From assembly GCA_016218665.1 (NCBI GenBank), contig JACRDI010000019.1, positions 62,001-126,000 on the forward strand: a stretch of 64,000 bases of DNA, given 5' to 3'. Position numbers and translations under genes: made by a program. Source of the stretch: Desulfovibrio sp. (GTDB taxonomy: Bacteria; Desulfobacterota; Desulfovibrionia; Desulfovibrionales; Desulfovibrionaceae). Position 1 is the stretch's first letter. The number at the start of each line of letters is the position of its first letter. Of the stretch, positions 1 through 64,000 are shown piece by piece. Below the pieces are notes generated by a model. That model had not been told where the DNA came from. It saw nothing but the letters and a program-made list of their open reading frames with translations, and ran no database searches.

Positions 1-2
1 TC

Positions 3-338
3 ATCAATCCGGGGGAGCACTTCGAGGAGGGCATGGACGCCGACGACCTGATGTTCATGTGGGAGCGGGTGCAGCGCAGCGGGCTGCTCAACGTCTGGCG
101 CTTCCAGACCCACCACGACATCGAGATGAGTTTCGAGCTCATGGGCAAGAAGGTGCCGCCCGTGTGGGCCGGCAAGGACGCCACGTACTCCACCGGCTGC
201 ACCAAGGAGATGCAGATCGCCCTCTCGGTGCAGAAGCGCCAGCCCGAACTGCAGATCATCGGCCCGGCGCCGGAGAAGTTCCTGCGCCGGCGCGAGTACG
301 GCGTGGGCCGCTTCTCCGACGTGGTGGTGGGGGGCTGA
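3..338 (+). CDS. C-terminal part of an unidentified protein (5' truncated by window edge)
   Basis: The reading frame is open from the first bases of the window, so the start lies upstream. The visible part is about 111 residues and ends in VVVGG. It is mostly polar, has no membrane segment, and contains the stretches YSTGCTKEMQIAL and RRREYGVGRF. One cysteine lies in STGC; there is no CxxC cluster in the visible part. I do not recognise the family; a radical-SAM-like or other cytoplasmic enzyme is possible but unproven. Its stop overlaps the start of the following mltA by one base (TGATG), which suggests translational coupling in one operon. Confidence 0.6.
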   Translation: MNPGEHFEEGMDADDLMFMWERVQRSGLLNVWRFQTHHDIEMSFELMGKKVPPVWAGKDATYSTGCTKEMQIALSVQKRQPELQIIGPAPEKFLRRREYGVGRFSDVVVGG

Positions 339-1765
339 TGGCACGCCCGGGCGGCATGGTCCGGGCCGCGTTGGCGGCGGCCGCTCTGGCCGTCGCGACC
401 ATCTCCCTGGGCGGCTGCGCCCTGCTCGACCAGCTGCCGCGGTCCTCGCCGGGGCGGCCGGAATACGCCGTGCGCAAGGCGAGAACCGGCACGCCCGCGG
501 GCGCCCGCCAGGATTCACGGCCCAGCGCCCGGCCAGAGTCCCGGCCAGACTCAGGGCAGGACCAGCGGGACGCCGGGGCCGACGAATACCGCAGGGAGGA
601 GCCCCGCCAGAGCGCCCCGTCGCGGATGGACGACGCGGAGGAGGGCGGCAGCGTCTTCCGGCCCAGGTCCGGCGCGCAGGCCAGGGCCTTGGCCTGGCAG
701 CTCGACCCCGCCACCCAGTCGCTGCCGGCCTATGCCGCCCTGGCCGGCCCCCTGCGCCACAGCGTGGAGTATCTTTCGCGCCAGCGGCCCGACTCCCCGG
801 CCCTTGTCCAGCCCGGCGGCAGCCTGAGTTACGGCCAGCTGGCCGACACCGCCCGCGAGTTGCTGGACCTGCTGCCCCGGCTGGACAGCGACCCCGGCCT
901 GCTGGCGGAATATTTCGTGTGGTACGAGCTCTCGCCCAGCCCGCTGGTGACGGGCTACTACTCGCCGGAGGTGCCCGCCAGCCTGACCCGCCAGCCGGGC
1001 TACGAGGTTCCGCTGTACTCCAGGCCGCCGGACCTGCGCCAGGCCAGCGAGGAGGAGCAGCGCCAGGGCCGGCCCAAGGTCTACCGCGCCGAGGGCGGAG
1101 CCATCACGCCCTATTACGACCGCAAGGCCATCGACCTGGACGGCGTGCTGGCCGGGCAGGGGCTGGAGATCGCCTGGGTGAAGAGCCCGCTGGACGCCTT
1201 CCTGCTCCAGACCGAGGGCGCGGGCACGCTTTTGCTGCCCGACGGCACCCGCAGGACCGTGCAGTTCAAGGCGGGCAACGGCCAGGAATTCACGGGGATG
1301 GGGCAGCTGCTGCTGGCCAGCGGGGCCCTGCCCAGGGAGAGGCTCACCCGGACGGACATCCGCCAGTGGTGCGAGGCCAACCCCGAGCGCGCCAGGGAGC
1401 TGATGGCCCTCAACCGCAGCTACGTTTTTTTCGAGTTGCGCTCCGGGGCCAGCGTTGGAGCAATGGAAAAACCGTTGACTGCGCTGGTCAGTCTGGCTAC
1501 AGACCCAAGTCTCCTGCCCCTGGGTTCCGTGGCCGTTTTGGAAATGGCCCTGCCGGGGCGAAACGGCGGCCCGCCCGCCGGAATCCACGGGCTGGTCCTG
1601 GCCCAGGACACCGGGTCCGACATCCGAGGCCACCGGCTGGATCTCTACCTGGGCGAAGGCGAAAAGGCCGAGCGCCAGGAAGCGGGGCTGCGCGCCAGCG
1701 GCGGCCTGCATCTGCTGGTGAGCAAGAACGCTTTGCGCGGCATTGCATACACGAGAGGACAATGA
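338..1765 (+). CDS. mltA: MltA-family membrane-bound lytic murein transglycosylase A
   Basis: A lytic transglycosylase that cleaves the MurNAc-GlcNAc bond of peptidoglycan with 1,6-anhydro ring formation, acting from the membrane. The start at 338 gives 475 residues with a hydrophobic leader ending in a lipobox (SLGGC), so it should be a lipoprotein. After it comes a low-complexity Pro/Arg/Ser-rich linker to about residue 110. The MltA core then follows (LVTGYYSPEVPAS, ITPYYDRKAID, NRSYVFFEL). The C-terminal 3D-like domain carries AQDTGSDIRGHRLDLYLG, whose aspartates include the expected catalytic residue. The start overlaps the upstream stop by one base, and the stop overlaps the next start as ATGA. 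Confidence 0.9.
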   Translation: MARPGGMVRAALAAAALAVATISLGGCALLDQLPRSSPGRPEYAVRKARTGTPAGARQDSRPSARPESRPDSGQDQRDAGADEYRREEPRQSAPSRMDDAEEGGSVFRPRSGAQARALAWQLDPATQSLPAYAALAGPLRHSVEYLSRQRPDSPALVQPGGSLSYGQLADTARELLDLLPRLDSDPGLLAEYFVWYELSPSPLVTGYYSPEVPASLTRQPGYEVPLYSRPPDLRQASEEEQRQGRPKVYRAEGGAITPYYDRKAIDLDGVLAGQGLEIAWVKSPLDAFLLQTEGAGTLLLPDGTRRTVQFKAGNGQEFTGMGQLLLASGALPRERLTRTDIRQWCEANPERARELMALNRSYVFFELRSGASVGAMEKPLTALVSLATDPSLLPLGSVAVLEMALPGRNGGPPAGIHGLVLAQDTGSDIRGHRLDLYLGEGEKAERQEAGLRASGGLHLLVSKNALRGIAYTRGQ

Positions 1766-2427
1766 GCACCTTTTCCTGCGACGACATCAAGACACTGATT
1801 TCCCAGGCTTTCGAAGTTCAGGCCGCCACCGTGGCCGACTGGCACCGCCAGGAGCCCGCGTTTTCCGCCTCGGCCCCGCAGGCCCCCCAGCCCGATGGCG
1901 GCCCCGGCTTCCTCGACGTGCTGGCCCGCCAGCACTGGTGCAACTTCCGCCTGTGGCACGTGGAGGACCGCGCCCGCCGCAAGGACGCCGGTTCGGAACT
2001 CATCGCCGAGTGCAAGTACGCCATCGACAAGCTGAACCAGGAGCGCAACGACCTCATCGAACGCCTGGACATGTTCCTGGTGGGGGCCCTGGCCCCGCTG
2101 CTGCCCCCCCAGGATGGCGGCGCCCGCGCCCGCTTCAACACCGAGACCATCGGCGTGGCCCTTGACCGCGGCTCCATCCTGGCGCTTAAGATCTACCACA
2201 TGAAGGAGCAGGCCGAGCGCCAGGGCGTGACGCCGGACTTCGTGGCCGAGTGCACGCGCAAGCTCTCCGTGCTGGCAGAGCAGCGCGCCGACCTGGAGCA
2301 GTCCGTCATGGACCTCGTGGACGACTACGCCCAGGGCCGCAAACGGCCCAAGGTGTACTACCAGTTCAAGATGTACAACGATCCGCGCCTGAACCCGGAG
2401 CTCTACACCCGCAAGGCCGGGGCGTAG
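1762..2427 (+). CDS. DUF4254 family protein
   Basis: A predicted 221-residue soluble, largely helical protein without signal peptide. The central part ([32 protein letters not shown]) and the helical C-terminal part ([32 protein letters not shown]) match my recollection of DUF4254, a family of unknown function seen in Desulfovibrio-type bacteria and Bacteroidetes, sometimes near cell-envelope genes. The start codon overlaps the mltA stop (ATGA), so it is probably co-translated with the transglycosylase. No catalytic motif is evident and no biochemical role is assigned. Confidence 0.75.
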
Positions 2428-2452
2428 GCCGGAGAGCGGCGAAGGAGGGCGC

Positions 2453-3883
2453 ATGGCCAGGTATGAGACCGTCATCGGCCTTGAGGTGCATGCCCAGCTC
2501 AAGACCAAGTCCAAGATCTTCTGCTCCTGCTCCACGCAGTTCGGCGTGGCCCCCAACGAGAACACGTGCCCGGTGTGCACCGGCATGCCCGGCGTGCTGC
2601 CCGTGCTGAACCGCAAGGTGGTGGAGTACGCGGCCAAGATGGGGCTCGCCATCGACTGCGAGATCAACCGCAAGAGCGTCTTCGCCCGCAAGAACTATTT
2701 CTACCCCGACCTGCCCAAGGGCTACCAGACCTCCCAGTTCGAGCTGCCCATCTGCGAGCACGGCCATGTGGACATCGTCACCTCCAAGGGGGCCAAGCGC
2801 GTGGGCGTCACGCGCATCCACATGGAGGAGGACGCGGGCAAGAACATCCACTCCGCCCACGACAACGCCAGCTTCGTGGACCTGAACCGCTCCTGCGTGC
2901 CGCTTATCGAGATCGTCTCCGAGCCGGACATGCGCAGCCCCGAGGAGGCCGTGGCCTACCTCAAGGCCCTGCGCAGCATCCTGGTCTACCTGGACATCTG
3001 CGACGGCAACATGGAGGAGGGCTCCTTCCGCTGCGACGCCAACGTGAGCGTCCGGCCCTTCGGCCAGGAGGCCTTCGGCACCCGCGCGGAGCTGAAGAAC
3101 CTGAACAGCTTCAAGCATGTGCAGAAGGCCATCGAGTACGAGGTGGAGCGCCAGATCGACCTGGTGGAGGACGGCGAGGAAGTGGTGCAGGAGACGCGCC
3201 TGTTTGATGCCAACAAGGGCACCACGCACTCCATGCGCGGCAAGGAGGAGGCCCACGACTACCGCTACTTCCCCTGCCCGGACCTGGTGCCGCTGGTGCT
3301 GGACGAGGCCTGGCTGGAGAAGTGGAAGGGCGAGCTGCCCGAGCTGCCCAAGGCGCGCGAAACGCGCTTCAAGGAGCAGTACGGCCTCTCGGCCGACGCG
3401 GCCGAGGTGCTCACCGCCGAGCGCGACCTTTCCGAGTACTACGAGGCCGCCGTCACGGCCTTTGCCGAGCCCAAGAAGATCGCCAACTGGATCATGACCG
3501 ACATCCTGCGCGAGCTGAACGCCTCCGGCGGCCGCGCCGCGGACCTGAAGCTCAGGCCCGAGGGGCTGGCCGCGCTGGTGCGGCTTGTGGAGGAAGGGCA
3601 GATCAGCGCCAAGAGCGGCAAGGACATTCTGCCCGAGCTGCTGCAGACCGGCGGCGATCCCGAAGCCCTGGTCAAGGCCAAGGGCCTGGTGCAGATCTCC
3701 GACACCTCCGCGCTCGCGGCGGACATCGACGCCGTGCTGGCCGAGAACCCGAAGGAGCTTGCCGACTACCGCGCGGGCAAGACCAAGCTCATGGGCTTCT
3801 TCGTGGGCCAGATAATGCGCCGCACCAAGGGCCAGGCCAACCCCGCCGTGGTGAACCAGCTGCTGGCCGAAAAGCTCAAATAG
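2453..3883 (+). CDS. gatB: Aspartyl/glutamyl-tRNA(Asn/Gln) amidotransferase subunit B
   Basis: Subunit B of the GatCAB amidotransferase, which turns Glu-tRNA(Gln) and/or Asp-tRNA(Asn) into the cognate amide form in the cytoplasm. At 476 residues it has normal family length. The opening [20 protein letters not shown] is diagnostic. The zinc-type cysteines (CSCSTQFG, then CPVCTGMPG) are present, as are [14 protein letters not shown] and [14 protein letters not shown], and the C-terminal YqeY-like tail ends in [17 protein letters not shown]. gatA and gatC are not in this window, so the operon partners lie elsewhere. It is 25 bases downstream of the DUF4254 gene with a GGAGG-like site before the ATG. 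Confidence 0.97.
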
Positions 3884-3897
3884 GAGAACAAACGCCC

Positions 3898-4938
3898 ATG
3901 ACCGAGCACATCCAGTATTCCCCGGAGAAGGACGCCCTCGTCCTGCTGGACCAGCGCTACCTGCCCACGCGCGAGGAATGGTTCGTCTGCAAGAGCGTGA
4001 AGGACATCTGCGAGGCCCTGGTGGTCATGGTGGTGCGCGGGGCCCCGGCCATCGGCGTGACGGCCGCCTACGGCTGCTACCTGGCCGCGCGCGAGGTCCA
4101 GACCTCCGGTGTGGCGGACTGGAAGGGCGCGCTCTCGGCCAAGCTGGAGCAGATCGCCAGCGCCCGGCCCACGGCGGTGAACCTGCGCTGGGCCGTGCGG
4201 CTCATGCAGGGCGAGTGGGCCAGGCACCCCGAGTTTTCCCTGGATGAGCTCTGCGCCTTCTGGCTGGCCAAGGCCAGGCAGGTGCACGAGGAGGACATCG
4301 CCACCTGCATGGCAATCGGCAAGGCCGGCGCGGACTTGATCGACGACGGCGACACGGTGCTGACCCACTGCAACGCGGGCGCCCTGGCCACGGCCGGGTA
4401 CGGCACCGCGCTGGCGCCCATCCGCGCCGCGGTTGCGCAGGGCAAGAAGGTCAAGGTCATCGCCGACGAGACCCGGCCCTTCCTGCAGGGCGCGCGCCTG
4501 ACCGCCTACGAGCTGCACAAGGACGGCATCCCCGTCACCGTGGCCTGCGACAACGCCTGCGCGCTCCTCATGCAGCGCGGCCTGGTGCAGAAGGTCATCG
4601 TCGGGGCGGACAGAATCGCCGCCAACGGCGACGCGGCCAACAAGATCGGCACCTTCGGCGTGGCCCTCATCGCGAAGGAGTTCGGCGTGCCCTTCTACGT
4701 GGCCGCCCCGGTGTCCACCATCGACCCCGAGACCGCCGACGGCAGCCTCATTCCCATCGAGGACCGCACCCCGCGCGAGGTGACCCACGTGGGCGCGACC
4801 CAGATCACCCCGGATGGCGTGCCGGTGTACAATTTCGCCTTCGACGTGACGCCCAACCGGCTCATCCACGGCATCATCACGGAAAAAGGCGTGCTGCGCG
4901 CCCCCTACACGGAGGCCATAGCGAAGCTTTTCAAATAG
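3898..4938 (+). CDS. mtnA: S-methyl-5-thioribose-1-phosphate isomerase
   Basis: Methionine-salvage enzyme converting methylthioribose-1-phosphate to methylthioribulose-1-phosphate. The protein has 346 residues, normal for MtnA. The catalytic Cys lies in [10 protein letters not shown] (residue 158) and the catalytic Asp in [20 protein letters not shown] (residue 238), matching the known Cys/Asp pair. [16 protein letters not shown] near residue 50 is the family N-terminal signature. The ATG at 3898 was chosen because it begins the conserved N-terminus and follows AGGAG. It sits 14 bases after gatB. No other salvage gene (mtnK, mtnB) is nearby, so the pathway partners are unknown here. Confidence 0.95.
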
Positions 4939-4960
4939 TTCCGTTCTAGGAACAGCCGTC

Positions 4961-5075
4961 CTGCGGGAGCTCGGAGAAACCGGGCTGAGAGGACCCCTTG
5001 CCAGACTGTGCGCTTGCTGCGCCTCGGGCTGTGGGGTCGACCGAGAACCTGATTCGGGTAATGCCGACGAAGGGA
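4961..5075 (+). promoter_or_regulatory. TPP (thiamine pyrophosphate) riboswitch, THI element
   Basis: The two conserved TPP-binding cores are visible: CTGAGAGG at 4985 and ACCTGATTCGGGTAATGCC at 5047-5065. Between them is an extended P3-type hairpin with GACCCC pairing to GGGGTC. The element lies between mtnA and the thiazole synthase gene thi4, the expected target. A terminator-like hairpin follows directly, so control by transcription termination when TPP is bound is likely. The exact 5' edge of helix P1 is approximate. Confidence 0.93.
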
Positions 5076-5093
5076 GACACTGCGCTGGCGCCA

Positions 5094-5124
5094 GCCGTCC
5101 CTTCACGGGACGGCTTTGCGTTTG
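5094..5124 (+). terminator. Attenuator hairpin downstream of the TPP riboswitch
   Basis: GCCGTCCC pairs with GGGACGGC across a five-base loop and is followed by TTTGCGTTT. It lies between the aptamer and the thi4 start, the position expected for the expression platform of a TPP riboswitch. The T-run is imperfect. Confidence 0.65.
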
Positions 5125-5166
5125 GGGCCCTTGCGGGTGAACCCTCAACAGTTGCAGGAGGATAGC

Positions 5167-5952
5167 ATGATCATTGATGAAAGGATTGTCACCGAGGCCA
5201 TCGCGTCGAGCTTCTTCGACAAGTTCAAGGACTCCCTGGACCTCGATGTGGCCATCGTTGGCGGCGGGCCTTCCGGCCTTACCGCCGCGTGGAAGCTGGC
5301 AAAGGCCGGCCGCAAGGTGGCGCTGTTCGAGCGCAAGCTCTCCGTTGGCGGCGGCATGTGGGGCGGCGGCATGACCTGGACCAGCATCGTGGTGCAGGAG
5401 GAGGCCAAGAGCATCCTTGAGGACGCCGGCTGTGCGCTTTCCGAGTACAAGCCCGGCTACTTCGTGGCCGATTCCGTGGCCGCCACGGCCGCCCTGGCCT
5501 ACCAGGCCACCCGCGCCGGGGCCTACGTGTTCAACTGCATGAGCGTGGAGGACGTGGTGCTGCGCGAGCAGGACGGCGTGAAGCGCGTCATGGGCCTGGT
5601 GGTCAATTCCAGCCCCGTGGAGATCGCGCGCCTGCATGTGGACCCGCTTGTGCTTCACTGCAAACATGCCATAGAATGCACCGGGCATGACGTGGAGATG
5701 CTGAAGACCCTGGTGCGCAAGAACGGCGTGAAGCTGAACACGCCCAGCGGCGGCATCGAGGGCGAGCAGAGCATGTGGGCCGACGTGGCCGAGGCCAACA
5801 CCGTGCGCCACACCCGGGAGATCTACCCCGGCGTGTGGGTGGCGGGCATGGCCGCCAACGCCGCCTACGGCTCCTACCGCATGGGGCCCATCTTCGGCGG
5901 CATGCTGCTCTCCGGCGTGAAGGTGGCCGAGGCCATCAACGCGCAATTGTAG
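5167..5952 (+). CDS. thi4: Thi4-family sulfide-dependent adenosine diphosphate thiazole synthase
   Basis: Makes the thiazole moiety of thiamine (ADP-thiazole) from NAD, glycine and a sulfur donor. The protein has 261 residues. The N-terminal FAD/NAD-binding Rossmann motif is VAIVGGGPSGLTAAWKLA (from about residue 28), followed by GGGMWGGGM, typical of Thi4. At the position of the yeast suicide cysteine this protein has His157 (in IARLHVDP), as in archaeal enzymes that use free sulfide and act catalytically, which would fit a sulfidogenic host. It lies directly behind a TPP riboswitch and attenuator. The ATG at 5167 follows an AGGAGG site. A GGMAANAAYGSYRMGPIFGG-like C-terminal segment is also present. 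Confidence 0.93.
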   Translation: MIIDERIVTEAIASSFFDKFKDSLDLDVAIVGGGPSGLTAAWKLAKAGRKVALFERKLSVGGGMWGGGMTWTSIVVQEEAKSILEDAGCALSEYKPGYFVADSVAATAALAYQATRAGAYVFNCMSVEDVVLREQDGVKRVMGLVVNSSPVEIARLHVDPLVLHCKHAIECTGHDVEMLKTLVRKNGVKLNTPSGGIEGEQSMWADVAEANTVRHTREIYPGVWVAGMAANAAYGSYRMGPIFGGMLLSGVKVAEAINAQL

Positions 5953-5978
5953 GGCGCAGTTGTAGCGCTCAATTGTAG

Positions 5979-6001
5979 AGCGCCCGGCAGGGGCGCTTTT
6001 G
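5979..6001 (+). terminator. Rho-independent terminator after thi4
   Basis: AGCGCCC pairs with GGGCGCT across GGCAG and ends in TTTT. Just upstream the motif CAATTGTAG occurs twice (at 5944 and 5970), a short local repeat of unknown meaning. Confidence 0.75.
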
Positions 6002-6071
6002 TAACGAACAACACCAAGTCCCGGCCTCTCCCCCCGTCTTTGGGGAGGGGCCGGGCAACTGGAACCCGACC

Positions 6072-7664
6072 ATGTTGCCCATCATCGCTCTTTTAGGCCG
6101 CCCCAACGTGGGCAAAAGCAGCCTGTTCAACCGCCTGGTGCGGGCGAACAAGTCCATCACCCACGACATGCCCGGCGTCACCCGCGACCGCATCTACGGC
6201 GAGGTCACCGAGGACGAGGTGCGCTTCGCCGTCATCGACACCGGCGGCATGCTGCCCGATGCCGACGAGCGCGATGGCGGCGGCATGGACAAGAGCGTGT
6301 TCGACCAGGCCGTGGAGGCCCTGTCCGAGGCCGACGTGGCGCTCTTCGTGGTGGACGGCCGCGACGGCATGACCGGCCTGGACCAGGCCGTGAGCGAGAA
6401 GATCCGCGCCTCGGGCAAGCCGGTGCTGCTCATCGTGAACAAGGTGGACGGCCCCGAGCTTGAGGCCAAGGCCACGGCGGAGTTCCACGCCCTGGGCTTC
6501 GAGATGGCGTCCGTCTCCGCCGCCCATGGCTACGGCCTGGCGGACCTGCGCCTGCGCATCGCCGCCCTGGCCCGGCCCTTTGTCCAGCCGGAGCCCGCCG
6601 ACGGCCCGGAGCTGGGCCTGAAGCTGTGCATGCTGGGCCGGCCCAACGCGGGCAAGTCGTCCCTGGTCAACGCGCTCGTCGGCGAGGCGCGGCAGATCGT
6701 CAGCGACATTGCCGGCACCACGCGCGATTCCGTGGACATCGGCTTCGAGAAGGCCGGTCGGCGCTACACCTTCGTGGACACCGCCGGGGTGCGCCGCCGC
6801 TCGGTCATCACCGACGAACTGGAGCAGCTCTCCGTGTACCGGGCCCTGTCCTCCAGCAGAAGGGCCGACGTGACCATCCTGGTGCTCGACGCCTTCCAGG
6901 GCCTGAGCCACCAGGACAAGCGGCTCATCGCCTACCTTGTGGACCAGCGCACGCCCTTCATGGTGGCGGTGAACAAGATGGACCTGGTGCCCAAGGCCCA
7001 CGTGGAGGAGGTCCGCGCGGGCTATGCCGAGGCCCTGCGCATCTGCCCGCACGTGCCGGTGCTCTATATTTCCGCCCTCACCGGGGCGGGCACGCAGAAG
7101 ATTCTGCCCCTGGCCGAGGACATCCGCCGCGAATGCGTCATCCGCATCGGCACCGGCAGGCTGAACCGCGCCATGGCCGAGGCCACCACCAAGCACCAGC
7201 CGCCGGTCATCAAGCGCCGCCGGGCCAAGTTCTACTACCTCACCCAGGCCGACGAGGACCCGCCCATGTTCGTGTTCTTCGTCAACGACGACGAACTGGT
7301 GACCCCGGCCTACGCCAAGTATCTGGAAGGGCAGCTGCGCAAGCTCCTGGGCATCCGGATGGCGCCTTTGGCGACGGTGTTCCGCGCCAGCCACGAGAAG
7401 AAGGAGGCCGAGCGGCCGCTTTCCAACCGTGCGCCGCGCCTCGGCAAGGACCGCCGCGACATGGAGACGCCGCAGGGGGGCAAGGGGCAGGGCAAGGGGG
7501 CCGGCAAAGCCCCGGCGACGGGCAAAGGCCCTTCGGCTGGCAAGAATTCCCCGTCGGCAAAGGCCGCGCCGGCCGGCAAGGGAGCCTCGGCGGGCGGCAA
7601 GGCCACGGCCGGCACCAAGCGCGCCGCCGGTTCCAAGACCGCCCAGGCACGCAAAAAAGGCTGA
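6072..7664 (+). CDS. der: Ribosome biogenesis GTPase Der (EngA)
   Basis: Double-domain GTPase needed for 50S ribosome maturation. The first G1 motif is GRPNVGKSS near residue 8 and the second GRPNAGKSS near residue 189; switch II motifs DTGG and DTAG and NKxD motifs (NKVDG, NKMDL) occur in both domains. The KH-like C-terminal domain follows (KHQPPVIKRRRAKFYYLTQA). At 530 residues it is longer than the usual 440-490, because the last 75 or so residues form a Lys/Gly/Ala/Pro-rich low-complexity tail. The tail is probably disordered and positively charged. The ATG at 6072 gives the standard LPIIALLGRPNVGKSS start. Confidence 0.95.
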   Translation: MLPIIALLGRPNVGKSSLFNRLVRANKSITHDMPGVTRDRIYGEVTEDEVRFAVIDTGGMLPDADERDGGGMDKSVFDQAVEALSEADVALFVVDGRDGMTGLDQAVSEKIRASGKPVLLIVNKVDGPELEAKATAEFHALGFEMASVSAAHGYGLADLRLRIAALARPFVQPEPADGPELGLKLCMLGRPNAGKSSLVNALVGEARQIVSDIAGTTRDSVDIGFEKAGRRYTFVDTAGVRRRSVITDELEQLSVYRALSSSRRADVTILVLDAFQGLSHQDKRLIAYLVDQRTPFMVAVNKMDLVPKAHVEEVRAGYAEALRICPHVPVLYISALTGAGTQKILPLAEDIRRECVIRIGTGRLNRAMAEATTKHQPPVIKRRRAKFYYLTQADEDPPMFVFFVNDDELVTPAYAKYLEGQLRKLLGIRMAPLATVFRASHEKKEAERPLSNRAPRLGKDRRDMETPQGGKGQGKGAGKAPATGKGPSAGKNSPSAKAAPAGKGASAGGKATAGTKRAAGSKTAQARKKG

Positions 7665-7739
7665 TGTCGAGCAAATCCTTGACACCCTGCGCCGCGAAAG
7701 GGTAAAGGGTTCGTCCGCGCCCGCAAGGGACGCGTCACT

Positions 7740-7835
<96 letters not shown>

Positions 7836-7840
7836 TATCA

Positions 7841-7872
7841 AAGGGTTACGGTTTGCGCCGTAACCCTTTTTT
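7841..7872 (+). terminator. Terminator after tRNA-Ser
   Basis: AAGGGTTACGG pairs perfectly with CCGTAACCCTT (11 bp) across TTTGCG and is followed by TTTTCG. It ends eight bases after the tRNA CCA begins to leave the stem region and so probably ends the tRNA transcript. Confidence 0.85.
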
Positions 7873-8262
7873 CGTGCCCTCTGCTGACTTTGGAATGTAA
7901 TCTGTGGCCCTGATCTGTGCCCTTTGATGAAAATACGCCGTGCTTGGGAACAAAAAGGGCGACCCGTGCCGCCCCTCCTGGCACGCGCAAACTGACCGAT
8001 GCGCGCGCCGATGCCATGAGCAGGACTCCCATCGCCAGGTAGAAATGATCAATCCTCCCCCCTCAAACACGTAAGCCGGCACGTTCGCCATGCGCCCCTG
8101 CGGAGGCTCCGTCAGCTTCCGAATGCGGCGACGTGGCTGCGGCCCGGTTGTCTTTGGTCGACTGGGCGTGTTATATGGAAATATCCTGGCGCTTGTTTTC
8201 CCCGCTTTCCCAAGTGACCCGCGCGGGGGCGCCCGGACCACCGCCCAACCTGGAGGCCTGGA
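7873..8262. other. Intergenic region 3' of tRNA-Ser without a supported gene
   Basis: About 390 bases. Short open frames on both strands (for example the complement of 7838-8032) have no recognisable domain and no convincing ribosome-binding site. Sequences downstream of tRNA genes are common integration sites, and this stretch could be decayed mobile DNA, but no integrase fragment or repeat of the tRNA 3' end is visible. The last 30 bases contain the CTGGAGG ribosome-binding site for the next gene. Confidence 0.5.
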
Positions 8263-9078
8263 ATGCGTCTGTTCATGCGTCTGGCAATCGGGCTGCTGCT
8301 GTCCGGCTTCGGCCTGACGGCGGCGTTCGCCGCGCAGCCTGAGGCCGCCGCCTGCCGTGAGCTTGTGTACGCCGCCAACCCCAGCTATCCGCCCTACCAC
8401 TGGGCGGAGGGGGAAAGCGCCTATGCCGGGGCCAGCGTCGAGCTGCTTGCGCTGGCGTTGCCGCCGGGCGTGCGCGCCAGGCCGGTGGTGCTGCCCTGGA
8501 GGCGCACCCTGGAGTGGGCCCGCCAGGGCAAGGTGGACCTCATTCTGAGCCTGCGCATCACCCCGGAGCGCACCGACTATCTGCTCTTCACCGCGCATCG
8601 CTCCTTCTCCAACCCCATCGTCGTCTTCGTGCGCAGGGACAGGGTCTTTCCCTTCAAGCAGTGGGCGGACCTGAAGGGGCGCCGGGGCGGGGTAAGCTTC
8701 GGCGACAGGTTCGGCAACGGCTTTGACGAGTATTGGCGGGCAGAGTTGACCGTGGAGGAGGCGCCCACCATGGAAAGCAACTTCGCCAAGCTGGAGGCCG
8801 GGCGCATCGACTATTTCGTCACCAGCCGCTACGTGGGCGAAGCCTACGCGGGCGCGCACACGGAAGGGCATGGCGTGACCGTCCTCGCGCCTCCCATCTC
8901 CGACGAGGGCATCCACTTCGGCTTCAGCAAGGCCTCGCCCTGCGCCGCCCTGGCCAGGCTGGTGGACGCCAGGCTGAAGGAACTGGATCGCAAGGGGGTG
9001 TCCGAGCAGCTGCTCAAGAAGCACCTCCGGCGATACCTGGAACAGTCCGGCGCGCAGCCTCCAGGGGCACGGCGTTGA
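8263..9078 (+). CDS. Periplasmic solute-binding protein, family 3 (amino-acid/polar solute type)
   Basis: A 271-residue exported protein. Residues 1-23 are a signal peptide (hydrophobic core then AAFAAQ cleavage). The mature part begins with ELVYAANPSYPPYHW, the N-terminus typical of SBP_bac_3 proteins, and continues with LPWRRTLEWARQGKVDLIL and TPERTDYLLFT. No permease or ATPase genes adjoin it, so it may be an orphan, like many Desulfovibrio binding proteins of this type. The ligand cannot be deduced. The start at 8263 follows CTGGAGG with good spacing. Confidence 0.85.
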   Translation: MRLFMRLAIGLLLSGFGLTAAFAAQPEAAACRELVYAANPSYPPYHWAEGESAYAGASVELLALALPPGVRARPVVLPWRRTLEWARQGKVDLILSLRITPERTDYLLFTAHRSFSNPIVVFVRRDRVFPFKQWADLKGRRGGVSFGDRFGNGFDEYWRAELTVEEAPTMESNFAKLEAGRIDYFVTSRYVGEAYAGAHTEGHGVTVLAPPISDEGIHFGFSKASPCAALARLVDARLKELDRKGVSEQLLKKHLRRYLEQSGAQPPGARR

Positions 9079-9140
9079 CTCTCCGCCTGGGCTGAGGCAT
9101 GAACGCAACAGCCCCAAAACCGGAAAAAGGGAGTCCCGTC

Positions 9141-9569
9141 ATGGAGTTGACGTTCAGAAAGATCCTGGTGCCGGTGGACAATTCAGAACATTCGCGCAAC
9201 GCCCTGCGCTATGCCCTTGGGCTTGCCAAAAGCCAGGGCTCGCACCTGACCCTGCTGCACAGCGTTGGCCGCATCCCCATGCTCATCGGCGGCGAGCCGC
9301 GCAAGGAGCTTCTGCGCGAGCTTGTGCGCGAGGCCGAGAAGCTCATGGCCCCCTATGTGAAGAAGATCCGCGAGGCGGGCATCGAACCCGCCCTGATCAT
9401 CAAGGAGGGCCGCCCGGGCGAGGTCATCGTCCAGGAGGCCAAGGCCGGCGACCACGACCTCATCGTCATGGGCTCGCGGGGCCTGTCCGACCTGCAGGGC
9501 GTCATCATGGGCTCGGACGCGCACCGCGTGCTCTCCGCCGCGCACTGCCCCGTGCTGCTGACGCGCTAG
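9141..9569 (+). CDS. Universal stress protein, UspA family
   Basis: A single-domain UspA protein of 142 residues, cytoplasmic. It opens with FRKILVPVDNSEHSRNALRY. The ATP-binding signature G-2x-G-9x-G-S/T is present near the C-terminus (MGSRGLSDLQGVIMGSDAHR, then CPVLLTR), so nucleotide binding is plausible. An in-frame ATG exists at 9099, but the ATG at 9141 is preferred: it has AAGGGAG eight bases upstream and begins the conserved domain. It stands alone, with a terminator following. Confidence 0.92.
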   Translation: MELTFRKILVPVDNSEHSRNALRYALGLAKSQGSHLTLLHSVGRIPMLIGGEPRKELLRELVREAEKLMAPYVKKIREAGIEPALIIKEGRPGEVIVQEAKAGDHDLIVMGSRGLSDLQGVIMGSDAHRVLSAAHCPVLLTR

Positions 9570-9594
9570 GCCGGCCGCGCATTGCGCCGCTTGG

Positions 9595-9624
9595 GCCCGG
9601 TTCCGCAAGGCGCCGGGCTTTTTT
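9595..9624 (+). terminator. Terminator after uspA gene
   Basis: GCCCGG pairs with CCGGGC, with additional inner GC pairing, and is followed by six T residues. Confidence 0.8.
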
Positions 9625-9630
9625 GCGGCC

Positions 9631-10305
9631 TCAGGCCTGCGGCAGGCTGTCCGGGTACAGGCGCGCGGCCTCGGTGATGACCGTCTGGTTCTGGTAGTCC
9701 GTCGGTGAGGAGATGGTGCTGCTTTCCGCGCGCTTCATGGCGGAAAGCAGGGGCTGGGCCGCGACGCCGTTTTCGCGCAGCATGGCCTGCTCCAGGTCCT
9801 CGCACAGGAAGTGCGCACAGCGCGGCGACTTGAACAGGCGCAGGGTGCAGCCGTCCTCGGCCAGCAGGGAGCAGTAGCCGGGACGCATGGCGCGTCCGGC
9901 GCGGTTGTGGGCGCTTTCCGTCTGCTGCAGCAGGCCGATCATGTGGGCCATGTGCAGGGCGGCCGGGGAATTGCGCGAGCTCATGAGATCGGAGACGTTC
10001 ATGACGACGAAGTGCTCGCGGTTGCAGCACCCGGCCGGAGGCTTGGGGCAGCGGCCGCCGCAGAAGGCGCGCGGGCCGCTTTGCAGGATGACGTCCACCT
10101 GGCGGATGTACAGGGAATAGCCGATGACCAGGCGGCGCACATTCTGGTGCCTGCGGCCCAGGTGCCCGCTCAGGCGCTCTATCTGGCTGCTCACGCAGGC
10201 ATCCGTCAGAAAGGGGTAGTCGCGTCCGGCCAGGACCTCAAGGTCGCCGTCGATGGCGCTGTGATCCGGCTGGGCAAGGCTCGAAAGCCAGCTTTCGATA
10301 GGCAT
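9631..10305 (-). CDS. Hypothetical cysteine-rich cytoplasmic protein
   Basis: A 224-residue protein with no signal peptide or membrane segment. It has two cysteine-rich stretches: FCGGRCPKPPAGCCNRE near residue 90, and YCSLLAEDGC followed by KSPRCAHFLCED near residue 155. The spacing recalls zinc- or iron-sulfur-binding clusters of the YkgJ type (CxxxC...CC), but I cannot assign it firmly. The start at 10305 is preferred over the upstream ATG at 10404 because a GAAGG precedes it and the extra 33 residues look non-conserved. It is divergent from the pilT-like gene. Confidence 0.65.
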   Translation of the reverse strand: MPIESWLSSLAQPDHSAIDGDLEVLAGRDYPFLTDACVSSQIERLSGHLGRRHQNVRRLVIGYSLYIRQVDVILQSGPRAFCGGRCPKPPAGCCNREHFVVMNVSDLMSSRNSPAALHMAHMIGLLQQTESAHNRAGRAMRPGYCSLLAEDGCTLRLFKSPRCAHFLCEDLEQAMLRENGVAAQPLLSAMKRAESSTISSPTDYQNQTVITEAARLYPDSLPQA

Positions 10306-10575
10306 GGGGGGGCCTTCGGTTCCTGGCGTGGCCGGCCCGCAGGATTGCCAGACGCCCATGCCGATATGTTGGTCCAACCATACATGGCCGGCGGCCGATG
10401 ACAAAGTATATTATTGAATTTATTGGCATTGGCGAATCCTTTTGACTTATAGGCGAAAGTTTGGCAATTCCGGTCCCCCGTTGTACGTAATTTGCACCAG
10501 CCTGCGACCAGGATGGCTTTTTGACGCCTGGGCCCCCCGAGCCCAACGCAGCTGCACTTCCAAGGATCAAAGCGC
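10306..10575. promoter_or_regulatory. AT-richer divergent promoter region
   Basis: Some 270 bases between two divergent genes, clearly richer in A+T (around 10395-10470) than the surrounding coding DNA. It must hold the promoters of both. No textbook -35/-10 or -24/-12 pair stands out; GGCAATTCCGG and TTGTACGTAA are noted without assignment. Confidence 0.4.
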
Positions 10576-11775
10576 ATGGAAACCTTCACCAGAATCATCA
10601 CCGCCTGCTACGAAAAAGGCTGCTCCGACCTGCACATGTCCGGGGACCACCCGCTGGTGTGCCGAAAGGACGGCGAGGTGTTCTTCCAGAAGCAGCACGT
10701 GCTCTCGCCCCAGTACCTCGACCAGCTGGCCGAGAAGATTCTGAACCAGCGGCAGAAGCAGCAGCTGAGGGAGCAGTGGTCCACGGACCTTGCCCTCTCC
10801 GTGGCGGGCAAGCGCCTGCGCATGAACGTCTTCAGTTCCCACCGGGGCGTCAGCATGGCCGTCCGCTTCCTGCCGGCAGCCATTCCGGACCTGGAGAGCC
10901 TGAACCTGCATCCGTCGCTCAAGGACTTCTGCGCCATGAAGTCCGGACTGCTGCTCATCTGCGGCTCCACCGGCAGCGGCAAGACCACCACCATCGCCGC
11001 GCTCATCAACGAGATCAACCGCTCCAGGCCCTGCCACGTGGTGACCCTGGAAGACCCCATCGAGTACCTGTTCACCTCCAGGAACGCCTTCATCGAGCAG
11101 CGCGAGCTGGGCAAGCACTTCCACAGCTACCAGCAGGGCCTGCTGGACGTGCTGCGCCAGGCGCCGGACGTCATCGTGGTGGGCGAGATGCGCGCGCCGG
11201 AGACCATCCAGCTGGCGCTGGACGCGGCGGAATCCGGGCACCTGGTCATCGCCACCATGCACGCCGGCTCGCACGAGGAAACCGTGCACCGCATGTGCAG
11301 CCTGGCCCTGCCCGTCTCGGCGGAGCACACCCGCCTGCAGCTCTCCCAGAGCCTCGCTGGCATCGTGAACCAGCAGCTGACGTACATGCCCAAGCTGCGC
11401 TTTTCCGTTCCGGTGCTTTCCGTGCTGCGCAACTCGCGCGCCACGGCCACCCTCATCCGCGACAACAAGCTCTCCCAGCTGGACAGCATGCTGGAGACTT
11501 GCAAGGGTAAGGGGATGTTCACCTTCGCCGCCTACCGCGAGGACTATCTGGCCGGCAAGACGGACTTCCGCCAGCCCGCGCTGCTGAACGCCCAGGCCTC
11601 TTCGCCCGTGCCGCAGGAGTTCAGCTCCCGCGCGTTCGACTACAACGCCCAGCCCGGCCAGCGCCCCGAGGCCGGACAGGCCGGCTCCCCGGCCGCGGCC
11701 GCCATGTCCGCCTTCGATCTGCCTTCCGAGGACATCGACGACTACATCCTGGAATTGGAGCGCCGTTCTTCTTGA
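10576..11775 (+). CDS. PilT-like type IV pilus/secretion ATPase
   Basis: A 399-residue hexameric secretion ATPase of the PilT/GspE family. Walker A is GSTGSGKTTT (residues 130-139), followed by the Asp box (VVTLEDPIEYLF), Walker B (VIVVGEMRAPETI) and His box (GHLVIATMHAGS). The C-terminal AIRNLIRE motif, needed for retraction in true PilT, is degenerate (RATATLIRDNKLSQLDS). A Pro/Ala-rich acidic tail of about 60 residues follows. Pilus structural genes are absent here, though a prepilin peptidase lies 6 kb downstream. The protein may power pilus retraction or a related machine; its role is uncertain. Confidence 0.85.
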   Translation: METFTRIITACYEKGCSDLHMSGDHPLVCRKDGEVFFQKQHVLSPQYLDQLAEKILNQRQKQQLREQWSTDLALSVAGKRLRMNVFSSHRGVSMAVRFLPAAIPDLESLNLHPSLKDFCAMKSGLLLICGSTGSGKTTTIAALINEINRSRPCHVVTLEDPIEYLFTSRNAFIEQRELGKHFHSYQQGLLDVLRQAPDVIVVGEMRAPETIQLALDAAESGHLVIATMHAGSHEETVHRMCSLALPVSAEHTRLQLSQSLAGIVNQQLTYMPKLRFSVPVLSVLRNSRATATLIRDNKLSQLDSMLETCKGKGMFTFAAYREDYLAGKTDFRQPALLNAQASSPVPQEFSSRAFDYNAQPGQRPEAGQAGSPAAAAMSAFDLPSEDIDDYILELERRSS

Positions 11776-11904
11776 ACTGATGCACGTCCAACCTTGCCAC
11801 AAACCCGCGCATGGTGTTACATGTCGGCATGGTAGCAAACCGCGCCGCCGGCTTTCCCCGCAGCCGGAGCCGCGCCTGCCGGCTGTTGCCGCCCGGGGAG
11901 GGGC

Positions 11905-14577
11905 ATGGCGGTCTATCTCAATGAGCGCATGCCGCGTTGGGCGGCCTACGTGCTGGCCGTGGCCGCTCCGCTGGTCATGGTGGGGCTGCGCCTGCTCATC
12001 GAGGACGACTTCGGCTTCCGCCCGCTGATCATCCTGTTCATGGGCCCCATCATCCTGGCCGCCTTCGCCGGCGGCCTGTGGCCCGGGCTCATCGCCACCG
12101 TTGTCAGCGCCCTGGGCGTCGACTACACGGCCCTCCCTCCGGTGGGCTCCCTGGCCATCGCCACGCGGCACGATCTCATCCAGTGGCTCATGCTCATCGC
12201 CAGCGGCGTCCTCGTCAGCGCCCTGTGCGAGCGGCTGCTGCTCACCCGGCGGCGCATGGCCGAGAGCGAGGCCCGCTACCGCTTCCTGTTTTCGTCCATG
12301 ACCGAGGGGCTCTGCGTCCTTGAGCTTGTGCGCGGCGCGGAAGGCGCGCCCGAGGACCTCCTCATCCACGAGGTGAACCCGGCCTACGAGCGCATCCTCG
12401 GCGTGCGGCGCGAGGCCGTCGCCGGGCGGAAGGTGACGCAGGTCTTCGGCTTGGACCAACCGCCGGACCTGCAGCGCTTCGTGGACATGCTGGAGCGGCA
12501 GTCCCCTGTAGCCTTCGATTCCCAGGTGCTGGAGCTGAACCGCTACTTCCACGTTTCGGCCTTCCCCATGAGCGGCGAAGTCTTCGGCGTCATCTTCCAG
12601 GACAGCACACAGCGCCGCCTGGCCGAGGAAGCGCTGGCCGAAAGCGAGAGCCGCTTCCGCGAGCTGTTCAACCGCGCGCCCCTGCCCCTGTGCTTCGTCG
12701 ACGCCGCCGGGCGCGTGCTGAACGTGAACGAGCGCTTCGTGGAGACCTTCGGCTACACCCTGTCCGACATGCCCACCGTGGACCACTGGTGGCCGCTCGC
12801 CTACCCTGATCCCGAGTACCGTGAGCAGGTGCGCGCCACCTGGGCGGAGGACGTGGAGAACGCCGCCGAGCAGAACACGGCCATCCCCAACCGCGTGTAC
12901 CACGTGACCTGCAAAAGCGGCGAACTGCGCGACTTCATCATCGCCGGCATCACCACCAAGGGCGGCTTCGTGGCCACCTTCCTGGACGTGACCGAGCGGC
13001 TGCGGGCGGAGGAGGCCCTGCGCAAGAGCGAGCTCATGTTCCGCACCGTGGCCGACTTCACCTATGACTGGGAGTACTGGCGCGGCACGGACGGCCGGAT
13101 GGTCTGGGTGTCGCCCTCGTGCGAGCGCATTTCCGGGTACAGCGCCGCGGAGTTCATGGCCGACAGCGAACTCGTCTACAACATCGTCCACCCGGAGGAC
13201 ATGCCCATGTTCGCGGCGCACCTGCGCGACATCGCCTATCCGGGCAGCAAGCGCTGCAGCATGGACGTGCGCATGGTCACGCATTCCGGCCAGGTTATCT
13301 GGGTCAACCACAAGTGCGAGAGCATCGCCCGCGAGGACGGCACCCCGCTGGGCCGGCGCGTGTGCAACACGGACATCACCGAGCGCAAGCGCATGGAGCT
13401 GGCCCTTGAGGTGGCCAAGAACGTGGCCGAGGCCTCCAGCCGCGCCAAGGGCGAATTCCTGGCCAACATGAGCCACGAGATACGCACCCCGCTGAACGGC
13501 ATGCTGGGCATGCTGCAACTGCTGCAGGGCGGGGCCGATCCCAAGGACCACGACGAGTACGTGGACCTGGCACTGGACGCCGGGCGCAGGCTGCTGGGCC
13601 TCTTGAACGACATCCTGGACTTCTCCAGCATGGAGGCCGGCCGGCTGGCTCTGCACAGCGCCCCCATGAGCCTGCAGTCCCTCTTCGACTCCGTGGGGCA
13701 GATCTTCCAACTGGCCTGCGTCGCCAGGGGCATCGCCCTGGACTTCAGGGTCTGGCCCGGCGTGCCCGGCATGCTCATGGGCGACGAGGCGCGCATCCGG
13801 CAGATCATGTTCAACCTGGTGGGCAACGCCATCAAGTTCACGCCCAGGGGCAGCGTGCTTGTGGAGGCCTGGAGCATGCCGCACACCACGCTGCCGGGCA
13901 AGGTGCGCCTGTATGTGAGCGTGTGCGACACGGGCATCGGCATCCCGGACGAGCAGATCGACCATGTGTTCAAGCGGTTCACCCAGTCCGATGCGAGCTT
14001 CGCCCGGAAGTTCGAGGGCGCGGGCCTGGGGCTGGCCATAGTCAAGCGCCTGGTGGAGCTCATGGACGGCAGCATCACCGTGGACACGGAGGTGGGCCGC
14101 GGCACGGACATCCACCTGGCCCTGACCCTGGCCCTGCCCGAGGTGGCGGAGACGGTGGCGGCCCCCGCCGGGCCGGAGCGGGCCGCGCAGCCCTTGCGCA
14201 TCCTTCTGGCCGAGGACGAGATGGTGAGCCGCCTGGCCGTGCGCACCATGCTCACCCGCATGGGCCACGCGGTCACGGCCGTGGAGAACGGGCTGGAGGC
14301 GGTGGACGCCTACGCCGAGGCACAGTTCGACTGCGTGCTCATGGACATCCAGATGCCCGAGATGGACGGCGTGGAGGCCGCCCAGCGCATCCGCGCCCTG
14401 CAGAAGGCCGGGGGCAGATCCTGGGCGCCTGTCGTCGCCCTTACCGCCTACGCCATGCCGGGCGACCGCGAGCGCTTCCTGGCCGCCGGCATGGACGCCT
14501 ACGTGAGCAAGCCCGTGCAGGAGCCCGAGCTCGCGGAGCTGCTTGCGGCCTTCGCCCGCCAGGCCGACGGGGATTGA
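11905..14577 (+). CDS. Membrane hybrid sensor histidine kinase with PAS domains and receiver
   Basis: An 890-residue kinase. The N-terminus (residues 12-105) is a DUF4118/KdpD-like four-helix membrane sensor (LPPVGSLAIATRHDLIQWLM). Three PAS-type domains follow (about 120-235, 245-370, 375-495; boundaries approximate). The HisKA dimerisation domain has ANMSHEIRTPLNGM with phospho-acceptor His524. The HATPase domain has IMFNLVGNAIKFTPRG and GAGLGLAIVKRLVELM. The C-terminal receiver has the acceptor Asp814 in VLMDIQMPEMDG. No separate partner regulator adjoins. The ATG at 11905 follows GGGGAGGGGC. Confidence 0.92.
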   Translation: MAVYLNERMPRWAAYVLAVAAPLVMVGLRLLIEDDFGFRPLIILFMGPIILAAFAGGLWPGLIATVVSALGVDYTALPPVGSLAIATRHDLIQWLMLIASGVLVSALCERLLLTRRRMAESEARYRFLFSSMTEGLCVLELVRGAEGAPEDLLIHEVNPAYERILGVRREAVAGRKVTQVFGLDQPPDLQRFVDMLERQSPVAFDSQVLELNRYFHVSAFPMSGEVFGVIFQDSTQRRLAEEALAESESRFRELFNRAPLPLCFVDAAGRVLNVNERFVETFGYTLSDMPTVDHWWPLAYPDPEYREQVRATWAEDVENAAEQNTAIPNRVYHVTCKSGELRDFIIAGITTKGGFVATFLDVTERLRAEEALRKSELMFRTVADFTYDWEYWRGTDGRMVWVSPSCERISGYSAAEFMADSELVYNIVHPEDMPMFAAHLRDIAYPGSKRCSMDVRMVTHSGQVIWVNHKCESIAREDGTPLGRRVCNTDITERKRMELALEVAKNVAEASSRAKGEFLANMSHEIRTPLNGMLGMLQLLQGGADPKDHDEYVDLALDAGRRLLGLLNDILDFSSMEAGRLALHSAPMSLQSLFDSVGQIFQLACVARGIALDFRVWPGVPGMLMGDEARIRQIMFNLVGNAIKFTPRGSVLVEAWSMPHTTLPGKVRLYVSVCDTGIGIPDEQIDHVFKRFTQSDASFARKFEGAGLGLAIVKRLVELMDGSITVDTEVGRGTDIHLALTLALPEVAETVAAPAGPERAAQPLRILLAEDEMVSRLAVRTMLTRMGHAVTAVENGLEAVDAYAEAQFDCVLMDIQMPEMDGVEAAQRIRALQKAGGRSWAPVVALTAYAMPGDRERFLAAGMDAYVSKPVQEPELAELLAAFARQADGD

Positions 14578-14650
14578 GCGCCGCCCCCTTCACGCGGGGC
14601 CGGATTCCGGGTACACCGCCCAGACACCATTCCCACCCGGAGGCCCGCAC

Positions 14651-15241
14651 ATGTTCCGAGACATTCCCCAGTCCGTCGAAGTCACCCAGGGGCATTTGAA
14701 GGCCCTGGAGGCCTGGCGCAAGGCCCAGGGCATGGAGCGCAAGCGCCTGCTGCGCCAGATTCCGCCCGAGACCGGCAAGCTCCTGGCCATCCTGCTGGCC
14801 AACTGTCCCCCGGGCGACGCCGCGGAGGTGGGCACGGGCGCGGGCTACTCGGCCCTGTGGCTGGCCCTGGCCTGCCGGGCCACCAAGCGCCGGCTCACCA
14901 CCTTCGAGCTGGATCCGGCCAAGGCCGAGCTGGCGCGGCAGAGCCTGGCCTCGGCCGATGTGCTGGACGTGGTGGAACTGCGCGAGGAGGACGCCCTCGC
15001 CGGGCTCAAGTCCCTCTCCGGCCTTTCCTTCTGCTTCATCGACGCCGAGCGCGACATGGCCCGCGCGGCCTTCGAGCTGGCCCTGGCCGCGCTGCCCACG
15101 GGCGGCGTCATCGCCGTGGACAACGCCATCAGCCATGCGCAGGAGTTCGCGGACTTCCTGGACGACGCCGAGCACGACCCGCGTGTGGACGCGCTCATCG
15201 TGCCCATCGGTTCCGGCCTGCTGGTCTGCCGCAAGGTGTAG
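14651..15241 (+). CDS. Class I SAM-dependent methyltransferase, O-methyltransferase-like
   Basis: A 196-residue cytoplasmic protein. SAM motif I is AAEVGTGAGYSALWLALA (about residue 57), followed by a FELDPAKAELAR acidic loop, FCFIDAERD and GGVIAVDNA, the layout of small catechol-type O-methyltransferases. In those enzymes metal ligands are Asp residues; the D-x-x-R-D here is compatible but not proof. The start at 14651 follows an ACCCGGAGG site. It follows the hybrid kinase by 73 bases and ends at a strong bidirectional hairpin. Substrate unknown. Confidence 0.8.
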   Translation: MFRDIPQSVEVTQGHLKALEAWRKAQGMERKRLLRQIPPETGKLLAILLANCPPGDAAEVGTGAGYSALWLALACRATKRRLTTFELDPAKAELARQSLASADVLDVVELREEDALAGLKSLSGLSFCFIDAERDMARAAFELALAALPTGGVIAVDNAISHAQEFADFLDDAEHDPRVDALIVPIGSGLLVCRKV

Positions 15242-15278
15242 GGACTGCGGGCGCGAGCGGCGCAGGCGCCGCGTCAAA

Positions 15279-15324
15279 CGGCAAGGGCCGGTCCGGGCGC
15301 ATGCGTCCGGACCGGCCCTTGCCG
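15279..15324. terminator. Bidirectional terminator between methyltransferase gene and folD
   Basis: An 18-bp perfect inverted repeat (CGGCAAGGGCCGGTCCGG and its complement) with a 10-base loop lies between two convergent genes. There is no long T-run on either side, but position and stem strength support termination for both. Confidence 0.75.
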
Positions 15325-15342
15325 CTTGAGTCTGATCCTGTC

Positions 15343-16206
15343 CTAGGCCGCGCCCACGTGGACCCTGTAGGCCTGCACAGTGTTCTTCATGAGCATGGCG
15401 ATGGTCATGGGGCCGATGCCGCCGGGCACCGGGGTCATGGCGCTGGCCGTGCCCACGATGCACTCGTAGTCGCAGTCGCCCATGAGGCAGTCGTCCACCC
15501 GGTTGATGCCCACGTCCACCACCACGGCTCCCTGCTTCACCATGTCGCAGGTGATGAACTTGGGCCGGCCGATGGCGGCGAAGATGAAGTCGGCCTTGCG
15601 GCACTGGGCGGCCAGGTCCGTGGTGCGGGAGTGGCACAGGGTCACCGTGGCGTCGCCAAAGCGGCCCGGCTGGGAGAGCATGATGGACAGCGGCCGGCCC
15701 ACGATGTTGCTGCGGCCCACCACCACGGCGTGCTTGCCCTGGGTGGACAGGTCGTAGCGCTTCAAAAGCTCGATGACGCCGGCCGGGGTGCAGGGGGCGA
15801 AGCCCGGCAGGCCCTGGGCCAGGCGGCCCATGTTCTCGGGGTGGAAGCCGTCCACGTCCTTGTCCGGGCGGATGCGCTCCAGGCAGCGGCGGCTGTTGAG
15901 CCCCTTGGGCACGGGCAGCTGCAGCAAAATGCCGTCCACGGCGGGGTCGGCGTTCAGGGCGTCGATGAGGGCTTCCAGTTCCTCCTGGGTGGTCTCGGCC
16001 GGGAGGCGGTGCGGGAAGGAGGCCACGCCGACCTCGGCGCAGGCGCGTTCCTTGTTGCGCACGTATACCTGGGAGGCGGGGTCCTCGCCCACCAGGACCA
16101 CGGCCAGGCCGGGGGCGCGGCCATGCTTGGGCGTCAGTTCCGCCACCTCGGCCTTGAGTTCGCTGCGGATGGACTGGGCCGTGGCCTTGCCGTCGAGTAC
16201 AAGCAT
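15343..16206 (-). CDS. folD: Bifunctional methylenetetrahydrofolate dehydrogenase/cyclohydrolase
   Basis: Interconverts 5,10-methylene-, methenyl- and 10-formyl-tetrahydrofolate. The protein has 287 residues, normal for FolD. Signatures: [20 protein letters not shown] (with the catalytic Lys of YVxxK), [23 protein letters not shown], and the NADP-binding [16 protein letters not shown]. The C-terminal [18 protein letters not shown] is typical. It is monocistronic between two terminators. In an autotroph or sulfate reducer it would serve C1 metabolism and possibly the methyl branch of CO2 fixation, but that is inference. Confidence 0.97.
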
Positions 16207-16274
16207 GGGAACCTCCGTTCTGGCTGGTGCGCGCAGTTATGCGCGGGGGAATCATCGGGGAGGGGCAATCTACG

Positions 16275-16309
16275 AAAAAGGCCCGCGCTTGTCGAGGGCG
16301 CGGGCCTTT
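16275..16309 (-). terminator. Terminator of the fecR-ompA pair
   Basis: On the minus strand AAAGGCCCGCGC pairs with GCGCGGGCCTTT across a nine-base loop and runs into TTTTTCG. It follows the stop of the OmpA-type lipoprotein gene. Confidence 0.85.
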
Positions 16310-16335
16310 GCGGAGTGCGGGAGACAGGGCGGAAA

Positions 16336-16956
16336 TCAGCGCACGGTGATCTCCACGCGGCGGTTTCTGGGCTCGTGCGGATTGGAGCTGACGACCAGCG
16401 GATTGGCCGAGCCGTGGGACGCCACCTCGATGCCCTCCTGCGGCAGCCCGGCCTTGATGAGCAGCTTGCGCACGGCCTCGGCCCGGCGGCGGGAGATGTC
16501 GATGTTGTAGCTCTGCTCGCCCGCGGCGCTGGCGTGGCCCACCACGGCGATGTCCCGCGAGTCGCGCTCCTTTGCCGTGGCCAGCACCTGGGGCAGCAGC
16601 GCCTGCGACTCTTTCGTCAGCCGCGTGGTTTCGCTGTCGAAGTAGAGGATGAAGCGCACGGGCTTTTCCGGCAGGGCGCGGCGGGCCGCGCCGAAGAGCG
16701 CCTCGCTCTCGGCCTCGGTCAGGTCCTCCGGCGGGGTGGGCATGGACCTGGCGTCGGCCACGCGCACGGCGCAGCCAGCCTGGGTCAGCTGCGCGCTGCC
16801 GGCCTGGGTGGTCACGGTCACCTGGCCCACGTGGCCGTCGGGATCGGTCAGGAGCTGGACCACGTTGCGCGGCTTGGCGCACCCTGAAAGAAGCAGGAGG
16901 GCGAGGGCCAGCGCGGCAAGCCGCAGCGCCGCGAGGACAAAGGCGCGGGCGCTCAT
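16336..16956 (-). CDS. OmpA-family peptidoglycan-binding lipoprotein
   Basis: A 206-residue envelope protein. The leader ends in the lipobox LLLSGC, so it should be lipid-anchored. The C-terminal half (about 95-206) is an OmpA-like peptidoglycan-binding domain: FILYFDSETTRLTKES, then VVGHASAAGEQSYNIDISRRR and a final RNRRVEITVR. The family usually has TDxxG; here it is GHASAAG, a mild variation. Its start overlaps the stop of the upstream FecR-domain gene by four bases (ATGA), so the two are co-translated and probably act together at the cell envelope. Confidence 0.88.
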   Translation of the reverse strand: MSARAFVLAALRLAALALALLLLSGCAKPRNVVQLLTDPDGHVGQVTVTTQAGSAQLTQAGCAVRVADARSMPTPPEDLTEAESEALFGAARRALPEKPVRFILYFDSETTRLTKESQALLPQVLATAKERDSRDIAVVGHASAAGEQSYNIDISRRRAEAVRKLLIKAGLPQEGIEVASHGSANPLVVSSNPHEPRNRRVEITVR

Positions 16957-17483
16957 TTGGCGCCTTCCTTCGGCGTGGGCGCATCCGCCACGGCCTGGGC
17001 CTTTTCTTCGGCCGTCTCGTGGCCGGGCTCCATGTTCAGCAGGAAGTGCGTGCCCCGGATGCCGATGCTGTAGAGCGGCGTCTCCACCTTGGCCACCTCG
17101 GGGTTCAGCTTCACGATTTCACCGCTCACCGCGGCCATGGACCCGCGCGAAAGCCGGAGCACCTGGGCCAGGCCGCCTTTTTCGGGCTCGAAGAGGAAGC
17201 GCTCCACGACCAGCCTGCTGCCCGGCCCCAGGGCCAGGGTGGAGTTGTCACGCAGGACGAGGCCCAGGCTCGCGCCCTTGCCCGTGGTCAGCACGTCCTT
17301 CTCGAACACGCGGTCGCCGGGCTTGAGGGGTGTCGGCGCGGCCCCGGCGCGGATGACCTGGGCCTCGCCCGTGACGTTCTTGACGCTGCCAGCCGGGTCC
17401 TGGGCCAGGGCCTGGGAGGGCAGCAGCAGTGCGCACAGCACGCAGCAGATGAAGTGGTATTTGGAATACGGATGCCTCGGCAT
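16953..17483 (-). CDS. FecR-domain periplasmic protein
   Basis: A 176-residue protein with a signal peptide (residues 1-27, ending SQALAQ). The body is a FecR domain: VKNVTGEAQVIRAG, LKPGDRVFEKDVLTTGKGA, TLALGPGSRLVVERF, and IGIRGTHFLL. These domains are common in exported proteins and need not be linked to iron; no sigma factor or TonB receptor is nearby, so a signalling role is unlikely. It is the first gene of a two-gene operon with the OmpA-type lipoprotein. A short tail rich in Glu/Ala follows the domain. Confidence 0.85.
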   Translation of the reverse strand: MPRHPYSKYHFICCVLCALLLPSQALAQDPAGSVKNVTGEAQVIRAGAAPTPLKPGDRVFEKDVLTTGKGASLGLVLRDNSTLALGPGSRLVVERFLFEPEKGGLAQVLRLSRGSMAAVSGEIVKLNPEVAKVETPLYSIGIRGTHFLLNMEPGHETAEEKAQAVADAPTPKEGAK

Positions 17484-17544
17484 GGAAAAGCCTCCATGCT
17501 CTGATGCTACGCTCCGGGCGTGCAGGCGTCAACAGAACACGGGG

Positions 17545-18351
17545 TCAGGGCAGGGGCAAACCCAGCCAGAGGTGCAGCAGCCAGGGCCCGCCCAGCAGGT
17601 AGCCGGCCGCCGCTGCGCACAGAAAGGGGCCAAAGGGCAGGCGCGCCTGCATGCCGCCCTGCCGCGCAGCCACGATGCCGGCCGGCAGGGAAAGGAGCGC
17701 CCCGCCGAAGAGGGTGATGCCCACGGCCGCCGGGCCCAGCAGCGCGCCCACAAGCAGCATGAGCTTGGCGTCGCCCAGGCCCAGGCCGTCCACCCCGCGG
17801 ATGCGCCGGTACAGCGCGGCGATGGCCCACAGGCCTCCGCCGCCCAGCAGGCCGCCCGCCAGGGCGCTTTCCCAGCCGATGCCCAGCGTCCAGAGGGGCG
17901 GCAGCAGCAGCGAGCAGGCGAAGGCCGCGCCCGCGCCCGGCAGGGTCAGCATGTCCGGCAGCAGGCAGGTGGTCAGGTCGATGAGGGAGAGCACGAGCAG
18001 GAGCGTGCCGAAGGCCACGGCCGCGAGGAAGTGCGGCGTGGGGCCGAAGGCCAAGCCGGCGAACACTGCGAACAGGCCGCTGAAGAGCTCGGCGAGGGGA
18101 TAGCGGGCCGGGATGGGCGCGCGGCAGAAGCGGCACCTGCCGCCAAGGAGCAGCCAGCCGAGCAGGGGGATGTTCTCGCGCCAGGAGAGCGGGTGCGCGC
18201 AGGCCGGGCAGTACGAGCGCGCAGGGGAGAGCACGCTGCCGCCCTCGGCCAGCCTGTGCCCGGCGCAGGTGGCAAAGCTGCCCAGCGCAAGCCCAAGGAG
18301 GCCCGCCAGGGGCAGGAAGACGGTGTCGGGCAGGGGCAGGGATGCGGGCAT
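17545..18351 (-). CDS. Prepilin peptidase (type IV leader peptidase, A24 family)
   Basis: Integral inner-membrane aspartic protease that cleaves and N-methylates type IV prepilins and pseudopilins. The protein has 268 residues with about seven hydrophobic segments. The N-terminal domain has the CxxC...CxxC pair (CPAC and CRFC), and the catalytic aspartates lie in SLIDLTTCLLPD and GLGDAKLM. The start at 18351 has AGGAG seven bases upstream and begins the first membrane helix; the open frame upstream is not conserved. It stands alone; the pilT-like gene at 10.6 kb may belong to the same system. Confidence 0.92.
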   Translation of the reverse strand: MPASLPLPDTVFLPLAGLLGLALGSFATCAGHRLAEGGSVLSPARSYCPACAHPLSWRENIPLLGWLLLGGRCRFCRAPIPARYPLAELFSGLFAVFAGLAFGPTPHFLAAVAFGTLLLVLSLIDLTTCLLPDMLTLPGAGAAFACSLLLPPLWTLGIGWESALAGGLLGGGGLWAIAALYRRIRGVDGLGLGDAKLMLLVGALLGPAAVGITLFGGALLSLPAGIVAARQGGMQARLPFGPFLCAAAAGYLLGGPWLLHLWLGLPLP

Positions 18352-18524
18352 GGGACTCCTTGGCGGCCGCCTGGCGGGCTTGCCGAACGGCGCAATCTGC
18401 TGCATTATGCGCCGGGTCCGCCGGACGTGCCGGCGCAGGGCGCTCACGCCTTCAGATCCAGGCAGCTAGCGCATTTCCGCCCGGCCCACAAGACCGGAAT
18501 ATCGCGACCACCAAGAGGAAGCCC

Positions 18525-19826
18525 ATGTCCGACACCGCCCGCTTCATTCCCAAGCTCTCCGCAGACGAGATGGCCCACATCCAGCTCGAAGGCCTCCAGT
18601 GGACCGTGGCCCACGCCCATGCGGGCAGCCCCTTCTACCGCGCCCGCCTGGAAGAGCAGGGCGTGGCCCCGGGCGACATAAAGAGCTTGTCGGACATCAC
18701 CAAACTGCCCTTCACCACGGCCCACGACCTGCAGGCCGGGTACCCGCTGCCGCTGCTCTCCGTGCCGGAGGAGCGCGTGGTGCGCATCCACGGTTCCAGC
18801 GGCACCACGGGCAAGCGCAAGATCCTGTCCTACACCCAGAAGGACATCGACGACTGGGCCAACATGTTCGCCCGCTGCTACGAGATGGCCGGGCTGACGA
18901 CCCTGGACCGCGTGCAGATCTGCGTGGGCTACGGCCTGTGGACGGCCGGCGCGGGCTTCCAGCTCGGCTGCGAGCGCTTCGGGGCCATGGCCCTGCCCGT
19001 GGGCCCCGGCATGCTGGACATCCAGCTGCAGATGCTCACCGACCTGGGCTCCACCTGCCTGTGCTCCACCGCCAGCATGGCCCTGCTGCTGGGCGAGGAA
19101 GTGGAAAAACAGAACCTGCGCGGCAAGATCAAGCTCAAGCGCTCCATCTTCGGGGCCGAGGCCCACACGAGGAAGATGCGCCAGCGCTTCGAGGAGGCCC
19201 TCGGCCTTGAGCACAGCTTCGACATCTCCGGCATGACCGAGATCTACGGCCCCGGCGCGGGCATCGAGTGCGAGGCCCACCAGGGCATCCACTACTGGGG
19301 CGACCTGTACCTGCTCGAAATCATCGACCCCGAGACCCTTGAGCCCGTGGCCCCCGGCGAGTTGGGCGAGATGGTCATCACCAGCCTGCGGAAAGAGGCC
19401 AGCCCGCTCATCCGCTACCGCACCCGCGACATGACCCGGCTCATCCCCGGCGCGTGCCCCTGCGGCTGCTCCATGCCCCGGCACGAGCGCATCCAGGGCC
19501 GCAGCGACGACATGATCATCTTCCGCGGGGTGAACATCTACCCCGGCCAGATCGCCGCCGTGCTGGAGAAGCACGCCGAGCTGAACAGCGAGTACCAGAT
19601 CGAGCTCTCCCGCGTGGACGGCCTGGACCACATGGTGGTGCGCGTGGAGAAGCGCCCCGGCGCTTCCGTCACCTGCGAGTGCGCCGACAACCTGGGCAAT
19701 GCCGTGGCCGAGGACATCCGCAACCAGATTCTGGTGCGCAGCAAGGTGGAGGTGCTGGAGGCCGGCACCCTGCCGCGCAGCTTCGCCAAGACCAAGCGCG
19801 TCATCGATTCCCGCGACAAGGACTAG
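18525..19826 (+). CDS. Phenylacetate-CoA ligase-like AMP-forming acyl-CoA ligase
   Basis: A 433-residue ANL-superfamily ligase of the PaaK type, which adenylates an aryl or other carboxylic acid and transfers it to CoA. The phosphate loop is IHGSSGTTGKRK (about 88-99), with SGMTEIYGPG and the hinge region RSDDMIIFRGVNIYPGQI. The C-terminal mini-domain ends in LPRSFAKTKRVIDSRDK. In strict anaerobes such genes often act on aromatic or indole-type acids, but the substrate here is not defined. The ATG at 18525 follows AGAGGAAG. The next gene starts 93 bases downstream. Confidence 0.9.
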   Translation: MSDTARFIPKLSADEMAHIQLEGLQWTVAHAHAGSPFYRARLEEQGVAPGDIKSLSDITKLPFTTAHDLQAGYPLPLLSVPEERVVRIHGSSGTTGKRKILSYTQKDIDDWANMFARCYEMAGLTTLDRVQICVGYGLWTAGAGFQLGCERFGAMALPVGPGMLDIQLQMLTDLGSTCLCSTASMALLLGEEVEKQNLRGKIKLKRSIFGAEAHTRKMRQRFEEALGLEHSFDISGMTEIYGPGAGIECEAHQGIHYWGDLYLLEIIDPETLEPVAPGELGEMVITSLRKEASPLIRYRTRDMTRLIPGACPCGCSMPRHERIQGRSDDMIIFRGVNIYPGQIAAVLEKHAELNSEYQIELSRVDGLDHMVVRVEKRPGASVTCECADNLGNAVAEDIRNQILVRSKVEVLEAGTLPRSFAKTKRVIDSRDKD

Positions 19827-19919
19827 GAAGGACTAGGCGCGGCCTGCGCGTCCCGACCCGAGGGGATCTGAAGGGGCCAGAACGGACCAGGACGGACCCG
19901 AAAGGGAAAGGAGGGCGGC

Positions 19920-21497
19920 ATGCCGAGCCTGACCAACGCAACGGACCGGCACGTGGTCATCGACAAACGGGCCGGGCAGTACCTGTGCTTCCCGGACGTG
20001 TGCCTGGCCGACGACGGCGCCCTCATCTGCGCGTACAACGAGTTCGACCAGCACGTGGCCACGCGGCGCCGGCTGCTCCTTACGGAAAGCCGCGACCAGG
20101 GCCGCACCTGGAGCCGGCGGCGCATGCCCTGGGCGGGCGATTCCCACTGCCCGCGCCTGGCGAAGCTCGCCGACGGCACGCTCCTCATCACCGACGACGC
20201 CGGGCCCACCCTCCTGTGGAGCACGGACAACGGCCGCACCTGGGCCGACCAGCCGGGCACGGGCCTGGGCCACGGGCTCATCGACCGCGTGCAGGAGCTG
20301 AAGCCGGGCGTGCTCTTCACCACCGGGCACCTGCACCGGGGCAGCCAGATCCGGCACAAGATCCGCCAGGCCCCGACCGAGCAGATGGCCTACGTCTCCC
20401 GCAACCAGGGCCGCAGTTTCGAGGCCTTTTCCGTCATCGCCAACGAGAAATGCCTGGTGCTCTGCGAGGCCTCGGTCATCCGCCTGCCTGCTCCCGTGCT
20501 GGAGGACGGCGAGGGCGCCCCGCCGCGCCTGCTGGCCCTCATGCGCGAGAACTCCTTCGTGGGCGAGCCCATGTACGCCAGCGTGAGCCTGGACGGCGGC
20601 GCCAACTGGAGCGCGCCTGCGCCCACGCCGCTCATCGGCCACCGGCCCACCTTAAGCTGGACGCGTTCGGGCAGGCTGCTCGTCACCTACCGCGACGTGG
20701 GCGCGGACCCCGGCACCAAGGCCTGGCTGGGCAGCCTCGACGAGCTGTGCTCGGACTTCGCCGTGCACGGGCTGCACCCTCAGGCCGGCAGCGCGGTCCT
20801 GACGCCCGACGGCCTGCTGGTGCAAAGCCCGGAAGGCCCGGACTCCCTGGTGCGCTATTTCCTGCGCCCCCTCACCGATCCCGAGCGCGCCCGCGCCGAG
20901 TTCGAGGCCGAGGTGCACGTGCTCCACGCTGACGTGAACGGCTGCGGCATCCGCCTGGGCCTGTGGTGGAAGCTCTACCCGGACTGCATCATGCCCGAGG
21001 CCGAAGGGGCCGGAGCCTTCGCCTGGAGCCCGGAGCGGCCGCACAAGGTGCGCATCGTGTACGAGCCCGGCCTGTGCCGCCTTTTCGTTGACGGCGAGCC
21101 CTGCGGCGAGTATCCCGTCGACCCGCTGGCCGGCGACACGCGGCCCATCCTCGTGGGCGCGGTCTCCCGCAAGGAGGAGAACGGCTGCGAGGCGCTCTGG
21201 AAGAGCCTGTCGCTCTCCACCTGGGAGCCGGGGCTGGACCGCGAGTACTCCTGGCGCTGGGACCACACCAAGGGCCTGCCCGACGCCTGGATCGGCACCC
21301 GCGTGCTGGAGCTCAAGAACGACCGCAAGGCCAGCCCGCCGGACTTCGGCTATTCCGGATGGGTGGAGCTGGACGACGGCGAGTTCTTCTGCGCCTACCA
21401 TCACGGCGGCGGCGACGAGCCCGGCTACGAACCCGGCCTGAGCGCCTGGGTCATGGGCACGCGCTTTTGCGAAAACGATTTCGGAAGCCAAGCGTGA
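19920..21497 (+). CDS. Sialidase-fold (BNR/Asp-box) protein, cytoplasmic
   Basis: A 525-residue protein with at least four Asp-box motifs of the six-bladed sialidase propeller: SRDQGRTW, STDNGRTW, SRNQGRSF and SLDGGANW. A region around residues 310-440 (VHVLHADVNGCGIRLGLWW, VRIVYEPGLCRLFVDGEP) looks like a concanavalin/laminin-G type insertion between blades, and the last 70 residues return to propeller-type sequence. There is no signal peptide, unusual for a glycan hydrolase. Catalytic sialidase residues cannot be confirmed. A role on internal glycoconjugates or as a non-catalytic propeller is possible. Confidence 0.75.
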   Translation: MPSLTNATDRHVVIDKRAGQYLCFPDVCLADDGALICAYNEFDQHVATRRRLLLTESRDQGRTWSRRRMPWAGDSHCPRLAKLADGTLLITDDAGPTLLWSTDNGRTWADQPGTGLGHGLIDRVQELKPGVLFTTGHLHRGSQIRHKIRQAPTEQMAYVSRNQGRSFEAFSVIANEKCLVLCEASVIRLPAPVLEDGEGAPPRLLALMRENSFVGEPMYASVSLDGGANWSAPAPTPLIGHRPTLSWTRSGRLLVTYRDVGADPGTKAWLGSLDELCSDFAVHGLHPQAGSAVLTPDGLLVQSPEGPDSLVRYFLRPLTDPERARAEFEAEVHVLHADVNGCGIRLGLWWKLYPDCIMPEAEGAGAFAWSPERPHKVRIVYEPGLCRLFVDGEPCGEYPVDPLAGDTRPILVGAVSRKEENGCEALWKSLSLSTWEPGLDREYSWRWDHTKGLPDAWIGTRVLELKNDRKASPPDFGYSGWVELDDGEFFCAYHHGGGDEPGYEPGLSAWVMGTRFCENDFGSQA

Positions 21498-21509
21498 GAG
21501 GGTAGCGCA

Positions 21510-21923
21510 ATGTGGGACTCTGAAACGTTTCGCTTGCTCATACCCGCTCTTGTTGTCGTCGTTGGCTGGATTGTTGGGCATAAATTTAATGTTGAACGTG
21601 ATAGGGTTTCAAAGCGTCATGACTTAAGAATTAAATACTTGATCGACGCGTATCGGCGGCTTGAGTCTGCAGCACTTCGGCCTGAGCAAGATTTTGAACA
21701 TAAGCTGAACTTTGAATCCGCAATTGCTGATATCCAGCTACTCGGAGATCAATCTCAGATTAAAGAACTTTTCAGTTTTCTTGAAGCTTATAAAAAGAAT
21801 GACGGTTCTGCATTGATTGATCCTCTTCTCGAAGCTCTACGAAACGAACTAAGAACTGAACTTGGACTTAATGATGCACCACATAAAATTATCGTCTTTA
21901 GATTCACACCTTCAGGCAAATGA
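21510..21923 (+). CDS. AT-rich hypothetical protein with N-terminal membrane anchor
   Basis: A 137-residue protein. Residues 8-24 (RLLIPALVVVVGWIVGH) form one transmembrane helix, followed by a basic, coiled, helical cytoplasmic part (RIKYLIDAYRRLESAAL). Its codon use is far more A/T-rich than that of its neighbours, which indicates recent transfer. Similar small membrane proteins occur scattered in many genomes near defence or mobile genes, without known function. It starts 12 bases after the sialidase-fold gene with GAGGG upstream. Confidence 0.7.
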   Translation: MWDSETFRLLIPALVVVVGWIVGHKFNVERDRVSKRHDLRIKYLIDAYRRLESAALRPEQDFEHKLNFESAIADIQLLGDQSQIKELFSFLEAYKKNDGSALIDPLLEALRNELRTELGLNDAPHKIIVFRFTPSGK

Positions 21924-21972
21924 TGGGAATTACTGCTGGCGACTGTCGGCTCTATAACATGCTGGTTGTGTA

Positions 21973-22929
21973 ATGAATATTTCTGTCCTCACCCCCGAGT
22001 GGCCGGAATACGAGCTGCTCGATTCCGGCGACAGCCGCAAGCTGGAGCGCTTCGGCACGTACTTCATCGTGCGCCACGAGCCCAAGGCCTGGTGGCGGCC
22101 CGCATGGCCGGAGCGCGAGTGGGCCCGCGCCCACGCCAGCCAGGACGAGGAGGGCAGGCTGACCATCGGCAGGAAGCTGCCCGCCACCTGGCCGCTTACC
22201 CTTGACCTGGCCCCTGATCTGGGCTCTGGCGCAAAGGGCAAGCCCCTGGCCGTGACGCTGGAAGCCCGCGTGAGCGAGACCTCCCGGCACATAGGCCTGT
22301 TCCCGGAGCAGGCCCCGCACTGGCGGCTCATCGCCAAACTGGGACGTGAGCTTGCTGCCGGGGCCAAGCCTGTCGCCAAATCCGGCGCACAATCGGGAGA
22401 CCCCAGGCCGCGCCTGCTGAACCTCTTCGGCTACACCGGGGCCGCAAGCCTTGCCGCCCAGGCCGCGGGCTTCGCCGCCACCCACGTGGACGCCTCGCGC
22501 CCGGCCATCGCCTGGGCCAAGCGCAACCAGGAGCTGTCCGGCCTTTCGGACACCCCCGTGCGCTTCCTGCTCGACGACGTGGTGAAGTTCGTGCAGCGCG
22601 AGAAGCGCCGCGGCAACCGCTACGAGGCCATCCTGCTCGATCCGCCGTCCTTCGGCCGCGGGCCCAACCGCGAGGTCTGGAAGGTGGAGGGCATGATCCG
22701 CGACCTTCTGTGCGACTGCCGCGAGCTGCTCTCGGACAACGCCCGGCTGCTCCTGCTCACCATGTACAACATCGAGGCCTCGGCGCTCATGCTGGGCAAC
22801 CTCATGGACGACGTGCTGCGTGGCCTGCCGGGCACCGTCACCGTGGGCGAGCTGGCCGTGCCGCACACAGCGCCCGGGGCGGAGAAGCGCTTCCTGCCGC
22901 GCTCGCTGTTCGCGCGCTGGGAGCGGTAG
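21973..22929 (+). CDS. SAM-dependent rRNA/RNA methyltransferase (RlmI/RlmK-like)
   Basis: A 318-residue class I methyltransferase. The N-terminal part is a short beta-rich domain (PEYELLDSGDSRKLERFG, ARVSETSRHIGLFPEQA) without the usual PUA domain of RlmI. SAM motif I is LLNLFGYTGAASLAA (about residue 139), the acidic loop THVDASRPAIAWAKRNQ follows, and the catalytic-type motif ILLDPPSFGRGP lies near residue 216. These match 5-methylcytosine 23S rRNA methyltransferases of the RlmI/RlmKL group. The exact site modified is not known. Confidence 0.85.
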   Translation: MNISVLTPEWPEYELLDSGDSRKLERFGTYFIVRHEPKAWWRPAWPEREWARAHASQDEEGRLTIGRKLPATWPLTLDLAPDLGSGAKGKPLAVTLEARVSETSRHIGLFPEQAPHWRLIAKLGRELAAGAKPVAKSGAQSGDPRPRLLNLFGYTGAASLAAQAAGFAATHVDASRPAIAWAKRNQELSGLSDTPVRFLLDDVVKFVQREKRRGNRYEAILLDPPSFGRGPNREVWKVEGMIRDLLCDCRELLSDNARLLLLTMYNIEASALMLGNLMDDVLRGLPGTVTVGELAVPHTAPGAEKRFLPRSLFARWER

Positions 22930-23070
22930 GAGAAGCGGGGACTCAGCCCCTTGGCCCCCGCCAGGGAGCATTCGCTCGGAGGATATGCATCCCCTGGACC
23001 CGCAACGGTTTTTGCATCGGAAGGTGTACGCACAGCCTGGTTCCCCCCCCTTTTACTTTTGGAGAGAACG

Positions 23071-23451
23071 ATGATTACCAGCACCAGCCAGCCCGAAAAG
23101 TACCTGGCCCGTTTCACCGATGGCGCCCACGAGGCCCTGGCCGACACCACGCCGGAATACGGCGGCAAGTCCGCCGGGTTCAAGCCCGTGGACCTGCTGG
23201 AAGCGGCCCTGGCCAACTGCGTCACCATGGTGGTGCGCATCGCGGCGGACAAGCGCAACATCCCGCTTGAGGGCGTGGAGGTCCAGGTGACGCTGAACCG
23301 CGAGAACAAGGACGAGAGCGTGTTCGAGTACAAGATTGACCTGCGCGGACAGCTTACGGACGACCAGAAGGCCACCCTGCTGCGCGCGGCCTCCGGCTGT
23401 CCGGTGAAGAAGATCCTTGGCGGCGCTGTGTCGTTCAAGGACGTGGGCTAG
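23071..23451 (+). CDS. OsmC family protein
   Basis: A 126-residue OsmC-type protein. Members reduce organic hydroperoxides with a Cys pair. Here the cysteines are in ALANCVTMVVRIAAD and ASGCPVKKIL, matching the usual pair in position. It may be a peroxidase or an OsmC-like protein of unknown substrate. The start at 23071 was chosen because GGAGAG precedes it and the upstream frame is not conserved. It stands alone, followed by hairpin-rich intergenic DNA. Confidence 0.88.
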   Translation: MITSTSQPEKYLARFTDGAHEALADTTPEYGGKSAGFKPVDLLEAALANCVTMVVRIAADKRNIPLEGVEVQVTLNRENKDESVFEYKIDLRGQLTDDQKATLLRAASGCPVKKILGGAVSFKDVG

Positions 23452-23838
23452 GGCCGAAAAAACCGCTTTTCCGGGGGAGCGCTTCTTCCCGGAGCCCCTC
23501 ATGCGCCAGCGTTTCCTGTGGCGGTCGCCGCCGTAGAAAGCGCTGGCGAAAAATGAAGATGGGGCCATTCTCTCGCAACGGCCCCTTCCGTCGCAAAGGT
23601 CCGTCCGGCGGTCTTGCGGCTGGCGCAGCCGGGCGCAAGATCGCCGGCACAGGGATTCCAAAGGGCGCATGCCCTTTGGCGGGGAGCAGGAAAGAAATAT
23701 CTTACCCCGAAGCGACACAGACTTCATCAGTAAATTCTGATGATTGTCGCCTCGGGCTTCGCCGGGCCCCGATCAAATTTTGCATGACCCCCGAAAAAGT
23801 CCTGGCGTGATTTGAAAGCGCAGTCGCAAAGTGTTCTT
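23452..23838. other. Hairpin-rich intergenic region at the left edge of the mobile island
   Basis: There is no supported gene. Three inverted repeats are visible: a long imperfect stem at 23503-23548 (CGCCAGCG/CGCTGGCG arms with an inner GGCGG/CCGCC), a 9-bp stem CCAAAGGGC/GCCCTTTGG at 23658-23679, and TCATCAG/CTGATGA at 23724-23743. The last lies 95 bases before the recombinase start and could be an operator or part of an attachment site. A host/element junction probably lies in this stretch, but no target duplication could be defined. Confidence 0.5.
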
Positions 23839-26088
23839 ATGAAAACTACAAACCTCACCCCACCCGCAGCGTCACAGGCGTATATCTACATCAGACTCTC
23901 GTCGCAAGCGCAAGCTTGGGGCGACGGCGAGCGGAGGCAGCACGACGCTGCACTGCGATTCGTCGAAACCCACAGCCTGCCGGTGGCCGAAACCATGCAG
24001 GACATCGGTGTCTCCGCATTCCGCGGCGACAACGCCGTGACAGGAGAACTTGGCCGTTTTTTGCAGCGTATCGAGAACGGTGAAATCCCACCGGGTTCCG
24101 TGCTCGTTGCCGAATCCTTGGACCGTCTGACCCGTAATAGGGTGAACCAGGCGCTGCTGTTGCTTCTGAACATCACGCAGCACGACGTCAAAATCGGCCT
24201 CACCGCACAGAACGTGATCCTCGACCTCGCCTCGTACGCAACGTTTTTCCCGATCCTGGCGGACATGATGCGCTCGAACAGCGAGAGCGAGCACAAGTCA
24301 TTCAGATCGCGCGCGAATTGGGAAACGAAGCGCAAGAAGGCGAAAGAAGGCATTGTCGTGACGAGCCAAGTTCCGCGTTGGCTCGAAGTTCGTGACGGCA
24401 AGATTCATGTGATCGAAGAACGCGCGCAGCTCGTGCGCCGCATCTTCGACATGTATGTACAGGGATACGGGCGCGGCGTCATCGCCAATACGCTTATCAA
24501 GGAAAATATCCCGGCCTGGAACACGCGCAAGCCCGTCTGGCACAGAAGCTATATTGAAAAACTTCTGTGCAATCGTGCGGTTGTTGGAGACTACGTTGCG
24601 GAGTTCAAGACCGAGGAGGGCGGAAAGGCGCAGGAAGTCATCGCCGGATACTACCCCGAAATCGTCGACCCGGCGTTATTCGCGCGCGTTCAGGACATGG
24701 CGTTCCTGCGTCGCAAAGGCCAGCGTGGCCGCAAGGGCAAAAAGTATGCGAATCTCTTCCAGAAATTGGCCCGCTGCTCGGTGTGCGGCGGGACCATGGG
24801 GTACCACAACTGCGTCCATGACACCTCCCGCAAGAGCGGCGTCCGGCCTTGGGCGCACTACCTGACGTGCAACTCCGCCCGTGTGGGTCATGGCTGCTCA
24901 AATCGTCGGTATTTCAACTACCTGCATCTCGAAAACTTCGTGCTCTCCGGGACCATCGACGACCTCGACATCGCCGCCGCCGTCGGCATTCACAGCGCGG
25001 CACTCAAACAGCACACAGACCGCATCGCCTCGCTTGAAGCGCAGCTGGAGCATGCGGACGCCAAGATTCAGAAGCATGTTGCGCTGCTGGCGGACGACGA
25101 CCTCGCGGAACTTGAGGAACTTGGGCAGCAGCTTGCCGAGCTGAAGCGCAAGCGTGTCGCGCTACGCACGGAACTCATGAAAGCTCGCGCGGAGGCGACG
25201 GCAGCGCGCCAGGCTGCGGAGGACTCGACGCAGTTTCGTGAACGTTCCGAGGCTGGTGCGCTTGCGCCCGATACCGGCTTGCCTGCCTACGTCGACATGT
25301 CGGACGAAGCGGTCTATGCGCGGCGCGCGCGCATCGCGATGCAGATGCGCAGCGTCGTCGAGTCCATCACCTGCAGCCCGGACCAGGGCGTCAAGATCGT
25401 AATGAAGACCGGCACGACGTACGAGCTCATCGACCGGGAATGGATATGCACGAAACAAGGCCCGCTCACACCGGCAGGAAAGCCTTCTGTTTTCCGGGCG
25501 TTCATCGGCCGCGCCACCTGGCAGCTCGGACAGATGGAAGAGTCAGACACCAAAGGACATGAGGATGGAGCAGGTGCCTGTTCCGGACGTTCCTGCGGAT
25601 CCACCGGGGGCAAGCGGCGCCGGGCCGCTAAAAGCAAAAGGCCCCGGAGCGCTGCCACCCCGGAGCCTCACGAACTTTGCCGGAAAATGCCAAGTCTACT
25701 CGGCCGGGACCGGGTCCATCCACTGCTCAAAGAACGGACGCAGGAACATGTGCTCGGCGCTGACGCGCTTGCCGGACCGGCTCACGCCGTTCTTCCAGAT
25801 GACGGTGTCCTGGACGAGGCCAGACTTGAGCGACAGAACTTCGCTGCCGGGATTCTTGCCAAGAAACCGCAAGACGAGGTCCGGCGTGACTCGGATGTGC
25901 TCGCGCTTGGGGAACATGGCTTCCATACGTTCAGCGGACCGCTTTGCCTCCTCATCCGGAGCCTCAGGCAGCCAGTCCGGCCAGATGGCGGCGTTCCGGC
26001 GCACGAAGCGCTCGGCGAGCGCGTCGGGGTAGGCGGCAACGAGGATGACGCCGGCGGAGCTTGCGAACGAAAGGATCGCGCTGGATGA
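23839..26088 (+). CDS. Large serine recombinase (site-specific integrase/resolvase)
   Basis: Catalyses integration and excision of mobile DNA. The N-terminal resolvase domain has AYIYIRLSSQAQ (catalytic Ser about residue 21) and VAESLDRLTRNRVNQ. The recombinase domain follows (IFDMYVQGYGRGVIANTLIKE), then a zinc ribbon (CSVCGG with CNSARVGHGC) and a long coiled coil (about 370-460). The start is uncertain: TTG at 23812 or ATG at 23839, neither with a strong ribosome-binding site. The frame runs to 26088, but the last 130 or so residues overlap the minus-strand gene below and look non-conserved. The true end may be near 25630, with the stop lost by frameshift. Confidence 0.85.
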   Translation: MKTTNLTPPAASQAYIYIRLSSQAQAWGDGERRQHDAALRFVETHSLPVAETMQDIGVSAFRGDNAVTGELGRFLQRIENGEIPPGSVLVAESLDRLTRNRVNQALLLLLNITQHDVKIGLTAQNVILDLASYATFFPILADMMRSNSESEHKSFRSRANWETKRKKAKEGIVVTSQVPRWLEVRDGKIHVIEERAQLVRRIFDMYVQGYGRGVIANTLIKENIPAWNTRKPVWHRSYIEKLLCNRAVVGDYVAEFKTEEGGKAQEVIAGYYPEIVDPALFARVQDMAFLRRKGQRGRKGKKYANLFQKLARCSVCGGTMGYHNCVHDTSRKSGVRPWAHYLTCNSARVGHGCSNRRYFNYLHLENFVLSGTIDDLDIAAAVGIHSAALKQHTDRIASLEAQLEHADAKIQKHVALLADDDLAELEELGQQLAELKRKRVALRTELMKARAEATAARQAAEDSTQFRERSEAGALAPDTGLPAYVDMSDEAVYARRARIAMQMRSVVESITCSPDQGVKIVMKTGTTYELIDREWICTKQGPLTPAGKPSVFRAFIGRATWQLGQMEESDTKGHEDGAGACSGRSCGSTGGKRRRAAKSKRPRSAATPEPHELCRKMPSLLGRDRVHPLLKERTQEHVLGADALAGPAHAVLPDDGVLDEARLERQNFAAGILAKKPQDEVRRDSDVLALGEHGFHTFSGPLCLLIRSLRQPVRPDGGVPAHEALGERVGVGGNEDDAGGACERKDRAG
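25630..25667 (-). terminator. Terminator of the minus-strand island group
   Basis: On the minus strand GGCTCCGG pairs (one mismatch) with CCGGGGCC and is followed by TTTTGCTTTT. It lies about 30 bases after the stop of the gene ending at 25696. It also sits inside the open frame of the recombinase, which supports the view that the recombinase tail there is read-through. Confidence 0.65.
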
Positions 26089-26595
26089 GTTCCGCGCGAA
26101 ATCGCCGTTCGACCACAACAAACCAACCGCACGGAACGGCGGCTTGAGCGGGTCCACGGAAGGGACGAGCATGCCGTGCGTGGTGGCCAGCCGGGCCACC
26201 ACGTCGCCGTTCGGCGTCGGCCAGGCGCTGTAGTTGTCCATTCCATCAGCGAGCCGGAGCGACCTGTAGTCGAACAGCGTCCAAGCCGTCGTCATGTCGA
26301 AGTTCGGCATGGTGGCTCCTTCGAGCGTCCGCGCAATTGCTTCGCCTCGCGTCAAGTCACGGGCGTTGGCGATGCTGCGCGTCTGCAGCCGCAGGTTGTC
26401 GCGCACGGCAGTCCGGAACACGCGACCCTGGCGGTCGAGGCAGCCGACGAGCCGCACCTGGTCGTCGATGTCGACCACGAGCCAGCGGGTTTGCACCGCC
26501 CGGCAGGGCGCGCCGGTGCGGCGGGACAAGGCTGGAACGATTACGCCATGGGAGAGGGTGAGCAGAAGCCGCCTGGGCGAAGGCTGGTGGACCAT
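25696..26595 (-). CDS. Hypothetical mobile-island protein
   Basis: A 299-residue protein that I do not recognise. The start at 26595 has AGGAG eight bases upstream; the longer open frame upstream is not supported. The N-terminal part (MVHQPSPRRLLLTLSHGVIV, then WLVVDIDDQVRLVGCLDRQ) looks beta-rich, and the middle has MTTAWTLFDYRSLRLADGMD. A C-terminal region ends LRPFFEQWMDPVPAE. No signal peptide or membrane segment is seen. It is the last gene of the minus-strand island group and overlaps the recombinase frame antisense. Confidence 0.65.
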   Translation of the reverse strand: MVHQPSPRRLLLTLSHGVIVPALSRRTGAPCRAVQTRWLVVDIDDQVRLVGCLDRQGRVFRTAVRDNLRLQTRSIANARDLTRGEAIARTLEGATMPNFDMTTAWTLFDYRSLRLADGMDNYSAWPTPNGDVVARLATTHGMLVPSVDPLKPPFRAVGLLWSNGDFARNSSSAILSFASSAGVILVAAYPDALAERFVRRNAAIWPDWLPEAPDEEAKRSAERMEAMFPKREHIRVTPDLVLRFLGKNPGSEVLSLKSGLVQDTVIWKNGVSRSGKRVSAEHMFLRPFFEQWMDPVPAE

Positions 26596-26699
26596 GATGC
26601 TTCTCCTGGTTGCGGGTGAAAAGGGATCATGATCTCCCAGAACTCGCTCGAGAAGTCGACCCAGAGGATCTGATATTCGAAGTTCTTGCCGCCTGGCAT
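26541..26699 (-). CDS. Possible 52-residue small protein overlapping the next start
   Basis: A short frame on the minus strand beginning MPGGKNFEYQILWVDFSS and continuing EFWEIMIPFHPQPGE. It precedes and overlaps the start of the 299-residue gene by about 55 bases, in a different frame. The composition (aromatic, acidic) looks protein-like, but the ribosome-binding site is weak. It may be a real small gene, a leader peptide, or chance. Confidence 0.25.
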   Translation of the reverse strand: MPGGKNFEYQILWVDFSSEFWEIMIPFHPQPGEASWSTSLRPGGFCSPSPMA

Positions 26700-26849
26700 C
26701 CCTGGCAATTTTGAGGCATCTCAAATTTATTTCACGCGATTTTAGGATGTTGCAGCACGCGAACGGAGGGCAAACCACCCCATCACTCCAAACCTCGAAA
26801 AGCGAGCGGGAGCTTGCGTTCCCCATGCGCACGGCGCAGCAGCGGCGCG

Positions 26850-27146
26850 TCAGGCATCGAAACATGCGGAAGGGCCTGCTCGGCCTGGCAAGGCGGTTGG
26901 CGGCGGCAGCCCGGACTGCATGCCCGGCGTGCGGCGCCAGCGCTTGCGCGGAGGATGGGGGAGGCGACGGTGACATGTGGTCGGGGGGAAAACCACACGG
27001 CCTTCGAAAGCACGGTCGGGGCGGAGAGTCGCCAGGAAATCAAGCGTCAGGGCGCGCCACAGGGTGAAGGCCACGGCGAAGAGCGCCAGCAGCGCAAAAA
27101 ACGCGAGAAGAAGAACAAGGAGGCCGAATACGGAGAATGACGGCAT
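26850..27146 (-). CDS. Possible small membrane protein in the island
   Basis: A 98-residue frame whose residues 6-32 (VFGLLVLLLAFFALLALFAV) form a strong membrane helix, followed by an Arg/Pro-rich tail. It starts 17 bases after the stop of the preceding minus-strand gene, which fits an operon, but no clear ribosome-binding site is seen and the tail is low in information. The gene call is uncertain. Confidence 0.4.
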   Translation of the reverse strand: MPSFSVFGLLVLLLAFFALLALFAVAFTLWRALTLDFLATLRPDRAFEGRVVFPPTTCHRRLPHPPRKRWRRTPGMQSGLPPPTALPGRAGPSACFDA

Positions 27147-27163
27147 CGGGCCGACCGGACGGA

Positions 27164-27676
27164 CTACGGTTGCGATTGGTTGTTATTGCCGCCGGGCTCC
27201 AGCTCACGCCACATCTTGCGAAGGTATGACGGCGAGACCTGCACACGCAGCTGCTTCGAAAAATAGCGAGCGATGAGCCGGAAGCCAAGGCCCTGGGCGT
27301 GGAGCTCGCGCACCAACGCCCAGCGCGGGAGCAGCTTGTCGCGCAGGGCCGATGGTCGCTCGTCCCGCAAGTTCTTGGCGCGGGACTCGCGCACGCGTTG
27401 GAAGTCCGCGAACTGCTCCGGCCCTGCGGCACGAAAACCGCGTCGGCGGATCGTGTCAAAGCCGAAGCGGCGGATGGCACCGAGCAACGCGAGGTACGGA
27501 GTCGGCGGCGCGACAGGAACCGCTTCCCTTGGCGACGTAGTGGCGGCACATGCGGCGAAGGCGTCGTCAAGGATGCGTTCACGGTCTATTTCGGCAAGGC
27601 CCGCCAACCAGTGCAGCGCTCGAGCGCGCTCTTTTGCCGTATGCAGGCCGGATGGATGTGTCGCGAGCTTCGGCAC
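27164..27676 (-). CDS. Hypothetical island protein with helix-turn-helix-like C-terminus
   Basis: A 170-residue protein starting with GTG at 27676, preceded by TTGAGG within the end of the upstream gene (three bases apart), so it is translationally linked to the tyrosine-recombinase-like gene. The N-terminal half is helical and Arg-rich (LLGAIRRFGFDTIRRRG). The C-terminal segment (LVRELHAQGLGFRLIARYF, VSPSYLRKMWREL) resembles a helix-turn-helix of plasmid and island accessory proteins. DNA binding is plausible, and function is otherwise unknown. Confidence 0.65.
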   Translation of the reverse strand: MPKLATHPSGLHTAKERARALHWLAGLAEIDRERILDDAFAACAATTSPREAVPVAPPTPYLALLGAIRRFGFDTIRRRGFRAAGPEQFADFQRVRESRAKNLRDERPSALRDKLLPRWALVRELHAQGLGFRLIARYFSKQLRVQVSPSYLRKMWRELEPGGNNNQSQP

Positions 27677-27679
27677 GGC

Positions 27680-28639
27680 CTACCTCAAGTACGTGTCCAC
27701 GCTGTCCATGCGATTGTGCGCGATCTCATTCGCCACGGACTGCTTCGCTTCCTCATGAGACATGCCGGCCTCGACCGCCTCGTGCATTCGTTCCTGCGCG
27801 AAACTGTGCTTCAAGCCATGCGTGCCCCGGCCAGGCGCATACTGCCCCGTCGCCCTGGCGGCGGCTTCCACGGCCCGCAAAAACGTGCGGTACGGCGAGG
27901 CGAGTTGGCCGTGTTCTACGATGTGCCCTTCGAGTTCGCGGTACGTCGACGGCTGCACAAAGTGCTCGGTGTGCTTGCCGCCCTTTTCCGTGACCGTGAT
28001 GCGGCCGACGGAAGCGCCGGAGACCGGGTCCGTGCCGAGCCCCAGCAGGTTCGTGGACGTGAGCGGGTTGCTGCCGCGCGCCGGAGCGCCGACGCCTTCA
28101 GTTCGGCAGCCCGTTTCACCCATGAGCTTGGCCTGCAGCCGCAGCGCAGGCTCGGGAATCGCGGCGTAGAGTCCCTCCGGGTCGGGATACGCGCGCGAGG
28201 CGTAGCCGTTTGAACGCGCGGAAAGCTCGGCTCGCCAGTGCGCCTTCTCCTCCGCCAGGACGGTCCGTATGTCCGCCGCCGGTTCACCGCCGTGGCGCTC
28301 CGCGTACACGTCGAGGGCGTGGGAGAGCTTGGTGAGCGCGGATATTTCGCGCTCCAATGTCTGAAACGAGCCGCCTGCGTTGCGCAGCGCCTGGCCACGG
28401 CTTGCGATATACGTGCGGACAAACCCGGAGACGCGCTGCGCTTGGCGAAGGTCGCGCAGTCCGGCGCGCTGCAGGAACTCCACGAAGCGATGAATGTCAC
28501 TCCGATAGACGCCCCAGGTGCCGATGCCTCGGATGAAGCGCCAGTCCACTGTGCCCTTCTTCTTGCCAATGGCGCGGATGCCGCCAAGAAGCGCTTCGGC
28601 TTGCGAGTGCAGCGATTTCGGCCACCTGTTTGTTCCCAT
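27680..28639 (-). CDS. Tyrosine recombinase/integrase-like protein
   Basis: A 319-residue protein with an N-terminal SAM-like DNA-binding part (RSDIHRFVEFLQRAGLRDL) and a C-terminal catalytic-like domain. Candidate catalytic residues are Arg179 (ETGCRTEGVG), Lys219/222 (TVTEKGGK), His274 and His278 (THGLKHSF), His308 and the nucleophile Tyr317 (DSVDTYLR). The second catalytic Arg of the usual H-x-x-R is Lys277 here. Activity may therefore be altered, or it may be an accessory recombinase. The start at 28639 has AAGGA nine bases upstream. It heads a minus-strand operon. Confidence 0.75.
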   Translation of the reverse strand: MGTNRWPKSLHSQAEALLGGIRAIGKKKGTVDWRFIRGIGTWGVYRSDIHRFVEFLQRAGLRDLRQAQRVSGFVRTYIASRGQALRNAGGSFQTLEREISALTKLSHALDVYAERHGGEPAADIRTVLAEEKAHWRAELSARSNGYASRAYPDPEGLYAAIPEPALRLQAKLMGETGCRTEGVGAPARGSNPLTSTNLLGLGTDPVSGASVGRITVTEKGGKHTEHFVQPSTYRELEGHIVEHGQLASPYRTFLRAVEAAARATGQYAPGRGTHGLKHSFAQERMHEAVEAGMSHEEAKQSVANEIAHNRMDSVDTYLR

Positions 28640-28843
28640 CTTGTTGTCCTTCTTTCCGTTACGATCCGTTCGGCCGCCTGGTCCGTTGAGTAGTGTGCTC
28701 TTTCTACAGGCTGGGCCTGCGCGCCGATCTTGTCGGCATGTGCGCCAGGTCTTTTCCTGGTGCCGGCGGTAGCAACTCCGCCGATCCATCTTCCCTGCAG
28801 CTCCTTCTGCAGGTGGTTCTGGACTGGACCATCCGTTGGTTCT

Positions 28844-28861
28844 GCTCACGATATCGTGAGC
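28844..28861. promoter_or_regulatory. 18-bp perfect palindrome upstream of tyrosine recombinase gene
   Basis: GCTCACGATATCGTGAGC is identical on both strands. It lies 205 bases upstream of the recombinase-like gene. It is a candidate operator for a dimeric regulator or a recombinase binding site. Confidence 0.5.
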
Positions 28862-29075
28862 GGTTCGGGGCCTGCGCGGCGACTCAATGGTCGCCACAAA
28901 CACCTTGGAGAGCGCTTCAGCCATCCCGTCCAGCAGGCGGCCGTTCACGAAGCACAATGCTTCGAAGCTCAAAGCAAAACAGAGGCACAGAGTAGTCTGC
29001 GCCATGGCCAGAAAAAAATGCAAGTGCCGGAGAATGGGTTTTGAAGGACGCGGCGAAATTGGCGGGAATGAAATC

Positions 29076-29121
29076 CTGTCCGGTTTTGTTGACAGGACGA
29101 GCCGTCAACAAAACCGGACAG
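29076..29121. repeat. 18-bp perfect inverted repeat with 10-bp spacer
   Basis: CTGTCCGGTTTTGTTGAC and its exact complement flank the spacer AGGACGAGCC. The arms are AT-richer than the surroundings. There is no T-run placement suited to a simple terminator. The arm size suits a recombinase crossover or resolution site, or the end of a mobile element. Confidence 0.7.
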
Positions 29122-29420
29122 CAGCGGAGGCTTCGCAGGTCGGATCGGATGGGAAGAGTGCGCGCGTCGGTGCGCGGTCATTGTGCGCAGGCCAGTGCGT
29201 GCTGCCGCTGCTCGCACTGGCTTCTTTGAGCCAGCAGTTGCATCGGCGAGGAATAGGGCCTCTCTTTTTCTGACGCGTGCGGTTGCGCCACGTGTGGCAC
29301 ACAGCCGGCAACCCGTCCAGGCTCCACTGTGTCTCCGCTGGCACAGGGCGTCGCCGCCCCACCTGCCCAGACATTGGCATATCCACCTAGAATACAACAG
29401 TAATACTCGGGCATGATCGA

Positions 29421-29437
29421 CTGGCATGTGCTTTGTA
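29421..29437 (+). promoter_or_regulatory. Sigma-54 (-24/-12) promoter of glpX-prk-cbbM-cbbY
   Basis: CTGGCATGTGCTTTGTA fits the consensus YTGGCACGNNNNTTGCW at most positions: GG of the -24 element, TTG of the -12 element and exact spacing. Transcription would start about ten bases downstream, giving a leader of about 40 bases before glpX. A sigma-54 activator gene lies in the same cluster. Confidence 0.65.
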
Positions 29438-29488
29438 CTGCCGGGGGCAGGATTTCCCGCAACGCCCCCCTGGGCAAGGAGAACGCGT

Positions 29489-30478
29489 ATGAGACAGCAA
29501 ATGTCGACTCGCCATCTGGCAGTGGAGCTGACCGCCATCACCGACGCCGCGGCCCTGGCCTCGTATTGCTGGCTGGGCATGGGCCGTAAGAAGTCCGGCG
29601 ACAAGGCCGCAGTGGACGCCATGCGCCGGGGCTTCATGGAAATGGATGTCGACGGCATCGTCGTCATCGGCGAGGGCGAGAAGGACGAGGCCCCCATGCT
29701 CTACAACGGCGAGCGCGTGGGCACGGGCAAAGGCCCCCGCGTCGACGTGGCCGTGGATCCGGTGGAGGGCACGCGCCTTTTGGCTCTGGGCCGCCCCAAC
29801 GCCATTGCCGTTGTGGCCCTGGCCCCGCGCGGCACCATGTTCGACCCCGGACCGGCCTTCTACATGCAGAAGCTGGTTGTGCCGGAACAGGCGCGCGGGC
29901 TGGTGGACATCAACGCCCCGGTGGGCCGCACCCTGGCCATCGTGGCCGAGGCCCTGGGCAAGAAGGTGCGGGATCTCGTGGTCTTCGTGCTGGAGAAGGA
30001 CCGCCACTCCCGGCTCATCGAAGACATCCGCTCCGCCGGGGCGCGCATCCAGCTGCACACCGACGGCGATGTGGCCGGGGCCATCATGGCCGTCATGCCC
30101 GGCACCGGCGTGGACCTGATGCTGGGCACTGGCGGCACGCCGGAAGCCGTGCTGGCCGCCGTGGCGGTCCGCATCCTTGGGGGCGAGATGCAGGGTCGGC
30201 TGGACCCGCAGTCGCCCGAGGAGGCCCAGGCCGTGAGCACGGCAGGGCTTTGCACCGCCCGCGTGCTGCGCACCGAGGATCTGGTCGGCAGCGACGACAT
30301 CCTCTTCGCCGCCACGGGCATCACCGATGGCACCTTCCTTTCCGGCGTGACCCGCACCGAGGAAGGCATACGCACCTGTTCGCTGGTCATGAGCGGAACC
30401 TCGCGCACCGTGCGCCGCATCCAGTCCGTGTACACGCCCCTCCGCATGAGCCTGCTTGAGGCGCAAGCCTGCGCCTAG
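29489..30478 (+). CDS. glpX: Class II fructose-1,6-bisphosphatase (GlpX type)
   Basis: Hydrolyses fructose-1,6-bisphosphate, and in autotrophs often also sedoheptulose-1,7-bisphosphate, in the Calvin cycle. The protein has 329 residues. Motifs are [16 protein letters not shown], the metal site [37 protein letters not shown] and [11 protein letters not shown]. The start at 29489 follows AAGGAG; the frame is open further upstream but lacks a ribosome-binding site there. It is the first gene of the plus arm of the CBB cluster, 29 bases before prk. No separate SBPase is visible, which supports a dual role. Confidence 0.95.
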
Positions 30479-30507
30479 CCGGACAGAACCCGGCAAGGAC
30501 ATACATC

Positions 30508-31434
30508 ATGAAACGCACGCGTCCCATCCTTCTCGGCATCGTCGGCGACTCGGCCACGGGCAAGACCACCATCTCCGCGGGCATAGAGAACATCCTCGGC
30601 CCGGAGCGGGTGACGAACCTCTGCTCGGACGACTACCACAAGTACAACCGCGTCCAGAGACGGAAGCAGGACATCTGCGCCCTGCACCCGGACTGCAACC
30701 ACATCGACATCATGGAGCACAACTTCCACCAGCTGCGCCGCGGCGAGGCCATCCTGAAGCCGGTGTACAACCACGCGACCGGCGACTTCGACCCGCCGGT
30801 GTACGTGAAGCCCAGGGAGTTCGTCATCATCGAGGGGCTGCTCGGCTTTTACAACCAGGCCATGCGCGACGCCTTCGACGTGAAGATCTACCTGGACCCC
30901 CAGGAAGAGCTGCGCGTGGACTGGAAGTTCAAGCGCGACACCGTGAAGCGCGGCTACACCCGGGAGGAGGTGCAGGCCTCCCTGGATCGCCGGACCGATG
31001 TCTCGGTCAACTACATCCGCCCCCAGCGGAGATTTGCGGACATCGTGTGCAGCTTTTTCCGGCCCGAGGGCGCCAGCGAAGAGACCGGCACGCACCTGAA
31101 CACCAAGCTCATCCTGCGGCCCACCATCCAGCACCCGGATTTCGCCGAGTTCATCGACCAGCGGCCGGGAGTGAAGGAGAAGTGCCTGACCATCACCCTG
31201 GGCCGCGACGAAGGCCTGCCCGTGGATATTCTGCAGATCACGGGCACCATCAAGCCCGTGACGGCGGAAACGCTCATGGACATCATCATGGACCACTTGA
31301 GCGGCGTGGAGCCCCTGAGCACGGACAAGGTGGGCACCTACATGGAAGGCGCCGAGGAGAAGCGCAGCTATCCGCTCGGCATCATGCAGCTCTTGACCTG
31401 CTACCACCTGCTCAACGCACGCACGCGCATCTGA
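30508..31434 (+). CDS. prk: Phosphoribulokinase
   Basis: Makes ribulose-1,5-bisphosphate, a diagnostic Calvin-cycle step. The protein has 308 residues, in the range of bacterial class I enzymes. The Walker A loop is GDSATGKTT (residues 14-22), followed by [10 protein letters not shown], the [12 protein letters not shown] segment and [10 protein letters not shown]. The absence of paired regulatory cysteines typical of chloroplast enzymes fits bacterial regulation by other means. It lies between glpX and cbbM, and its specific presence argues that the RuBisCO serves CO2 fixation and not only nucleotide salvage. Confidence 0.96.
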
Positions 31435-31460
31435 CTGCCCCGTGCAACAAGGAGACGACC

Positions 31461-32852
31461 ATGGCCATATTCGATCAGAGCAGCCGCTACGTGAATCTGG
31501 ACCTCAAGGAGAGCGGGCTTGTCGCCGGCGGCCGGCACGTGCTGTGCGCTTATGTCATGAAGCCCAAGCTGGGCCACGGTCCGCTGGAGATCGCCGCGCA
31601 TTTCGCCGCGGAGTCCTCCACCGGCACCAATGTGGAGGTGTGCACCACGGATGATTTCACCCGCGGGGTGGACGCCCTGGTGTACGAGGTCATTCCCAGG
31701 GGCAAGCTCGAGGCGCTGGTGAAGATCGCCTTCCCGCTGGAGCTCTTCGACCGCAACATCATCGACGGCAAGGCCATGCTGGCCTCGTTCCTCACCCTGT
31801 GCATCGGCAACAACCAGGGCATGGGCGACCTGGAGTACTCCAAATTGCACGACTTCTACGTGCCCCCCGCGTACCTCGCGCTCTTCGACGGCCCGGCCAT
31901 GAACATCGTGGATTTCTGGCGCGTGCTGGGCCGGCCGGAAGAAAACGGCGGCATGATCGTGGGCACCATCGTGAAGCCCAAGCTGGGCCTCCGGCCAGCG
32001 CCCTTCGCCGAGGCCTGCTACCGTTTCTGGCTTGGCGGCGACTTCGTGAAGAACGATGAACCGCAAGGCAACCAGGTTTTCGCCCCGCTGAAGGAGACCA
32101 TCGCCGCCGTGGCCGAGGCCATGCGCCGCGCACAGGACGAGACCGGCCAGGCCAAGCTCTTCTCGGCCAACATCACGGCCGACGATCCTGCGGAGATCAT
32201 CGCCCGGGGCGAATACATCCTCAAGACCTTCGGCGAGAACGCCAGCCACGTGGCCTTCCTTGTGGACGGATACGTGGCCGGACCCACGGCGGTGACCACG
32301 GTGCGCCGCAACTTCCCCGGCCAGTTCCTGCACTTTCACCGCGCCGGGCACGGGGCCGTCACCTCGCCGCAGTCCAAGCGCGGCTACACGGCCTTCGTGC
32401 TCTCCAAGATGTCGCGGCTGCAGGGGGCGTCCGGCATCCACACGGGCACCATGGGCTTCGGCAAGATGGAGGGCGCGCCCGAGGACAAAGCCATCGCCTA
32501 CATGCTGGAGCGCCAGGACGCCCATGGTCCGTACTTCCGGCAGCAGTGGCACGGCATGAAAGCGACCACGCCCATGATCTCCGGCGGCATGAATGCCCTG
32601 CGATTGCCGGCCTTCTTCGACAACCTGGGGCATTCCAACGTCTGCCAGACCTCCGGGGGCGGGGCCTTCGGACATCTGGACGGCCCCACGGCCGGGGCGC
32701 TCTCGCTCCACCAGGCCCACGACGCCTGGCGCCAGGGCGTGGATCTGGTGGAATACGCCAAGGGGCACAAGGAGCTGGCCAGGGCCTTTGAGTCCTTCCC
32801 CGGCGACGCGGACCTCTACCACCCCGGCTGGCGCGCGCGCCTGAACCTGTAG
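31461..32852 (+). CDS. cbbM: Form II ribulose-1,5-bisphosphate carboxylase/oxygenase
   Basis: Carboxylates ribulose-1,5-bisphosphate. The protein has 463 residues and is close throughout to the Rhodospirillum rubrum form II enzyme (dimeric, no small subunit). The active-site Lys lies in [11 protein letters not shown] (about residue 172), the carbamylated Lys in [12 protein letters not shown] (about 197, with Asp and Glu metal ligands), and loop 6 in [17 protein letters not shown] and [11 protein letters not shown] are present. The ATG at 31461 follows AAGGAG, 26 bases after prk. Form II enzymes have poor CO2/O2 discrimination, which suits an anaerobe. Confidence 0.98.
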
Positions 32853-32866
32853 TTCCTTCCTGCCTT

Positions 32867-32900
32867 GCCGGCGGCGCGTGCGTGCGGACGCGCCGCCGGC
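32867..32900 (+). repeat. Intercistronic stem-loop between cbbM and cbbY
   Basis: A 13-bp perfect stem (GCCGGCGGCGCGT and complement) with an eight-base loop. No T-run follows, so it is more likely an mRNA-stabilising or processing hairpin than a full terminator. Confidence 0.6.
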
Positions 32901-32923
32901 CCCTTGCGGATACGGAGGAGCCC

Positions 32924-33685
32924 ATGCCACTTGGGGCCTTGCTGTGGGATATGGACGGAACCCTGGTGGACAGCGAGGAGCTGCACCGGCTGGCCTTCAA
33001 TCAGGCCTTTGCCCAGGCGGGGCTGGAGCTGCGCTGGGGCCGCCGGGAATACCGGGATCTGCTGGCCGTGGCCGGAGGCAGGGAGCGCATCCGCCACGCC
33101 CTGGCCGCCCGGCCGGACCTTTGCGCCCAGGCCGCGCGCCTGGATCTGGCCGCCCTGCACCGCCGCAAGACCCGGATTTTCGGCGCGCTGCTGGCCGGGG
33201 CGACCACCCTCCGGCCCGGCGTGGCCCGGCTCCTGCGCCAGGCCGAGGCCGCGGGGCTCCGGCAAGCCATTGTCACCACCACCAGCGCGGCCAATGTCGA
33301 CATCCTGCTGGGCACCCACCTGCGCGCCGTGGATGTGCGCTTTGCGGCCATGGTCACCGGAGAGGACGTGGCGGCCAAGAAACCCGCGCCCCACGCCCAC
33401 CTGCTGGCCCTGGCCCGCCTGGGCCTGGAGTCCGACGACTGCCTGGCCCTGGAAGACTCGGGCAACGGCCTGGCCGCCGCCCGCGCCGCGGGCATCCCCA
33501 CCCTCGTCACCTGGAACGCCTACACCGAGGAGGACGACTTCTGCGGGGCCCTCGGCGTGCTGGACCACCTGGGCGAGCCGGGCAAACCCTGCCGGCAGCG
33601 CTCGGGGACGCCCCTGGGCGGGCCCTGCGTGAACCTCGAGGACCTGCGCGCCTGGCATGGCAGCCTGCCCCGCGCGGCGGGCTAG
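32924..33685 (+). CDS. cbbY: CbbY-like HAD phosphatase
   Basis: A 253-residue HAD-superfamily hydrolase of the CbbY type. In autotrophs CbbY removes xylulose-1,5-bisphosphate, a by-product that inhibits RuBisCO. Motif I is LLWDMDGTLVDSEELH, motif II TTTSA, motif III the Lys in VAAKKPAPH, and motif IV ALEDSGNG. The start at 32924 follows ACGGAGGAG. Its stop and that of the convergent regulator gene share the bases CTAG. The context beside cbbM supports the repair role, though HAD specificities are hard to tell from sequence alone. Confidence 0.88.
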   Translation: MPLGALLWDMDGTLVDSEELHRLAFNQAFAQAGLELRWGRREYRDLLAVAGGRERIRHALAARPDLCAQAARLDLAALHRRKTRIFGALLAGATTLRPGVARLLRQAEAAGLRQAIVTTTSAANVDILLGTHLRAVDVRFAAMVTGEDVAAKKPAPHAHLLALARLGLESDDCLALEDSGNGLAAARAAGIPTLVTWNAYTEEDDFCGALGVLDHLGEPGKPCRQRSGTPLGGPCVNLEDLRAWHGSLPRAAG

Positions 33686-35061
33686 AGGCCCAGACGCTTC
33701 ATCTTGCGGTACAGGGTGCGCCTGGGAATGCCTGAAAGCCGCGCGGCCTCGCTCACGTTGCCTTCGGCTTGGCGCAGGAAGCGCTCCAGCTCCTTGCGCT
33801 CGAAGTTGGTCATGATCCGGCTGCGGCGCTCGGCATAGGAGTCGTCCAACGCCTCCGGGCCGTCCTCCGCCACCGGAACCTGGACCGCCATGCCCTGGCC
33901 GTTGCCTCTGACCGGGGCGATGGCCAGGTCCGCGCTGCGGATGAACCCGTCGCGGCAGAGGATGGCCGCGCGCTCGATGACATTCTCCAGCTCGCGCACG
34001 TTGCCGGGCCAACGGTAGGCCTGCATGAGCCCAAGCGCATCCTCGTCGATGCCCGCGATCTTTTTGTTCAGCTTGGCCTCGGCCTTGGTGACGAAGTGGT
34101 AGGCCAGGTAGGGCAGATCCTCGGCGCGCTCCCGCAGGGGCGGCAGGGTGATGGTGAAGGCGTTGAAACGATAGAACAGGTCGCGGCGAAAGGCGTCGCT
34201 CTCCACCGCGCCGTCCAGGTCGCGGTTGGTGGCGGCGATGACGCGGACCCGCACCGTGCGCGTAACGGTGTCGCCCACACGGCGCACTTCGCCAGTCTGC
34301 AGAAAGCGCAGCAGCTTGGCCTGCAGTTCCCGGCTCATGTCCCCGATCTCGTCCAGAAACAAGGTGCCGCCGTCGGCCTCCTCCAAGAGGCCCGGCCGGT
34401 CGCACTCCGCGCCGGTGAAGGCACCCTTGCGGTAGCCGAACAGCTCGCTTTCCATGAGGTTCGCCGTGAAGGCCGTGCAGTTCACGGGCACGAAGGGCTT
34501 GTGGCGCAGTGGGCTGGTCTGGTGGATGCTTCGGGCGGCCAGGTCCTTGCCCACCCCGGTCTCGCCCAGAAGCAACACCGTGGTGGGCGTGGGGGCCACG
34601 CGCTCGATGAGCTCGGCCACAGCCCGGATGCCTGGCGACTTGCCCACCATGCGCCCCCCCGCGCCGGCGCGCAGAGCCGGGTCGCGGCCTGCGGCCATAA
34701 GCCGGGTGCAGCAGGCGTTGCCCTGCTGGGCGTCCAGGGCGAGCAGGCGCACCAGCCGCGCCCCGGCTCCGGAGAGGATCACCGCCCCGGCCGGCCGCGC
34801 CTCCTCCAGGCTCCGGGAGGTGCGCTCGTCGCCCGAGGCGTCCACGATGAGGTGCAGGCCCTCGGCTTCGGCCAAATCGTTCAGAGCGGCCACCAGGGGC
34901 AGCTTCAGCTCCCTGGACAGCGTGAGGCTCGAGGGCTCCGAACGCGGGTCCAGCAGGCCCGCGAGCTCCACGCCCGGAATCTCGCGCAGAGCCGCCACGA
35001 AGGGCCCGCAGGTTCTGCCCGCGCCGACCACCAGCACCTTGATTGTGGCGTCAGTCCACAC
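33682..35061 (-). CDS. Sigma-54-dependent enhancer-binding regulator with Rossmann-type N-terminus
   Basis: A 459-residue activator. The N-terminal domain (about 1-110) begins [19 protein letters not shown] with a downstream DPRSEP and [10 protein letters not shown], a dinucleotide-binding Rossmann pattern like oxidoreductases, not a receiver or GAF domain. The AAA+ domain follows: Walker [16 protein letters not shown] loop ([12 protein letters not shown]), Walker [11 protein letters not shown], and arginine-finger region DLFYRFN. The C-terminal Fis-type helix-turn-helix is [18 protein letters not shown]. It lies 70 bases behind gap and probably controls both CBB arms. Confidence 0.93.
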
Positions 35062-35131
35062 AACCGCTCCCTCTTCGGCGGATTCCCGCCCCGGGCCAGG
35101 GGCTCCGACTGGTGGGAAGCGCCGTCTCCTT

Positions 35132-36115
35132 TCAGTTCAGCGCGGCAGCCTTTCTGATCAGCCGCAGCAGCTGGTTGGTGAAGCCGGACTCGTTGTCGTA
35201 CCAGACGATGAGCTTCACCTGGGTGCCGCCGATGACGTTGGTGAGCCCGGCGTCCACCACGCCGCCGAAGGTGCTGCCCACGAAATCCGAGGAGACCAGC
35301 GGCTCCTCCGTGTAGCCGAAGGACTCGTTGGCCGCGGCCTGCATGACGGCGTTGACCTCTTCCCTGGTCGTGGCGCGCCCCAGCTCGCAGGTCAGGTCCA
35401 CGATGGAGACGTCGGGGGTGGGCACGCGGATGGCGAAGCCGTCCAGCCGGCCCTTCATCTCCGGAATGACCAGGGACAGGGCACGGGCGGCGCCGGTGGT
35501 GGTGGGGACTATGTTCAGGGCCGCGGCGCGGGCGCGGCGGATGTCCTTGTGGGAGCCGTCGTGCAGGCGCTGGTCCATGGTGTAGCTGTGGATGGTGGTC
35601 ATGAGCCCGTGCCGGATTCCGAAGGCGCTGTGCAGGGCCTTGACCGCCGGGGCGAGGCAGTTGGTGGTGCACGAGGCGCTGGAGATGATCCTGTGCTCGG
35701 GCCTGAGGTCGGCGTCGTTGACGCCCACCACGATGGTCGCGTCCATCTCCTTGCCCGGGGCGGAGAGGATGACGCGCCTGGCGCCGCAGGCGAGGTGCGT
35801 GCTGCAACCGGCGCGGTCGTTCAGCTTGCCCGTGGACTCGATGACGATGTCGCAGCCAAGATCCTTCCAGCTCCATTCGCCCGTGGCGAAGCGGGTGACG
35901 ACAACCTGGCGGCCGTCGAGCAGAAAGCCCTGCCCGTTGCCCTCCACGCGCGGGAAGGGCCCGTGCACGGAGTCGTATTTCAGCAGGTGCGCAAGGTCCT
36001 TGTTGGTGGCGCGGGCGTTGATGACCGCCAGCTCCAGGTCCTTGTCGTCCGCCAAAAGGCGGGTCAGGCAGCGGCCGATGCGGCCGAATCCGTTGATGCC
36101 GATTCTCGTCGCCAT
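35132..36115 (-). CDS. gap: Glyceraldehyde-3-phosphate dehydrogenase, NADP-type (GapB-like)
   Basis: Reduces 1,3-bisphosphoglycerate in the Calvin cycle direction. The protein has 327 residues with GINGFGRIGR at the N-terminus and the catalytic Cys in SSASCTTNCLAP. After the second beta strand the sequence is VINARATNKDLAHLL: the Asp that marks NAD-only enzymes (as in INDLLD of E. coli GapA) is replaced by Ala34, as in the NADP-using GapB of Bacillus. An anabolic, NADPH-using enzyme is therefore likely. The start at 36115 follows AAAGGAG. It lies between rpe and the regulator. Confidence 0.94.
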   Translation of the reverse strand: MATRIGINGFGRIGRCLTRLLADDKDLELAVINARATNKDLAHLLKYDSVHGPFPRVEGNGQGFLLDGRQVVVTRFATGEWSWKDLGCDIVIESTGKLNDRAGCSTHLACGARRVILSAPGKEMDATIVVGVNDADLRPEHRIISSASCTTNCLAPAVKALHSAFGIRHGLMTTIHSYTMDQRLHDGSHKDIRRARAAALNIVPTTTGAARALSLVIPEMKGRLDGFAIRVPTPDVSIVDLTCELGRATTREEVNAVMQAAANESFGYTEEPLVSSDFVGSTFGGVVDAGLTNVIGGTQVKLIVWYDNESGFTNQLLRLIRKAAALN

Positions 36116-36348
36116 GAGGGACTCCTTTGCGCCCGTGCGAGCGCGTGCTCAAAACATACGTTTTTGCCCGGCCGGGGCCACAAGAATTCCACCAACGGCC
36201 GGGGACCGGGGCCGAATGGCCGTCTTGCCCCGCCGCCCGGCTCCCTCCGGGCGCACGCTCAATAATTTCAAGCGGTTGCCAGCATGCGTTCCCCAGGGGG
36301 GAGCGCCCTGGCGCCGTGGGGCGCGCCAGTGGACGAGCTTTCGGCCGT

Positions 36349-37062
36349 TCACCGAGACGAATCGCCCGTTTGCGGCTGGATTTCCGCTGGTTGGCGCCCT
36401 GCCGCCATCTGGAACGCCGCCAGCCGCTCGGCATAGGGCGGGTGGCCGAAGAAGGCCGAGCCCGAGACCAGCACGTCCGCCCCGGCCAGCACCAGCTCGC
36501 GCGTGTTGTCCAGAGTCACGCCGCCGTCCACCTGGATGAGGGCCGCGCTGCCGCATTCCGCGACCATGGCCTTGAGCCGGCGCACCTTGTCCAGGCAGAA
36601 CGGAATGAACGACTGCCCGCCGAAGCCGGGGTTCACGCTCATGAGGAGCACCATCGAGAGCTGGGGCAGCAGGTGCTCCACCTGGCAGAGCGGGGTGTGT
36701 GGGTTGAGCGCCACGGCCGGCCGGGCTCCGCAGTCGCGAATGAGCGACACCACGCGCTCCAGATGCCGCTCGGCCTCGGCGTGCACGCATATGAGGTCCG
36801 CCCCGGCCTTGGCGAAGTCCGGCACGAAACGGCCGGGGTTCTCGATCATCAGGTGCACGTCGAAGAACAGGCCGCTTTTTTTCCGACAGGCGGCGATGAC
36901 CGGCGGGCCGAAGGTGATGTTGGGCACGAAGGCCCCGTCCATGACGTCCCAGTGGACCCATGACAGGCCCGCCGCCTCCAGGGCGGCCAGTTCCTCGCCC
37001 AGGCGGCTGAAGTCCGAGGACAAAAGCGAGGGCGAAAGGATCATGTGCTGCGTCGCGGGCAT
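36349..37062 (-). CDS. rpe: Ribulose-phosphate 3-epimerase
   Basis: Converts xylulose-5-phosphate to ribulose-5-phosphate. The protein has 237 residues with the TIM-barrel signatures LSPSLLSSDFSRLGEE, WVHWDVMDGAFVPNITFGP, FFDVHLMIENP, SVNPGFGGQSFIP and IQVDGGVTLDN. The acid/base aspartates and metal His residues are conserved. In the minus CBB arm it follows fba by 16 bases. The start is placed at 37062; an internal Met (MILSPSLL) six residues later is an alternative. A 233-base gap separates it from gap. Confidence 0.95.
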   Translation of the reverse strand: MPATQHMILSPSLLSSDFSRLGEELAALEAAGLSWVHWDVMDGAFVPNITFGPPVIAACRKKSGLFFDVHLMIENPGRFVPDFAKAGADLICVHAEAERHLERVVSLIRDCGARPAVALNPHTPLCQVEHLLPQLSMVLLMSVNPGFGGQSFIPFCLDKVRRLKAMVAECGSAALIQVDGGVTLDNTRELVLAGADVLVSGSAFFGHPPYAERLAAFQMAAGRQPAEIQPQTGDSSR

Positions 37063-37078
37063 GGCTTCCTCCTCCGGC

Positions 37079-38146
37079 TCAGGCGTTCAGGGGCGCGCCG
37101 TAGTGGTGGCTGGCGTAGCGCTCGGCCATCTCGGCCAGGGGGCGCGGCCGGATGTCCCCGGCCCGGCCCGCGGAGCCGAAGTCCACGAAACGCTCGCGGC
37201 ACAGGCCGCGCATGGCGGCTTGGGCGGCGGCCAGGAACTTCCTGGGGTCGAAGTCCGAGGGATTCTCGGCCAGGTGGCGGCGCGCGGCCCCAGTGGCGGC
37301 CAGGCGCAGGTCCGTGTCGATGTTCACCTTGCGCACGCCGTTCCGGATGCCCTCCTGGATCTCTGCCACGGGGACGCCGTAGGTCTGCTTGATGCCGCCG
37401 CCGTGGGCGTTGATGACCGCCAGCCACTCCTGCGGCACCGAGGACGAGCCGTGCATGACCAAGTGCGTGTTGGGGATGGCCCGGTGGATGGCCTGCACGC
37501 GGCGGATGTCCAGCACCTCGCCCGTGGGCGGACGGGTGAACTTGTAGGCCCCGTGGCTGGTGCCGATGGCGATGGCCAGGGCGTCCACTCCGGTCTTCTT
37601 CACGAAGTCCGCAGCCTGGTCCGGGTCGGTGAGCATCTGCTCTCTGCTCAGCCTGCCCTCGGCGCCCACGCCGTCCTCCTTGCCGGCCGTGGCGGTCTCC
37701 AACGAGCCCAAAACGCCCAGCTCGCCCTCCACGGACACCCCGCAGGCGTGGGCCACGGCGCACACGCGCTGCGTCGTCTCCACATTGTAGGCATAGTCCG
37801 CCGGGGTCTTGGCGTCCTCCTTCAGGGAGCCGTCCATCATCACCGAGGAGAAGCCCGACTGGATGGACCGGGCGCACACGGCCAGCGAGGAGCCGTGGTC
37901 CTGGTGCAGGCACAGGGGGATGTGCGGCCACTGTTCCAGGGCGGCCAACACAAGGTGGCGCAGGAAGGGCTCGCCCGCGTACTTGCGCGCTCCGGCGCTG
38001 CTTTGCAGGATCACCGGGCTGTCGGTCCCGTGGGCGGCCTCCATGATGGCGCGCACCTGCTCCATGTTGTTCACGTTGAAGGCGGGCACGCCGTAGCCGT
38101 GCTCGGCGGCGTGGTCCAAGAGCTGTCGCAGGGAGATCAAGGTCAT
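37079..38146 (-). CDS. fba: Class II fructose-bisphosphate aldolase
   Basis: Condenses triose phosphates to fructose-1,6-bisphosphate and, in the Calvin cycle, erythrose-4-phosphate and DHAP to sedoheptulose bisphosphate. The protein has 355 residues. Zinc and active-site motifs are [50 protein letters not shown] and [13 protein letters not shown], the CbbA-type class II pattern. The start at 38146 follows GGAGGAAG; the large open frame upstream in this phase is a shadow of pgk. It lies between pgk and rpe. Confidence 0.95.
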
Positions 38147-38186
38147 GGGCTTCCTCCGGGAAGGCTTGCGGTTTGGGACTGCCGGG

Positions 38187-39362
38187 CTACAGGGCGCGTT
38201 CTTCCAAGGCGACCAGGGCGGGCAGCCGCTTGCCCTCCAGAAGCTCCAGGAAGGCGCCGCCGCCGGTGGAGATATAAGAAATGCCGCCGGCCACGCCGAA
38301 CTTGTCGATGGCCGCCAGGGTGTCGCCGCCGCCGGCCACGGAATAGGCCGGGCTCTCGGCCACGGCCAGGGATACGGCGCGGGTGCCCTGGCCGAAACGC
38401 TCGCACTCGAACACGCCCACGGGCCCATTCCAGAAGATAGTGGCCGAGTCCCGCAATATCTCGGCGTAGCGGCGGCAGGTCTTTTCGCCAATGTCCAGGA
38501 TCATCTCCCCCTCGGCGATCTCCCCGGCGCGGCGCTCCACCGCCGGGGCGTCGTCGGAGATGGCCCTGGCGCACACGGCGTCCTCGGGCAGGGGGATGTC
38601 CACCCCGGCGAGCCTGGCCTCGCGCAGGATGTCCCGGGCCTCTTCCAGGAGCTCCGGCTCGAAGAGCGAAGCGCCCACGGGTTGGCCCGAGGCCGCCAGG
38701 AAGGTGTTGGCGATGCCGCCGCCCAGGATGAGCCGGTCCACCCGGCCAAGCAGCGCGTGCAACATGCTGAGCTTGGTGGAGACCTTGGACCCGCCCACGA
38801 TGGCCGTCACCGGCCGGGCCGGGGCGCGCAGGGCCAGGCCCAGGGCGCGCAGCTCGCGCAGCAGGAGCGGCCCGGCGCAGGCCACCGGGGCGTAGCGCGC
38901 CACGGCGCTGGTGGAGGCGTGGGCGCGGTGGGCCGAGCCGAAGGCGTCCATGACGAACACGTCGCACAGCCGGGCCATGCGCCGGCCAAGCTCGGGGTCG
39001 TTGGCCTTCTCCCCGGCGTTGAAGCGCACGTTCTCGGCCATGGCGATTCCGCCGGGCCGCAGGTCCACGCCGTCCAGCCAGCGGCGCTCCAGGCGGATGT
39101 GCCGCCCGAGCAGGCAGGACAGCCGCTCCGCCACGGGAGCCAGAGAGTACTGCGGATCGTAGAAGCCCTCCCTGGGTCGGCCCAGGTGCGAGAGCAGCAG
39201 CACGGCCGCTCCGGCCTCCAGGGCTTGGCGGATTGTCGGCAGGGCGGCCCGCAGGCGGGCATCGTTCTGCACCCGGCCGTCCTTCACCGGCGCGTTCAGG
39301 TCCAGGCGGATGAGCACCCGCCGGTTCTTGAGCTTCTGGTCGTTCATGGTCCGCACGTTCAT
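38187..39362 (-). CDS. pgk: Phosphoglycerate kinase
   Basis: Phosphorylates 3-phosphoglycerate with ATP. The protein has 391 residues, normal for PGK. Signatures: [65 protein letters not shown] and [14 protein letters not shown] with [14 protein letters not shown]. The start at 39362 overlaps the tkt stop by four bases (ATGA); an internal Met at 39347 is an alternative. The very long open frame upstream in this phase is antisense/shadow to tkt. It probably serves as a dedicated autotrophic copy, as other glycolytic genes would lie elsewhere. Confidence 0.95.
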
Positions 39363-41413
39363 GCCTCCTGCCCTCCCTGGTTGCGCGCGCCGGCAGGTTC
39401 CCGCCGCGCCTTGCGATCCCTGATGAGCTGGCGGGTGGCCTCGGCCACGTGGCCAGCGGTGATGCCGAAGTGCTGGAAGAGCGCCTCGGCCGGGGCGGAC
39501 TCGCCGAAGCGGTCCAGGCCGATGACCGTGCCCCGGCAGCCCACGTACTTGTACCAGCCGGCCGTGGCCCCGGCCTCCACCGCCACCACCACCGGCGCGG
39601 ACGGGGACAGCACCGCTGCCCGGTAGCACTGGGGCTGGCTGTCGAAGACCTCCAGACAGGGCATGGACACCACCCGCGCCAGGTGCCCCTCCGCTTCCAG
39701 CAGGCGCGCGGCCTGCACGGCCAGGGCCACCTCGGAGCCCGTGGCCAGAAGCACGGCCTCGGGTTGGCCGGGGCAGTCGCGCAGGATGTAGCCGCCGCGC
39801 TGCACCAGGTTGAGCGTTTTGCCCGGACGGGACTGGTGGGGCAGACCCTGGCGCGAGAGGATGAGCGCCGTGGGCCCGTCCGTCCGCTCCACGGCGGCGC
39901 GCCAGGCCACGGCCGTCTCCACGGCGTCGCAGGGGCGCCACACATGCACGTTGGGCATGAGCCTGAGCGAGGCCGTGTGCTCCACCGGCTGGTGCGTGGG
40001 GCCGTCCTCGCCCACGCCGATGGAGTCGTGGGTGAGCACGTGGATGACCCGCAGGCCCATGAGGGCGGCCATGCGCAGGGCGCTGCGCGAATAGTCGGAG
40101 AATACCAGGAAGGTGCCGCCGTAGGGGATGAACCCACCGTGCAGGGCCAGCCCGTTCATCATGGCCGCCATGGCGAACTCGCGCACGCCGTAGTTCAGAG
40201 AGTTGCCCTTCCAGCCGGGGGGCATGGCCGCCACCGAGCCGGACCAGCGCGTGAGATTGGAGGAGGCCAGATCGGCCGAGCCGCCCACGAGTTCCGGCAG
40301 GTGCGGGGCCAGGGCTTCGATGGCCTGCTGGGAGGCCTTGCGCGTGGCCGGACCGGCGGCGGTCTTGTCCGTCTGCTGCAGGAGGTCCTCCGCCACCGCG
40401 ACGAAGTCGGCCGGCAGCGCCCCGTTCATGCGTCGGGCGAACTCGGCGGCCAGATCCGGGTGCTTGCACGTGTAGCGCACGTAGAGATTCTGCCAGGCAT
40501 CCTCGGCCATGCGACCGCGCTCACGCGCGTCCCAGGCGGCATAGACCTCCGCCGGGACACTGAAGGGCTCGTGGGGCCAGCCCATGTGCCCCCGCGCGCA
40601 GGCAATCTCGGCCTCCCCCAGGGGCGAGCCGTGGCACTTGGCGCTGCCGCAGACGCCTGGCGCGCCCTGGCCGATTTTCGTGCGGCAGCAGATGAGGCTC
40701 GGCCGTCCCGTCTCGGCCCTGGCGCGGCGGATGGCCGCCTTGATCTGCCTGGGGTCGTGGCCGTCCACCCCGGCCTCCACATGCCAGCCATAGGCCTCGA
40801 AGCGCTTCGGGGTGTCCTCGGTGAACCAGCCCTCCACGCAGCCGTCGATGGAGATGCCGTTGTCGTCGTAGAAGGCGATGAGCTTGCCGAGCTTGAGCGT
40901 TCCGGCCAGGGAGCAGGCCTCGTGGGACAAGCCCTCCATCATGCAGCCGTCGCCCAGAAACACGTAGGTGAAGTGGCTCACCAGCTCGAAACCGCGGCGG
41001 TTGAAATGGGCGGCCAGAAGCCGCTCGGCCACGGCCATGCCCACGGCGCAGGCGACGCCCTGCCCCAGCGGGCCGGATGCCGACTCCACCCCGGGCGTGA
41101 CGCGGTACTCCGGGTGCCCCGGCGTGCGCGAGCCCAGCTGGCGGAAGCTCTTCAGATCCTCCACGCCCAGGTCGTAGCCACTCAGGTGCAGCAGGGTATA
41201 GAGCAGCATGGAGGCGTGCCCGTTGGAAAGCACGAACCGGTCCCGGTTGGGCCAGTCCGGGTTGGCCGGGTTGTGGCGCAAGAAGTCGTTCCAGAGCACC
41301 TCGGCGATGTCGGCCATGCCCAGCGGCGCGCCCGGATGCCCGGATGCGGCCTTCTGAACGGCGTCCATGCACAGGGCGCGCAGGGCGTTGGCGAGGGTCT
41401 TGCGGTCGGGCAT
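39359..41413 (-). CDS. tkt: Transketolase
   Basis: Thiamine-diphosphate enzyme of the regenerative phase of the Calvin cycle. The protein has 684 residues. Signatures: [54 protein letters not shown], the ThDP/metal motif [18 protein letters not shown] ending in [10 protein letters not shown], and [18 protein letters not shown] in the pyrimidine-binding domain. The start at 41413 follows AAGGAGG. It leads the minus arm after a 43-codon frame, and pgk starts inside its stop. It depends on thiamine, whose thiazole gene thi4 also lies in this window. Confidence 0.97.
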
Positions 41414-41436
41414 GGCGTCCTCCTTGATGTGGCGGG

Positions 41437-41568
41437 TTAGAAAAGCCGGGCGTACAGCCGCCCATACAGGGCGCACAAACTCAGGGCCGGGGCGGAGGGC
41501 AGGCCGCATTCCTTGAGCCGGCAGTACACGTGCAGGGGATTCAGCAGATGGCGCAACGACTCTTTCAT
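41437..41568 (-). CDS. 43-residue small protein ahead of tkt
   Basis: A short frame encoding [18 protein letters not shown], then [20 protein letters not shown] and YARLF. It has a strong ribosome-binding site (AGGAGG, six bases before ATG) and lies 23 bases before the tkt start, within the leader of the sigma-54 transcript. The basic, Leu/Tyr-rich sequence with two or three cysteines looks amphipathic. I recall similar NPLHVYCRL peptides in Desulfovibrio genomes, unverified. It could be a small accessory protein or a leader peptide. Confidence 0.6.
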
Positions 41569-41603
41569 GGTGTCCTCCTGTGGCCTTGATTCCGCCGGGA
41601 AGA

Positions 41604-41620
41604 ATCAAGCCCCGTGCCAG
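41604..41620 (-). promoter_or_regulatory. Sigma-54 (-24/-12) promoter of the tkt-pgk-fba-rpe-gap arm
   Basis: On the minus strand CTGGCACGGGGCTTGAT matches YTGGCACGNNNNTTGCW at all key positions except one base in the -12 box. Spacing is exact. The start would lie about 25 bases before the 43-residue frame. Together with the plus-arm promoter and the nearby activator gene this supports joint sigma-54 control. Confidence 0.7.
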
Positions 41621-41780
41621 GGCGCGGCAGCCCTGAAACTTTCAATTCCATTTCAGCATGTTACGCATGAAACAAGGCGAGAGGCGCCCCGTGGCGGAAC
41701 CCCGCAGCTGTGCCACGCCTGGCCCACCTGCGGGGCCGGGGCCGGGCGCTTTGCGCCGGAGGTGGCACAGGCCGGACAGG

Positions 41781-43001
41781 CTAGCGGCGGAAGAAGTTCA
41801 GGTAGGAGAACAGGTCGTTCAGCTCTTCCGATGGCAGGGCCGAGCCGATGAGCACGCCGGAGAGCCAACCGGCGTTGTGCGGCCGGCGGGCGGCGCTGCG
41901 GATGAGGCTGCCGATGGACTTGGGCGTGCGCAGGGAGAGCAGCCTGCCGGAGAGCTCCAGGCCCGGGCCAAGCGCGCGCCAGAGCCTGCCCGGATAGGAC
42001 AGCAGGGCGTCTGCCCCGGCCTCGCCCGTGCGGCAGGCCTCGGCCGCCACTTCGGCGGCGATGTGCGCGGAGATGAGCGCGTTGGCCACGCCCTCGATGC
42101 TGCACGGGGTGGCGAGGCCTGCGGCGTCGCCCACCAGCAGGAAGCCCTCGCCGTGCACCTCGCGCAGGGGATTGCCAACGGGCAGCAGGCGCACCTTGGT
42201 GCCGCCGTAGCGCTGGGCAAAGGCGAAGCGTTCCTTGAGCGAAGGCGCCTCCAGGGCTTCCTCCAGGGCCCGCTTCACGTGCAGGCGCTTATCCAGGCAG
42301 GCGCGCAGGGGCAGGGCCAGACCCACGTTGGCCAGGCTGGAGCGCGTGGGGTGCACCCAGACATAGCCCGGCAGCACCGCTTCCGGAAAATGGATTTCGA
42401 TGTGGCTGCGCAGGCCGATGACTTGACTGTAGTAGGCCTGGGCCGCGATGACCCGGTACTCCGAATAGCGCGGCAGACCCATGCGGCGGGAGAGGAAGGA
42501 GTTCGCCCCGTCCGCGCCGATGAGCAGCGTGGCCGTGAGGGTCTCCATGCGGCCGGCCCCGCTGTCCACCACGATCCCGCAGGCGCGGCCGCCCTCGGTG
42601 AGCACGTCCACGGCCCGGCACCAGTGCCGCACCGTGACGTTCTCCAGCTCCTTCGCCGCCAGGAACAGCATCTCGTCGAAGAGCACGCGGTGGCAAATCA
42701 TGCTCGCGGCGCGGCTGGCGCTGTCGATCTTGAGGACCGGCACGGTCACTGAGGAGCCATCGGGGGCGTGGAAGCCGATTTGGCTCACCGGCACGTGGTC
42801 CAGGTCCAGCAGGCGGTCCTCCAGGCCCAGCTCGCGCACGTGGGCGATGACCGCGGCGGACAGGGCGTCGCTGCAGACCTTGTCGCGCGGGAAGGTACGC
42901 GCGTCGATGAGCAGCACGCGCAGGCCATTACGCCCCGCGTGCAACGCGGTGGCGCTGCCGGCCGGGCCCGCGCCGATGATGATGAGATCGAAATCCGGCA
43001 T
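41781..43001 (-). CDS. Geranylgeranyl-reductase-family FAD-dependent oxidoreductase
   Basis: A 406-residue flavoprotein of the GGR/FixC-like family, which reduces isoprenoid chains or related substrates. The FAD-binding motif is DLIIIGAGPAGSATALHAG (about 5-24), followed by FPRDKVCSDALS, LIGADGANSFLSRRM, and GEGFLLVGDAAGLATPCSIEGV, all typical. The start at 43001 follows CAGGGAG. Substrates in anaerobes include menaquinone side chains and lipids; which applies here is unknown. It stands next to the Calvin cluster but has its own orientation gap of 212 bases, so linkage to CO2 fixation is not shown. Confidence 0.88.
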   Translation of the reverse strand: MPDFDLIIIGAGPAGSATALHAGRNGLRVLLIDARTFPRDKVCSDALSAAVIAHVRELGLEDRLLDLDHVPVSQIGFHAPDGSSVTVPVLKIDSASRAASMICHRVLFDEMLFLAAKELENVTVRHWCRAVDVLTEGGRACGIVVDSGAGRMETLTATLLIGADGANSFLSRRMGLPRYSEYRVIAAQAYYSQVIGLRSHIEIHFPEAVLPGYVWVHPTRSSLANVGLALPLRACLDKRLHVKRALEEALEAPSLKERFAFAQRYGGTKVRLLPVGNPLREVHGEGFLLVGDAAGLATPCSIEGVANALISAHIAAEVAAEACRTGEAGADALLSYPGRLWRALGPGLELSGRLLSLRTPKSIGSLIRSAARRPHNAGWLSGVLIGSALPSEELNDLFSYLNFFRR

Positions 43002-43589
43002 GCGTCTCCCTGGGTCATTTCTCCGCCGCCTCGGACCAGGGGCGGCGGCAAGGCTTTGCCCAGCCCCCGCCCTGGCCAACGGGGGGATGTGCCACCGGTG
43101 GCACTTGGTGCCGCTCTTCCCAGGATGTTACAAAACCTGTGCCGTGGCAATTACGCTCAAACCGTCGGACTCACGCATGAGGAAAGGCGCCTTGTCAGTC
43201 GACCGGAGGATCTCTGCGCTTGGCCAAGCAGACGAGTGTACCCGCTTCCAGATGATATCGCCATCCCTTCCCGAGCAGGGAGAACGTGTAGTTTGGAGGA
43301 GCCTCCTTAAACTGGCGTAAACGGTGAAGTTCGGGCTGGACCAAGCCCGCCGTACTGCTTCTTCCAGCGATAAAACGGCTAACCCTGCACGAAGCGATTC
43401 GCGAGCGCCAACAGTGGCCAACGCTGTGCTTGGCGGCGTGTCCGGTTCAATTGAGGGCTACTCCACTTGAGAGAGTTATTCCAAAGATTGCCATACCCTA
43501 TTCTCCATCATGATTTGTAATGACATCCCCTCATTGATCTGCTACGTAGAGGCTCACCAATGGTAACCGTTATTGACTGGGAGGAAACC
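43002..43589. other. Intergenic region of lower GC without a supported gene
   Basis: Some 590 bases between the flavoprotein gene and the cytochrome gene. Composition shifts from GC-rich to mixed at about 43110. Short frames on both strands show no recognisable domain. A small hairpin CGGGCT/AGCCCG lies at 43332-43349. The shift marks the left edge of the cytochrome/chemoreceptor module, perhaps an insertion boundary; no transposase or direct repeat was found. Confidence 0.45.
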
Positions 43590-44069
43590 ATGAGGAGATA
43601 TCTGCGATTGATTGCAGCAACCTTTCTCTGCTTTGCAATTCCGCCAGCGACCATTTCTATGGCAGCGAATGGCAATACAAGATACGTCGGTTCAACAGTT
43701 TGCAAGGATTGCCACGATAAAGAATATGCCACCTTTGTTAAATTCTCAAAAAAAGCTCATTCAGACAATAGCATTAAAATCATGGCAAAAAAGTTGTCTC
43801 AGGAAGAACTTCGTGAATGCTTTAGTTGTCATACTACTGGCTACGGCCAGCCCGGAGGGTTTGTAGGCTTCGAACAGACGCCGGATCTGGCATACGCCGG
43901 CTGCGAGGTCTGCCACGGACCCGGCTCGGCTCATGTGGATTCGGGGGGAAAAAAGAATCTCATTCTTGGAAATGGGCGTATGAACATGAAGAATTGCGAG
44001 AAGTGTCACAACTCTGAGCGCGTGGCCAACTTTCGGTTCAAACCTATGCTCTACGGCGGAGCCCACTAG
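43590..44069 (+). CDS. Exported tetraheme c-type cytochrome (c554-like)
   Basis: A 159-residue periplasmic cytochrome. Residues 1-25 or so are a signal peptide (LRLIAATFLCFAIPPATISMA). Four CxxCH heme sites are present: CKDCH, CFSCH, CEVCH and CEKCH, with HTTGYG and VCHGPGSAH context typical of the cytochrome c554 family. The start at 43590 follows GAGGAAACC. It lies nine bases upstream of a heme-binding chemoreceptor gene and is probably co-transcribed with it. It may pass electrons to, or set the redox state of, the receptor heme; that is inference. Confidence 0.92.
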   Translation: MRRYLRLIAATFLCFAIPPATISMAANGNTRYVGSTVCKDCHDKEYATFVKFSKKAHSDNSIKIMAKKLSQEELRECFSCHTTGYGQPGGFVGFEQTPDLAYAGCEVCHGPGSAHVDSGGKKNLILGNGRMNMKNCEKCHNSERVANFRFKPMLYGGAH

Positions 44070-44078
44070 GAAGTGACC

Positions 44079-46103
44079 ATGAAAAGATGCATCGATAGAT
44101 TCCACACTTCTCTTACTTTTAAAGTCATGGTGCTCACCTGTACAGTGTCTCTACTCGTATTTTCCGGGCTATTCCTGACCACCAGTTTCTGGCAGAGGAC
44201 TTCTATGCTACAGGAGGTGAAGCATAACGCCGAGCGCGACTCGCGGTTCATCTCCATGGTGGTTGATGAACCTATGCGCCTGGGCGACAACGAGTCCACA
44301 GAGCAGCGATTCGTAGAATTGGGAGAACATGACAAGGATATCGATATCTTCATGGTGGATTATGCGGGGGTCATTACCTATGCTACCCGCCACGAAACTG
44401 AACGCAAGCCACTAGGCGAGGTGCTGAACCACGTCGAGTTCCGCGCGTTGCTGGACCGAAGTCTCAAGGAGCGGCTGGGGACAGGCGCAGTCATGCAAAT
44501 GGACGGCTCAAGCTTTTACACCGAAATCAAGACCATTGCCAACGAGCCTTCCTGTTACCATTGCCACGGCAAGAGCAGGCCCATTCTGGGTGCGTTAATA
44601 ACCCGGCAGAACCTGGACAGTCAGTTCGCATCCCTGCTTCGCTCGCGACTAATGACGGCGGGGTTGTCCCTACTGGGTATGCTGGCTCTGTGTCTGATGC
44701 TGCTCCGCTTCTTCAAGAGCACGGTGATCTCGCGTGTTACATCTATCGAACGGAGCGCCGACAAGGTGCTTCAGGGCAACCTCAACGCTGAATTCAAAGT
44801 CACTGGCAGAGACCGCCTAGCCAAGCTAGCAGACCACCTCGGCGTCATGGTGGAGCAGATCAAGGACCAGTTAGAATACAACAAGTGTCTCCTTGACGGC
44901 ATTATTGTGCCTATGTTTGTGGCGGACAAAGACTGTAAGGTTTCTTTCATAAACCCACCTCTTAAGGCCATCCTTGGCAAGCCGGAGTCTGCTGTCATGG
45001 GGCAGGACGTAGGTGTGCTGTTTTACGGAGACGCTTCGCGGCAGACGCGCACCCACGAAGTGGTGGAAAGTGGCTGCGCGGCCAGCGGCAACCTGCGCTA
45101 TCGCAGAGACGACGGGACGGAAATCCCCTTGCACACAGAGGTCTCGCCCCTCAGGAACGCCCACAGCGAGATCGTGGGAGTAGTGGGTATACTCATCGAC
45201 CTGACCCAGGAAGAGGTGGCTCGGGATCGCATCGAGGCAAACCGTCAAAACCTGCTCGTCGTAGCTACCGAGGTTACCCAAGTCGCCCTCAGGCTAGAGC
45301 AGGCATCAAACGTATTGAGCGGCCAGATGAGCGAGCTAACCCGTGGTATGGACACCGCTGCGGACCGCACCACTCAGGTGGCAACGGCCATGGAGGAGAT
45401 GAACTCCACCGTGCTCGAGGTGGCCAAAAACGCCGGCGAAACGGCCGACGCTTCGGGCAAGGCCAACAGTGTCGCACGAGAGGGCGGCGAGATGGTTCAA
45501 AGCACCCTAGCCGAAATCAGCCAAGTATCTGACACCACACGCAGTTTGTCCGTGGCCTTGGGGCAGCTTTCCTTAAGCGCTCGCGACATCGGCCAAGTCA
45601 TGAGCGTCATCAATGACATTGCTGACCAGACCAACCTGCTGGCCCTCAATGCCGCCATAGAGGCAGCCCGCGCTGGAGATGCGGGACGAGGCTTTGCAGT
45701 GGTGGCCGATGAGGTTCGCAAGCTGGCCGAAAAGACCATGCATGCCACCAAGGAGGTTGAGGTAGCCATCGGGCACGTGCAGAAGAGCACCCTTGACGCT
45801 GTGCGCGAAATGGATGCCGCCAAAGAACGAGTGGACAAAACCACAGAGCTGGCGGGGGGAGCAGGTAATATGCTAACCCAAATCGTTGGTGCTTCAGATC
45901 GCATTGCAGACATGGTGCGCTCTATCGCCACTGCAGCTGAAGAGCAGTCAGCCACAAGCGAAGAGATTAACATCAACGTGAGCAGCATTAACACGCTGTC
46001 CGCGCAGATGTCTCAAGACATCCAAAGCGCGAACAAGCGCATCCAAGAAGTAGCAGATATGTCGCGCGAATTGGCGCAACTGGTGCAAAGATTCCGTCAA
46101 TGA
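44079..46103 (+). CDS. Methyl-accepting chemotaxis protein with periplasmic c-type heme (DcrA-like)
   Basis: A 674-residue transmembrane chemoreceptor. Membrane helices lie at about 13-36 and 190-213. The periplasmic domain holds one c-type heme site, CYHCH (Cys159, Cys162, His163), recalling DcrA of Desulfovibrio vulgaris, a heme-based oxygen/redox sensor. A HAMP domain follows (about 215-270), then a PAS domain (about 275-390) and the signalling domain with the tip [20 protein letters not shown]. There is no C-terminal CheR-binding pentapeptide. The ATG at 44079 has AGGAAG five bases upstream; a GTG at 44073 is less likely. Confidence 0.92.
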
Positions 46104-46194
46104 CAATTGTGGTATGACGATTGTTCAACACAGGGATTGGCCAACAGGCGTGCAAGTCAATAGCAGCGGTCCGCAAATAATGTGAGCGAGGCGT

Positions 46195-46602
46195 ATGAAT
46201 TCCCCAATTTCAGTTCTCGTTATTGATGACGATTTGAGTGTGTGTGCAGCCATCAAGCGTGGCCTTGAAAAAACGCACCAGTACATTGTGCATATTGCAT
46301 CATCCGGACCGGAAGGCGTTCAGACAGCCTGCGAACGTCTCCCGGATGTTATCCTTTTGGACATGATGATGCCCCAAATGACCGGTGCCGAAGTTGCACG
46401 GATGTTGCGGGATAATCAACAAACCGCTGATATCCCTTACATCTATTTAACGGGACTTCTAACTAGACGCGAGGCAGAAGCTTTTTGCGGTGTTATCGAC
46501 GGCGAGCGATACCTCCCGAAGCCAGCCAATCTAGACGAGATTGTGGCTGTCATTGATTCCGTATTAAGCATGCGGAAGAATCACCGAAAACTCGCAGAGT
46601 AA
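46195..46602 (+). CDS. Single-domain response regulator receiver
   Basis: A 135-residue CheY-like receiver without output domain. The acidic pair is VIDDDLS (residues 9-12), the phospho-acceptor Asp lies in VILLDMMMPQMTG, and the Thr/Lys pair in IYLTGLLTRR and YLPKPANLDE. It lies 91 bases downstream of the heme chemoreceptor and shares its less GC-rich composition. It may relay a signal from that receptor or from an unlinked kinase; no kinase gene adjoins. Confidence 0.88.
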   Translation: MNSPISVLVIDDDLSVCAAIKRGLEKTHQYIVHIASSGPEGVQTACERLPDVILLDMMMPQMTGAEVARMLRDNQQTADIPYIYLTGLLTRREAEAFCGVIDGERYLPKPANLDEIVAVIDSVLSMRKNHRKLAE

Positions 46603-46671
46603 TTTGCTCGCGCAACCAGTCAGTGACAGGGAAATTGGTTAGGGTGGTATATTTCCCCTCTTGACCGGGGT

Positions 46672-46692
46672 CTGGGGGCGGGGAGCCCCCAG
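46672..46692 (-). terminator. Hairpin after the RND transporter gene
   Basis: CTGGGGGC/GCCCCCAG arms lie just past the stop of the RND gene on the minus strand. No T-run follows, so it may act as a Rho-dependent end or an mRNA-stabilising stem. Confidence 0.4.
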
Positions 46693-46695
46693 CTT

Positions 46696-49600
46696 CTATT
46701 GCTTCTTCTCCTCGTCCTTGGGCCGCACGATGTCGCGCAGGCCCTGGCGCAGGTCCACCTTGGACTCGTACTTGCCGGTGCGGATGAGGCCCCACGCGCG
46801 GGAGAGCCAGTCGCGCGCCTGTGCGACGCGCTCGCAGCAGCGCTGGTGCCGCGCCTGGAGGCGTGCGGTGAGGCGCAGGTACCAGCCCAGGCGGGAGAGC
46901 CGTGCGTGCAGCCAGGCCAGACCGCGTTCGAGGAGCCTGCCTGCCCAGGCCCAGCGCGGGTGCGTCTTGATGTGCTGATAGAGGCCCTTGAAGCCCTTGG
47001 CCCGCATGAACTTATTGAACTCGTCCATGTAGGTGTAGAACACGGGCGTGAGGTACAGGGTGACCACCTGGGAGAGCACGAGGCCGCCCACGACGACGAG
47101 TCCGAGGGGGCGGCGGGCCTGGGCTCCCGCGCCCATGCCGATGGCGATGGGCAGCGCGCCCATGATGGCGGCCATGGTGGTCATCATGATGGGCCGGAAG
47201 CGCACGAGGGAGCCTTCGTAGGCCGCGTCGGCCGGGGTCATGCCCTTCTTTTCCGCTTCGATGGCGAAGTCCACCACCATGATGGCGTTCTTTTTCACGA
47301 TGCCGATGAGCATGATGATGCCCACGAAGCCGTAGAGGTTGAGCTCGGAGCGGAAGACGATGAGCGAGAGCAGCCCGCCCATGGCGGCCGAGGGCAGGCC
47401 GGAGAGGATGGTGATGGGGTGGATGAAGCTTTCGTACAGGCAGCCCAGGATGATGTAGATGACCACGATGGCCACGATGAGCAGGAAGCCCGCGGTGCCC
47501 ATGGAGCCCTTGAAGGAGCTGGCCGTGCCCTCGAATACCGCGTTCACCGTGTCGGGCAGGGTCTTGTGGGACACGTCCTGCACGCGGGTCATGGCGTCGC
47601 CCAGGGAGGTTCCCGGGTCCAGGTCGAAGGAGATGGTGACCGACGGCAGCTGGCCGGAGTGGTTCACGGTGATGGGGCCGGTGCCTTCCTGGGCGTCCAC
47701 GAGGGCGTCGAGCCGGACGAGCTTGCCGGACTTGGCGCGCACGTAGAGCATGGACAGGGCGCGCGGGTCCTGGCGGTACTCGGGCAGCAGCTCCAGGATG
47801 ACCTTGTAGGAGTCGTTCTCGGCGTAGATGGTGGAGATCTGCCGGCCCGCGTAGGCGGAGTACATGGCGGTCTCGATGGATTCCGCCGTGACGCCCAGGG
47901 TGGTGGCCAGGTCGCGGTTGATGCGCAGGTCCACCTGAGGCGCGTTGTTCTGCAGGTCGCTTGAGACGTGCAGCAGCCCCTTGACCTTGGACAGGGCCAC
48001 CACGAGGTCGGCCGAGGCCTTGTAGAGCACGTCGGTGTCGGGCGAGAGCAGGGTGAACTGGTACAGGCCCTTGCTGGGCTTGCCGCTCATGCGGATCATG
48101 GGCGGGTTCTGCACGAAGGCCAAGAGCCCCGGCTGGGATTGCAGCTTGGGCTGCAGCCGCGCCAGGACCTCGTCCGCCGTGGAGCGGCGGTGCTCCTTCA
48201 GGAAGATGACCGTGTAGCCCTGGTTGGTGGTGCCCACGCCGGCGATTTGCAGGGCGTCGCGCACGTCGGGGTCGGCCAGCAGCATGGGGGTGATGGCGTT
48301 CTGGGCCTTGGCCTGGTCCTCGAAGGACACGCCCTGGGGGCCTTCCACGATGCCGAAGAGGTAGCCCATGTCGTCCGAGGGCAGGAAGCCCTTGGGCACC
48401 AGCACGAAGAGCACGATGGTGAGCAGGAAGAGCCCGCCCGAGGCGTACATGGTCTTCCTGCGGTGGTTGATGGCGTACTTGAGGGTGCGCCGGTAGAAGG
48501 CCAGGGCCTTCTCGTAGAGCGGATCGCTGTGCTCCAGGTGGCTGCCGGGCTTGAGCCAGCGGGAGCAGAGCATGGGCGTGAGGGTGAGGGACACCACGCC
48601 CGAGACGAGGATGGCCGCGGTGATGACCACGGCGAACTCGTTCAGGATCTTGCCGATGATGCCGGGCATGAACAGGATGGGCACGAAGACCACGGCCAGC
48701 GACACGGTCATGGAGATGATGGTGGGGCCGATCTCCTTCGCGCCGTCCAGGGCGGCGTCCATGGGCGACTTGCCCATCTCCATGTGGCGGACGACGTTTT
48801 CGAGCATGACGATGGCGTCGTCCACCACGAAGCCCACGGCGAGCGTGAGGGCCATGAGGGAGAAGTTGTCCAGGGTGAAGCGCATGAAGTGCATCACCGC
48901 GAAGGTGGACACGATGGAGAAGGGGATGGCGATGGCCGAGATGACCGTGCCCGGAATGTTGCGCAAGAACAGGAAGACCACGAGCACGACGAGGGCCACC
49001 GAGAGCTCCAGCGTGAACTTCACGTCGTCCACGGACTCCTTGATGGGCTTGCTCATGTCGTACATCTCGATGAGCTCGATGGCGGCGGGCAGCTGGCGGC
49101 GGATGAGCGGCAGCTGGGCCTTGATGCGGTTCACCACGTCGATGGTGTTGCTGCCGGGCTGGCGCTTGATGGCCAGGAAGATGGTCTTGTCGTGGTTCAG
49201 CCAGGAGCCGGTCTTCACGCTCTGGGCGCTGTCCTGCACGCGGCCCACGTCCTCCAGGCGCACGGGCATGCCGTCGTTGTAGGCCACGATGAGCGGGTTG
49301 TACTTCTCCGCCCGCTTCAACTGGCCGTCGGCGTCCAGGTTGGTCTGCAGGTGCGGGCCGTCCAGGCTGCCCATGGGCAGGTTCACGTTCTCGGCCGAGA
49401 CCGCCGCCGCCACCTGGTCGATGCCCAGGCCCATGGCCCCCAGCTTGCGCGGGTCCAGCTGGATGCGCACGGCGTACTTCTGTTCGCCGTAGATCTGCAC
49501 CTTGGCCACGCCGGGAATCATGGAGATGGTCTGGGTGACGAAGGTGGTGGCGTAGTCGTTGACCGTGTAAAGCGGCAGGGACTTGGAGTTGATGGCCATC

Positions 49601-50019
49601 CACAGGATGGGCGAGTCCGCCGGGTTCACCTTCTCGAAGGTGGGCTCGTCGGTCATGGTGTTGGGCAGGCTGCCGCGCGCCTTGGTGATGGCCGACTGCA
49701 CGTCCATGGCCGCCTTGTCGATGTCCTTGCCCAGCTCGAACATGAGGGTGACGGTGGTGAGGCCCTGGCTTGAGGTGGAGCTCATGGCCTCCAGCCCGGC
49801 GATGGCCGAGAACTGGCGCTCCATGGGCGAGGCCACGGAGGAGGCCATGGTCTTGGGGCTGGCGCCGGGCAGGGTGGCCGTCACCTGGATGACCGGGAAG
49901 TCCACGGCGGGCAGGTAGCTCACCGGCAGGTTCGCGTAGCTCGTGAGCCCGAAGAACAGGAGGCCCAGCATGACCAGGGTGGTCATGACCGGCCGCGTGA
50001 TGAAGAGCTTGGTGTTCAT
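46696..50019 (-). CDS. RND efflux transporter permease (HAE1 type)
   Basis: A 1107-residue inner-membrane proton antiporter of the AcrB/MexB class. The opening is MNTKLFITRPVMTTLVMLG, followed by SYLPAVDFPVIQV. The transmembrane repeat contains the proton-relay region LALTLAVGFVVDDAIVMLEN. A second half-repeat follows (FVGIIMLIGIVKKNAIMVVD, PIMMTTMAAIMGALP). Usual length is about 1030-1050. Here a basic tail of some 70 residues after the last helix (GKYESKVDLRQGL, ending EEKKQ) extends into the cytoplasm. It lies 12 bases behind the adaptor gene. Substrates are unknown and no outer-membrane channel gene adjoins. Confidence 0.95.
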   Translation of the reverse strand: MNTKLFITRPVMTTLVMLGLLFFGLTSYANLPVSYLPAVDFPVIQVTATLPGASPKTMASSVASPMERQFSAIAGLEAMSSTSSQGLTTVTLMFELGKDIDKAAMDVQSAITKARGSLPNTMTDEPTFEKVNPADSPILWMAINSKSLPLYTVNDYATTFVTQTISMIPGVAKVQIYGEQKYAVRIQLDPRKLGAMGLGIDQVAAAVSAENVNLPMGSLDGPHLQTNLDADGQLKRAEKYNPLIVAYNDGMPVRLEDVGRVQDSAQSVKTGSWLNHDKTIFLAIKRQPGSNTIDVVNRIKAQLPLIRRQLPAAIELIEMYDMSKPIKESVDDVKFTLELSVALVVLVVFLFLRNIPGTVISAIAIPFSIVSTFAVMHFMRFTLDNFSLMALTLAVGFVVDDAIVMLENVVRHMEMGKSPMDAALDGAKEIGPTIISMTVSLAVVFVPILFMPGIIGKILNEFAVVITAAILVSGVVSLTLTPMLCSRWLKPGSHLEHSDPLYEKALAFYRRTLKYAINHRRKTMYASGGLFLLTIVLFVLVPKGFLPSDDMGYLFGIVEGPQGVSFEDQAKAQNAITPMLLADPDVRDALQIAGVGTTNQGYTVIFLKEHRRSTADEVLARLQPKLQSQPGLLAFVQNPPMIRMSGKPSKGLYQFTLLSPDTDVLYKASADLVVALSKVKGLLHVSSDLQNNAPQVDLRINRDLATTLGVTAESIETAMYSAYAGRQISTIYAENDSYKVILELLPEYRQDPRALSMLYVRAKSGKLVRLDALVDAQEGTGPITVNHSGQLPSVTISFDLDPGTSLGDAMTRVQDVSHKTLPDTVNAVFEGTASSFKGSMGTAGFLLIVAIVVIYIILGCLYESFIHPITILSGLPSAAMGGLLSLIVFRSELNLYGFVGIIMLIGIVKKNAIMVVDFAIEAEKKGMTPADAAYEGSLVRFRPIMMTTMAAIMGALPIAIGMGAGAQARRPLGLVVVGGLVLSQVVTLYLTPVFYTYMDEFNKFMRAKGFKGLYQHIKTHPRWAWAGRLLERGLAWLHARLSRLGWYLRLTARLQARHQRCCERVAQARDWLSRAWGLIRTGKYESKVDLRQGLRDIVRPKDEEKKQ

Positions 50020-50031
50020 GGGCGCGGGGCC

Positions 50032-51225
50032 TTATTCGGGCCGGGTGGCGTTGGCGGCGGCCTCGGTGGCGTTGGCCGCAGGGGGCGCGGCCGGGCCGCT
50101 CGGCGCGGGCGCCGGCGGAACCACGGGCTCCTGCTGGGGCGTGGCCGCCACCAGGGCTCCGGGCACCAGGCGCAGGTGTCCTTCCACCACCACGGTCTCC
50201 CCGCCGGAAAGGCCGGACTCGATGACCAGGGCGTCGTACACGCGGAAGCCGACCGTGACGGGCACCATCTCGGCCTTGCCGTCCTTGATGACGAAGACGT
50301 AGGTGCCCTGGGGGCCGTTCTGCACCGCGCGCACGGGCACCATGACGGCGTCCTTCACGGTCTTGAGCACCAGGCCCACGTTGACGAACTGGCCGGGCCA
50401 CAGGCGGCCCTCCGGGTTCTCGAAGCGGGCCTTCATGCGCACGGTGCCGGTGCCGCTCTCCACCTGGTTGTCCACGAAGGTGAGCACGCCCACCTCGGGG
50501 TGGCGCTCCATGCCGGGCGCGGCGGCCTGCACGGTGAGCGGCCCCTGGGCCAGCTGCTTGCGTATCTCGTTCAGGTAGCGCTCCGGCAGGGCGAAGCTGA
50601 CCTCCAGCGGGGTGGTGGTGTTCACCACGGCCAGGATGTCGTCCTTGTCCTTGACGAAGCTGCCCTCGTCGAACAGCGCCGCGCCGATGCGGCCGTCGAT
50701 GGGCGAGGTGATGGTGTTGTAAGCCAGGTTCTGCCGGGCCAGGGAGGCTCCCGCGGCGCTGGCCTTCATGGCGTTGCGGGCGCGGATGGCGGCGGTGGAC
50801 TTCTCCTCGTACGACTCGCGGCTGATGACGCCCTGGTCGGCCAGGGTCTTGTAGCGCTGGCGGTCGCGCTCAAGCTGCTCGTAGTCGGCCTTGTCGCGCA
50901 GGTGGGTGGCCCCGGCCTGCTGCTCGGAAAGGGCGTTCACCGCGGGGTCGATGGTGAAGAGCAGCTGGCCGGCCTTGACCAGGCTGCCCTCGGCGAAGTG
51001 GACCTTCTTGATGTGCGCCGCGTACTTGCTCTTGATGTTCACCGACACCGAGGCCTTGATGGTGCCCACGGTGGAGAGGACGTAGGGCGCGTCCTTCTTT
51101 TGGGCCACGGCGGTGACCACCGGGGCCGGCCTCTCCTTGGGTTTGCCGCGCCAGCAGCCGGGCAGGGCGAACAGCAAAAGCGGAAAAACCGCGCACAGGA
51201 CCAGAAGGCTCGCGAAACGGCGCAT
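50032..51225 (-). CDS. RND efflux periplasmic adaptor (membrane-fusion) lipoprotein
   Basis: A 397-residue membrane-fusion protein. The leader ends in a lipobox-like FALPGC, so it should be lipid-anchored. The barrel-sandwich part (SVNIKSKYAAHIKKVHFAEG, GSLVKAGQLLFTID) is split by a helical hairpin; then LAYNTITSPIDGRIGA and PGQFVNVGLVL mark the beta-barrel. A Pro/Ala-rich C-terminus follows. The pair adaptor-permease is the standard efflux operon. A palindrome ending 27 bases upstream of the start may be an operator. Confidence 0.93.
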   Translation of the reverse strand: MRRFASLLVLCAVFPLLLFALPGCWRGKPKERPAPVVTAVAQKKDAPYVLSTVGTIKASVSVNIKSKYAAHIKKVHFAEGSLVKAGQLLFTIDPAVNALSEQQAGATHLRDKADYEQLERDRQRYKTLADQGVISRESYEEKSTAAIRARNAMKASAAGASLARQNLAYNTITSPIDGRIGAALFDEGSFVKDKDDILAVVNTTTPLEVSFALPERYLNEIRKQLAQGPLTVQAAAPGMERHPEVGVLTFVDNQVESGTGTVRMKARFENPEGRLWPGQFVNVGLVLKTVKDAVMVPVRAVQNGPQGTYVFVIKDGKAEMVPVTVGFRVYDALVIESGLSGGETVVVEGHLRLVPGALVAATPQQEPVVPPAPAPSGPAAPPAANATEAAANATRPE

Positions 51226-51252
51226 GGGAAAAGCTCCTGAAAACGTGTGAAT

Positions 51253-51268
51253 TTAAACATGCGTTTAA
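51253..51268. promoter_or_regulatory. Palindromic operator candidate upstream of the efflux operon
   Basis: TTAAAC and GTTTAA flank a four-base centre (ATGC), 27 bases before the adaptor start. Position and shape suit a TetR-type repressor site; no repressor gene is in the vicinity. Confidence 0.45.
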
Positions 51269-51522
51269 CACGGCGTTTGAGGATTGGCAAGTCATGGCAT
51301 ATCGGGTGCCCAGTGCAATGGCGCGAATGCGGCGCCCCATGCCGTCCCTGCGCGCGGATGCGCCGCCGGAGCGTCTGCGGCCTTGACCGGGCATGCCGGG
51401 TGCGTCACAAAGACTGGAACCGTGCTTGCGGAACCGGACGGTCGGCCGCCACCGGCAGCCGCCTGGCGAAGCATCCGGAAAACACCTGGCGCGCCATCAG
51501 GCGCGGGGGAGCTGATCCACAT

Positions 51523-52206
51523 ATGTCCAACGTCCTGAGTCCGGCCGCTGCCGCGGCCTTCATCGACCACACCCTGCTGGCCCCGGACGCCACCGAGGAG
51601 GCTGTGGAGGCCCTGTGCGCCGAGGCCGTGGAGCACGGATTCAAGGGGGTGTGCGTGAACCCCTGGCACGTGCCCCGCGTGGCCGCGCGCCTGGCCGGGC
51701 AACTGCCCCTGGCCATCACCGTGGCTGGGTTCCCGCTGGGCGCGGGGCAGACGGCCGCCAAGGCCCTTGAGGCCGGCCTGGCCGTGGATCAGGGCGCCAT
51801 GGAGGTGGACATGGTGCTGAACATCGGGGCGCTGAAGGGCGGAGACGCGGACTTCGTGCGCCAGGACATCGCCCAGGTGGTGGGCGCCTGCGCCGGCCGG
51901 CCGGTGAAGGTCATCCTGGAGACGTGCCTGCTGACCGACGCGGAAAAGGAGCTGGCCTGCCGCCTGTGCGCGGAGGCGGGCGCGGCCTTCGTCAAGACCA
52001 GCACGGGCTTCGCCCGCTCCGGCGCGACGGAAGCCGACGTGGCCCTCCTGCGCCGCGTGGTGGGGCCGGGCATGGGGGTCAAGGCCAGCGGGGGCATCCG
52101 CACGGCCTCGGACATGCTGCGCATGCTCGCCGCCGGGGCCGACCGCATCGGCGCGTCCGCCGGGGTGGCCATTGTGCGGGAATTCGCGGAAGGGGGAAGC
52201 CGGTGA
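51523..52206 (+). CDS. deoC: Deoxyribose-phosphate aldolase
   Basis: Cleaves 2-deoxyribose-5-phosphate to acetaldehyde and glyceraldehyde-3-phosphate. The protein has 227 residues. Signatures: AFIDHTLLAPDATEE, CVNPWHVPRVAARL, TVAGFPLGAG, EVDMVLNIGALKGGD, the Schiff-base Lys in FVKTSTGFARSGAT and VGVKASGGIR (GVKASGGIRT). The ATG at 51523 starts the conserved region; GGGGGA precedes it with loose spacing. Its stop overlaps the GTG start of cbiC, an unusual partner, and the four genes deoC, cbiC, VOC and YkuD run in tight succession. Confidence 0.94.
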   Translation: MSNVLSPAAAAAFIDHTLLAPDATEEAVEALCAEAVEHGFKGVCVNPWHVPRVAARLAGQLPLAITVAGFPLGAGQTAAKALEAGLAVDQGAMEVDMVLNIGALKGGDADFVRQDIAQVVGACAGRPVKVILETCLLTDAEKELACRLCAEAGAAFVKTSTGFARSGATEADVALLRRVVGPGMGVKASGGIRTASDMLRMLAAGADRIGASAGVAIVREFAEGGSR

Positions 52207-52862
52207 GCGTCGAACTGCAGAATTTCACGCGCGGCGAGGAAATCGAGGCCGAGTCCATGCGCATCATCGAGGCCGAATGCCCCGAACCCCGGCCCTACCA
52301 GGGCGATGAATGGCTGGTGGTGCGGCGCATGATCCACACCACGGCGGATTTCGACATGCTGAACCTGGTGCGTTTCCACCCGCGCGCCGTGGAGGCCGGG
52401 CTGGCCGCCCTTTCGCGCGGCTGCATCCTGTTCACGGACACGGAGATGGCCCGGGCGGGCATCCCGGACAGGCGCATGGACGCCCTGTCCTGCTCGGTGC
52501 GCTGCCTCATGCGCGATCCAGAGGTCATGACCATCTCGAAGGAGCGCGGAATAACCCGGGCCCGCGCGGCCATGGACTTCGCCGTGGAGCGCCTGAAGCC
52601 GGAGATCTACGTCATCGGCAACGCCCCCACGGCCCTCCTGCGCCTGCTGGAGCACGTGGAGGCCGGCCGGGCCAGACCAGCGCTCATCGTGGGCATGCCC
52701 GTGGGCTTCGTCAACGCGGCGGAGTCCAAGGCCCTGCTCATGGCCCAGCACGCCGTCCCGTACATCGCCGTGGAGGGGCGCAAGGGCGGCTCGGCCCTGG
52801 CGGCCAGCGCCGTCAACGCCCTGGCCGAAATCGCCCTGGCCGGGCGGGGAGAGGGGGCATGA
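52203..52862 (+). CDS. cbiC: Precorrin-8X/cobalt-precorrin-8 methylmutase
   Basis: Cobalamin (B12) biosynthesis enzyme that moves the methyl group from C-11 to C-12 to give (cobalt) hydrogenobyrinate. The protein has 219 residues. The catalytic His lies in RRMIHTTADFDM (about residue 43). SVRCLMRDPEV, IYVIGNAPTALLRLLE, GMPVGFVNAAESK and VEGRKGGSALAAS are family motifs. It starts with GTG overlapping the deoC stop (GTGA), preceded by AAGGGGGAAG. The anaerobic cobalt-first route is likely in this type of organism. No other cob/cbi gene is in the window. Confidence 0.92.
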   Translation: MSVELQNFTRGEEIEAESMRIIEAECPEPRPYQGDEWLVVRRMIHTTADFDMLNLVRFHPRAVEAGLAALSRGCILFTDTEMARAGIPDRRMDALSCSVRCLMRDPEVMTISKERGITRARAAMDFAVERLKPEIYVIGNAPTALLRLLEHVEAGRARPALIVGMPVGFVNAAESKALLMAQHAVPYIAVEGRKGGSALAASAVNALAEIALAGRGEGA

Positions 52863-53308
52863 ACCTGCGCCTGACCGTGGTCACCCTGGGCGTGGACGAC
52901 CTGGAGCGCGCCGCGCGTTTTTATGAGCAGGGCCTGGGGCTCAAGGCCTCGGCCGCCAGCCAGGGCGACATCCGCTTCTACCAGTGCGGGGCGGCGGTGC
53001 TGGCCCTGTACCCGCGCAAGGGCCTGCTGGAGGACGCGCAGCTGCCGGAGGCGCGCCTGGGGGAGCCTGGCCGCTTCGACGGCGTGACCCTGGCCTGCAA
53101 CTGCGCCAGCCGCCAGGAGGTCGATGCGCTCATGGCCCGGGCCCTGGCCGCGGGCGCGAGAGCCGTGAAGACTCCGCAGCAGGTCTTCTGGGGCGGCTAT
53201 TCCGGATATTTCGAGGACACCGAGGGCCATCTGTGGGAGCTGGCCCACGCCGACTTCTTCACCCTGAACGAGCAGGGCGGGCTGGTGCTGCCGCCCCCCG
53301 GGAGCTGA
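52859..53308 (+). CDS. VOC/glyoxalase-superfamily protein
   Basis: A 149-residue protein of the vicinal-oxygen-chelate fold: VTLGVDDLERAARFYEQGLG at the N-terminus and SGYFEDTEGHLWELAHA in the second half. The metal-ligand Glu of the C-terminal half (LWELAH) is present. Glyoxalase I, fosfomycin-type or other activity cannot be told apart. The start overlaps the cbiC stop by four bases, so it is translationally coupled. It is close to the YkuD gene, which starts two bases later. Confidence 0.85.
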   Translation: MNLRLTVVTLGVDDLERAARFYEQGLGLKASAASQGDIRFYQCGAAVLALYPRKGLLEDAQLPEARLGEPGRFDGVTLACNCASRQEVDALMARALAAGARAVKTPQQVFWGGYSGYFEDTEGHLWELAHADFFTLNEQGGLVLPPPGS

Positions 53309-53310
53309 AC

Positions 53311-54078
53311 ATGCGGATGTTTCGGATCATGGTTGCGATGCTGGTTTTCGGCGGGGCTCTGGCGGGCTGCGCGCCCAAGTCCGTCCCCCTGGGCGGAGAG
53401 GACATCACCCGGCCCGCGCGGCAGCTGATGCTGGTGGTGTCCGAGGACTGGCAGTACACCATGGCCACGCTGCAACGTCTTGAACGCGCCAGTGCCGAGG
53501 ACGAGTGGAAGCCCGTGGGCCAGCCGGTGACGGTGAACGTCGGCCGGGGCGGCATGGCCTGGGGCCGCGGGCTGCACGGCCTGGCCCTGGGGGCCGGCCC
53601 GGTGAAGCGCGAAGGCGACGGCCGGGCCCCGGCGGGCCTCTTCGCCCTGGGCGAGGCCTTCGCCTCTGATCCGGCCGAGGCCGGGGTCGTGCGCCTGCCC
53701 ATTCTGCGCGCGGACAAGGACCTCTACTGCGTGGACGACGCGGCTTCGCCGCTTTACAACAGCTTCGTGCGGCTGGGCGCTGGCGAGGCCAAGAGCTGGA
53801 CCAGCGCCGAGGACATGCTGCGCGCGGACGGCCAGTACCGCCTGGGCGTGTTCGTGAAGCACAACGCCGGGCCCATGGTTCCGGGCGGCGGCTCGTGCAT
53901 ATTTCTGCATATCTGGCTGGGACGGGGTGTGGCCTCGTCCGGCTGCACCAACATGGACGGGCCGGACATGCTCTCGCTGCTGCGCTGGCTGGACGCGTCC
54001 AAATCGCCCCTGCTGGCCCAGTTGCCGCGCCAGGACTACGAGCGCCTGCGCACGGCCTGGCGCTTGCCGCGGCAGTAG
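53311..54078 (+). CDS. YkuD-type L,D-transpeptidase-like lipoprotein
   Basis: A 255-residue exported protein. The leader ends in the lipobox ALAGC. The C-terminal half carries the YkuD signature: SCIFLHIW, then GVASSGCTNMDG with the catalytic Cys about residue 212 and His in LHIW. It may form 3-3 peptidoglycan cross-links or attach lipoproteins; the N-terminal part (VSEDWQYTMATLQRLER, GAGPVKREGDGRAPAGLF) is the usual ErfK/YbiS-type region. The start at 53311 lies two bases past the VOC stop, with GGGAGCTGAAC before it. A terminator follows. Confidence 0.88.
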   Translation: MRMFRIMVAMLVFGGALAGCAPKSVPLGGEDITRPARQLMLVVSEDWQYTMATLQRLERASAEDEWKPVGQPVTVNVGRGGMAWGRGLHGLALGAGPVKREGDGRAPAGLFALGEAFASDPAEAGVVRLPILRADKDLYCVDDAASPLYNSFVRLGAGEAKSWTSAEDMLRADGQYRLGVFVKHNAGPMVPGGGSCIFLHIWLGRGVASSGCTNMDGPDMLSLLRWLDASKSPLLAQLPRQDYERLRTAWRLPRQ

Positions 54079-54094
54079 CCTGGCGTAACAAAGA

Positions 54095-54133
54095 AGACGG
54101 GCGGCCCCAGCGATGGAGCCGCCCGTCTGTTTT
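54095..54133 (+). terminator. Terminator of the deoC-cbiC-VOC-ykuD group
   Basis: AGACGGGCGGC pairs with GCCGCCCGTCT (11 bp) and is followed by GTTTT. Confidence 0.85.
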
Positions 54134-54190
54134 GGCGGGGCGTTCCGGCGGGGAAGGGCCGGAACGCCTGGCCGGGGTCGCTGGTTTGAG

Positions 54191-54847
54191 CTACTGGTTG
54201 GCTTGGCTGTTGTGGGTGGCGGCGTCGGTGTCCGGGGTGGTGGGAGCGCCGCCCATCATGCCGGGCATGGAGCCCGCGTGGCCGCCCATCATGCCGCCAC
54301 CCATCATGCCGCCCTTCATCATGCCGCCCATGCCGCCGCCCATCATGCCGCAGCCCTTGCCGCCCATCATGCCCATGCCGCCCATCATGCCGTGGCCCAT
54401 GACGGGCACGCGCAGGCCGGTCTCCTTGAACATGCGGGCGCGGAACTTGCCGTCGGCCTGCAGCATCTTGGCGTTCAGGTCGGCGATGTCGCGGATGATG
54501 GCCTTGGCCTTGGAGGACTCGCCGTCGCCGGCGGCGTTCAGCGCCTCAAGCTCGGCGTACTTGGCGTACACGCTCTGGTGCAGGGGGAACATGATCTTGC
54601 GCTGCTCGTCCATGAGCTTCTGCGCGGCGGCCTGCTTCTCCGGGGAGAGCTGGGCCAGGGGGCCCATCATCGAACCGGCCATGGGGCCGGCCATGGCGTC
54701 CATGCCCATGCCGTGCACGGCGTGGGGGCCGGTGACGGGGGCCGGGGCAGGGACGTCCTTCTTGGCGGGCTCGGCCGCCAGGGCGAAGGACGAGGACAGG
54801 GCGACAACGGCGGCAGCCGCCGCAAGGATCTCGGGGAAACGCTTCAT
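54191..54847 (-). CDS. ZraP/CpxP-like periplasmic metal-binding protein, Met/Gly/His-rich
   Basis: A 218-residue exported protein with signal peptide (residues 1-24, SSSFALAAE). The central helical part (LSPEKQAAAQKLMDEQRKIM, ADLNAKMLQADGKFRARMF) matches the ZraP/heavy-metal-sensor fold. The last third is a low-complexity GMMGG-type stretch with Met, Gly, His and one Cys, suited to Cu(I) or other soft-metal binding. It sits beside a small exported protein and a multicopper oxidase on the same strand, so copper tolerance is the likely role. Confidence 0.85.
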   Translation of the reverse strand: MKRFPEILAAAAAVVALSSSFALAAEPAKKDVPAPAPVTGPHAVHGMGMDAMAGPMAGSMMGPLAQLSPEKQAAAQKLMDEQRKIMFPLHQSVYAKYAELEALNAAGDGESSKAKAIIRDIADLNAKMLQADGKFRARMFKETGLRVPVMGHGMMGGMGMMGGKGCGMMGGGMGGMMKGGMMGGGMMGGHAGSMPGMMGGAPTTPDTDAATHNSQANQ

Positions 54848-54952
54848 GGTGTGCTCACTTTTGTTGAGGGTTGCGCCCGCGCACTGCGGGCCGTTCAGTC
54901 GCCGTGGCCCCTTGTCAGGGGGCGGCGGGAAATTCCAGTTCGAAATCCGGCG

Positions 54953-55261
54953 CTAGCTGCGCCCCAGGGAGACCATCTGCCCCATGGAGGCTGCGCGCTT
55001 GTGCTCGCCGCCGTGCCCGCCTCTGTCTGCGTCGTCATCGTTGGCGGCGCTCATCATCGACGCGCCGGCCATGCCGCGGCTCATCACGGCCCCCGTCATC
55101 CGGCCGTCCTGCATGGGCATGGCCGCGCCGGCGGCCGGACAGTTGGCGGGCTGGGAGTCGTGGACGGTCCCGGGGGAGCCGACCCCAGCGGCCAGCACCA
55201 GAGAGGCGCTCAGGGCCACGGTGGCCAGGGCTGCGGCGATGATCTTCGGAATGCGCTTCAT
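54953..55261 (-). CDS. Small exported protein, Met/His-rich
   Basis: A 102-residue protein. The start at 55261 follows GGAGGAAAT and gives a signal peptide (residues 1-25, ALATVALSASLVLAAG). The mature part is short, rich in Met, Ala, Gly and Asp, with one Cys (PANCPAAGAAMPM) and GGHGGEHKR. The leader resembles that of its downstream neighbour (MKRIPKIIAAALATVAL against MKRFPEILAAAAAVVAL), which suggests duplication. It is probably involved in the same metal response. No known domain. Confidence 0.65.
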   Translation of the reverse strand: MKRIPKIIAAALATVALSASLVLAAGVGSPGTVHDSQPANCPAAGAAMPMQDGRMTGAVMSRGMAGASMMSAANDDDADRGGHGGEHKRAASMGQMVSLGRS

Positions 55262-55452
55262 TATTTCCTCCAAAATGTTTGCGGCGTGCAATGGGCCGCA
55301 CTCGTGCCGACAAGTTAGCATACGGCGTGCCAGAATGTAAGAACTTGAAATTTAAAGATTTTGATGACGATGCGAAAAGGGGGTGGTGCATGTTTGTGCA
55401 CTTCCCCTATCAAGATGGTCGGCTTTTGTGCCGGCTTGTGCAATTCCTGGCG

Positions 55453-57111
55453 CTACTTCACGCGGACATTGAGCATCATGCCCTGGTCCTCGTGCTCCAG
55501 GTTGTGGCAGTGCAGCAGGAAGATCTGCTCCCCGGCATAGGACGGGGAGGCGAAGTCCGTGACAACGGTGACGGACTCTCCCGGCCAGACGAGCACCGTG
55601 TCCTTGAGGCCCAGGTCCGTGGCCAGGCGGCCGGAGGCGTCCACGGCGCGTTGCGCCACCTGCTGCGGGCTGCCCCGGCGCGCGGCCACCCGGAAGAAGT
55701 AGCCGTGCAGGTGCATGGGGTGGGGCATGCCGTCATGCGCGCCGACGAATTCCCACGCCTCCTGCGCGCGGCGCTCCACCACGATGGGCGTGGCGCCCAT
55801 GTCGAAGGTCAGGCCGGCTATGGTCCAGAGCTTCCGGCCGCGGTCCAGGGCCAGTTCAAGGCGCCGAGGCGGCGATTGCGGCCACGCCGGGGCCGCGGTG
55901 GAAAGCGAGGACAGGCGTGCGGGAACCTTGCGGGCGTAGGGGACTTCGCGCTCCACGCGGAAGCTCATGATGTCGTAGGCGGCCCCTTCGTCCAGGGGCA
56001 TGGCGGCGGGCATAGCGGCGGGCGCTGCCGGAGCCGGACCGCCATGCCCGGCGTGCGCGTTTTGCGCCTGCGGAGCCGGCTGGGCCCCGTGCGCGCCATG
56101 CCCCCCCTCGTTGTGCATGGGGGCGAAGGGCGCGTTGGCCAGGGTCAGCGCCTGGCCCGGCTTGAATCCGCGCAGGTCGATCAGCAGCTCCACGCGCTCC
56201 CCCGGAGCCAGGAACACGGCGTCCAGCTCGCGCGGGACATCCAACAGCCCGCCGTCGTTGCCGATGAGCAGGAAGGGTGCGGGCACGCCGCCCTTCAGCA
56301 GGCGCAGATTCATGACCCTGGCCGTGCTGCCGTTCAGCAACCGCAGCCGGTAGATGCGCGTGGCCGCCGCCAGCACCGGCTTGCGCTGGCCGTTGGCCAG
56401 CACCTCCGTGCCCATGTGCCCCATGAGCAGGTCGTCCGCCGTCGGCGCGTAAAGCAGTTCCCCGCCGGGGCCGAAGCGCTTGTCCGAGAGCACGACGGGG
56501 ATGTCCGTGACGCCGAGCGTCAGGTCCAGTTCGCGCGCCAGGGCCTGCTCCTCGGCATCGCGCACGATGAAGAAGGAGGCCAGGCCCAGGTAGGACTGCT
56601 TAGCCGTGAGCCCGTGCGGGTGCGGGTGGTACCAATAGGTGCCCGCGCGGTTGGTCACGGGGAAGTCGTAGTCGTAGGCCTGGCCTGGGCCCACGGCATA
56701 GGACGGATGCCCGGCCTGCCGCCAGTGGCCGTCCACCCCGTGCCAGTGGATGATGGTGGGCTCGGCCAGGTGGTTCACCAGCCGGGCGCGGAAGCGCTGG
56801 CCCTTTTGCAGCACAAGGACGGGATTGCGGTAGAGCCGGCCGTCCTGCGTGGTCTCGTAGGCCAGCATGCTCGCGCCGGTGGCCGGCAGCAGGCCGGGTG
56901 CGGCGGTGGCCGAAAGGGTGAGCGGCTCGTCCTTGGGGAGCAGCAGGCCGTAAAGGCCGTCGCGTCCTGGCAGGGGGAGCGGCGCCTCGTGCCCCGCGCT
57001 GTGCTGCCCCGCCGCCGGGGAGGGCAGCAGGGCCAGCAGGGGCTGGGGGGCCAGGGCCAGGGCCGCGGCCTTGGCGGCCAGGGACAGGAACTCTCTGCGG
57101 CTGCGCTGCAT
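55453..57111 (-). CDS. Multicopper oxidase, Tat-exported
   Basis: A 552-residue CueO/CopA-like copper oxidase. The twin-arginine leader is SRREFLSLAAKAAALAL. Copper ligand motifs are IIHWHG, YWYHPHPHG, HPMHLHG and the C-terminal HCHNLEHEDQGMM, so the type 1 and trinuclear sites are complete. A His/Gly/Ala-rich insert lies around residues 335-370 (EGGHGAHGAQ, HAGHGG), comparable to metal-binding loops of copper-tolerance oxidases. The start at 57111 follows GAGG and begins the Tat leader. In an anaerobe it may protect against copper during oxygen exposure. Confidence 0.93.
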   Translation of the reverse strand: MQRSRREFLSLAAKAAALALAPQPLLALLPSPAAGQHSAGHEAPLPLPGRDGLYGLLLPKDEPLTLSATAAPGLLPATGASMLAYETTQDGRLYRNPVLVLQKGQRFRARLVNHLAEPTIIHWHGVDGHWRQAGHPSYAVGPGQAYDYDFPVTNRAGTYWYHPHPHGLTAKQSYLGLASFFIVRDAEEQALARELDLTLGVTDIPVVLSDKRFGPGGELLYAPTADDLLMGHMGTEVLANGQRKPVLAAATRIYRLRLLNGSTARVMNLRLLKGGVPAPFLLIGNDGGLLDVPRELDAVFLAPGERVELLIDLRGFKPGQALTLANAPFAPMHNEGGHGAHGAQPAPQAQNAHAGHGGPAPAAPAAMPAAMPLDEGAAYDIMSFRVEREVPYARKVPARLSSLSTAAPAWPQSPPRRLELALDRGRKLWTIAGLTFDMGATPIVVERRAQEAWEFVGAHDGMPHPMHLHGYFFRVAARRGSPQQVAQRAVDASGRLATDLGLKDTVLVWPGESVTVVTDFASPSYAGEQIFLLHCHNLEHEDQGMMLNVRVK

Positions 57112-57460
57112 GGGAACCTCCCGCGTCTGAATGACTGGAACCTCACTGGCACTATCCTCCCGGAGCCAGGGTCGGTCAAGGGCATGCCGCCACGTACCGT
57201 ACTTTCTGCGCTGTGAAAAAATATTTCTCGCCAGTCTGCCGGGATAGCAATGTTCGGACGCATGCCCCATACATTTTCGCTTGCATACCCCTTCGGTCCA
57301 GGTAATGTGAAATCAGGGGTGTCTTTGTTGCTCCGTTATTTCAGCGGGTTGGCGTTTTGGGTTAGCGGCGCGGGGGGCGCCCCGCCGTGTGCTCGGGCTG
57401 GCTGTGAAGCAAATCGGGAGCTTGGCGCGGCGGCAGTATTTCTGGACCGGGAGGGGAGCC
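57112..57460. promoter_or_regulatory. Divergent promoter region between multicopper oxidase and small unknown gene
   Basis: About 350 bases without a supported gene. It must hold the oxidase promoter on the minus strand and that of the small gene on the plus. An AT-rich patch lies at about 57225-57350. No recognised operator (for example a CueR-type palindrome) could be identified. Confidence 0.4.
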
Positions 57461-57694
57461 ATGGACCTGAGAGGAAAGCGAGTGTTCACCGGCAGCATGC
57501 AGCTTTTGAACGGCTGGGAGGTGCGCCCGTTCGCCGTCAAGACCCCGGACGGGGGCTTCGCCCCGTGCCTGTCCACGCGCAAGCACGCGCCCGGCAGCCC
57601 CGGCAAAGTCATCTCCCTCGGCTACACCTGTCCGAACAAGGAAGAGGCCTTCGACCTGGCCATGGCCAAGGGCCGGGCCCTGTGCGGGGCGTAA
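57461..57694 (+). CDS. Small hypothetical protein (77 residues)
   Basis: A 77-residue soluble protein, MDLRGKRVFTGSMQLLNG followed by WEVRPFAVKTPDGGFAPCL and a C-terminal LGYTCPNKEEAFDLAMAKGR. It looks like a single compact beta-alpha unit. I do not recognise a family. The ATG at 57461 has GAGGGGAG upstream. It is followed by a strong terminator, so it is monocistronic and probably real. Confidence 0.7.
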   Translation: MDLRGKRVFTGSMQLLNGWEVRPFAVKTPDGGFAPCLSTRKHAPGSPGKVISLGYTCPNKEEAFDLAMAKGRALCGA

Positions 57695-57713
57695 GGCCCG
57701 GATGGACGACACG

Positions 57714-57753
57714 AAAAAGCCCCCGTCCGGCGCACCGGGCGGGGGCTCTTTCG
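57714..57753 (+). terminator. Terminator after the 77-residue gene (35-bp repeat copy 1)
   Basis: GCCCCCG/CGGGGGC stem with GTCCGG...CCGGGC inner pairing, preceded by AAAAA and followed by TCTTT. The first 35 bases (57714-57748) are identical to 58460-58494. Confidence 0.85.
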
Positions 57754-57948
57754 TGGCCGGCGCGGCCTGCGAAGCGGTTCGCACAACCGGGGCCGCTTTG
57801 GACGCGCCCCTCTTGATTCCCGGACGATCGTGCTTATCTTTTCCTTGTGAAACCGGCGCGCGTGGTGCCCGCCGGAGGCGCACCGCATGTGCTTTTCAGC
57901 CTTGCTCGGTGGTTCGTGAAACAATTGCCGAAACAGGAGGAACGGAAC

Positions 57949-58431
57949 ATGTTGAAGCAATGGATTCCCGCCCTGCGCAGGCGGTCGGAAGAGGCCTTGC
58001 GTCCCGTGAGCATCGCGGACATGATGGAGGAGTTCTGGAAAAATCCCTTTGAGCGGCTTCCCCTTATGGAGGAGTTCCGCAAGAGCGTCTTCGGAGGCGG
58101 GGCAGGCTTCCCGGCGGTGAACGTCTCGGAGACCGAGAAGGAGATCAGCGTGGACGCCGAACTGCCCGGCCTGGAGAGCAAGGACGTGGAGTTGAGCCTG
58201 GAGGGCCGCGCCTTGGTCATCAAGGGCGAGAAGAAGTTCGAAGGCGAGGAGAAAAAGGACAACTTCCACCGCATCGAGCGCAGCTACGGCTCCTTCACCC
58301 GGGCCGTGCCGCTGCCGGCGGAAGTGCGGCACGAGGGCGTGGCCGCCCGCTTTGAAAAGGGCGTGCTGCACGTGACCCTTCCCAAGGCCGAGCCCTCCAA
58401 GCCCGCGCACCAGATCAAGATCGAGGGCTGA
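57949..58431 (+). CDS. Small heat-shock protein, Hsp20 family
   Basis: A 160-residue alpha-crystallin chaperone. A short N-terminal arm with DMMEEFWKNPFERL precedes the alpha-crystallin domain: VNVSETEKEISVDAELPG, VELSLEGRALVIKGEKK, and the closing GVLHVTLPKAEP. It holds unfolding proteins until refolding. The ATG at 57949 has AGGAGG nine bases before it; upstream in-frame starts lack this. It is flanked by copies of the same terminator, so it is transcribed alone. No clear CIRCE or sigma-32 element was seen. Confidence 0.92.
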   Translation: MLKQWIPALRRRSEEALRPVSIADMMEEFWKNPFERLPLMEEFRKSVFGGGAGFPAVNVSETEKEISVDAELPGLESKDVELSLEGRALVIKGEKKFEGEEKKDNFHRIERSYGSFTRAVPLPAEVRHEGVAARFEKGVLHVTLPKAEPSKPAHQIKIEG

Positions 58432-58459
58432 GGCCGAAAGGTCCGGCCCCCACGCAATG

Positions 58460-58500
58460 AAAAAGCCCCCGTCCGGCGCACCGGGCGGGGGCTCCGTTTT
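58460..58500 (+). terminator. Terminator after hsp20 (35-bp repeat copy 2)
   Basis: Identical over 35 bases to the terminator at 57714, followed by CGTTTT. It lies between hsp20 and the convergent serA gene and may serve both. Confidence 0.8.
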
Positions 58501-58515
58501 GCTGAAGGGGCTGGT

Positions 58516-59700
58516 CTAGTAGGTGACGCGCTTGACGCCCGGAATGGCCATGAGCTTCTTGCGCACTTCCTCGGTGGGCTCCTGGTGCACCACGTACACG
58601 GTCTGCACGCAGTCGGACAGGAAGCGGGAGTTGTTCTCGCGGATGTTCACGCCCAGTTCGCCCAGGGTGGTGCCGAACTTGCCGAACATGCCCGGCTTGT
58701 CCTCGTGGGTGATGAACAGGGAGTAGATGCGCTTGCCCTCTTCCTCCACGGTCTCGCCCACGTTGACGGAATTGCCGAAGTCGCCGCGCTTCAGGTACTT
58801 GGTGACCACGGTGGCGATCTCAAGGCCGGTCTTGCGCACGGCGTTCTTGGTGCTGGCGCCCAGGTGCGCGCTCATGACGATGTTGTCCAGCTCGTGCAGG
58901 CTGCAATTGAAGGGCTCGCCCTCGCGCTTGGGCTCCTTCTCGAAGCAGTCCAGCGCGGCGCCGGCGATGACGCCGTTTTTCAGCGCGTTGTACAGGGCGG
59001 CCTCGCTCACGTTGCTCCCGCGCGAGGCGTTGATGAGATACGCCGTGGGCTTCATGAGGCCGAACTCGCGCTCGGTGATGATGGCGTTCTTGCCGCCGGT
59101 GTGCAGGCTGATGAAGTCGGACACCTTGAGCACGTCGTCGATGCTGTCCAAATACTCCACGTTGGAGTCTTCCGCGCGGTAGAGGTCGAAGCCGACGACC
59201 TTCATGCCGATGCCGAGCGCCTTTCCGGCCAGGCACTGGCCGATGCGGCCGCAGCCGATGACGCCCAGGGTCTTGCCGTGCAGCTCGTTGCCCTGGAAGC
59301 GCTTCTTGTGCCACACGCCGCCCATGAGGGTGTGGTGGGCCATGGGCACCGTGCGGGCCACGGCGAACATGAGGCCCAGGGCGTGCTCGGCCGTGGCGTT
59401 GGTGTTGCCGTTGGGCGCGAACTTGACGATGACGCCGCACTCCTTGGCGGCCTCAAGGTCGATGTTGTCCGTGCCGACGCCGCCGCGGCCCACGATCTTG
59501 AGCTTGCCGCCGTTTTTCGTGCCGGCCTCGATGATCTCGCGGGTGACCTTGGTGGCGCTGCGCACCAGCAGGGCGTCGTAGCTGGCGATTTCGCCCAGCA
59601 GGTCCTCGGTGCTGCGTTTCTCGGTCTCGACGGTGAAGCCCTCCTTCTTGAGCAGGGCCACGGCCTCTTCGTTCAGGCCGTCATTGGCGAGGATGCGCAT
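58516..59700 (-). CDS. serA: D-3-phosphoglycerate dehydrogenase-like 2-hydroxyacid dehydrogenase
   Basis: First step of serine synthesis, oxidising 3-phosphoglycerate with NAD. The protein has 394 residues, a short SerA type with one C-terminal ACT domain (YSLFITHEDKPGMFGKFG, from about 325). The NAD motif is GVIGCGRIGQCLAG, with GRGGVGTDNID, INASRGSNVSEAAL, DCFEKEP and the catalytic His in SAHLGAST. It lies 29 bases behind a class V aminotransferase gene on the same strand, so the two encode successive serine-pathway steps. The ACT domain suggests feedback by serine. Confidence 0.92.
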   Translation of the reverse strand: MRILANDGLNEEAVALLKKEGFTVETEKRSTEDLLGEIASYDALLVRSATKVTREIIEAGTKNGGKLKIVGRGGVGTDNIDLEAAKECGVIVKFAPNGNTNATAEHALGLMFAVARTVPMAHHTLMGGVWHKKRFQGNELHGKTLGVIGCGRIGQCLAGKALGIGMKVVGFDLYRAEDSNVEYLDSIDDVLKVSDFISLHTGGKNAIITEREFGLMKPTAYLINASRGSNVSEAALYNALKNGVIAGAALDCFEKEPKREGEPFNCSLHELDNIVMSAHLGASTKNAVRKTGLEIATVVTKYLKRGDFGNSVNVGETVEEEGKRIYSLFITHEDKPGMFGKFGTTLGELGVNIRENNSRFLSDCVQTVYVVHQEPTEEVRKKLMAIPGVKRVTY

Positions 59701-59729
59701 GGTGGTCGTCCTCCAAAAGCCGCGTCGGG

Positions 59730-60863
59730 CTATTTCAGCAGTTCGGGTTTCAGGGCCTCAAGGTAGGCGGCCAGCATGTCCGGGGTCACGTCGCCCATGT
59801 GGCCGATGCGCAGGAGCACCCGCTGGCCCTTCTCCTCCAGGTCGGTGTTCAGCTTGCCGTAGCCGGGGTCGAAGAGGTAGCCCTTGGCGCGCATGGCCTC
59901 CTTCACCTTCTTGAGCGCGGCGACGCTCATGCCCGCGGGCACGCGCACGGCGGTCACCGTGGGCGAGCGGTGGCCCTCCGGGGCCAGCAGCTCAAAGCCG
60001 GCCAGGCCCTTCACGAACTCGTGCACCATGCCCTGCATCTGCAAATGGCGGGCGAAGCGCTTGGCGATGCCCTCGCTGTGGATGATGTGGTCGATCTGCA
60101 CGGCCATCTGGTTGGCCAGGGTGGTGTTGGGGGTGGTCAGGGTCTGGTTCTTCTGCGCGCGGCCCAGCTGGCCCACGATGTCCGTGGTGAGGCCGCGGTT
60201 CTTGACGTTCTTGGCCTTCTCGACCGCCTCGGGCGTCACGAAGAGGATGCCGAAGCCCGCGGGCAGCGCCAGGGACTTCTGGGTGCTGGTGGCGTAGGTG
60301 GCCGCGCCGGAGCCGGAAAGGCCGATCTCCGCGCCGCCGAAGATGCTCACGCCGTCCACCAGCGGCAGGGCGCCGTGCTTGCGCACCAGGGCGCACACGG
60401 CCTTCATGTCGTTCATCACGCCGGTGGAGGTCTCGTTGTGGGTGAAGGTGACGCAGGCGGGCTTGTGCTCGGTGAGCGCGGCCTCAAGCCTGGCCAGGTC
60501 GATGGCCTGGCCGGGCTCGAACTTGAGCTGCACGGCTTTCTTGCCGTTGACCACGGCCATCTTGTGGTACAGGTCGCCGAAGGCGCCCACGGAGACGTTC
60601 AGCACGGTCTCGTCGTCGGCCACCAGGGAGCGCACGGTGGCCTCCATGGCGTTGGAGCCGGAGCCGTTGAAAAGAATGACGTGGTAGTCGTCGCTGCAGC
60701 CGGCCAGCTGCTTCAAGCCCGCCATGATGGGGGCGAAGCGCTTGTTGTTCTCCGAGTCGCGGTGGCCGAATTCGGGCAGCAGGCCGGCTTCGCGCACCTC
60801 GGGGCGAATGAACGTCGGTCCGGTGATGAAAAGCTGAAGGTCGGCAAAATCCTGGGTGCTCAT
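59730..60863 (-). CDS. Class V pyridoxal-phosphate aminotransferase (serine pathway)
   Basis: A 377-residue fold-type I aminotransferase. The pyridoxal Lys lies in STQKSLALP. LFITGPTFIRPEVRE, LFNGSGSNAMEATVRSL, TFTHNETSTGVMND and DGVSIFGGAEIG are typical of the serine-glyoxylate/alanine-glyoxylate branch, often serving as phosphoserine aminotransferase in organisms with such a serA neighbour. The start at 60863 follows GAGGTGA. It is the first gene of the serA operon. Serine/phosphoserine use is inferred from context. Confidence 0.88.
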   Translation of the reverse strand: MSTQDFADLQLFITGPTFIRPEVREAGLLPEFGHRDSENNKRFAPIMAGLKQLAGCSDDYHVILFNGSGSNAMEATVRSLVADDETVLNVSVGAFGDLYHKMAVVNGKKAVQLKFEPGQAIDLARLEAALTEHKPACVTFTHNETSTGVMNDMKAVCALVRKHGALPLVDGVSIFGGAEIGLSGSGAATYATSTQKSLALPAGFGILFVTPEAVEKAKNVKNRGLTTDIVGQLGRAQKNQTLTTPNTTLANQMAVQIDHIIHSEGIAKRFARHLQMQGMVHEFVKGLAGFELLAPEGHRSPTVTAVRVPAGMSVAALKKVKEAMRAKGYLFDPGYGKLNTDLEEKGQRVLLRIGHMGDVTPDMLAAYLEALKPELLK

Positions 60864-61129
60864 GGACGCGTCACCTCGTGGTAGAAGAATGTTCGGGCTG
60901 GGCAAATGGTTCGATGGAATCCAAATCCATAACCGGAGTCACCGCGCCTGTCCAGCATGGGCCGGAAGGGGCTTGAATCATGGGATTCCCGGCGGCCGGG
61001 GCGGCCCGCGCCGGGGCCATGGCCAGGCGCGCACTTGCCAAGCGCAGGGGCGAGGCCTATATTCCGGGCGTCACGGCGTGACGTGAACCCCTCGAACCAT
61101 CCCTCCCCACATCCGGAGATCAAAGCCCC

Positions 61130-64000
61130 ATGCCCCTCATAGGCCCTCATATTTCCATTTCCGACGAACGCATCCTCACCCGCGTGCTGGGCCTTACCGC
61201 CAGCCCGGAGGAGGGCGGTTTCGCCCAGTGGCCCGACAACGTGCGCGAGCTGGCCATGAGTCTGGCCGCCGAGCTGTTCCTGGTGCGCTACAACCCCTTT
61301 GTGGACGCGGCCCTTGTGCGCGAGAGCGTGGACCGCAAGCTGTCCATCGCCCGGCCCGGACTCTCGGGCGAGTTCCCGCGGCTGCTGGCCTCGGCCGTGG
61401 CGGCCTTTTGGGAACGCTACGAGGCGGACCAGGGCTTCTCCAAGGAGCTCAAGGCCCGCCTGCTGGACTTCATGCCCGGGGAAGGCATCGGCTCCGGCGC
61501 CAACACGCGCATAGAGTGCGCCACCGACGCCACCGACCTGCGCCTGGAGCTGCCGCTGTTCGTGCTGTTCCCCGAGACCACGGAGCAGGTGCAGAAGATC
61601 GTGCGGCTGGCCAACGAGATGGGCTTCGGCGTCATCCCCCGGGGCGGCGGCACGGGCCTCACCGGCGGGGCCATTCCCATGTTCACCCGTTCGGTGGTGC
61701 TCTCCCTTGCGCGCTTCAAGAAGATCATCGACATAAACCCCGATACCATGATCCTGAGCGCCCAGGCCGGCGTCATCACCCTGGACGCCATCAAGGCCGC
61801 GGCGGAGCAGGACCTGCTGTTCACCGTGGACCCGGCCTCCAAGGCGGGCTCCACCCTGGGCGGCAACATCGCCGAGAACTCCGGCGGGCCCTTCGCCTTC
61901 GAGTACGGCACCACCATCGACAACATCGCCTGGTTCGAGATGGTGACCCCGCAGGGCGAGGTCATCACCGTGCGCCGCAAGGACCACCCCGGCCACAAGA
62001 TCTTCGAGGGTGAGAGCGCGACCTTCGAGATCCTGGACGAAAAGGGCGCCCTCAAGGACACCGTCACCCTGGCCGGCACCGACATCCGGGGCGCCGGGCT
62101 CGGCAAGGACGTGTCCAACAAGTACCTGGGCGGCCTGCCCGGCGTGCAGAAGGAGGGCGTGGACGGCATCATCACCACCTGCGCCTTCACCCTGTACCAC
62201 CGGCCCAGGCACTCGCGCGTGCTGGTGCTGGAGTTTTTCGGCCGCAGCATGAAGAACGCCATGTACGTCATCGGCGACGTGGTGGCCCTGCGCGACACCA
62301 TCCGCACCCAGGGCGACCGGGTGAAGATCAGCGCGCTGGAGGAGTTCGGCACCAAGTACGTGCAGGCCATCGAGTACAAGCGCAAATCGGCCCAGTACGA
62401 GGGCGACCCCATCAGCGTGCTCATCCTGCAGCTGGACTCCGACGACGAGGCCGCCCTGGCCGATTCCGTGGACGCGGTGCTGGCCATCGCCCAGCCTTAT
62501 CCCGGCGTGGATATCTTCGCCGCGCGCGACGAGAAGGAAGCCGAACTCTTCTGGGAGGACCGGCACAAGCTGTCCGCCATCTCCAAGCGCACCTCCGGCT
62601 TCAAGATCAACGAGGACGTGGTCATCCCCATGCGGGCCATCCCCTGCTTCGCGGAGTTTTTGGAGAACCTGAACCTCGTCTACATGGCCAAGGTTGCGCG
62701 CAAGGCCCTTTTGAAGGCGCGCGAGCTGCCGGGCATCCCCTTCGACGATCCGGACATCGACTTCGGCATCGAGCGCTGCCTGTTCATCCTCAAAAAACGC
62801 ACCACCGCGTCCGAGCTCTCCGACGAGGAGCTGGCCAGCCAGGTGCGCCTGCTGTTCCACGAGCTCAAGGACAAGTACCCCAAGCTCGACCGCGAACTGG
62901 AGGCCATCTACCAGGAGAGCCAGGCCAAGCGCATCATCATCGCCAACCACATGCACGCGGGCGACGGCAACTGCCACGTGAACGTGCCCGTGAACTCCAA
63001 CGACGCCGAGATGATGGCCCAGGCCTTCGAGGCCGTGGACGAGGTCTTTGCCGAGGTGCTGAAGCTCGGCGGCGAGATCTCCGGCGAGCACGGCATCGGC
63101 ATCACGAAAATAGGCTTCCTGGCCCAGAAGAAGATCGACGCCCTGGCGGCCTACAAGAAGCTGGTGGACCCCGCCGACGTGCTGAACCCGGGCAAGCTGA
63201 CCCGGCGCGAGCTGCCGGTGGAGCCCTACACCTTCTCCTTCAACCGGCTCATCGGCGATTTGCAGAAGACCGCGCTGAAGGACAAGGAGAACCTCATCGA
63301 GCTTCTGCGCAACGTGCAGACCTGCACCCGCTGCGGCAAGTGCAAGCAGGTGTGCCCCATGTACAGCCCGGCGCGCGGCCTCTTGTACCACCCGCGCAAC
63401 AAGAATTTGAGCCTTGGCGCCCTCACCGAGGCCATCTACTACTCCCAGGTGCAGGGCGGCGAGCCCTCGCCCGAGCTTCTGGACGAGCTGCGGCGCATCA
63501 TGGACCACTGCACGGCCTGCGGAAAGTGCAAGGGCGTGTGCCCGGTCAAAATCGATTCCGCCGCCAACGCCCTGCAGATTCGCTCGTTTTTGGAATACAA
63601 GAAGGCGGGCGGGCATCCCGTCAAGACCGCGCTCCTGTCGCACCTGGCGGACGACCCCGCCGGCCGCCTGCCCAAGGTGGCCAAGGTGCTGGCCCTGGGG
63701 CAGGTTGCGGCCAACAGCGCCCTGCGCCTGGTGCCCGGCCACTTCCGCAAACGCCTGGCCAGCCCGGCCCTGCAGGGCCCCGGCCCGCTCATCGACCTGC
63801 GCAACCTCTCGCAGGAGCTGAAGCTCGGCGAGCGTTCGCTGTTCCGCGTGCCCACGGCCTCCTTCGACGAGACCGTGCTGTACTTCCCCGGCTGCGGCGC
63901 CGGGCTCTTCAGCCACGACATCGGCCTTGCGGGCGTGTATCTGCTGCTCAAGGCCGGGGTGAACGTGGTCCTGCCGGAGCGGCACCTGTGCTGCGGCTAT
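61130..64000 (+). CDS. FAD- and 4Fe-4S-binding oxidoreductase (3' end cut by window)
   Basis: The frame is open from ATG 61130 (CCGGAGAT upstream) to the window edge: at least 957 residues. The N-terminal 130 residues look like the DUF3683 domain of large SRB proteins. The FAD_binding_4 motif is PRGGGTGLTGGAIP (about 168). The GlcD-type C-terminal domain follows (HMHAGDGNCHVNVPVN). Two 4Fe-4S sites are CTRCGKCKQVCP (Cys732) and CTACGKCKGVCP (Cys794), then a Cys-rich CCG-type domain starts (YFPGCGAG, LCCGY). It resembles D-lactate/glycolate dehydrogenases linked to electron carriers. The substrate is unknown. Confidence 0.88.
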   Translation, partial: MPLIGPHISISDERILTRVLGLTASPEEGGFAQWPDNVRELAMSLAAELFLVRYNPFVDAALVRESVDRKLSIARPGLSGEFPRLLASAVAAFWERYEADQGFSKELKARLLDFMPGEGIGSGANTRIECATDATDLRLELPLFVLFPETTEQVQKIVRLANEMGFGVIPRGGGTGLTGGAIPMFTRSVVLSLARFKKIIDINPDTMILSAQAGVITLDAIKAAAEQDLLFTVDPASKAGSTLGGNIAENSGGPFAFEYGTTIDNIAWFEMVTPQGEVITVRRKDHPGHKIFEGESATFEILDEKGALKDTVTLAGTDIRGAGLGKDVSNKYLGGLPGVQKEGVDGIITTCAFTLYHRPRHSRVLVLEFFGRSMKNAMYVIGDVVALRDTIRTQGDRVKISALEEFGTKYVQAIEYKRKSAQYEGDPISVLILQLDSDDEAALADSVDAVLAIAQPYPGVDIFAARDEKEAELFWEDRHKLSAISKRTSGFKINEDVVIPMRAIPCFAEFLENLNLVYMAKVARKALLKARELPGIPFDDPDIDFGIERCLFILKKRTTASELSDEELASQVRLLFHELKDKYPKLDRELEAIYQESQAKRIIIANHMHAGDGNCHVNVPVNSNDAEMMAQAFEAVDEVFAEVLKLGGEISGEHGIGITKIGFLAQKKIDALAAYKKLVDPADVLNPGKLTRRELPVEPYTFSFNRLIGDLQKTALKDKENLIELLRNVQTCTRCGKCKQVCPMYSPARGLLYHPRNKNLSLGALTEAIYYSQVQGGEPSPELLDELRRIMDHCTACGKCKGVCPVKIDSAANALQIRSFLEYKKAGGHPVKTALLSHLADDPAGRLPKVAKVLALGQVAANSALRLVPGHFRKRLASPALQGPGPLIDLRNLSQELKLGERSLFRVPTASFDETVLYFPGCGAGLFSHDIGLAGVYLLLKAGVNVVLPERHLCCGY

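Follow-up and report, generated by a model that had tools for sequence, protein, structure and literature searches.

Gene content of the cluster

The window is the whole stretch of 64,000 nucleotides that was analysed, and it carries a cluster of Calvin-cycle genes. The host of this cluster is a Humidesulfovibrio MAG (G000) that is 84% complete. It is labelled a sulfate reducer here because dsrA is present. A sequence-only reading of the window had proposed a Calvin-Benson-Bassham cluster in two convergent arms, and all the genes that it named were recovered by profile searches with curated models and by their coordinates. The plus strand carries fbp, prk, cbbM and a HAD phosphatase gene, and the minus strand carries tkt, pgk, fba, rpe, gap and the regulator gene. 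Seven of the enzymes (FBPase, PRK, RuBisCO, GAPDH, epimerase, aldolase, and transketolase) score above their NCBIfam cut-offs. The unit runs beyond the borders first given to the cluster, 29421..41620, on both sides: the UAS palindromes begin at 29284, the tkt control region extends to 41769, and the gene for an FAD protein extends to 43001.

On the plus strand, fbp (29426..30478) encodes a class II (GlpX) fructose-bisphosphatase (TIGR00330, 355.7 bits against a cut-off of 259.3). This ORF reaches into the -24/-12 element, so translation probably begins at the ATG at 29489. The next gene, prk (30508..31434), encodes a phosphoribulokinase of the PRK07429 subfamily (370 bits against a cut-off of 236), and the nearest solved structure to its product is a cyanobacterial phosphoribulokinase. 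It is followed by cbbM (31461..32852), whose product has the active-site motifs of RuBisCO. The proposed form II identity is borne out by the score against the form II model (832.3 bits against a cut-off of 489), by the best matches, which are solved form II enzymes, and by the tree. As had been emphasized, prk and cbbM stand together in the cluster, here in a genome with dsrA. The last gene of this arm (32882..33685) had been called CbbY. It encodes a HAD-family phosphatase resembling CbbY/CbbZ, but among the matches listed (25 of 29 families) only the general HAD-IA model is matched above its cut-off, and the protein falls below every equivalog cut-off. The name CbbY is therefore tentative.

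The minus strand carries tkt (transketolase, 39359..41413), fba (class II aldolase of type B, 37079..38146), rpe (ribulose-phosphate 3-epimerase, 36349..37062) and gap (type I GAPDH, 35132..36115), whose products all pass their NCBIfam cut-offs. A second transketolase, 48% identical, is encoded on contig C22 of the same genome. The pgk product (38187..39362, minus strand) matched a single model, that of a bifunctional PGK/TPI, below the cut-off (434 against 883 bits) but over its full length (residues 1-388 of 391). In three other carriers (G222, G220 and G077), pgk was not matched in the cluster stretches. The GAPDH had been described as NADP-type. Its type I identity stands, and the NADP preference would follow from the cofactor motif NARATN. 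The general form NARA[TDE]N is found in all nine cluster GAPDHs read and presumably occupies the site where NAD enzymes have an aspartate.

The unit includes two further genes on this strand. A 43-residue ORF with a strong Shine-Dalgarno sequence (41437..41568, minus strand) lies between the sigma-54 promoter and tkt. It precedes the transketolase gene in nine of ten clusters and has no family match in Pfam or NCBIfam. Its cysteine pattern prompted the idea of a CP12-like protein, which was dropped. CP12 has a conserved C-terminal cysteine pair; of the three cysteines C16, C21 and C32 of the ORF, C21 is missing in two of nine sequences, and Pfam gave no match. The second gene (41781..43001, minus strand) encodes an FAD oxidoreductase of the geranylgeranyl-reductase family (TIGR02032, 175.5 bits against a cut-off of 158.8) and adjoins tkt in 9/10 tkt arms.

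Housekeeping copies had been suggested as a possible source of ribose-5-phosphate isomerase and triosephosphate isomerase. TPI and RpiB are indeed encoded elsewhere in the host genome, and each was found in all ten genomes searched, the host included. Together with a RuBisCO with its catalytic residues and a phosphoribulokinase, the genome encodes PGK, GAPDH, TPI, FBA, FBPase, TKT, RPE and RPI, where PGK is counted from its full-length match below the cut-off and SBPase activity is assumed for the GlpX enzyme. As judged from sequence, the gene set is an essentially complete Calvin-Benson-Bassham cycle in a genome with dsrA.

Promoters and upstream palindromes

Both arms have the same predicted control region. 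Upstream of fbp, two UAS palindromes (29284-29301 and 29328-29345, plus strand) lie 44 bp apart and are followed by a sigma-54 -24/-12 element, TGGCATGTGCTTTGT (29422..29436, plus strand). Upstream of tkt, two UAS palindromes 43 bp apart (41709..41769, minus strand) precede the element TGGCACGGGGCTTGA (41605..41619, minus strand). The palindrome consensus is TGTGYC-N6-GRCACA, with two copies per arm. A palindrome pair 40-44 bp apart with a downstream -24/-12 element, as expected before the target operons of a sigma-54 activator, was found in 21 of the 21 arms examined (11/11 fbp, 10/10 tkt), which span six genus codes in two families. In these arms, the -24/-12 element lies 81-108 bp beyond the second palindrome. 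None of 300 first-order Markov random sequences for each arm matched this architecture. Ten cbb-positive genomes hold 15 copies of the exact palindrome motif, 11 of them in the fbp control region. The genome-wide count is close to that of a reversed control (15 against 12), so only the location is special. The idea that the palindromes are CRP-type sites was rejected because of the spacing, which is TGTG-N10-CACA here and TGTG-N8-CACA in CRP-type sites.

A switch by on/off inversion of the fbp-HAD block at inverted repeats was weighed as well. Among the longest 25 of the 104 inverted pairs in 28000-36500, no pair frames the block. With no framing pair among these and a separate promoter set at each arm, a single past rearrangement or a join made in assembly is more probable than a switch.

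The sigma-54 activator

The regulator that had been ascribed to the cluster is present and is a sigma-54 enhancer-binding protein (33682..35061, minus strand), scoring above the Pfam cut-off for sigma-54 activators. The sequence-only reading had given no account of the sigma-54 system or of the 43-residue ORF. It consists of a weakly Rossmann-like region (residues 1-134), an AAA+ domain with Walker A and GAFTGA, and a Fis-type HTH. All 12 regulator copies read carry both Walker A and G[AS]FTGA. The N-terminal domain is strongly matched (E < 1e-39) in 13 of 348 Desulfovibrionales genomes, namely 11 of the 12 with cbbM and 2 of the 336 without. In G235, which has the domain and lacks cbbM, fba, rpe and the start of fbp adjoin the regulator gene. 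G028 has the regulator and prk, with no RuBisCO match.

The fold of the N-terminal domain is assigned from weak profile matches. The window protein scores 19.1 bits, below the curated cut-off of 24 for NAD(P)-binding Rossmann domains. Weak Rossmann matches were to Gfo/Idh/MocA in five of nine members, to NAD_binding_3 in two and to DapB_N in one. Profile matches to solved structures included YbtU, DapB and Rex (E 0.008 to 1.2), and the best score in that search belonged to ribosomal protein S2. Five positions are invariant over nine regulator sequences (L10, G13, G30, D38, and L107), and the glycine motif breaks down in genera g10 and g25. D38 sits at the position that is acidic in NAD-specific Rossmann folds.

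Sigma-54 itself is encoded by rpoN, which was found in seven of the eight genomes searched, that is, in all seven other cbb genomes. It was not found in the 84% complete host genome. In G009 and G014, rpoN lies 88-97 kb beyond the TPI gene on the same contig, whereas the host contig with TPI (C27) ends 2 kb past that gene. An assembly gap is therefore the likely cause.

Relation to CbbR

Bacterial Calvin-cycle operons are usually described as being under CbbR, a LysR-family protein that regulates proteobacterial form II cbb operons, as in Rhodobacter capsulatus. The cluster in the window includes no LysR gene. A CbbR-like LysR gene does lie beside cbbM in G077 and G051, which belong to another family. 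The fragment in G051 matches genes beside cbbM in G077 and in many Pseudomonadota loci, and relatives of it were found neither in the window nor in the other Desulfovibrionaceae cbb loci searched. In G077, cbbM is outside the fbp arm and lies next to the LysR gene at a separate place, so that control by sigma-54 does not extend to RuBisCO itself in this genome. The CbbR-like gene beside the separate cbbM suggests a replacement of CbbR by the sigma-54 system, of which G077 may represent an intermediate stage.

A proposed model of control

The following model builds on what the DNA itself shows, namely the genes, the promoter layout common to all 21 arms, and the joint occurrence of the regulator and cbbM across genomes. 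We consider it probable that a Calvin gene set in sulfate-reducing Humidesulfovibrio is placed, in both arms, under a dedicated, Rossmann-gated sigma-54 activator that seems to have replaced CbbR. Each arm would be transcribed as one unit, the first being fbp-prk-cbbM-HAD and the second small ORF-tkt-pgk-fba-rpe-gap-regulator, with a predicted sigma-54 promoter at the head of each and the regulator as the last gene of the second. The regulator would bind the palindrome pair approximately 80-150 bp upstream of each promoter and open the promoter by ATP hydrolysis. Its Rossmann-like and possibly NAD(H)-binding N-terminal domain, which may sense NAD(H) or another metabolite, would gate the activator. 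The CO2-fixation enzymes would then be made in reductant-rich cells, for example on H2, and the cycle may support autotrophic growth. In the Desulfovibrionaceae, this sigma-54 system has seemingly taken the place of the usual LysR-type CbbR. A bolder version, which we regard as speculative and rather unlikely, is a module of the Desulfovibrionales' own that took over from CbbR. In it, the Rossmann domain of the activator would read NADH/NAD+ directly and the activator would fire both arms through the paired enhancers, while the 43-residue protein, made from the same transcript, would be a post-translational regulator of transketolase, GAPDH or phosphoribulokinase. In this version, no Calvin cycle known before would have been organized as an all-or-none, redox-gated sigma-54 regulon.

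Distribution and alternative explanations

Within the order Desulfovibrionales, cbbM was found in 12 of 348 genomes, and within Humidesulfovibrio the cluster is present in 3 of 15 (the host and two congeners). Finished or near-finished genomes are available for the carriers G280, G293 and G264. The cbbM of G264 (genus g8) is 90.5% identical to that of G293 and 91.6% to that of G280 (genus g5), with dsrA identities of 75.7% and 73.5%, respectively, which indicates gene transfer in the case of G264. The sequence-only reading had also suggested arrival in this lineage through the neighbouring mobile island. A large serine recombinase gene (23812-26088) lies beside fbp, as do a tyrosine-recombinase-like ORF (weak Pfam match) and a palindrome with 18-bp arms (27680-29121), and a similar ORF and palindrome adjoin the cluster remnant of the sister genome G001. 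Six further ORFs of the left flank had no families in the profile scan and run opposite to predicted genes or in other frames. Yet in the two congeners that carry the cluster, none of the three island proteins searched for was matched within the stretches examined. G009 and G014 group apart from the host for the cbb genes as for dsrA, and this common split speaks against recent arrival. The cbb proteins are also more diverged than dsrA in all three Humidesulfovibrio pairs. A recent arrival together with the island is thus very unlikely. The relationships instead point to a long-standing presence followed by several losses, or to exchange among members of Humidesulfovibrio.

The patchy spread in the order, where relatives live without cbbM, is also what would be expected if the cycle were an electron sink or mixotrophic supplement that rebalances reductant, with the sigma-54/redox control serving that purpose rather than autotrophy. 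A possibly NAD-binding regulator and a second transketolase for ordinary metabolism are in line with this. On the other hand, cbbM, prk, fbp, tkt, fba, rpe and gap stay together in five genera, and acetyl-CoA synthase, which would mark another autotrophic route, was found in none of the ten genomes searched, the host included, with a model whose controls matched only two archaea. We regard the electron-sink role as possible and on the doubtful side. The ligand of the activator is a closer question. That the ligand of the N-terminus is not NAD(H) but, for example, RuBP or a sugar phosphate, or that this region is a degenerate domain for interaction, is a serious possibility that we place somewhat short of even. 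The few invariant positions and the weak domain matches, headed by ribosomal S2, favour it, whereas most of the remaining weak matches are to Rossmann proteins that bind NAD(P), and the invariant D38 is at the acidic position of the NAD-specific folds. Finally, sigma-54 activators can be numerous in Desulfovibrionales, with 37 of them in D. vulgaris (PMC4641369), and another protein could bind the palindromes while the linked activator controls something else. Against this stand the pair and promoter in every arm examined and the regulator domain in nearly every cbbM genome. The N10 spacing likewise differs from the N8 of CRP-type sites. We consider binding by another protein quite unlikely.

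Comparison with known systems

If control by a dedicated sigma-54 activator holds, an own activator in place of the usual regulator would be a new way of controlling the Calvin cycle. The conserved activator and paired enhancers would be a separate solution, driven by ATP and silent when off. It would also show how anaerobic sulfate reducers operate a pathway that is best known from oxygen-tolerant autotrophs. In D. desulfuricans, autotrophy is supported by the reductive glycine pathway (PMC7547702), and Desulfovibrionales would gain a second candidate CO2-fixation route beside it.

The cluster shares with that of R. capsulatus a form II RuBisCO (78% identical) grouped with tkt, gap, fba, rpe and a CbbY-like gene. 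It differs in that the window phosphoribulokinase has no match in the R. capsulatus stretches, and in its additional 43-residue ORF and FAD reductase, in a host genome with dsrA. A CbbR-like LysR gene was matched in the R. capsulatus stretches, whereas the window has a sigma-54 activator, with paired UAS and -24/-12 elements on both arms.

For sigma-54 control, the D. vulgaris Hildenborough regulome likewise has operon-linked EBPs, for one of which a palindromic site is predicted ahead of a conserved sigma-54 promoter, and its main text makes no mention of RuBisCO, Calvin, Rossmann or NAD (PMC4641369). In Thioalkalivibrio thiocyanoxidans, a sigma-54 EBP is encoded six genes upstream of RuBisCO genes, and the authors suggest that sigma-54 may act there (PMC5744179). 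The link consists of proximity and co-upregulation, and no UAS or promoters on the cbb operon are described in the portion of that paper on which this comparison draws. This organism is a sulfur oxidiser with large and small subunits and carboxysome genes, unlike the case here (PMC5744179).

Sulfate reducers with a Calvin cycle have already been published. Thermodesulfovibrio autotrophicus and strain TK110 (Nitrospirota) have the cycle, and six other carbon fixation pathways are reported as not detected in them (PMC12501866); the passages drawn on give no account of its control. This precedent makes the bare presence of the cycle in a sulfate reducer less new than the sequence-only reading had presented it; what sets the host apart is that the Thermodesulfovibrio enzyme is of form III (PMC12501866), while the RuBisCO described here is of form II and belongs to the Desulfovibrionales.

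Gene content and host

The sequence-only reading had named a Calvin-cycle gene set in a probable sulfate reducer, and the gene set was confirmed by NCBIfam matches with caveats for PGK and the HAD protein. FBPase, phosphoribulokinase, form II RuBisCO, GAPDH, epimerase, aldolase and transketolase all score above the NCBIfam cut-offs in the window. PGK matches a bifunctional PGK/TPI model nearly over its full length and below the cut-off, and the HAD protein passes the general HAD model alone among the 25 families shown. The RuBisCO is alignable along its length to solved form II enzymes and retains the motifs flanking the active site. The phosphoribulokinase belongs to the PRK07429 subfamily, and its closest solved relative is a cyanobacterial phosphoribulokinase; the PRK15453 kind was ruled out (40 bits against a cut-off of 362).

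The window genome, taken as Humidesulfovibrio, comprises 2.85 Mb in 45 contigs and is 84% complete; the window covers positions 62001–126000 of its contig C12. Its TPI and RpiB genes are sited on contigs C27 and C22, and C22 also carries a second transketolase gene. Acetyl-CoA synthase (PF03598) was matched in none of the ten genomes searched. An autotrophic role for the cluster is plausible. A marker search placed dsrA on contig C8 of the window genome. dsrA exceeds the cut-off in 19 of 20 genomes searched (the other, G004, has only a contig-edge fragment and weak hits). The label "sulfate reducer" holds for the host at the level of this marker.

Predicted sigma-54 control regions

A pair of palindromes (TGTGYC-N6-GRCACA) followed by a sigma-54 element was seen by eye in three Humidesulfovibrio fbp control regions, and the pattern was then tested elsewhere. 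The test allowed a palindrome spacing of 40–45 bp and up to four mismatches in each palindrome, five for the pair; the -24/-12 element could deviate at one position at most and had to lie 70–149 bp further on. The full set is present in every arm with its upstream region in a fetched stretch, that is, in 11 fbp and 10 tkt arms, which represent six genus codes (g1, g5, g8, g10, g46 and g25) and share ancestry, and are not 21 independent events. The tkt arms of genomes G303, G302 and G235, the fbp arms of G302 and G001, and all arms of G051 and G028 fell outside the test. Observed spacings are 40–44 bp, with at most two mismatches per palindrome and element distances of 81–108 bp. Of 300 Markov sequences generated per region, none contained an equal or better set.

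The exact motif is rare: it occurs 15 times in the ten cbb-positive genomes, with 11 of these occurrences in fbp control regions, and the reversed pattern occurs 12 times. In twelve genomes without cbbM, G001 among them, the counts are 8 versus 17 for the reversed pattern. The motif is distinguished by its place and not by its number. Another UAS-like palindrome with one mismatch (43088–43105) precedes the gene for the FAD reductase, with no clearly placed sigma-54 element.

The regulator and the small ORF

The enhancer-binding protein (33682–35061, minus strand) has a Walker A motif and G[AS]FTGA in all 12 copies read, and a Fis-type HTH. A profile of its residues 1–134 gave a strong match (E < 1e-39) in 13 of 348 Desulfovibrionales genomes and a weak one (E 8e-8 to 1e-3) in 14 further genomes; in most genomes listed, only 12 of the first-look candidates were scored, so misses are possible. 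Strong matches cover 11 of the 12 genomes with cbbM, and the twelfth, G051, contains only a cbbM fragment and no strong match to this profile. The two strong matches outside cbbM genomes are in G235, where the regulator shares a short contig with fba, rpe and the beginning of fbp, and in G028. In the latter, the regulator gene, with a phosphoribulokinase gene directly after it, is flanked by TRAP and ABC transporter genes (L169:4628–6940), a UAS-like palindrome pair lies upstream of ABC-type genes (L169:12518–12579), and the form II model found no RuBisCO in the genome. Weak matches to NAD(P)-binding families, which ribosomal protein S2 equalled in score, and an Asp38 invariant in the aligned copies suggest that the N-terminus is a Rossmann domain.

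A 43-residue ORF (window 41437–41568, minus strand) with a strong Shine-Dalgarno sequence lies between the sigma-54 promoter and tkt in nine of ten clusters; none was detected in G077. Inspection by eye shows fourteen invariant residues (M1, R6, H7, N10, P11, L12, H13, C16, R17, G22, A28, C32, Y35 and Y39). Uncorrected pN/pS is 0.19–0.55 over nine pairs and is highest in a nearly identical pair. The ORF has no Pfam or NCBIfam match, and the sequences compared hold no other convincing copy (other hits E ≥ 0.12).

Possible replacement of a CbbR-type regulator

CbbR genes are often located just upstream of cbbM. G051 and G077, which represent another family of the order, both have a CbbR-like LysR gene. 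In G051, the gene beside the cbbM fragment is interrupted (L010:1578–2561), and its two pieces match HTH_1 and LysR_substrate. The first piece is 80% identical to the gene divergent from cbbM in G077 (L112:9516–10460) and shares 29–50% identity with genes at many cbbM loci of Pseudomonadota, where they often directly precede cbbM; it has no match in the window or the other Desulfovibrionaceae cbb loci compared. In G077, sigma-54 sets precede fbp-prk-rpe and tkt, and cbbM-HAD is separate, with the LysR gene. cbbM lies within the fbp arm in nine of the ten genomes with full-length cbbM. These arrangements are most simply read as a takeover of the role of CbbR by the sigma-54 system, in which G077 would be an intermediate. 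The claim of sigma-54 control of RuBisCO does not extend to G077.

Gene order and neighbours

In eight carriers (G009, G014, G293, G303, G264, G280, G222 and G220), the regulator gene is co-directional with fbp-prk-cbbM-HAD. The fbp-to-HAD block of the window (29284–33685) is inverted relative to these, and G077 is rearranged differently from the window. Because of the inversion, the HAD and regulator stop codons overlap in the bases CTAG, and the window has two convergent arms since each arm retained its own control region. The inversion could also be a mis-join of the MAG. pgk had no match in the fetched stretches of G222, G220 and G077.

A tyrosine-recombinase-like ORF (27680–28639, minus strand) adjoins the fbp end of the cluster, and next to it is a palindrome whose arms measure 18 bp (29076–29121). 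In the sister G001, such an ORF lies beyond ggr (L154:4493–5590), with a protein 57% identical over 207 residues and a similar palindrome. By sequence likeness, a similar element neighbours the cbb cluster in two species. Just past the cluster are genes for a c554-type cytochrome and then a PAS-containing chemotaxis receptor (43560–46103).

Distribution and descent

The form II model found cbbM in 12 of 348 Desulfovibrionales genomes, which fall into five genera and two families; ten of the hits exceed the cut-off. Three of 15 Humidesulfovibrio genomes have cbbM. A fourth, G001, has a 5.6 kb contig with ggr, the small ORF, tkt and a partial pgk, and genome searches gave no cbbM match and no strong regulator match. 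In a form II tree of 87 sequences (the best 80 of at least 574 relatives, plus the window and six other loci from Desulfovibrionales), rooted only at the midpoint, a single group (100/98) unites all ten full-length Desulfovibrionales cbbM with that of Desulforamulus putei (Bacillota), and the sequences around it are mainly from Pseudomonadota.

Transfer of the cluster into this lineage had been considered plausible; for Humidesulfovibrio, the trees do not support it. G009 and G014 are separate from the window genome in the cbbM tree (100/93) and the concatenated cbb tree (86/87). They are also apart from it in the dsrA tree, in a group with four cbb-negative species (98/98). Because the three trees make the same split, an old possession of the cluster followed by losses is favoured. 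Between genera, G264 is the exception: its cbbM is 90.5% identical to that of G293 and 91.6% to that of G280, at dsrA identities of 75.7% and 73.5%, as would be expected of transfer. The D. putei cbbM (L014), inside the Desulfovibrionales group, is 80% identical to the window's, but the D. putei phosphoribulokinase is only 34% identical; here, cbbM alone may have been exchanged between two phyla. At the G051 locus (L010:157–5115), a 193-residue cbbM fragment is accompanied by a HAD gene and an aldolase of the cluster type; the locus is perhaps a decaying cluster.

Comparison with known systems

In the open-access literature, with subscription papers and preprints outside the scope, no report was found of form II RuBisCO in Desulfovibrionales or of a sigma-54-controlled Calvin operon, as far as the text available extends. 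Term searches for "RuBisCO" and "Calvin" gave no hits in PMC4641369 and PMC12316311. Other papers describe related cases. For Thermodesulfovibrio, a Calvin cycle that uses form III RuBisCO has been published (PMC12501866), and a survey (PMC12999727) lists Thermodesulfobium narugense and Dissulfurimicrobium hydrothermale among the species that combine Calvin-cycle genes with reported autotrophy. A sigma-54 EBP near RuBisCO has been remarked on in Thioalkalivibrio (PMC5744179). The new part is the regulatory module and the small ORF.
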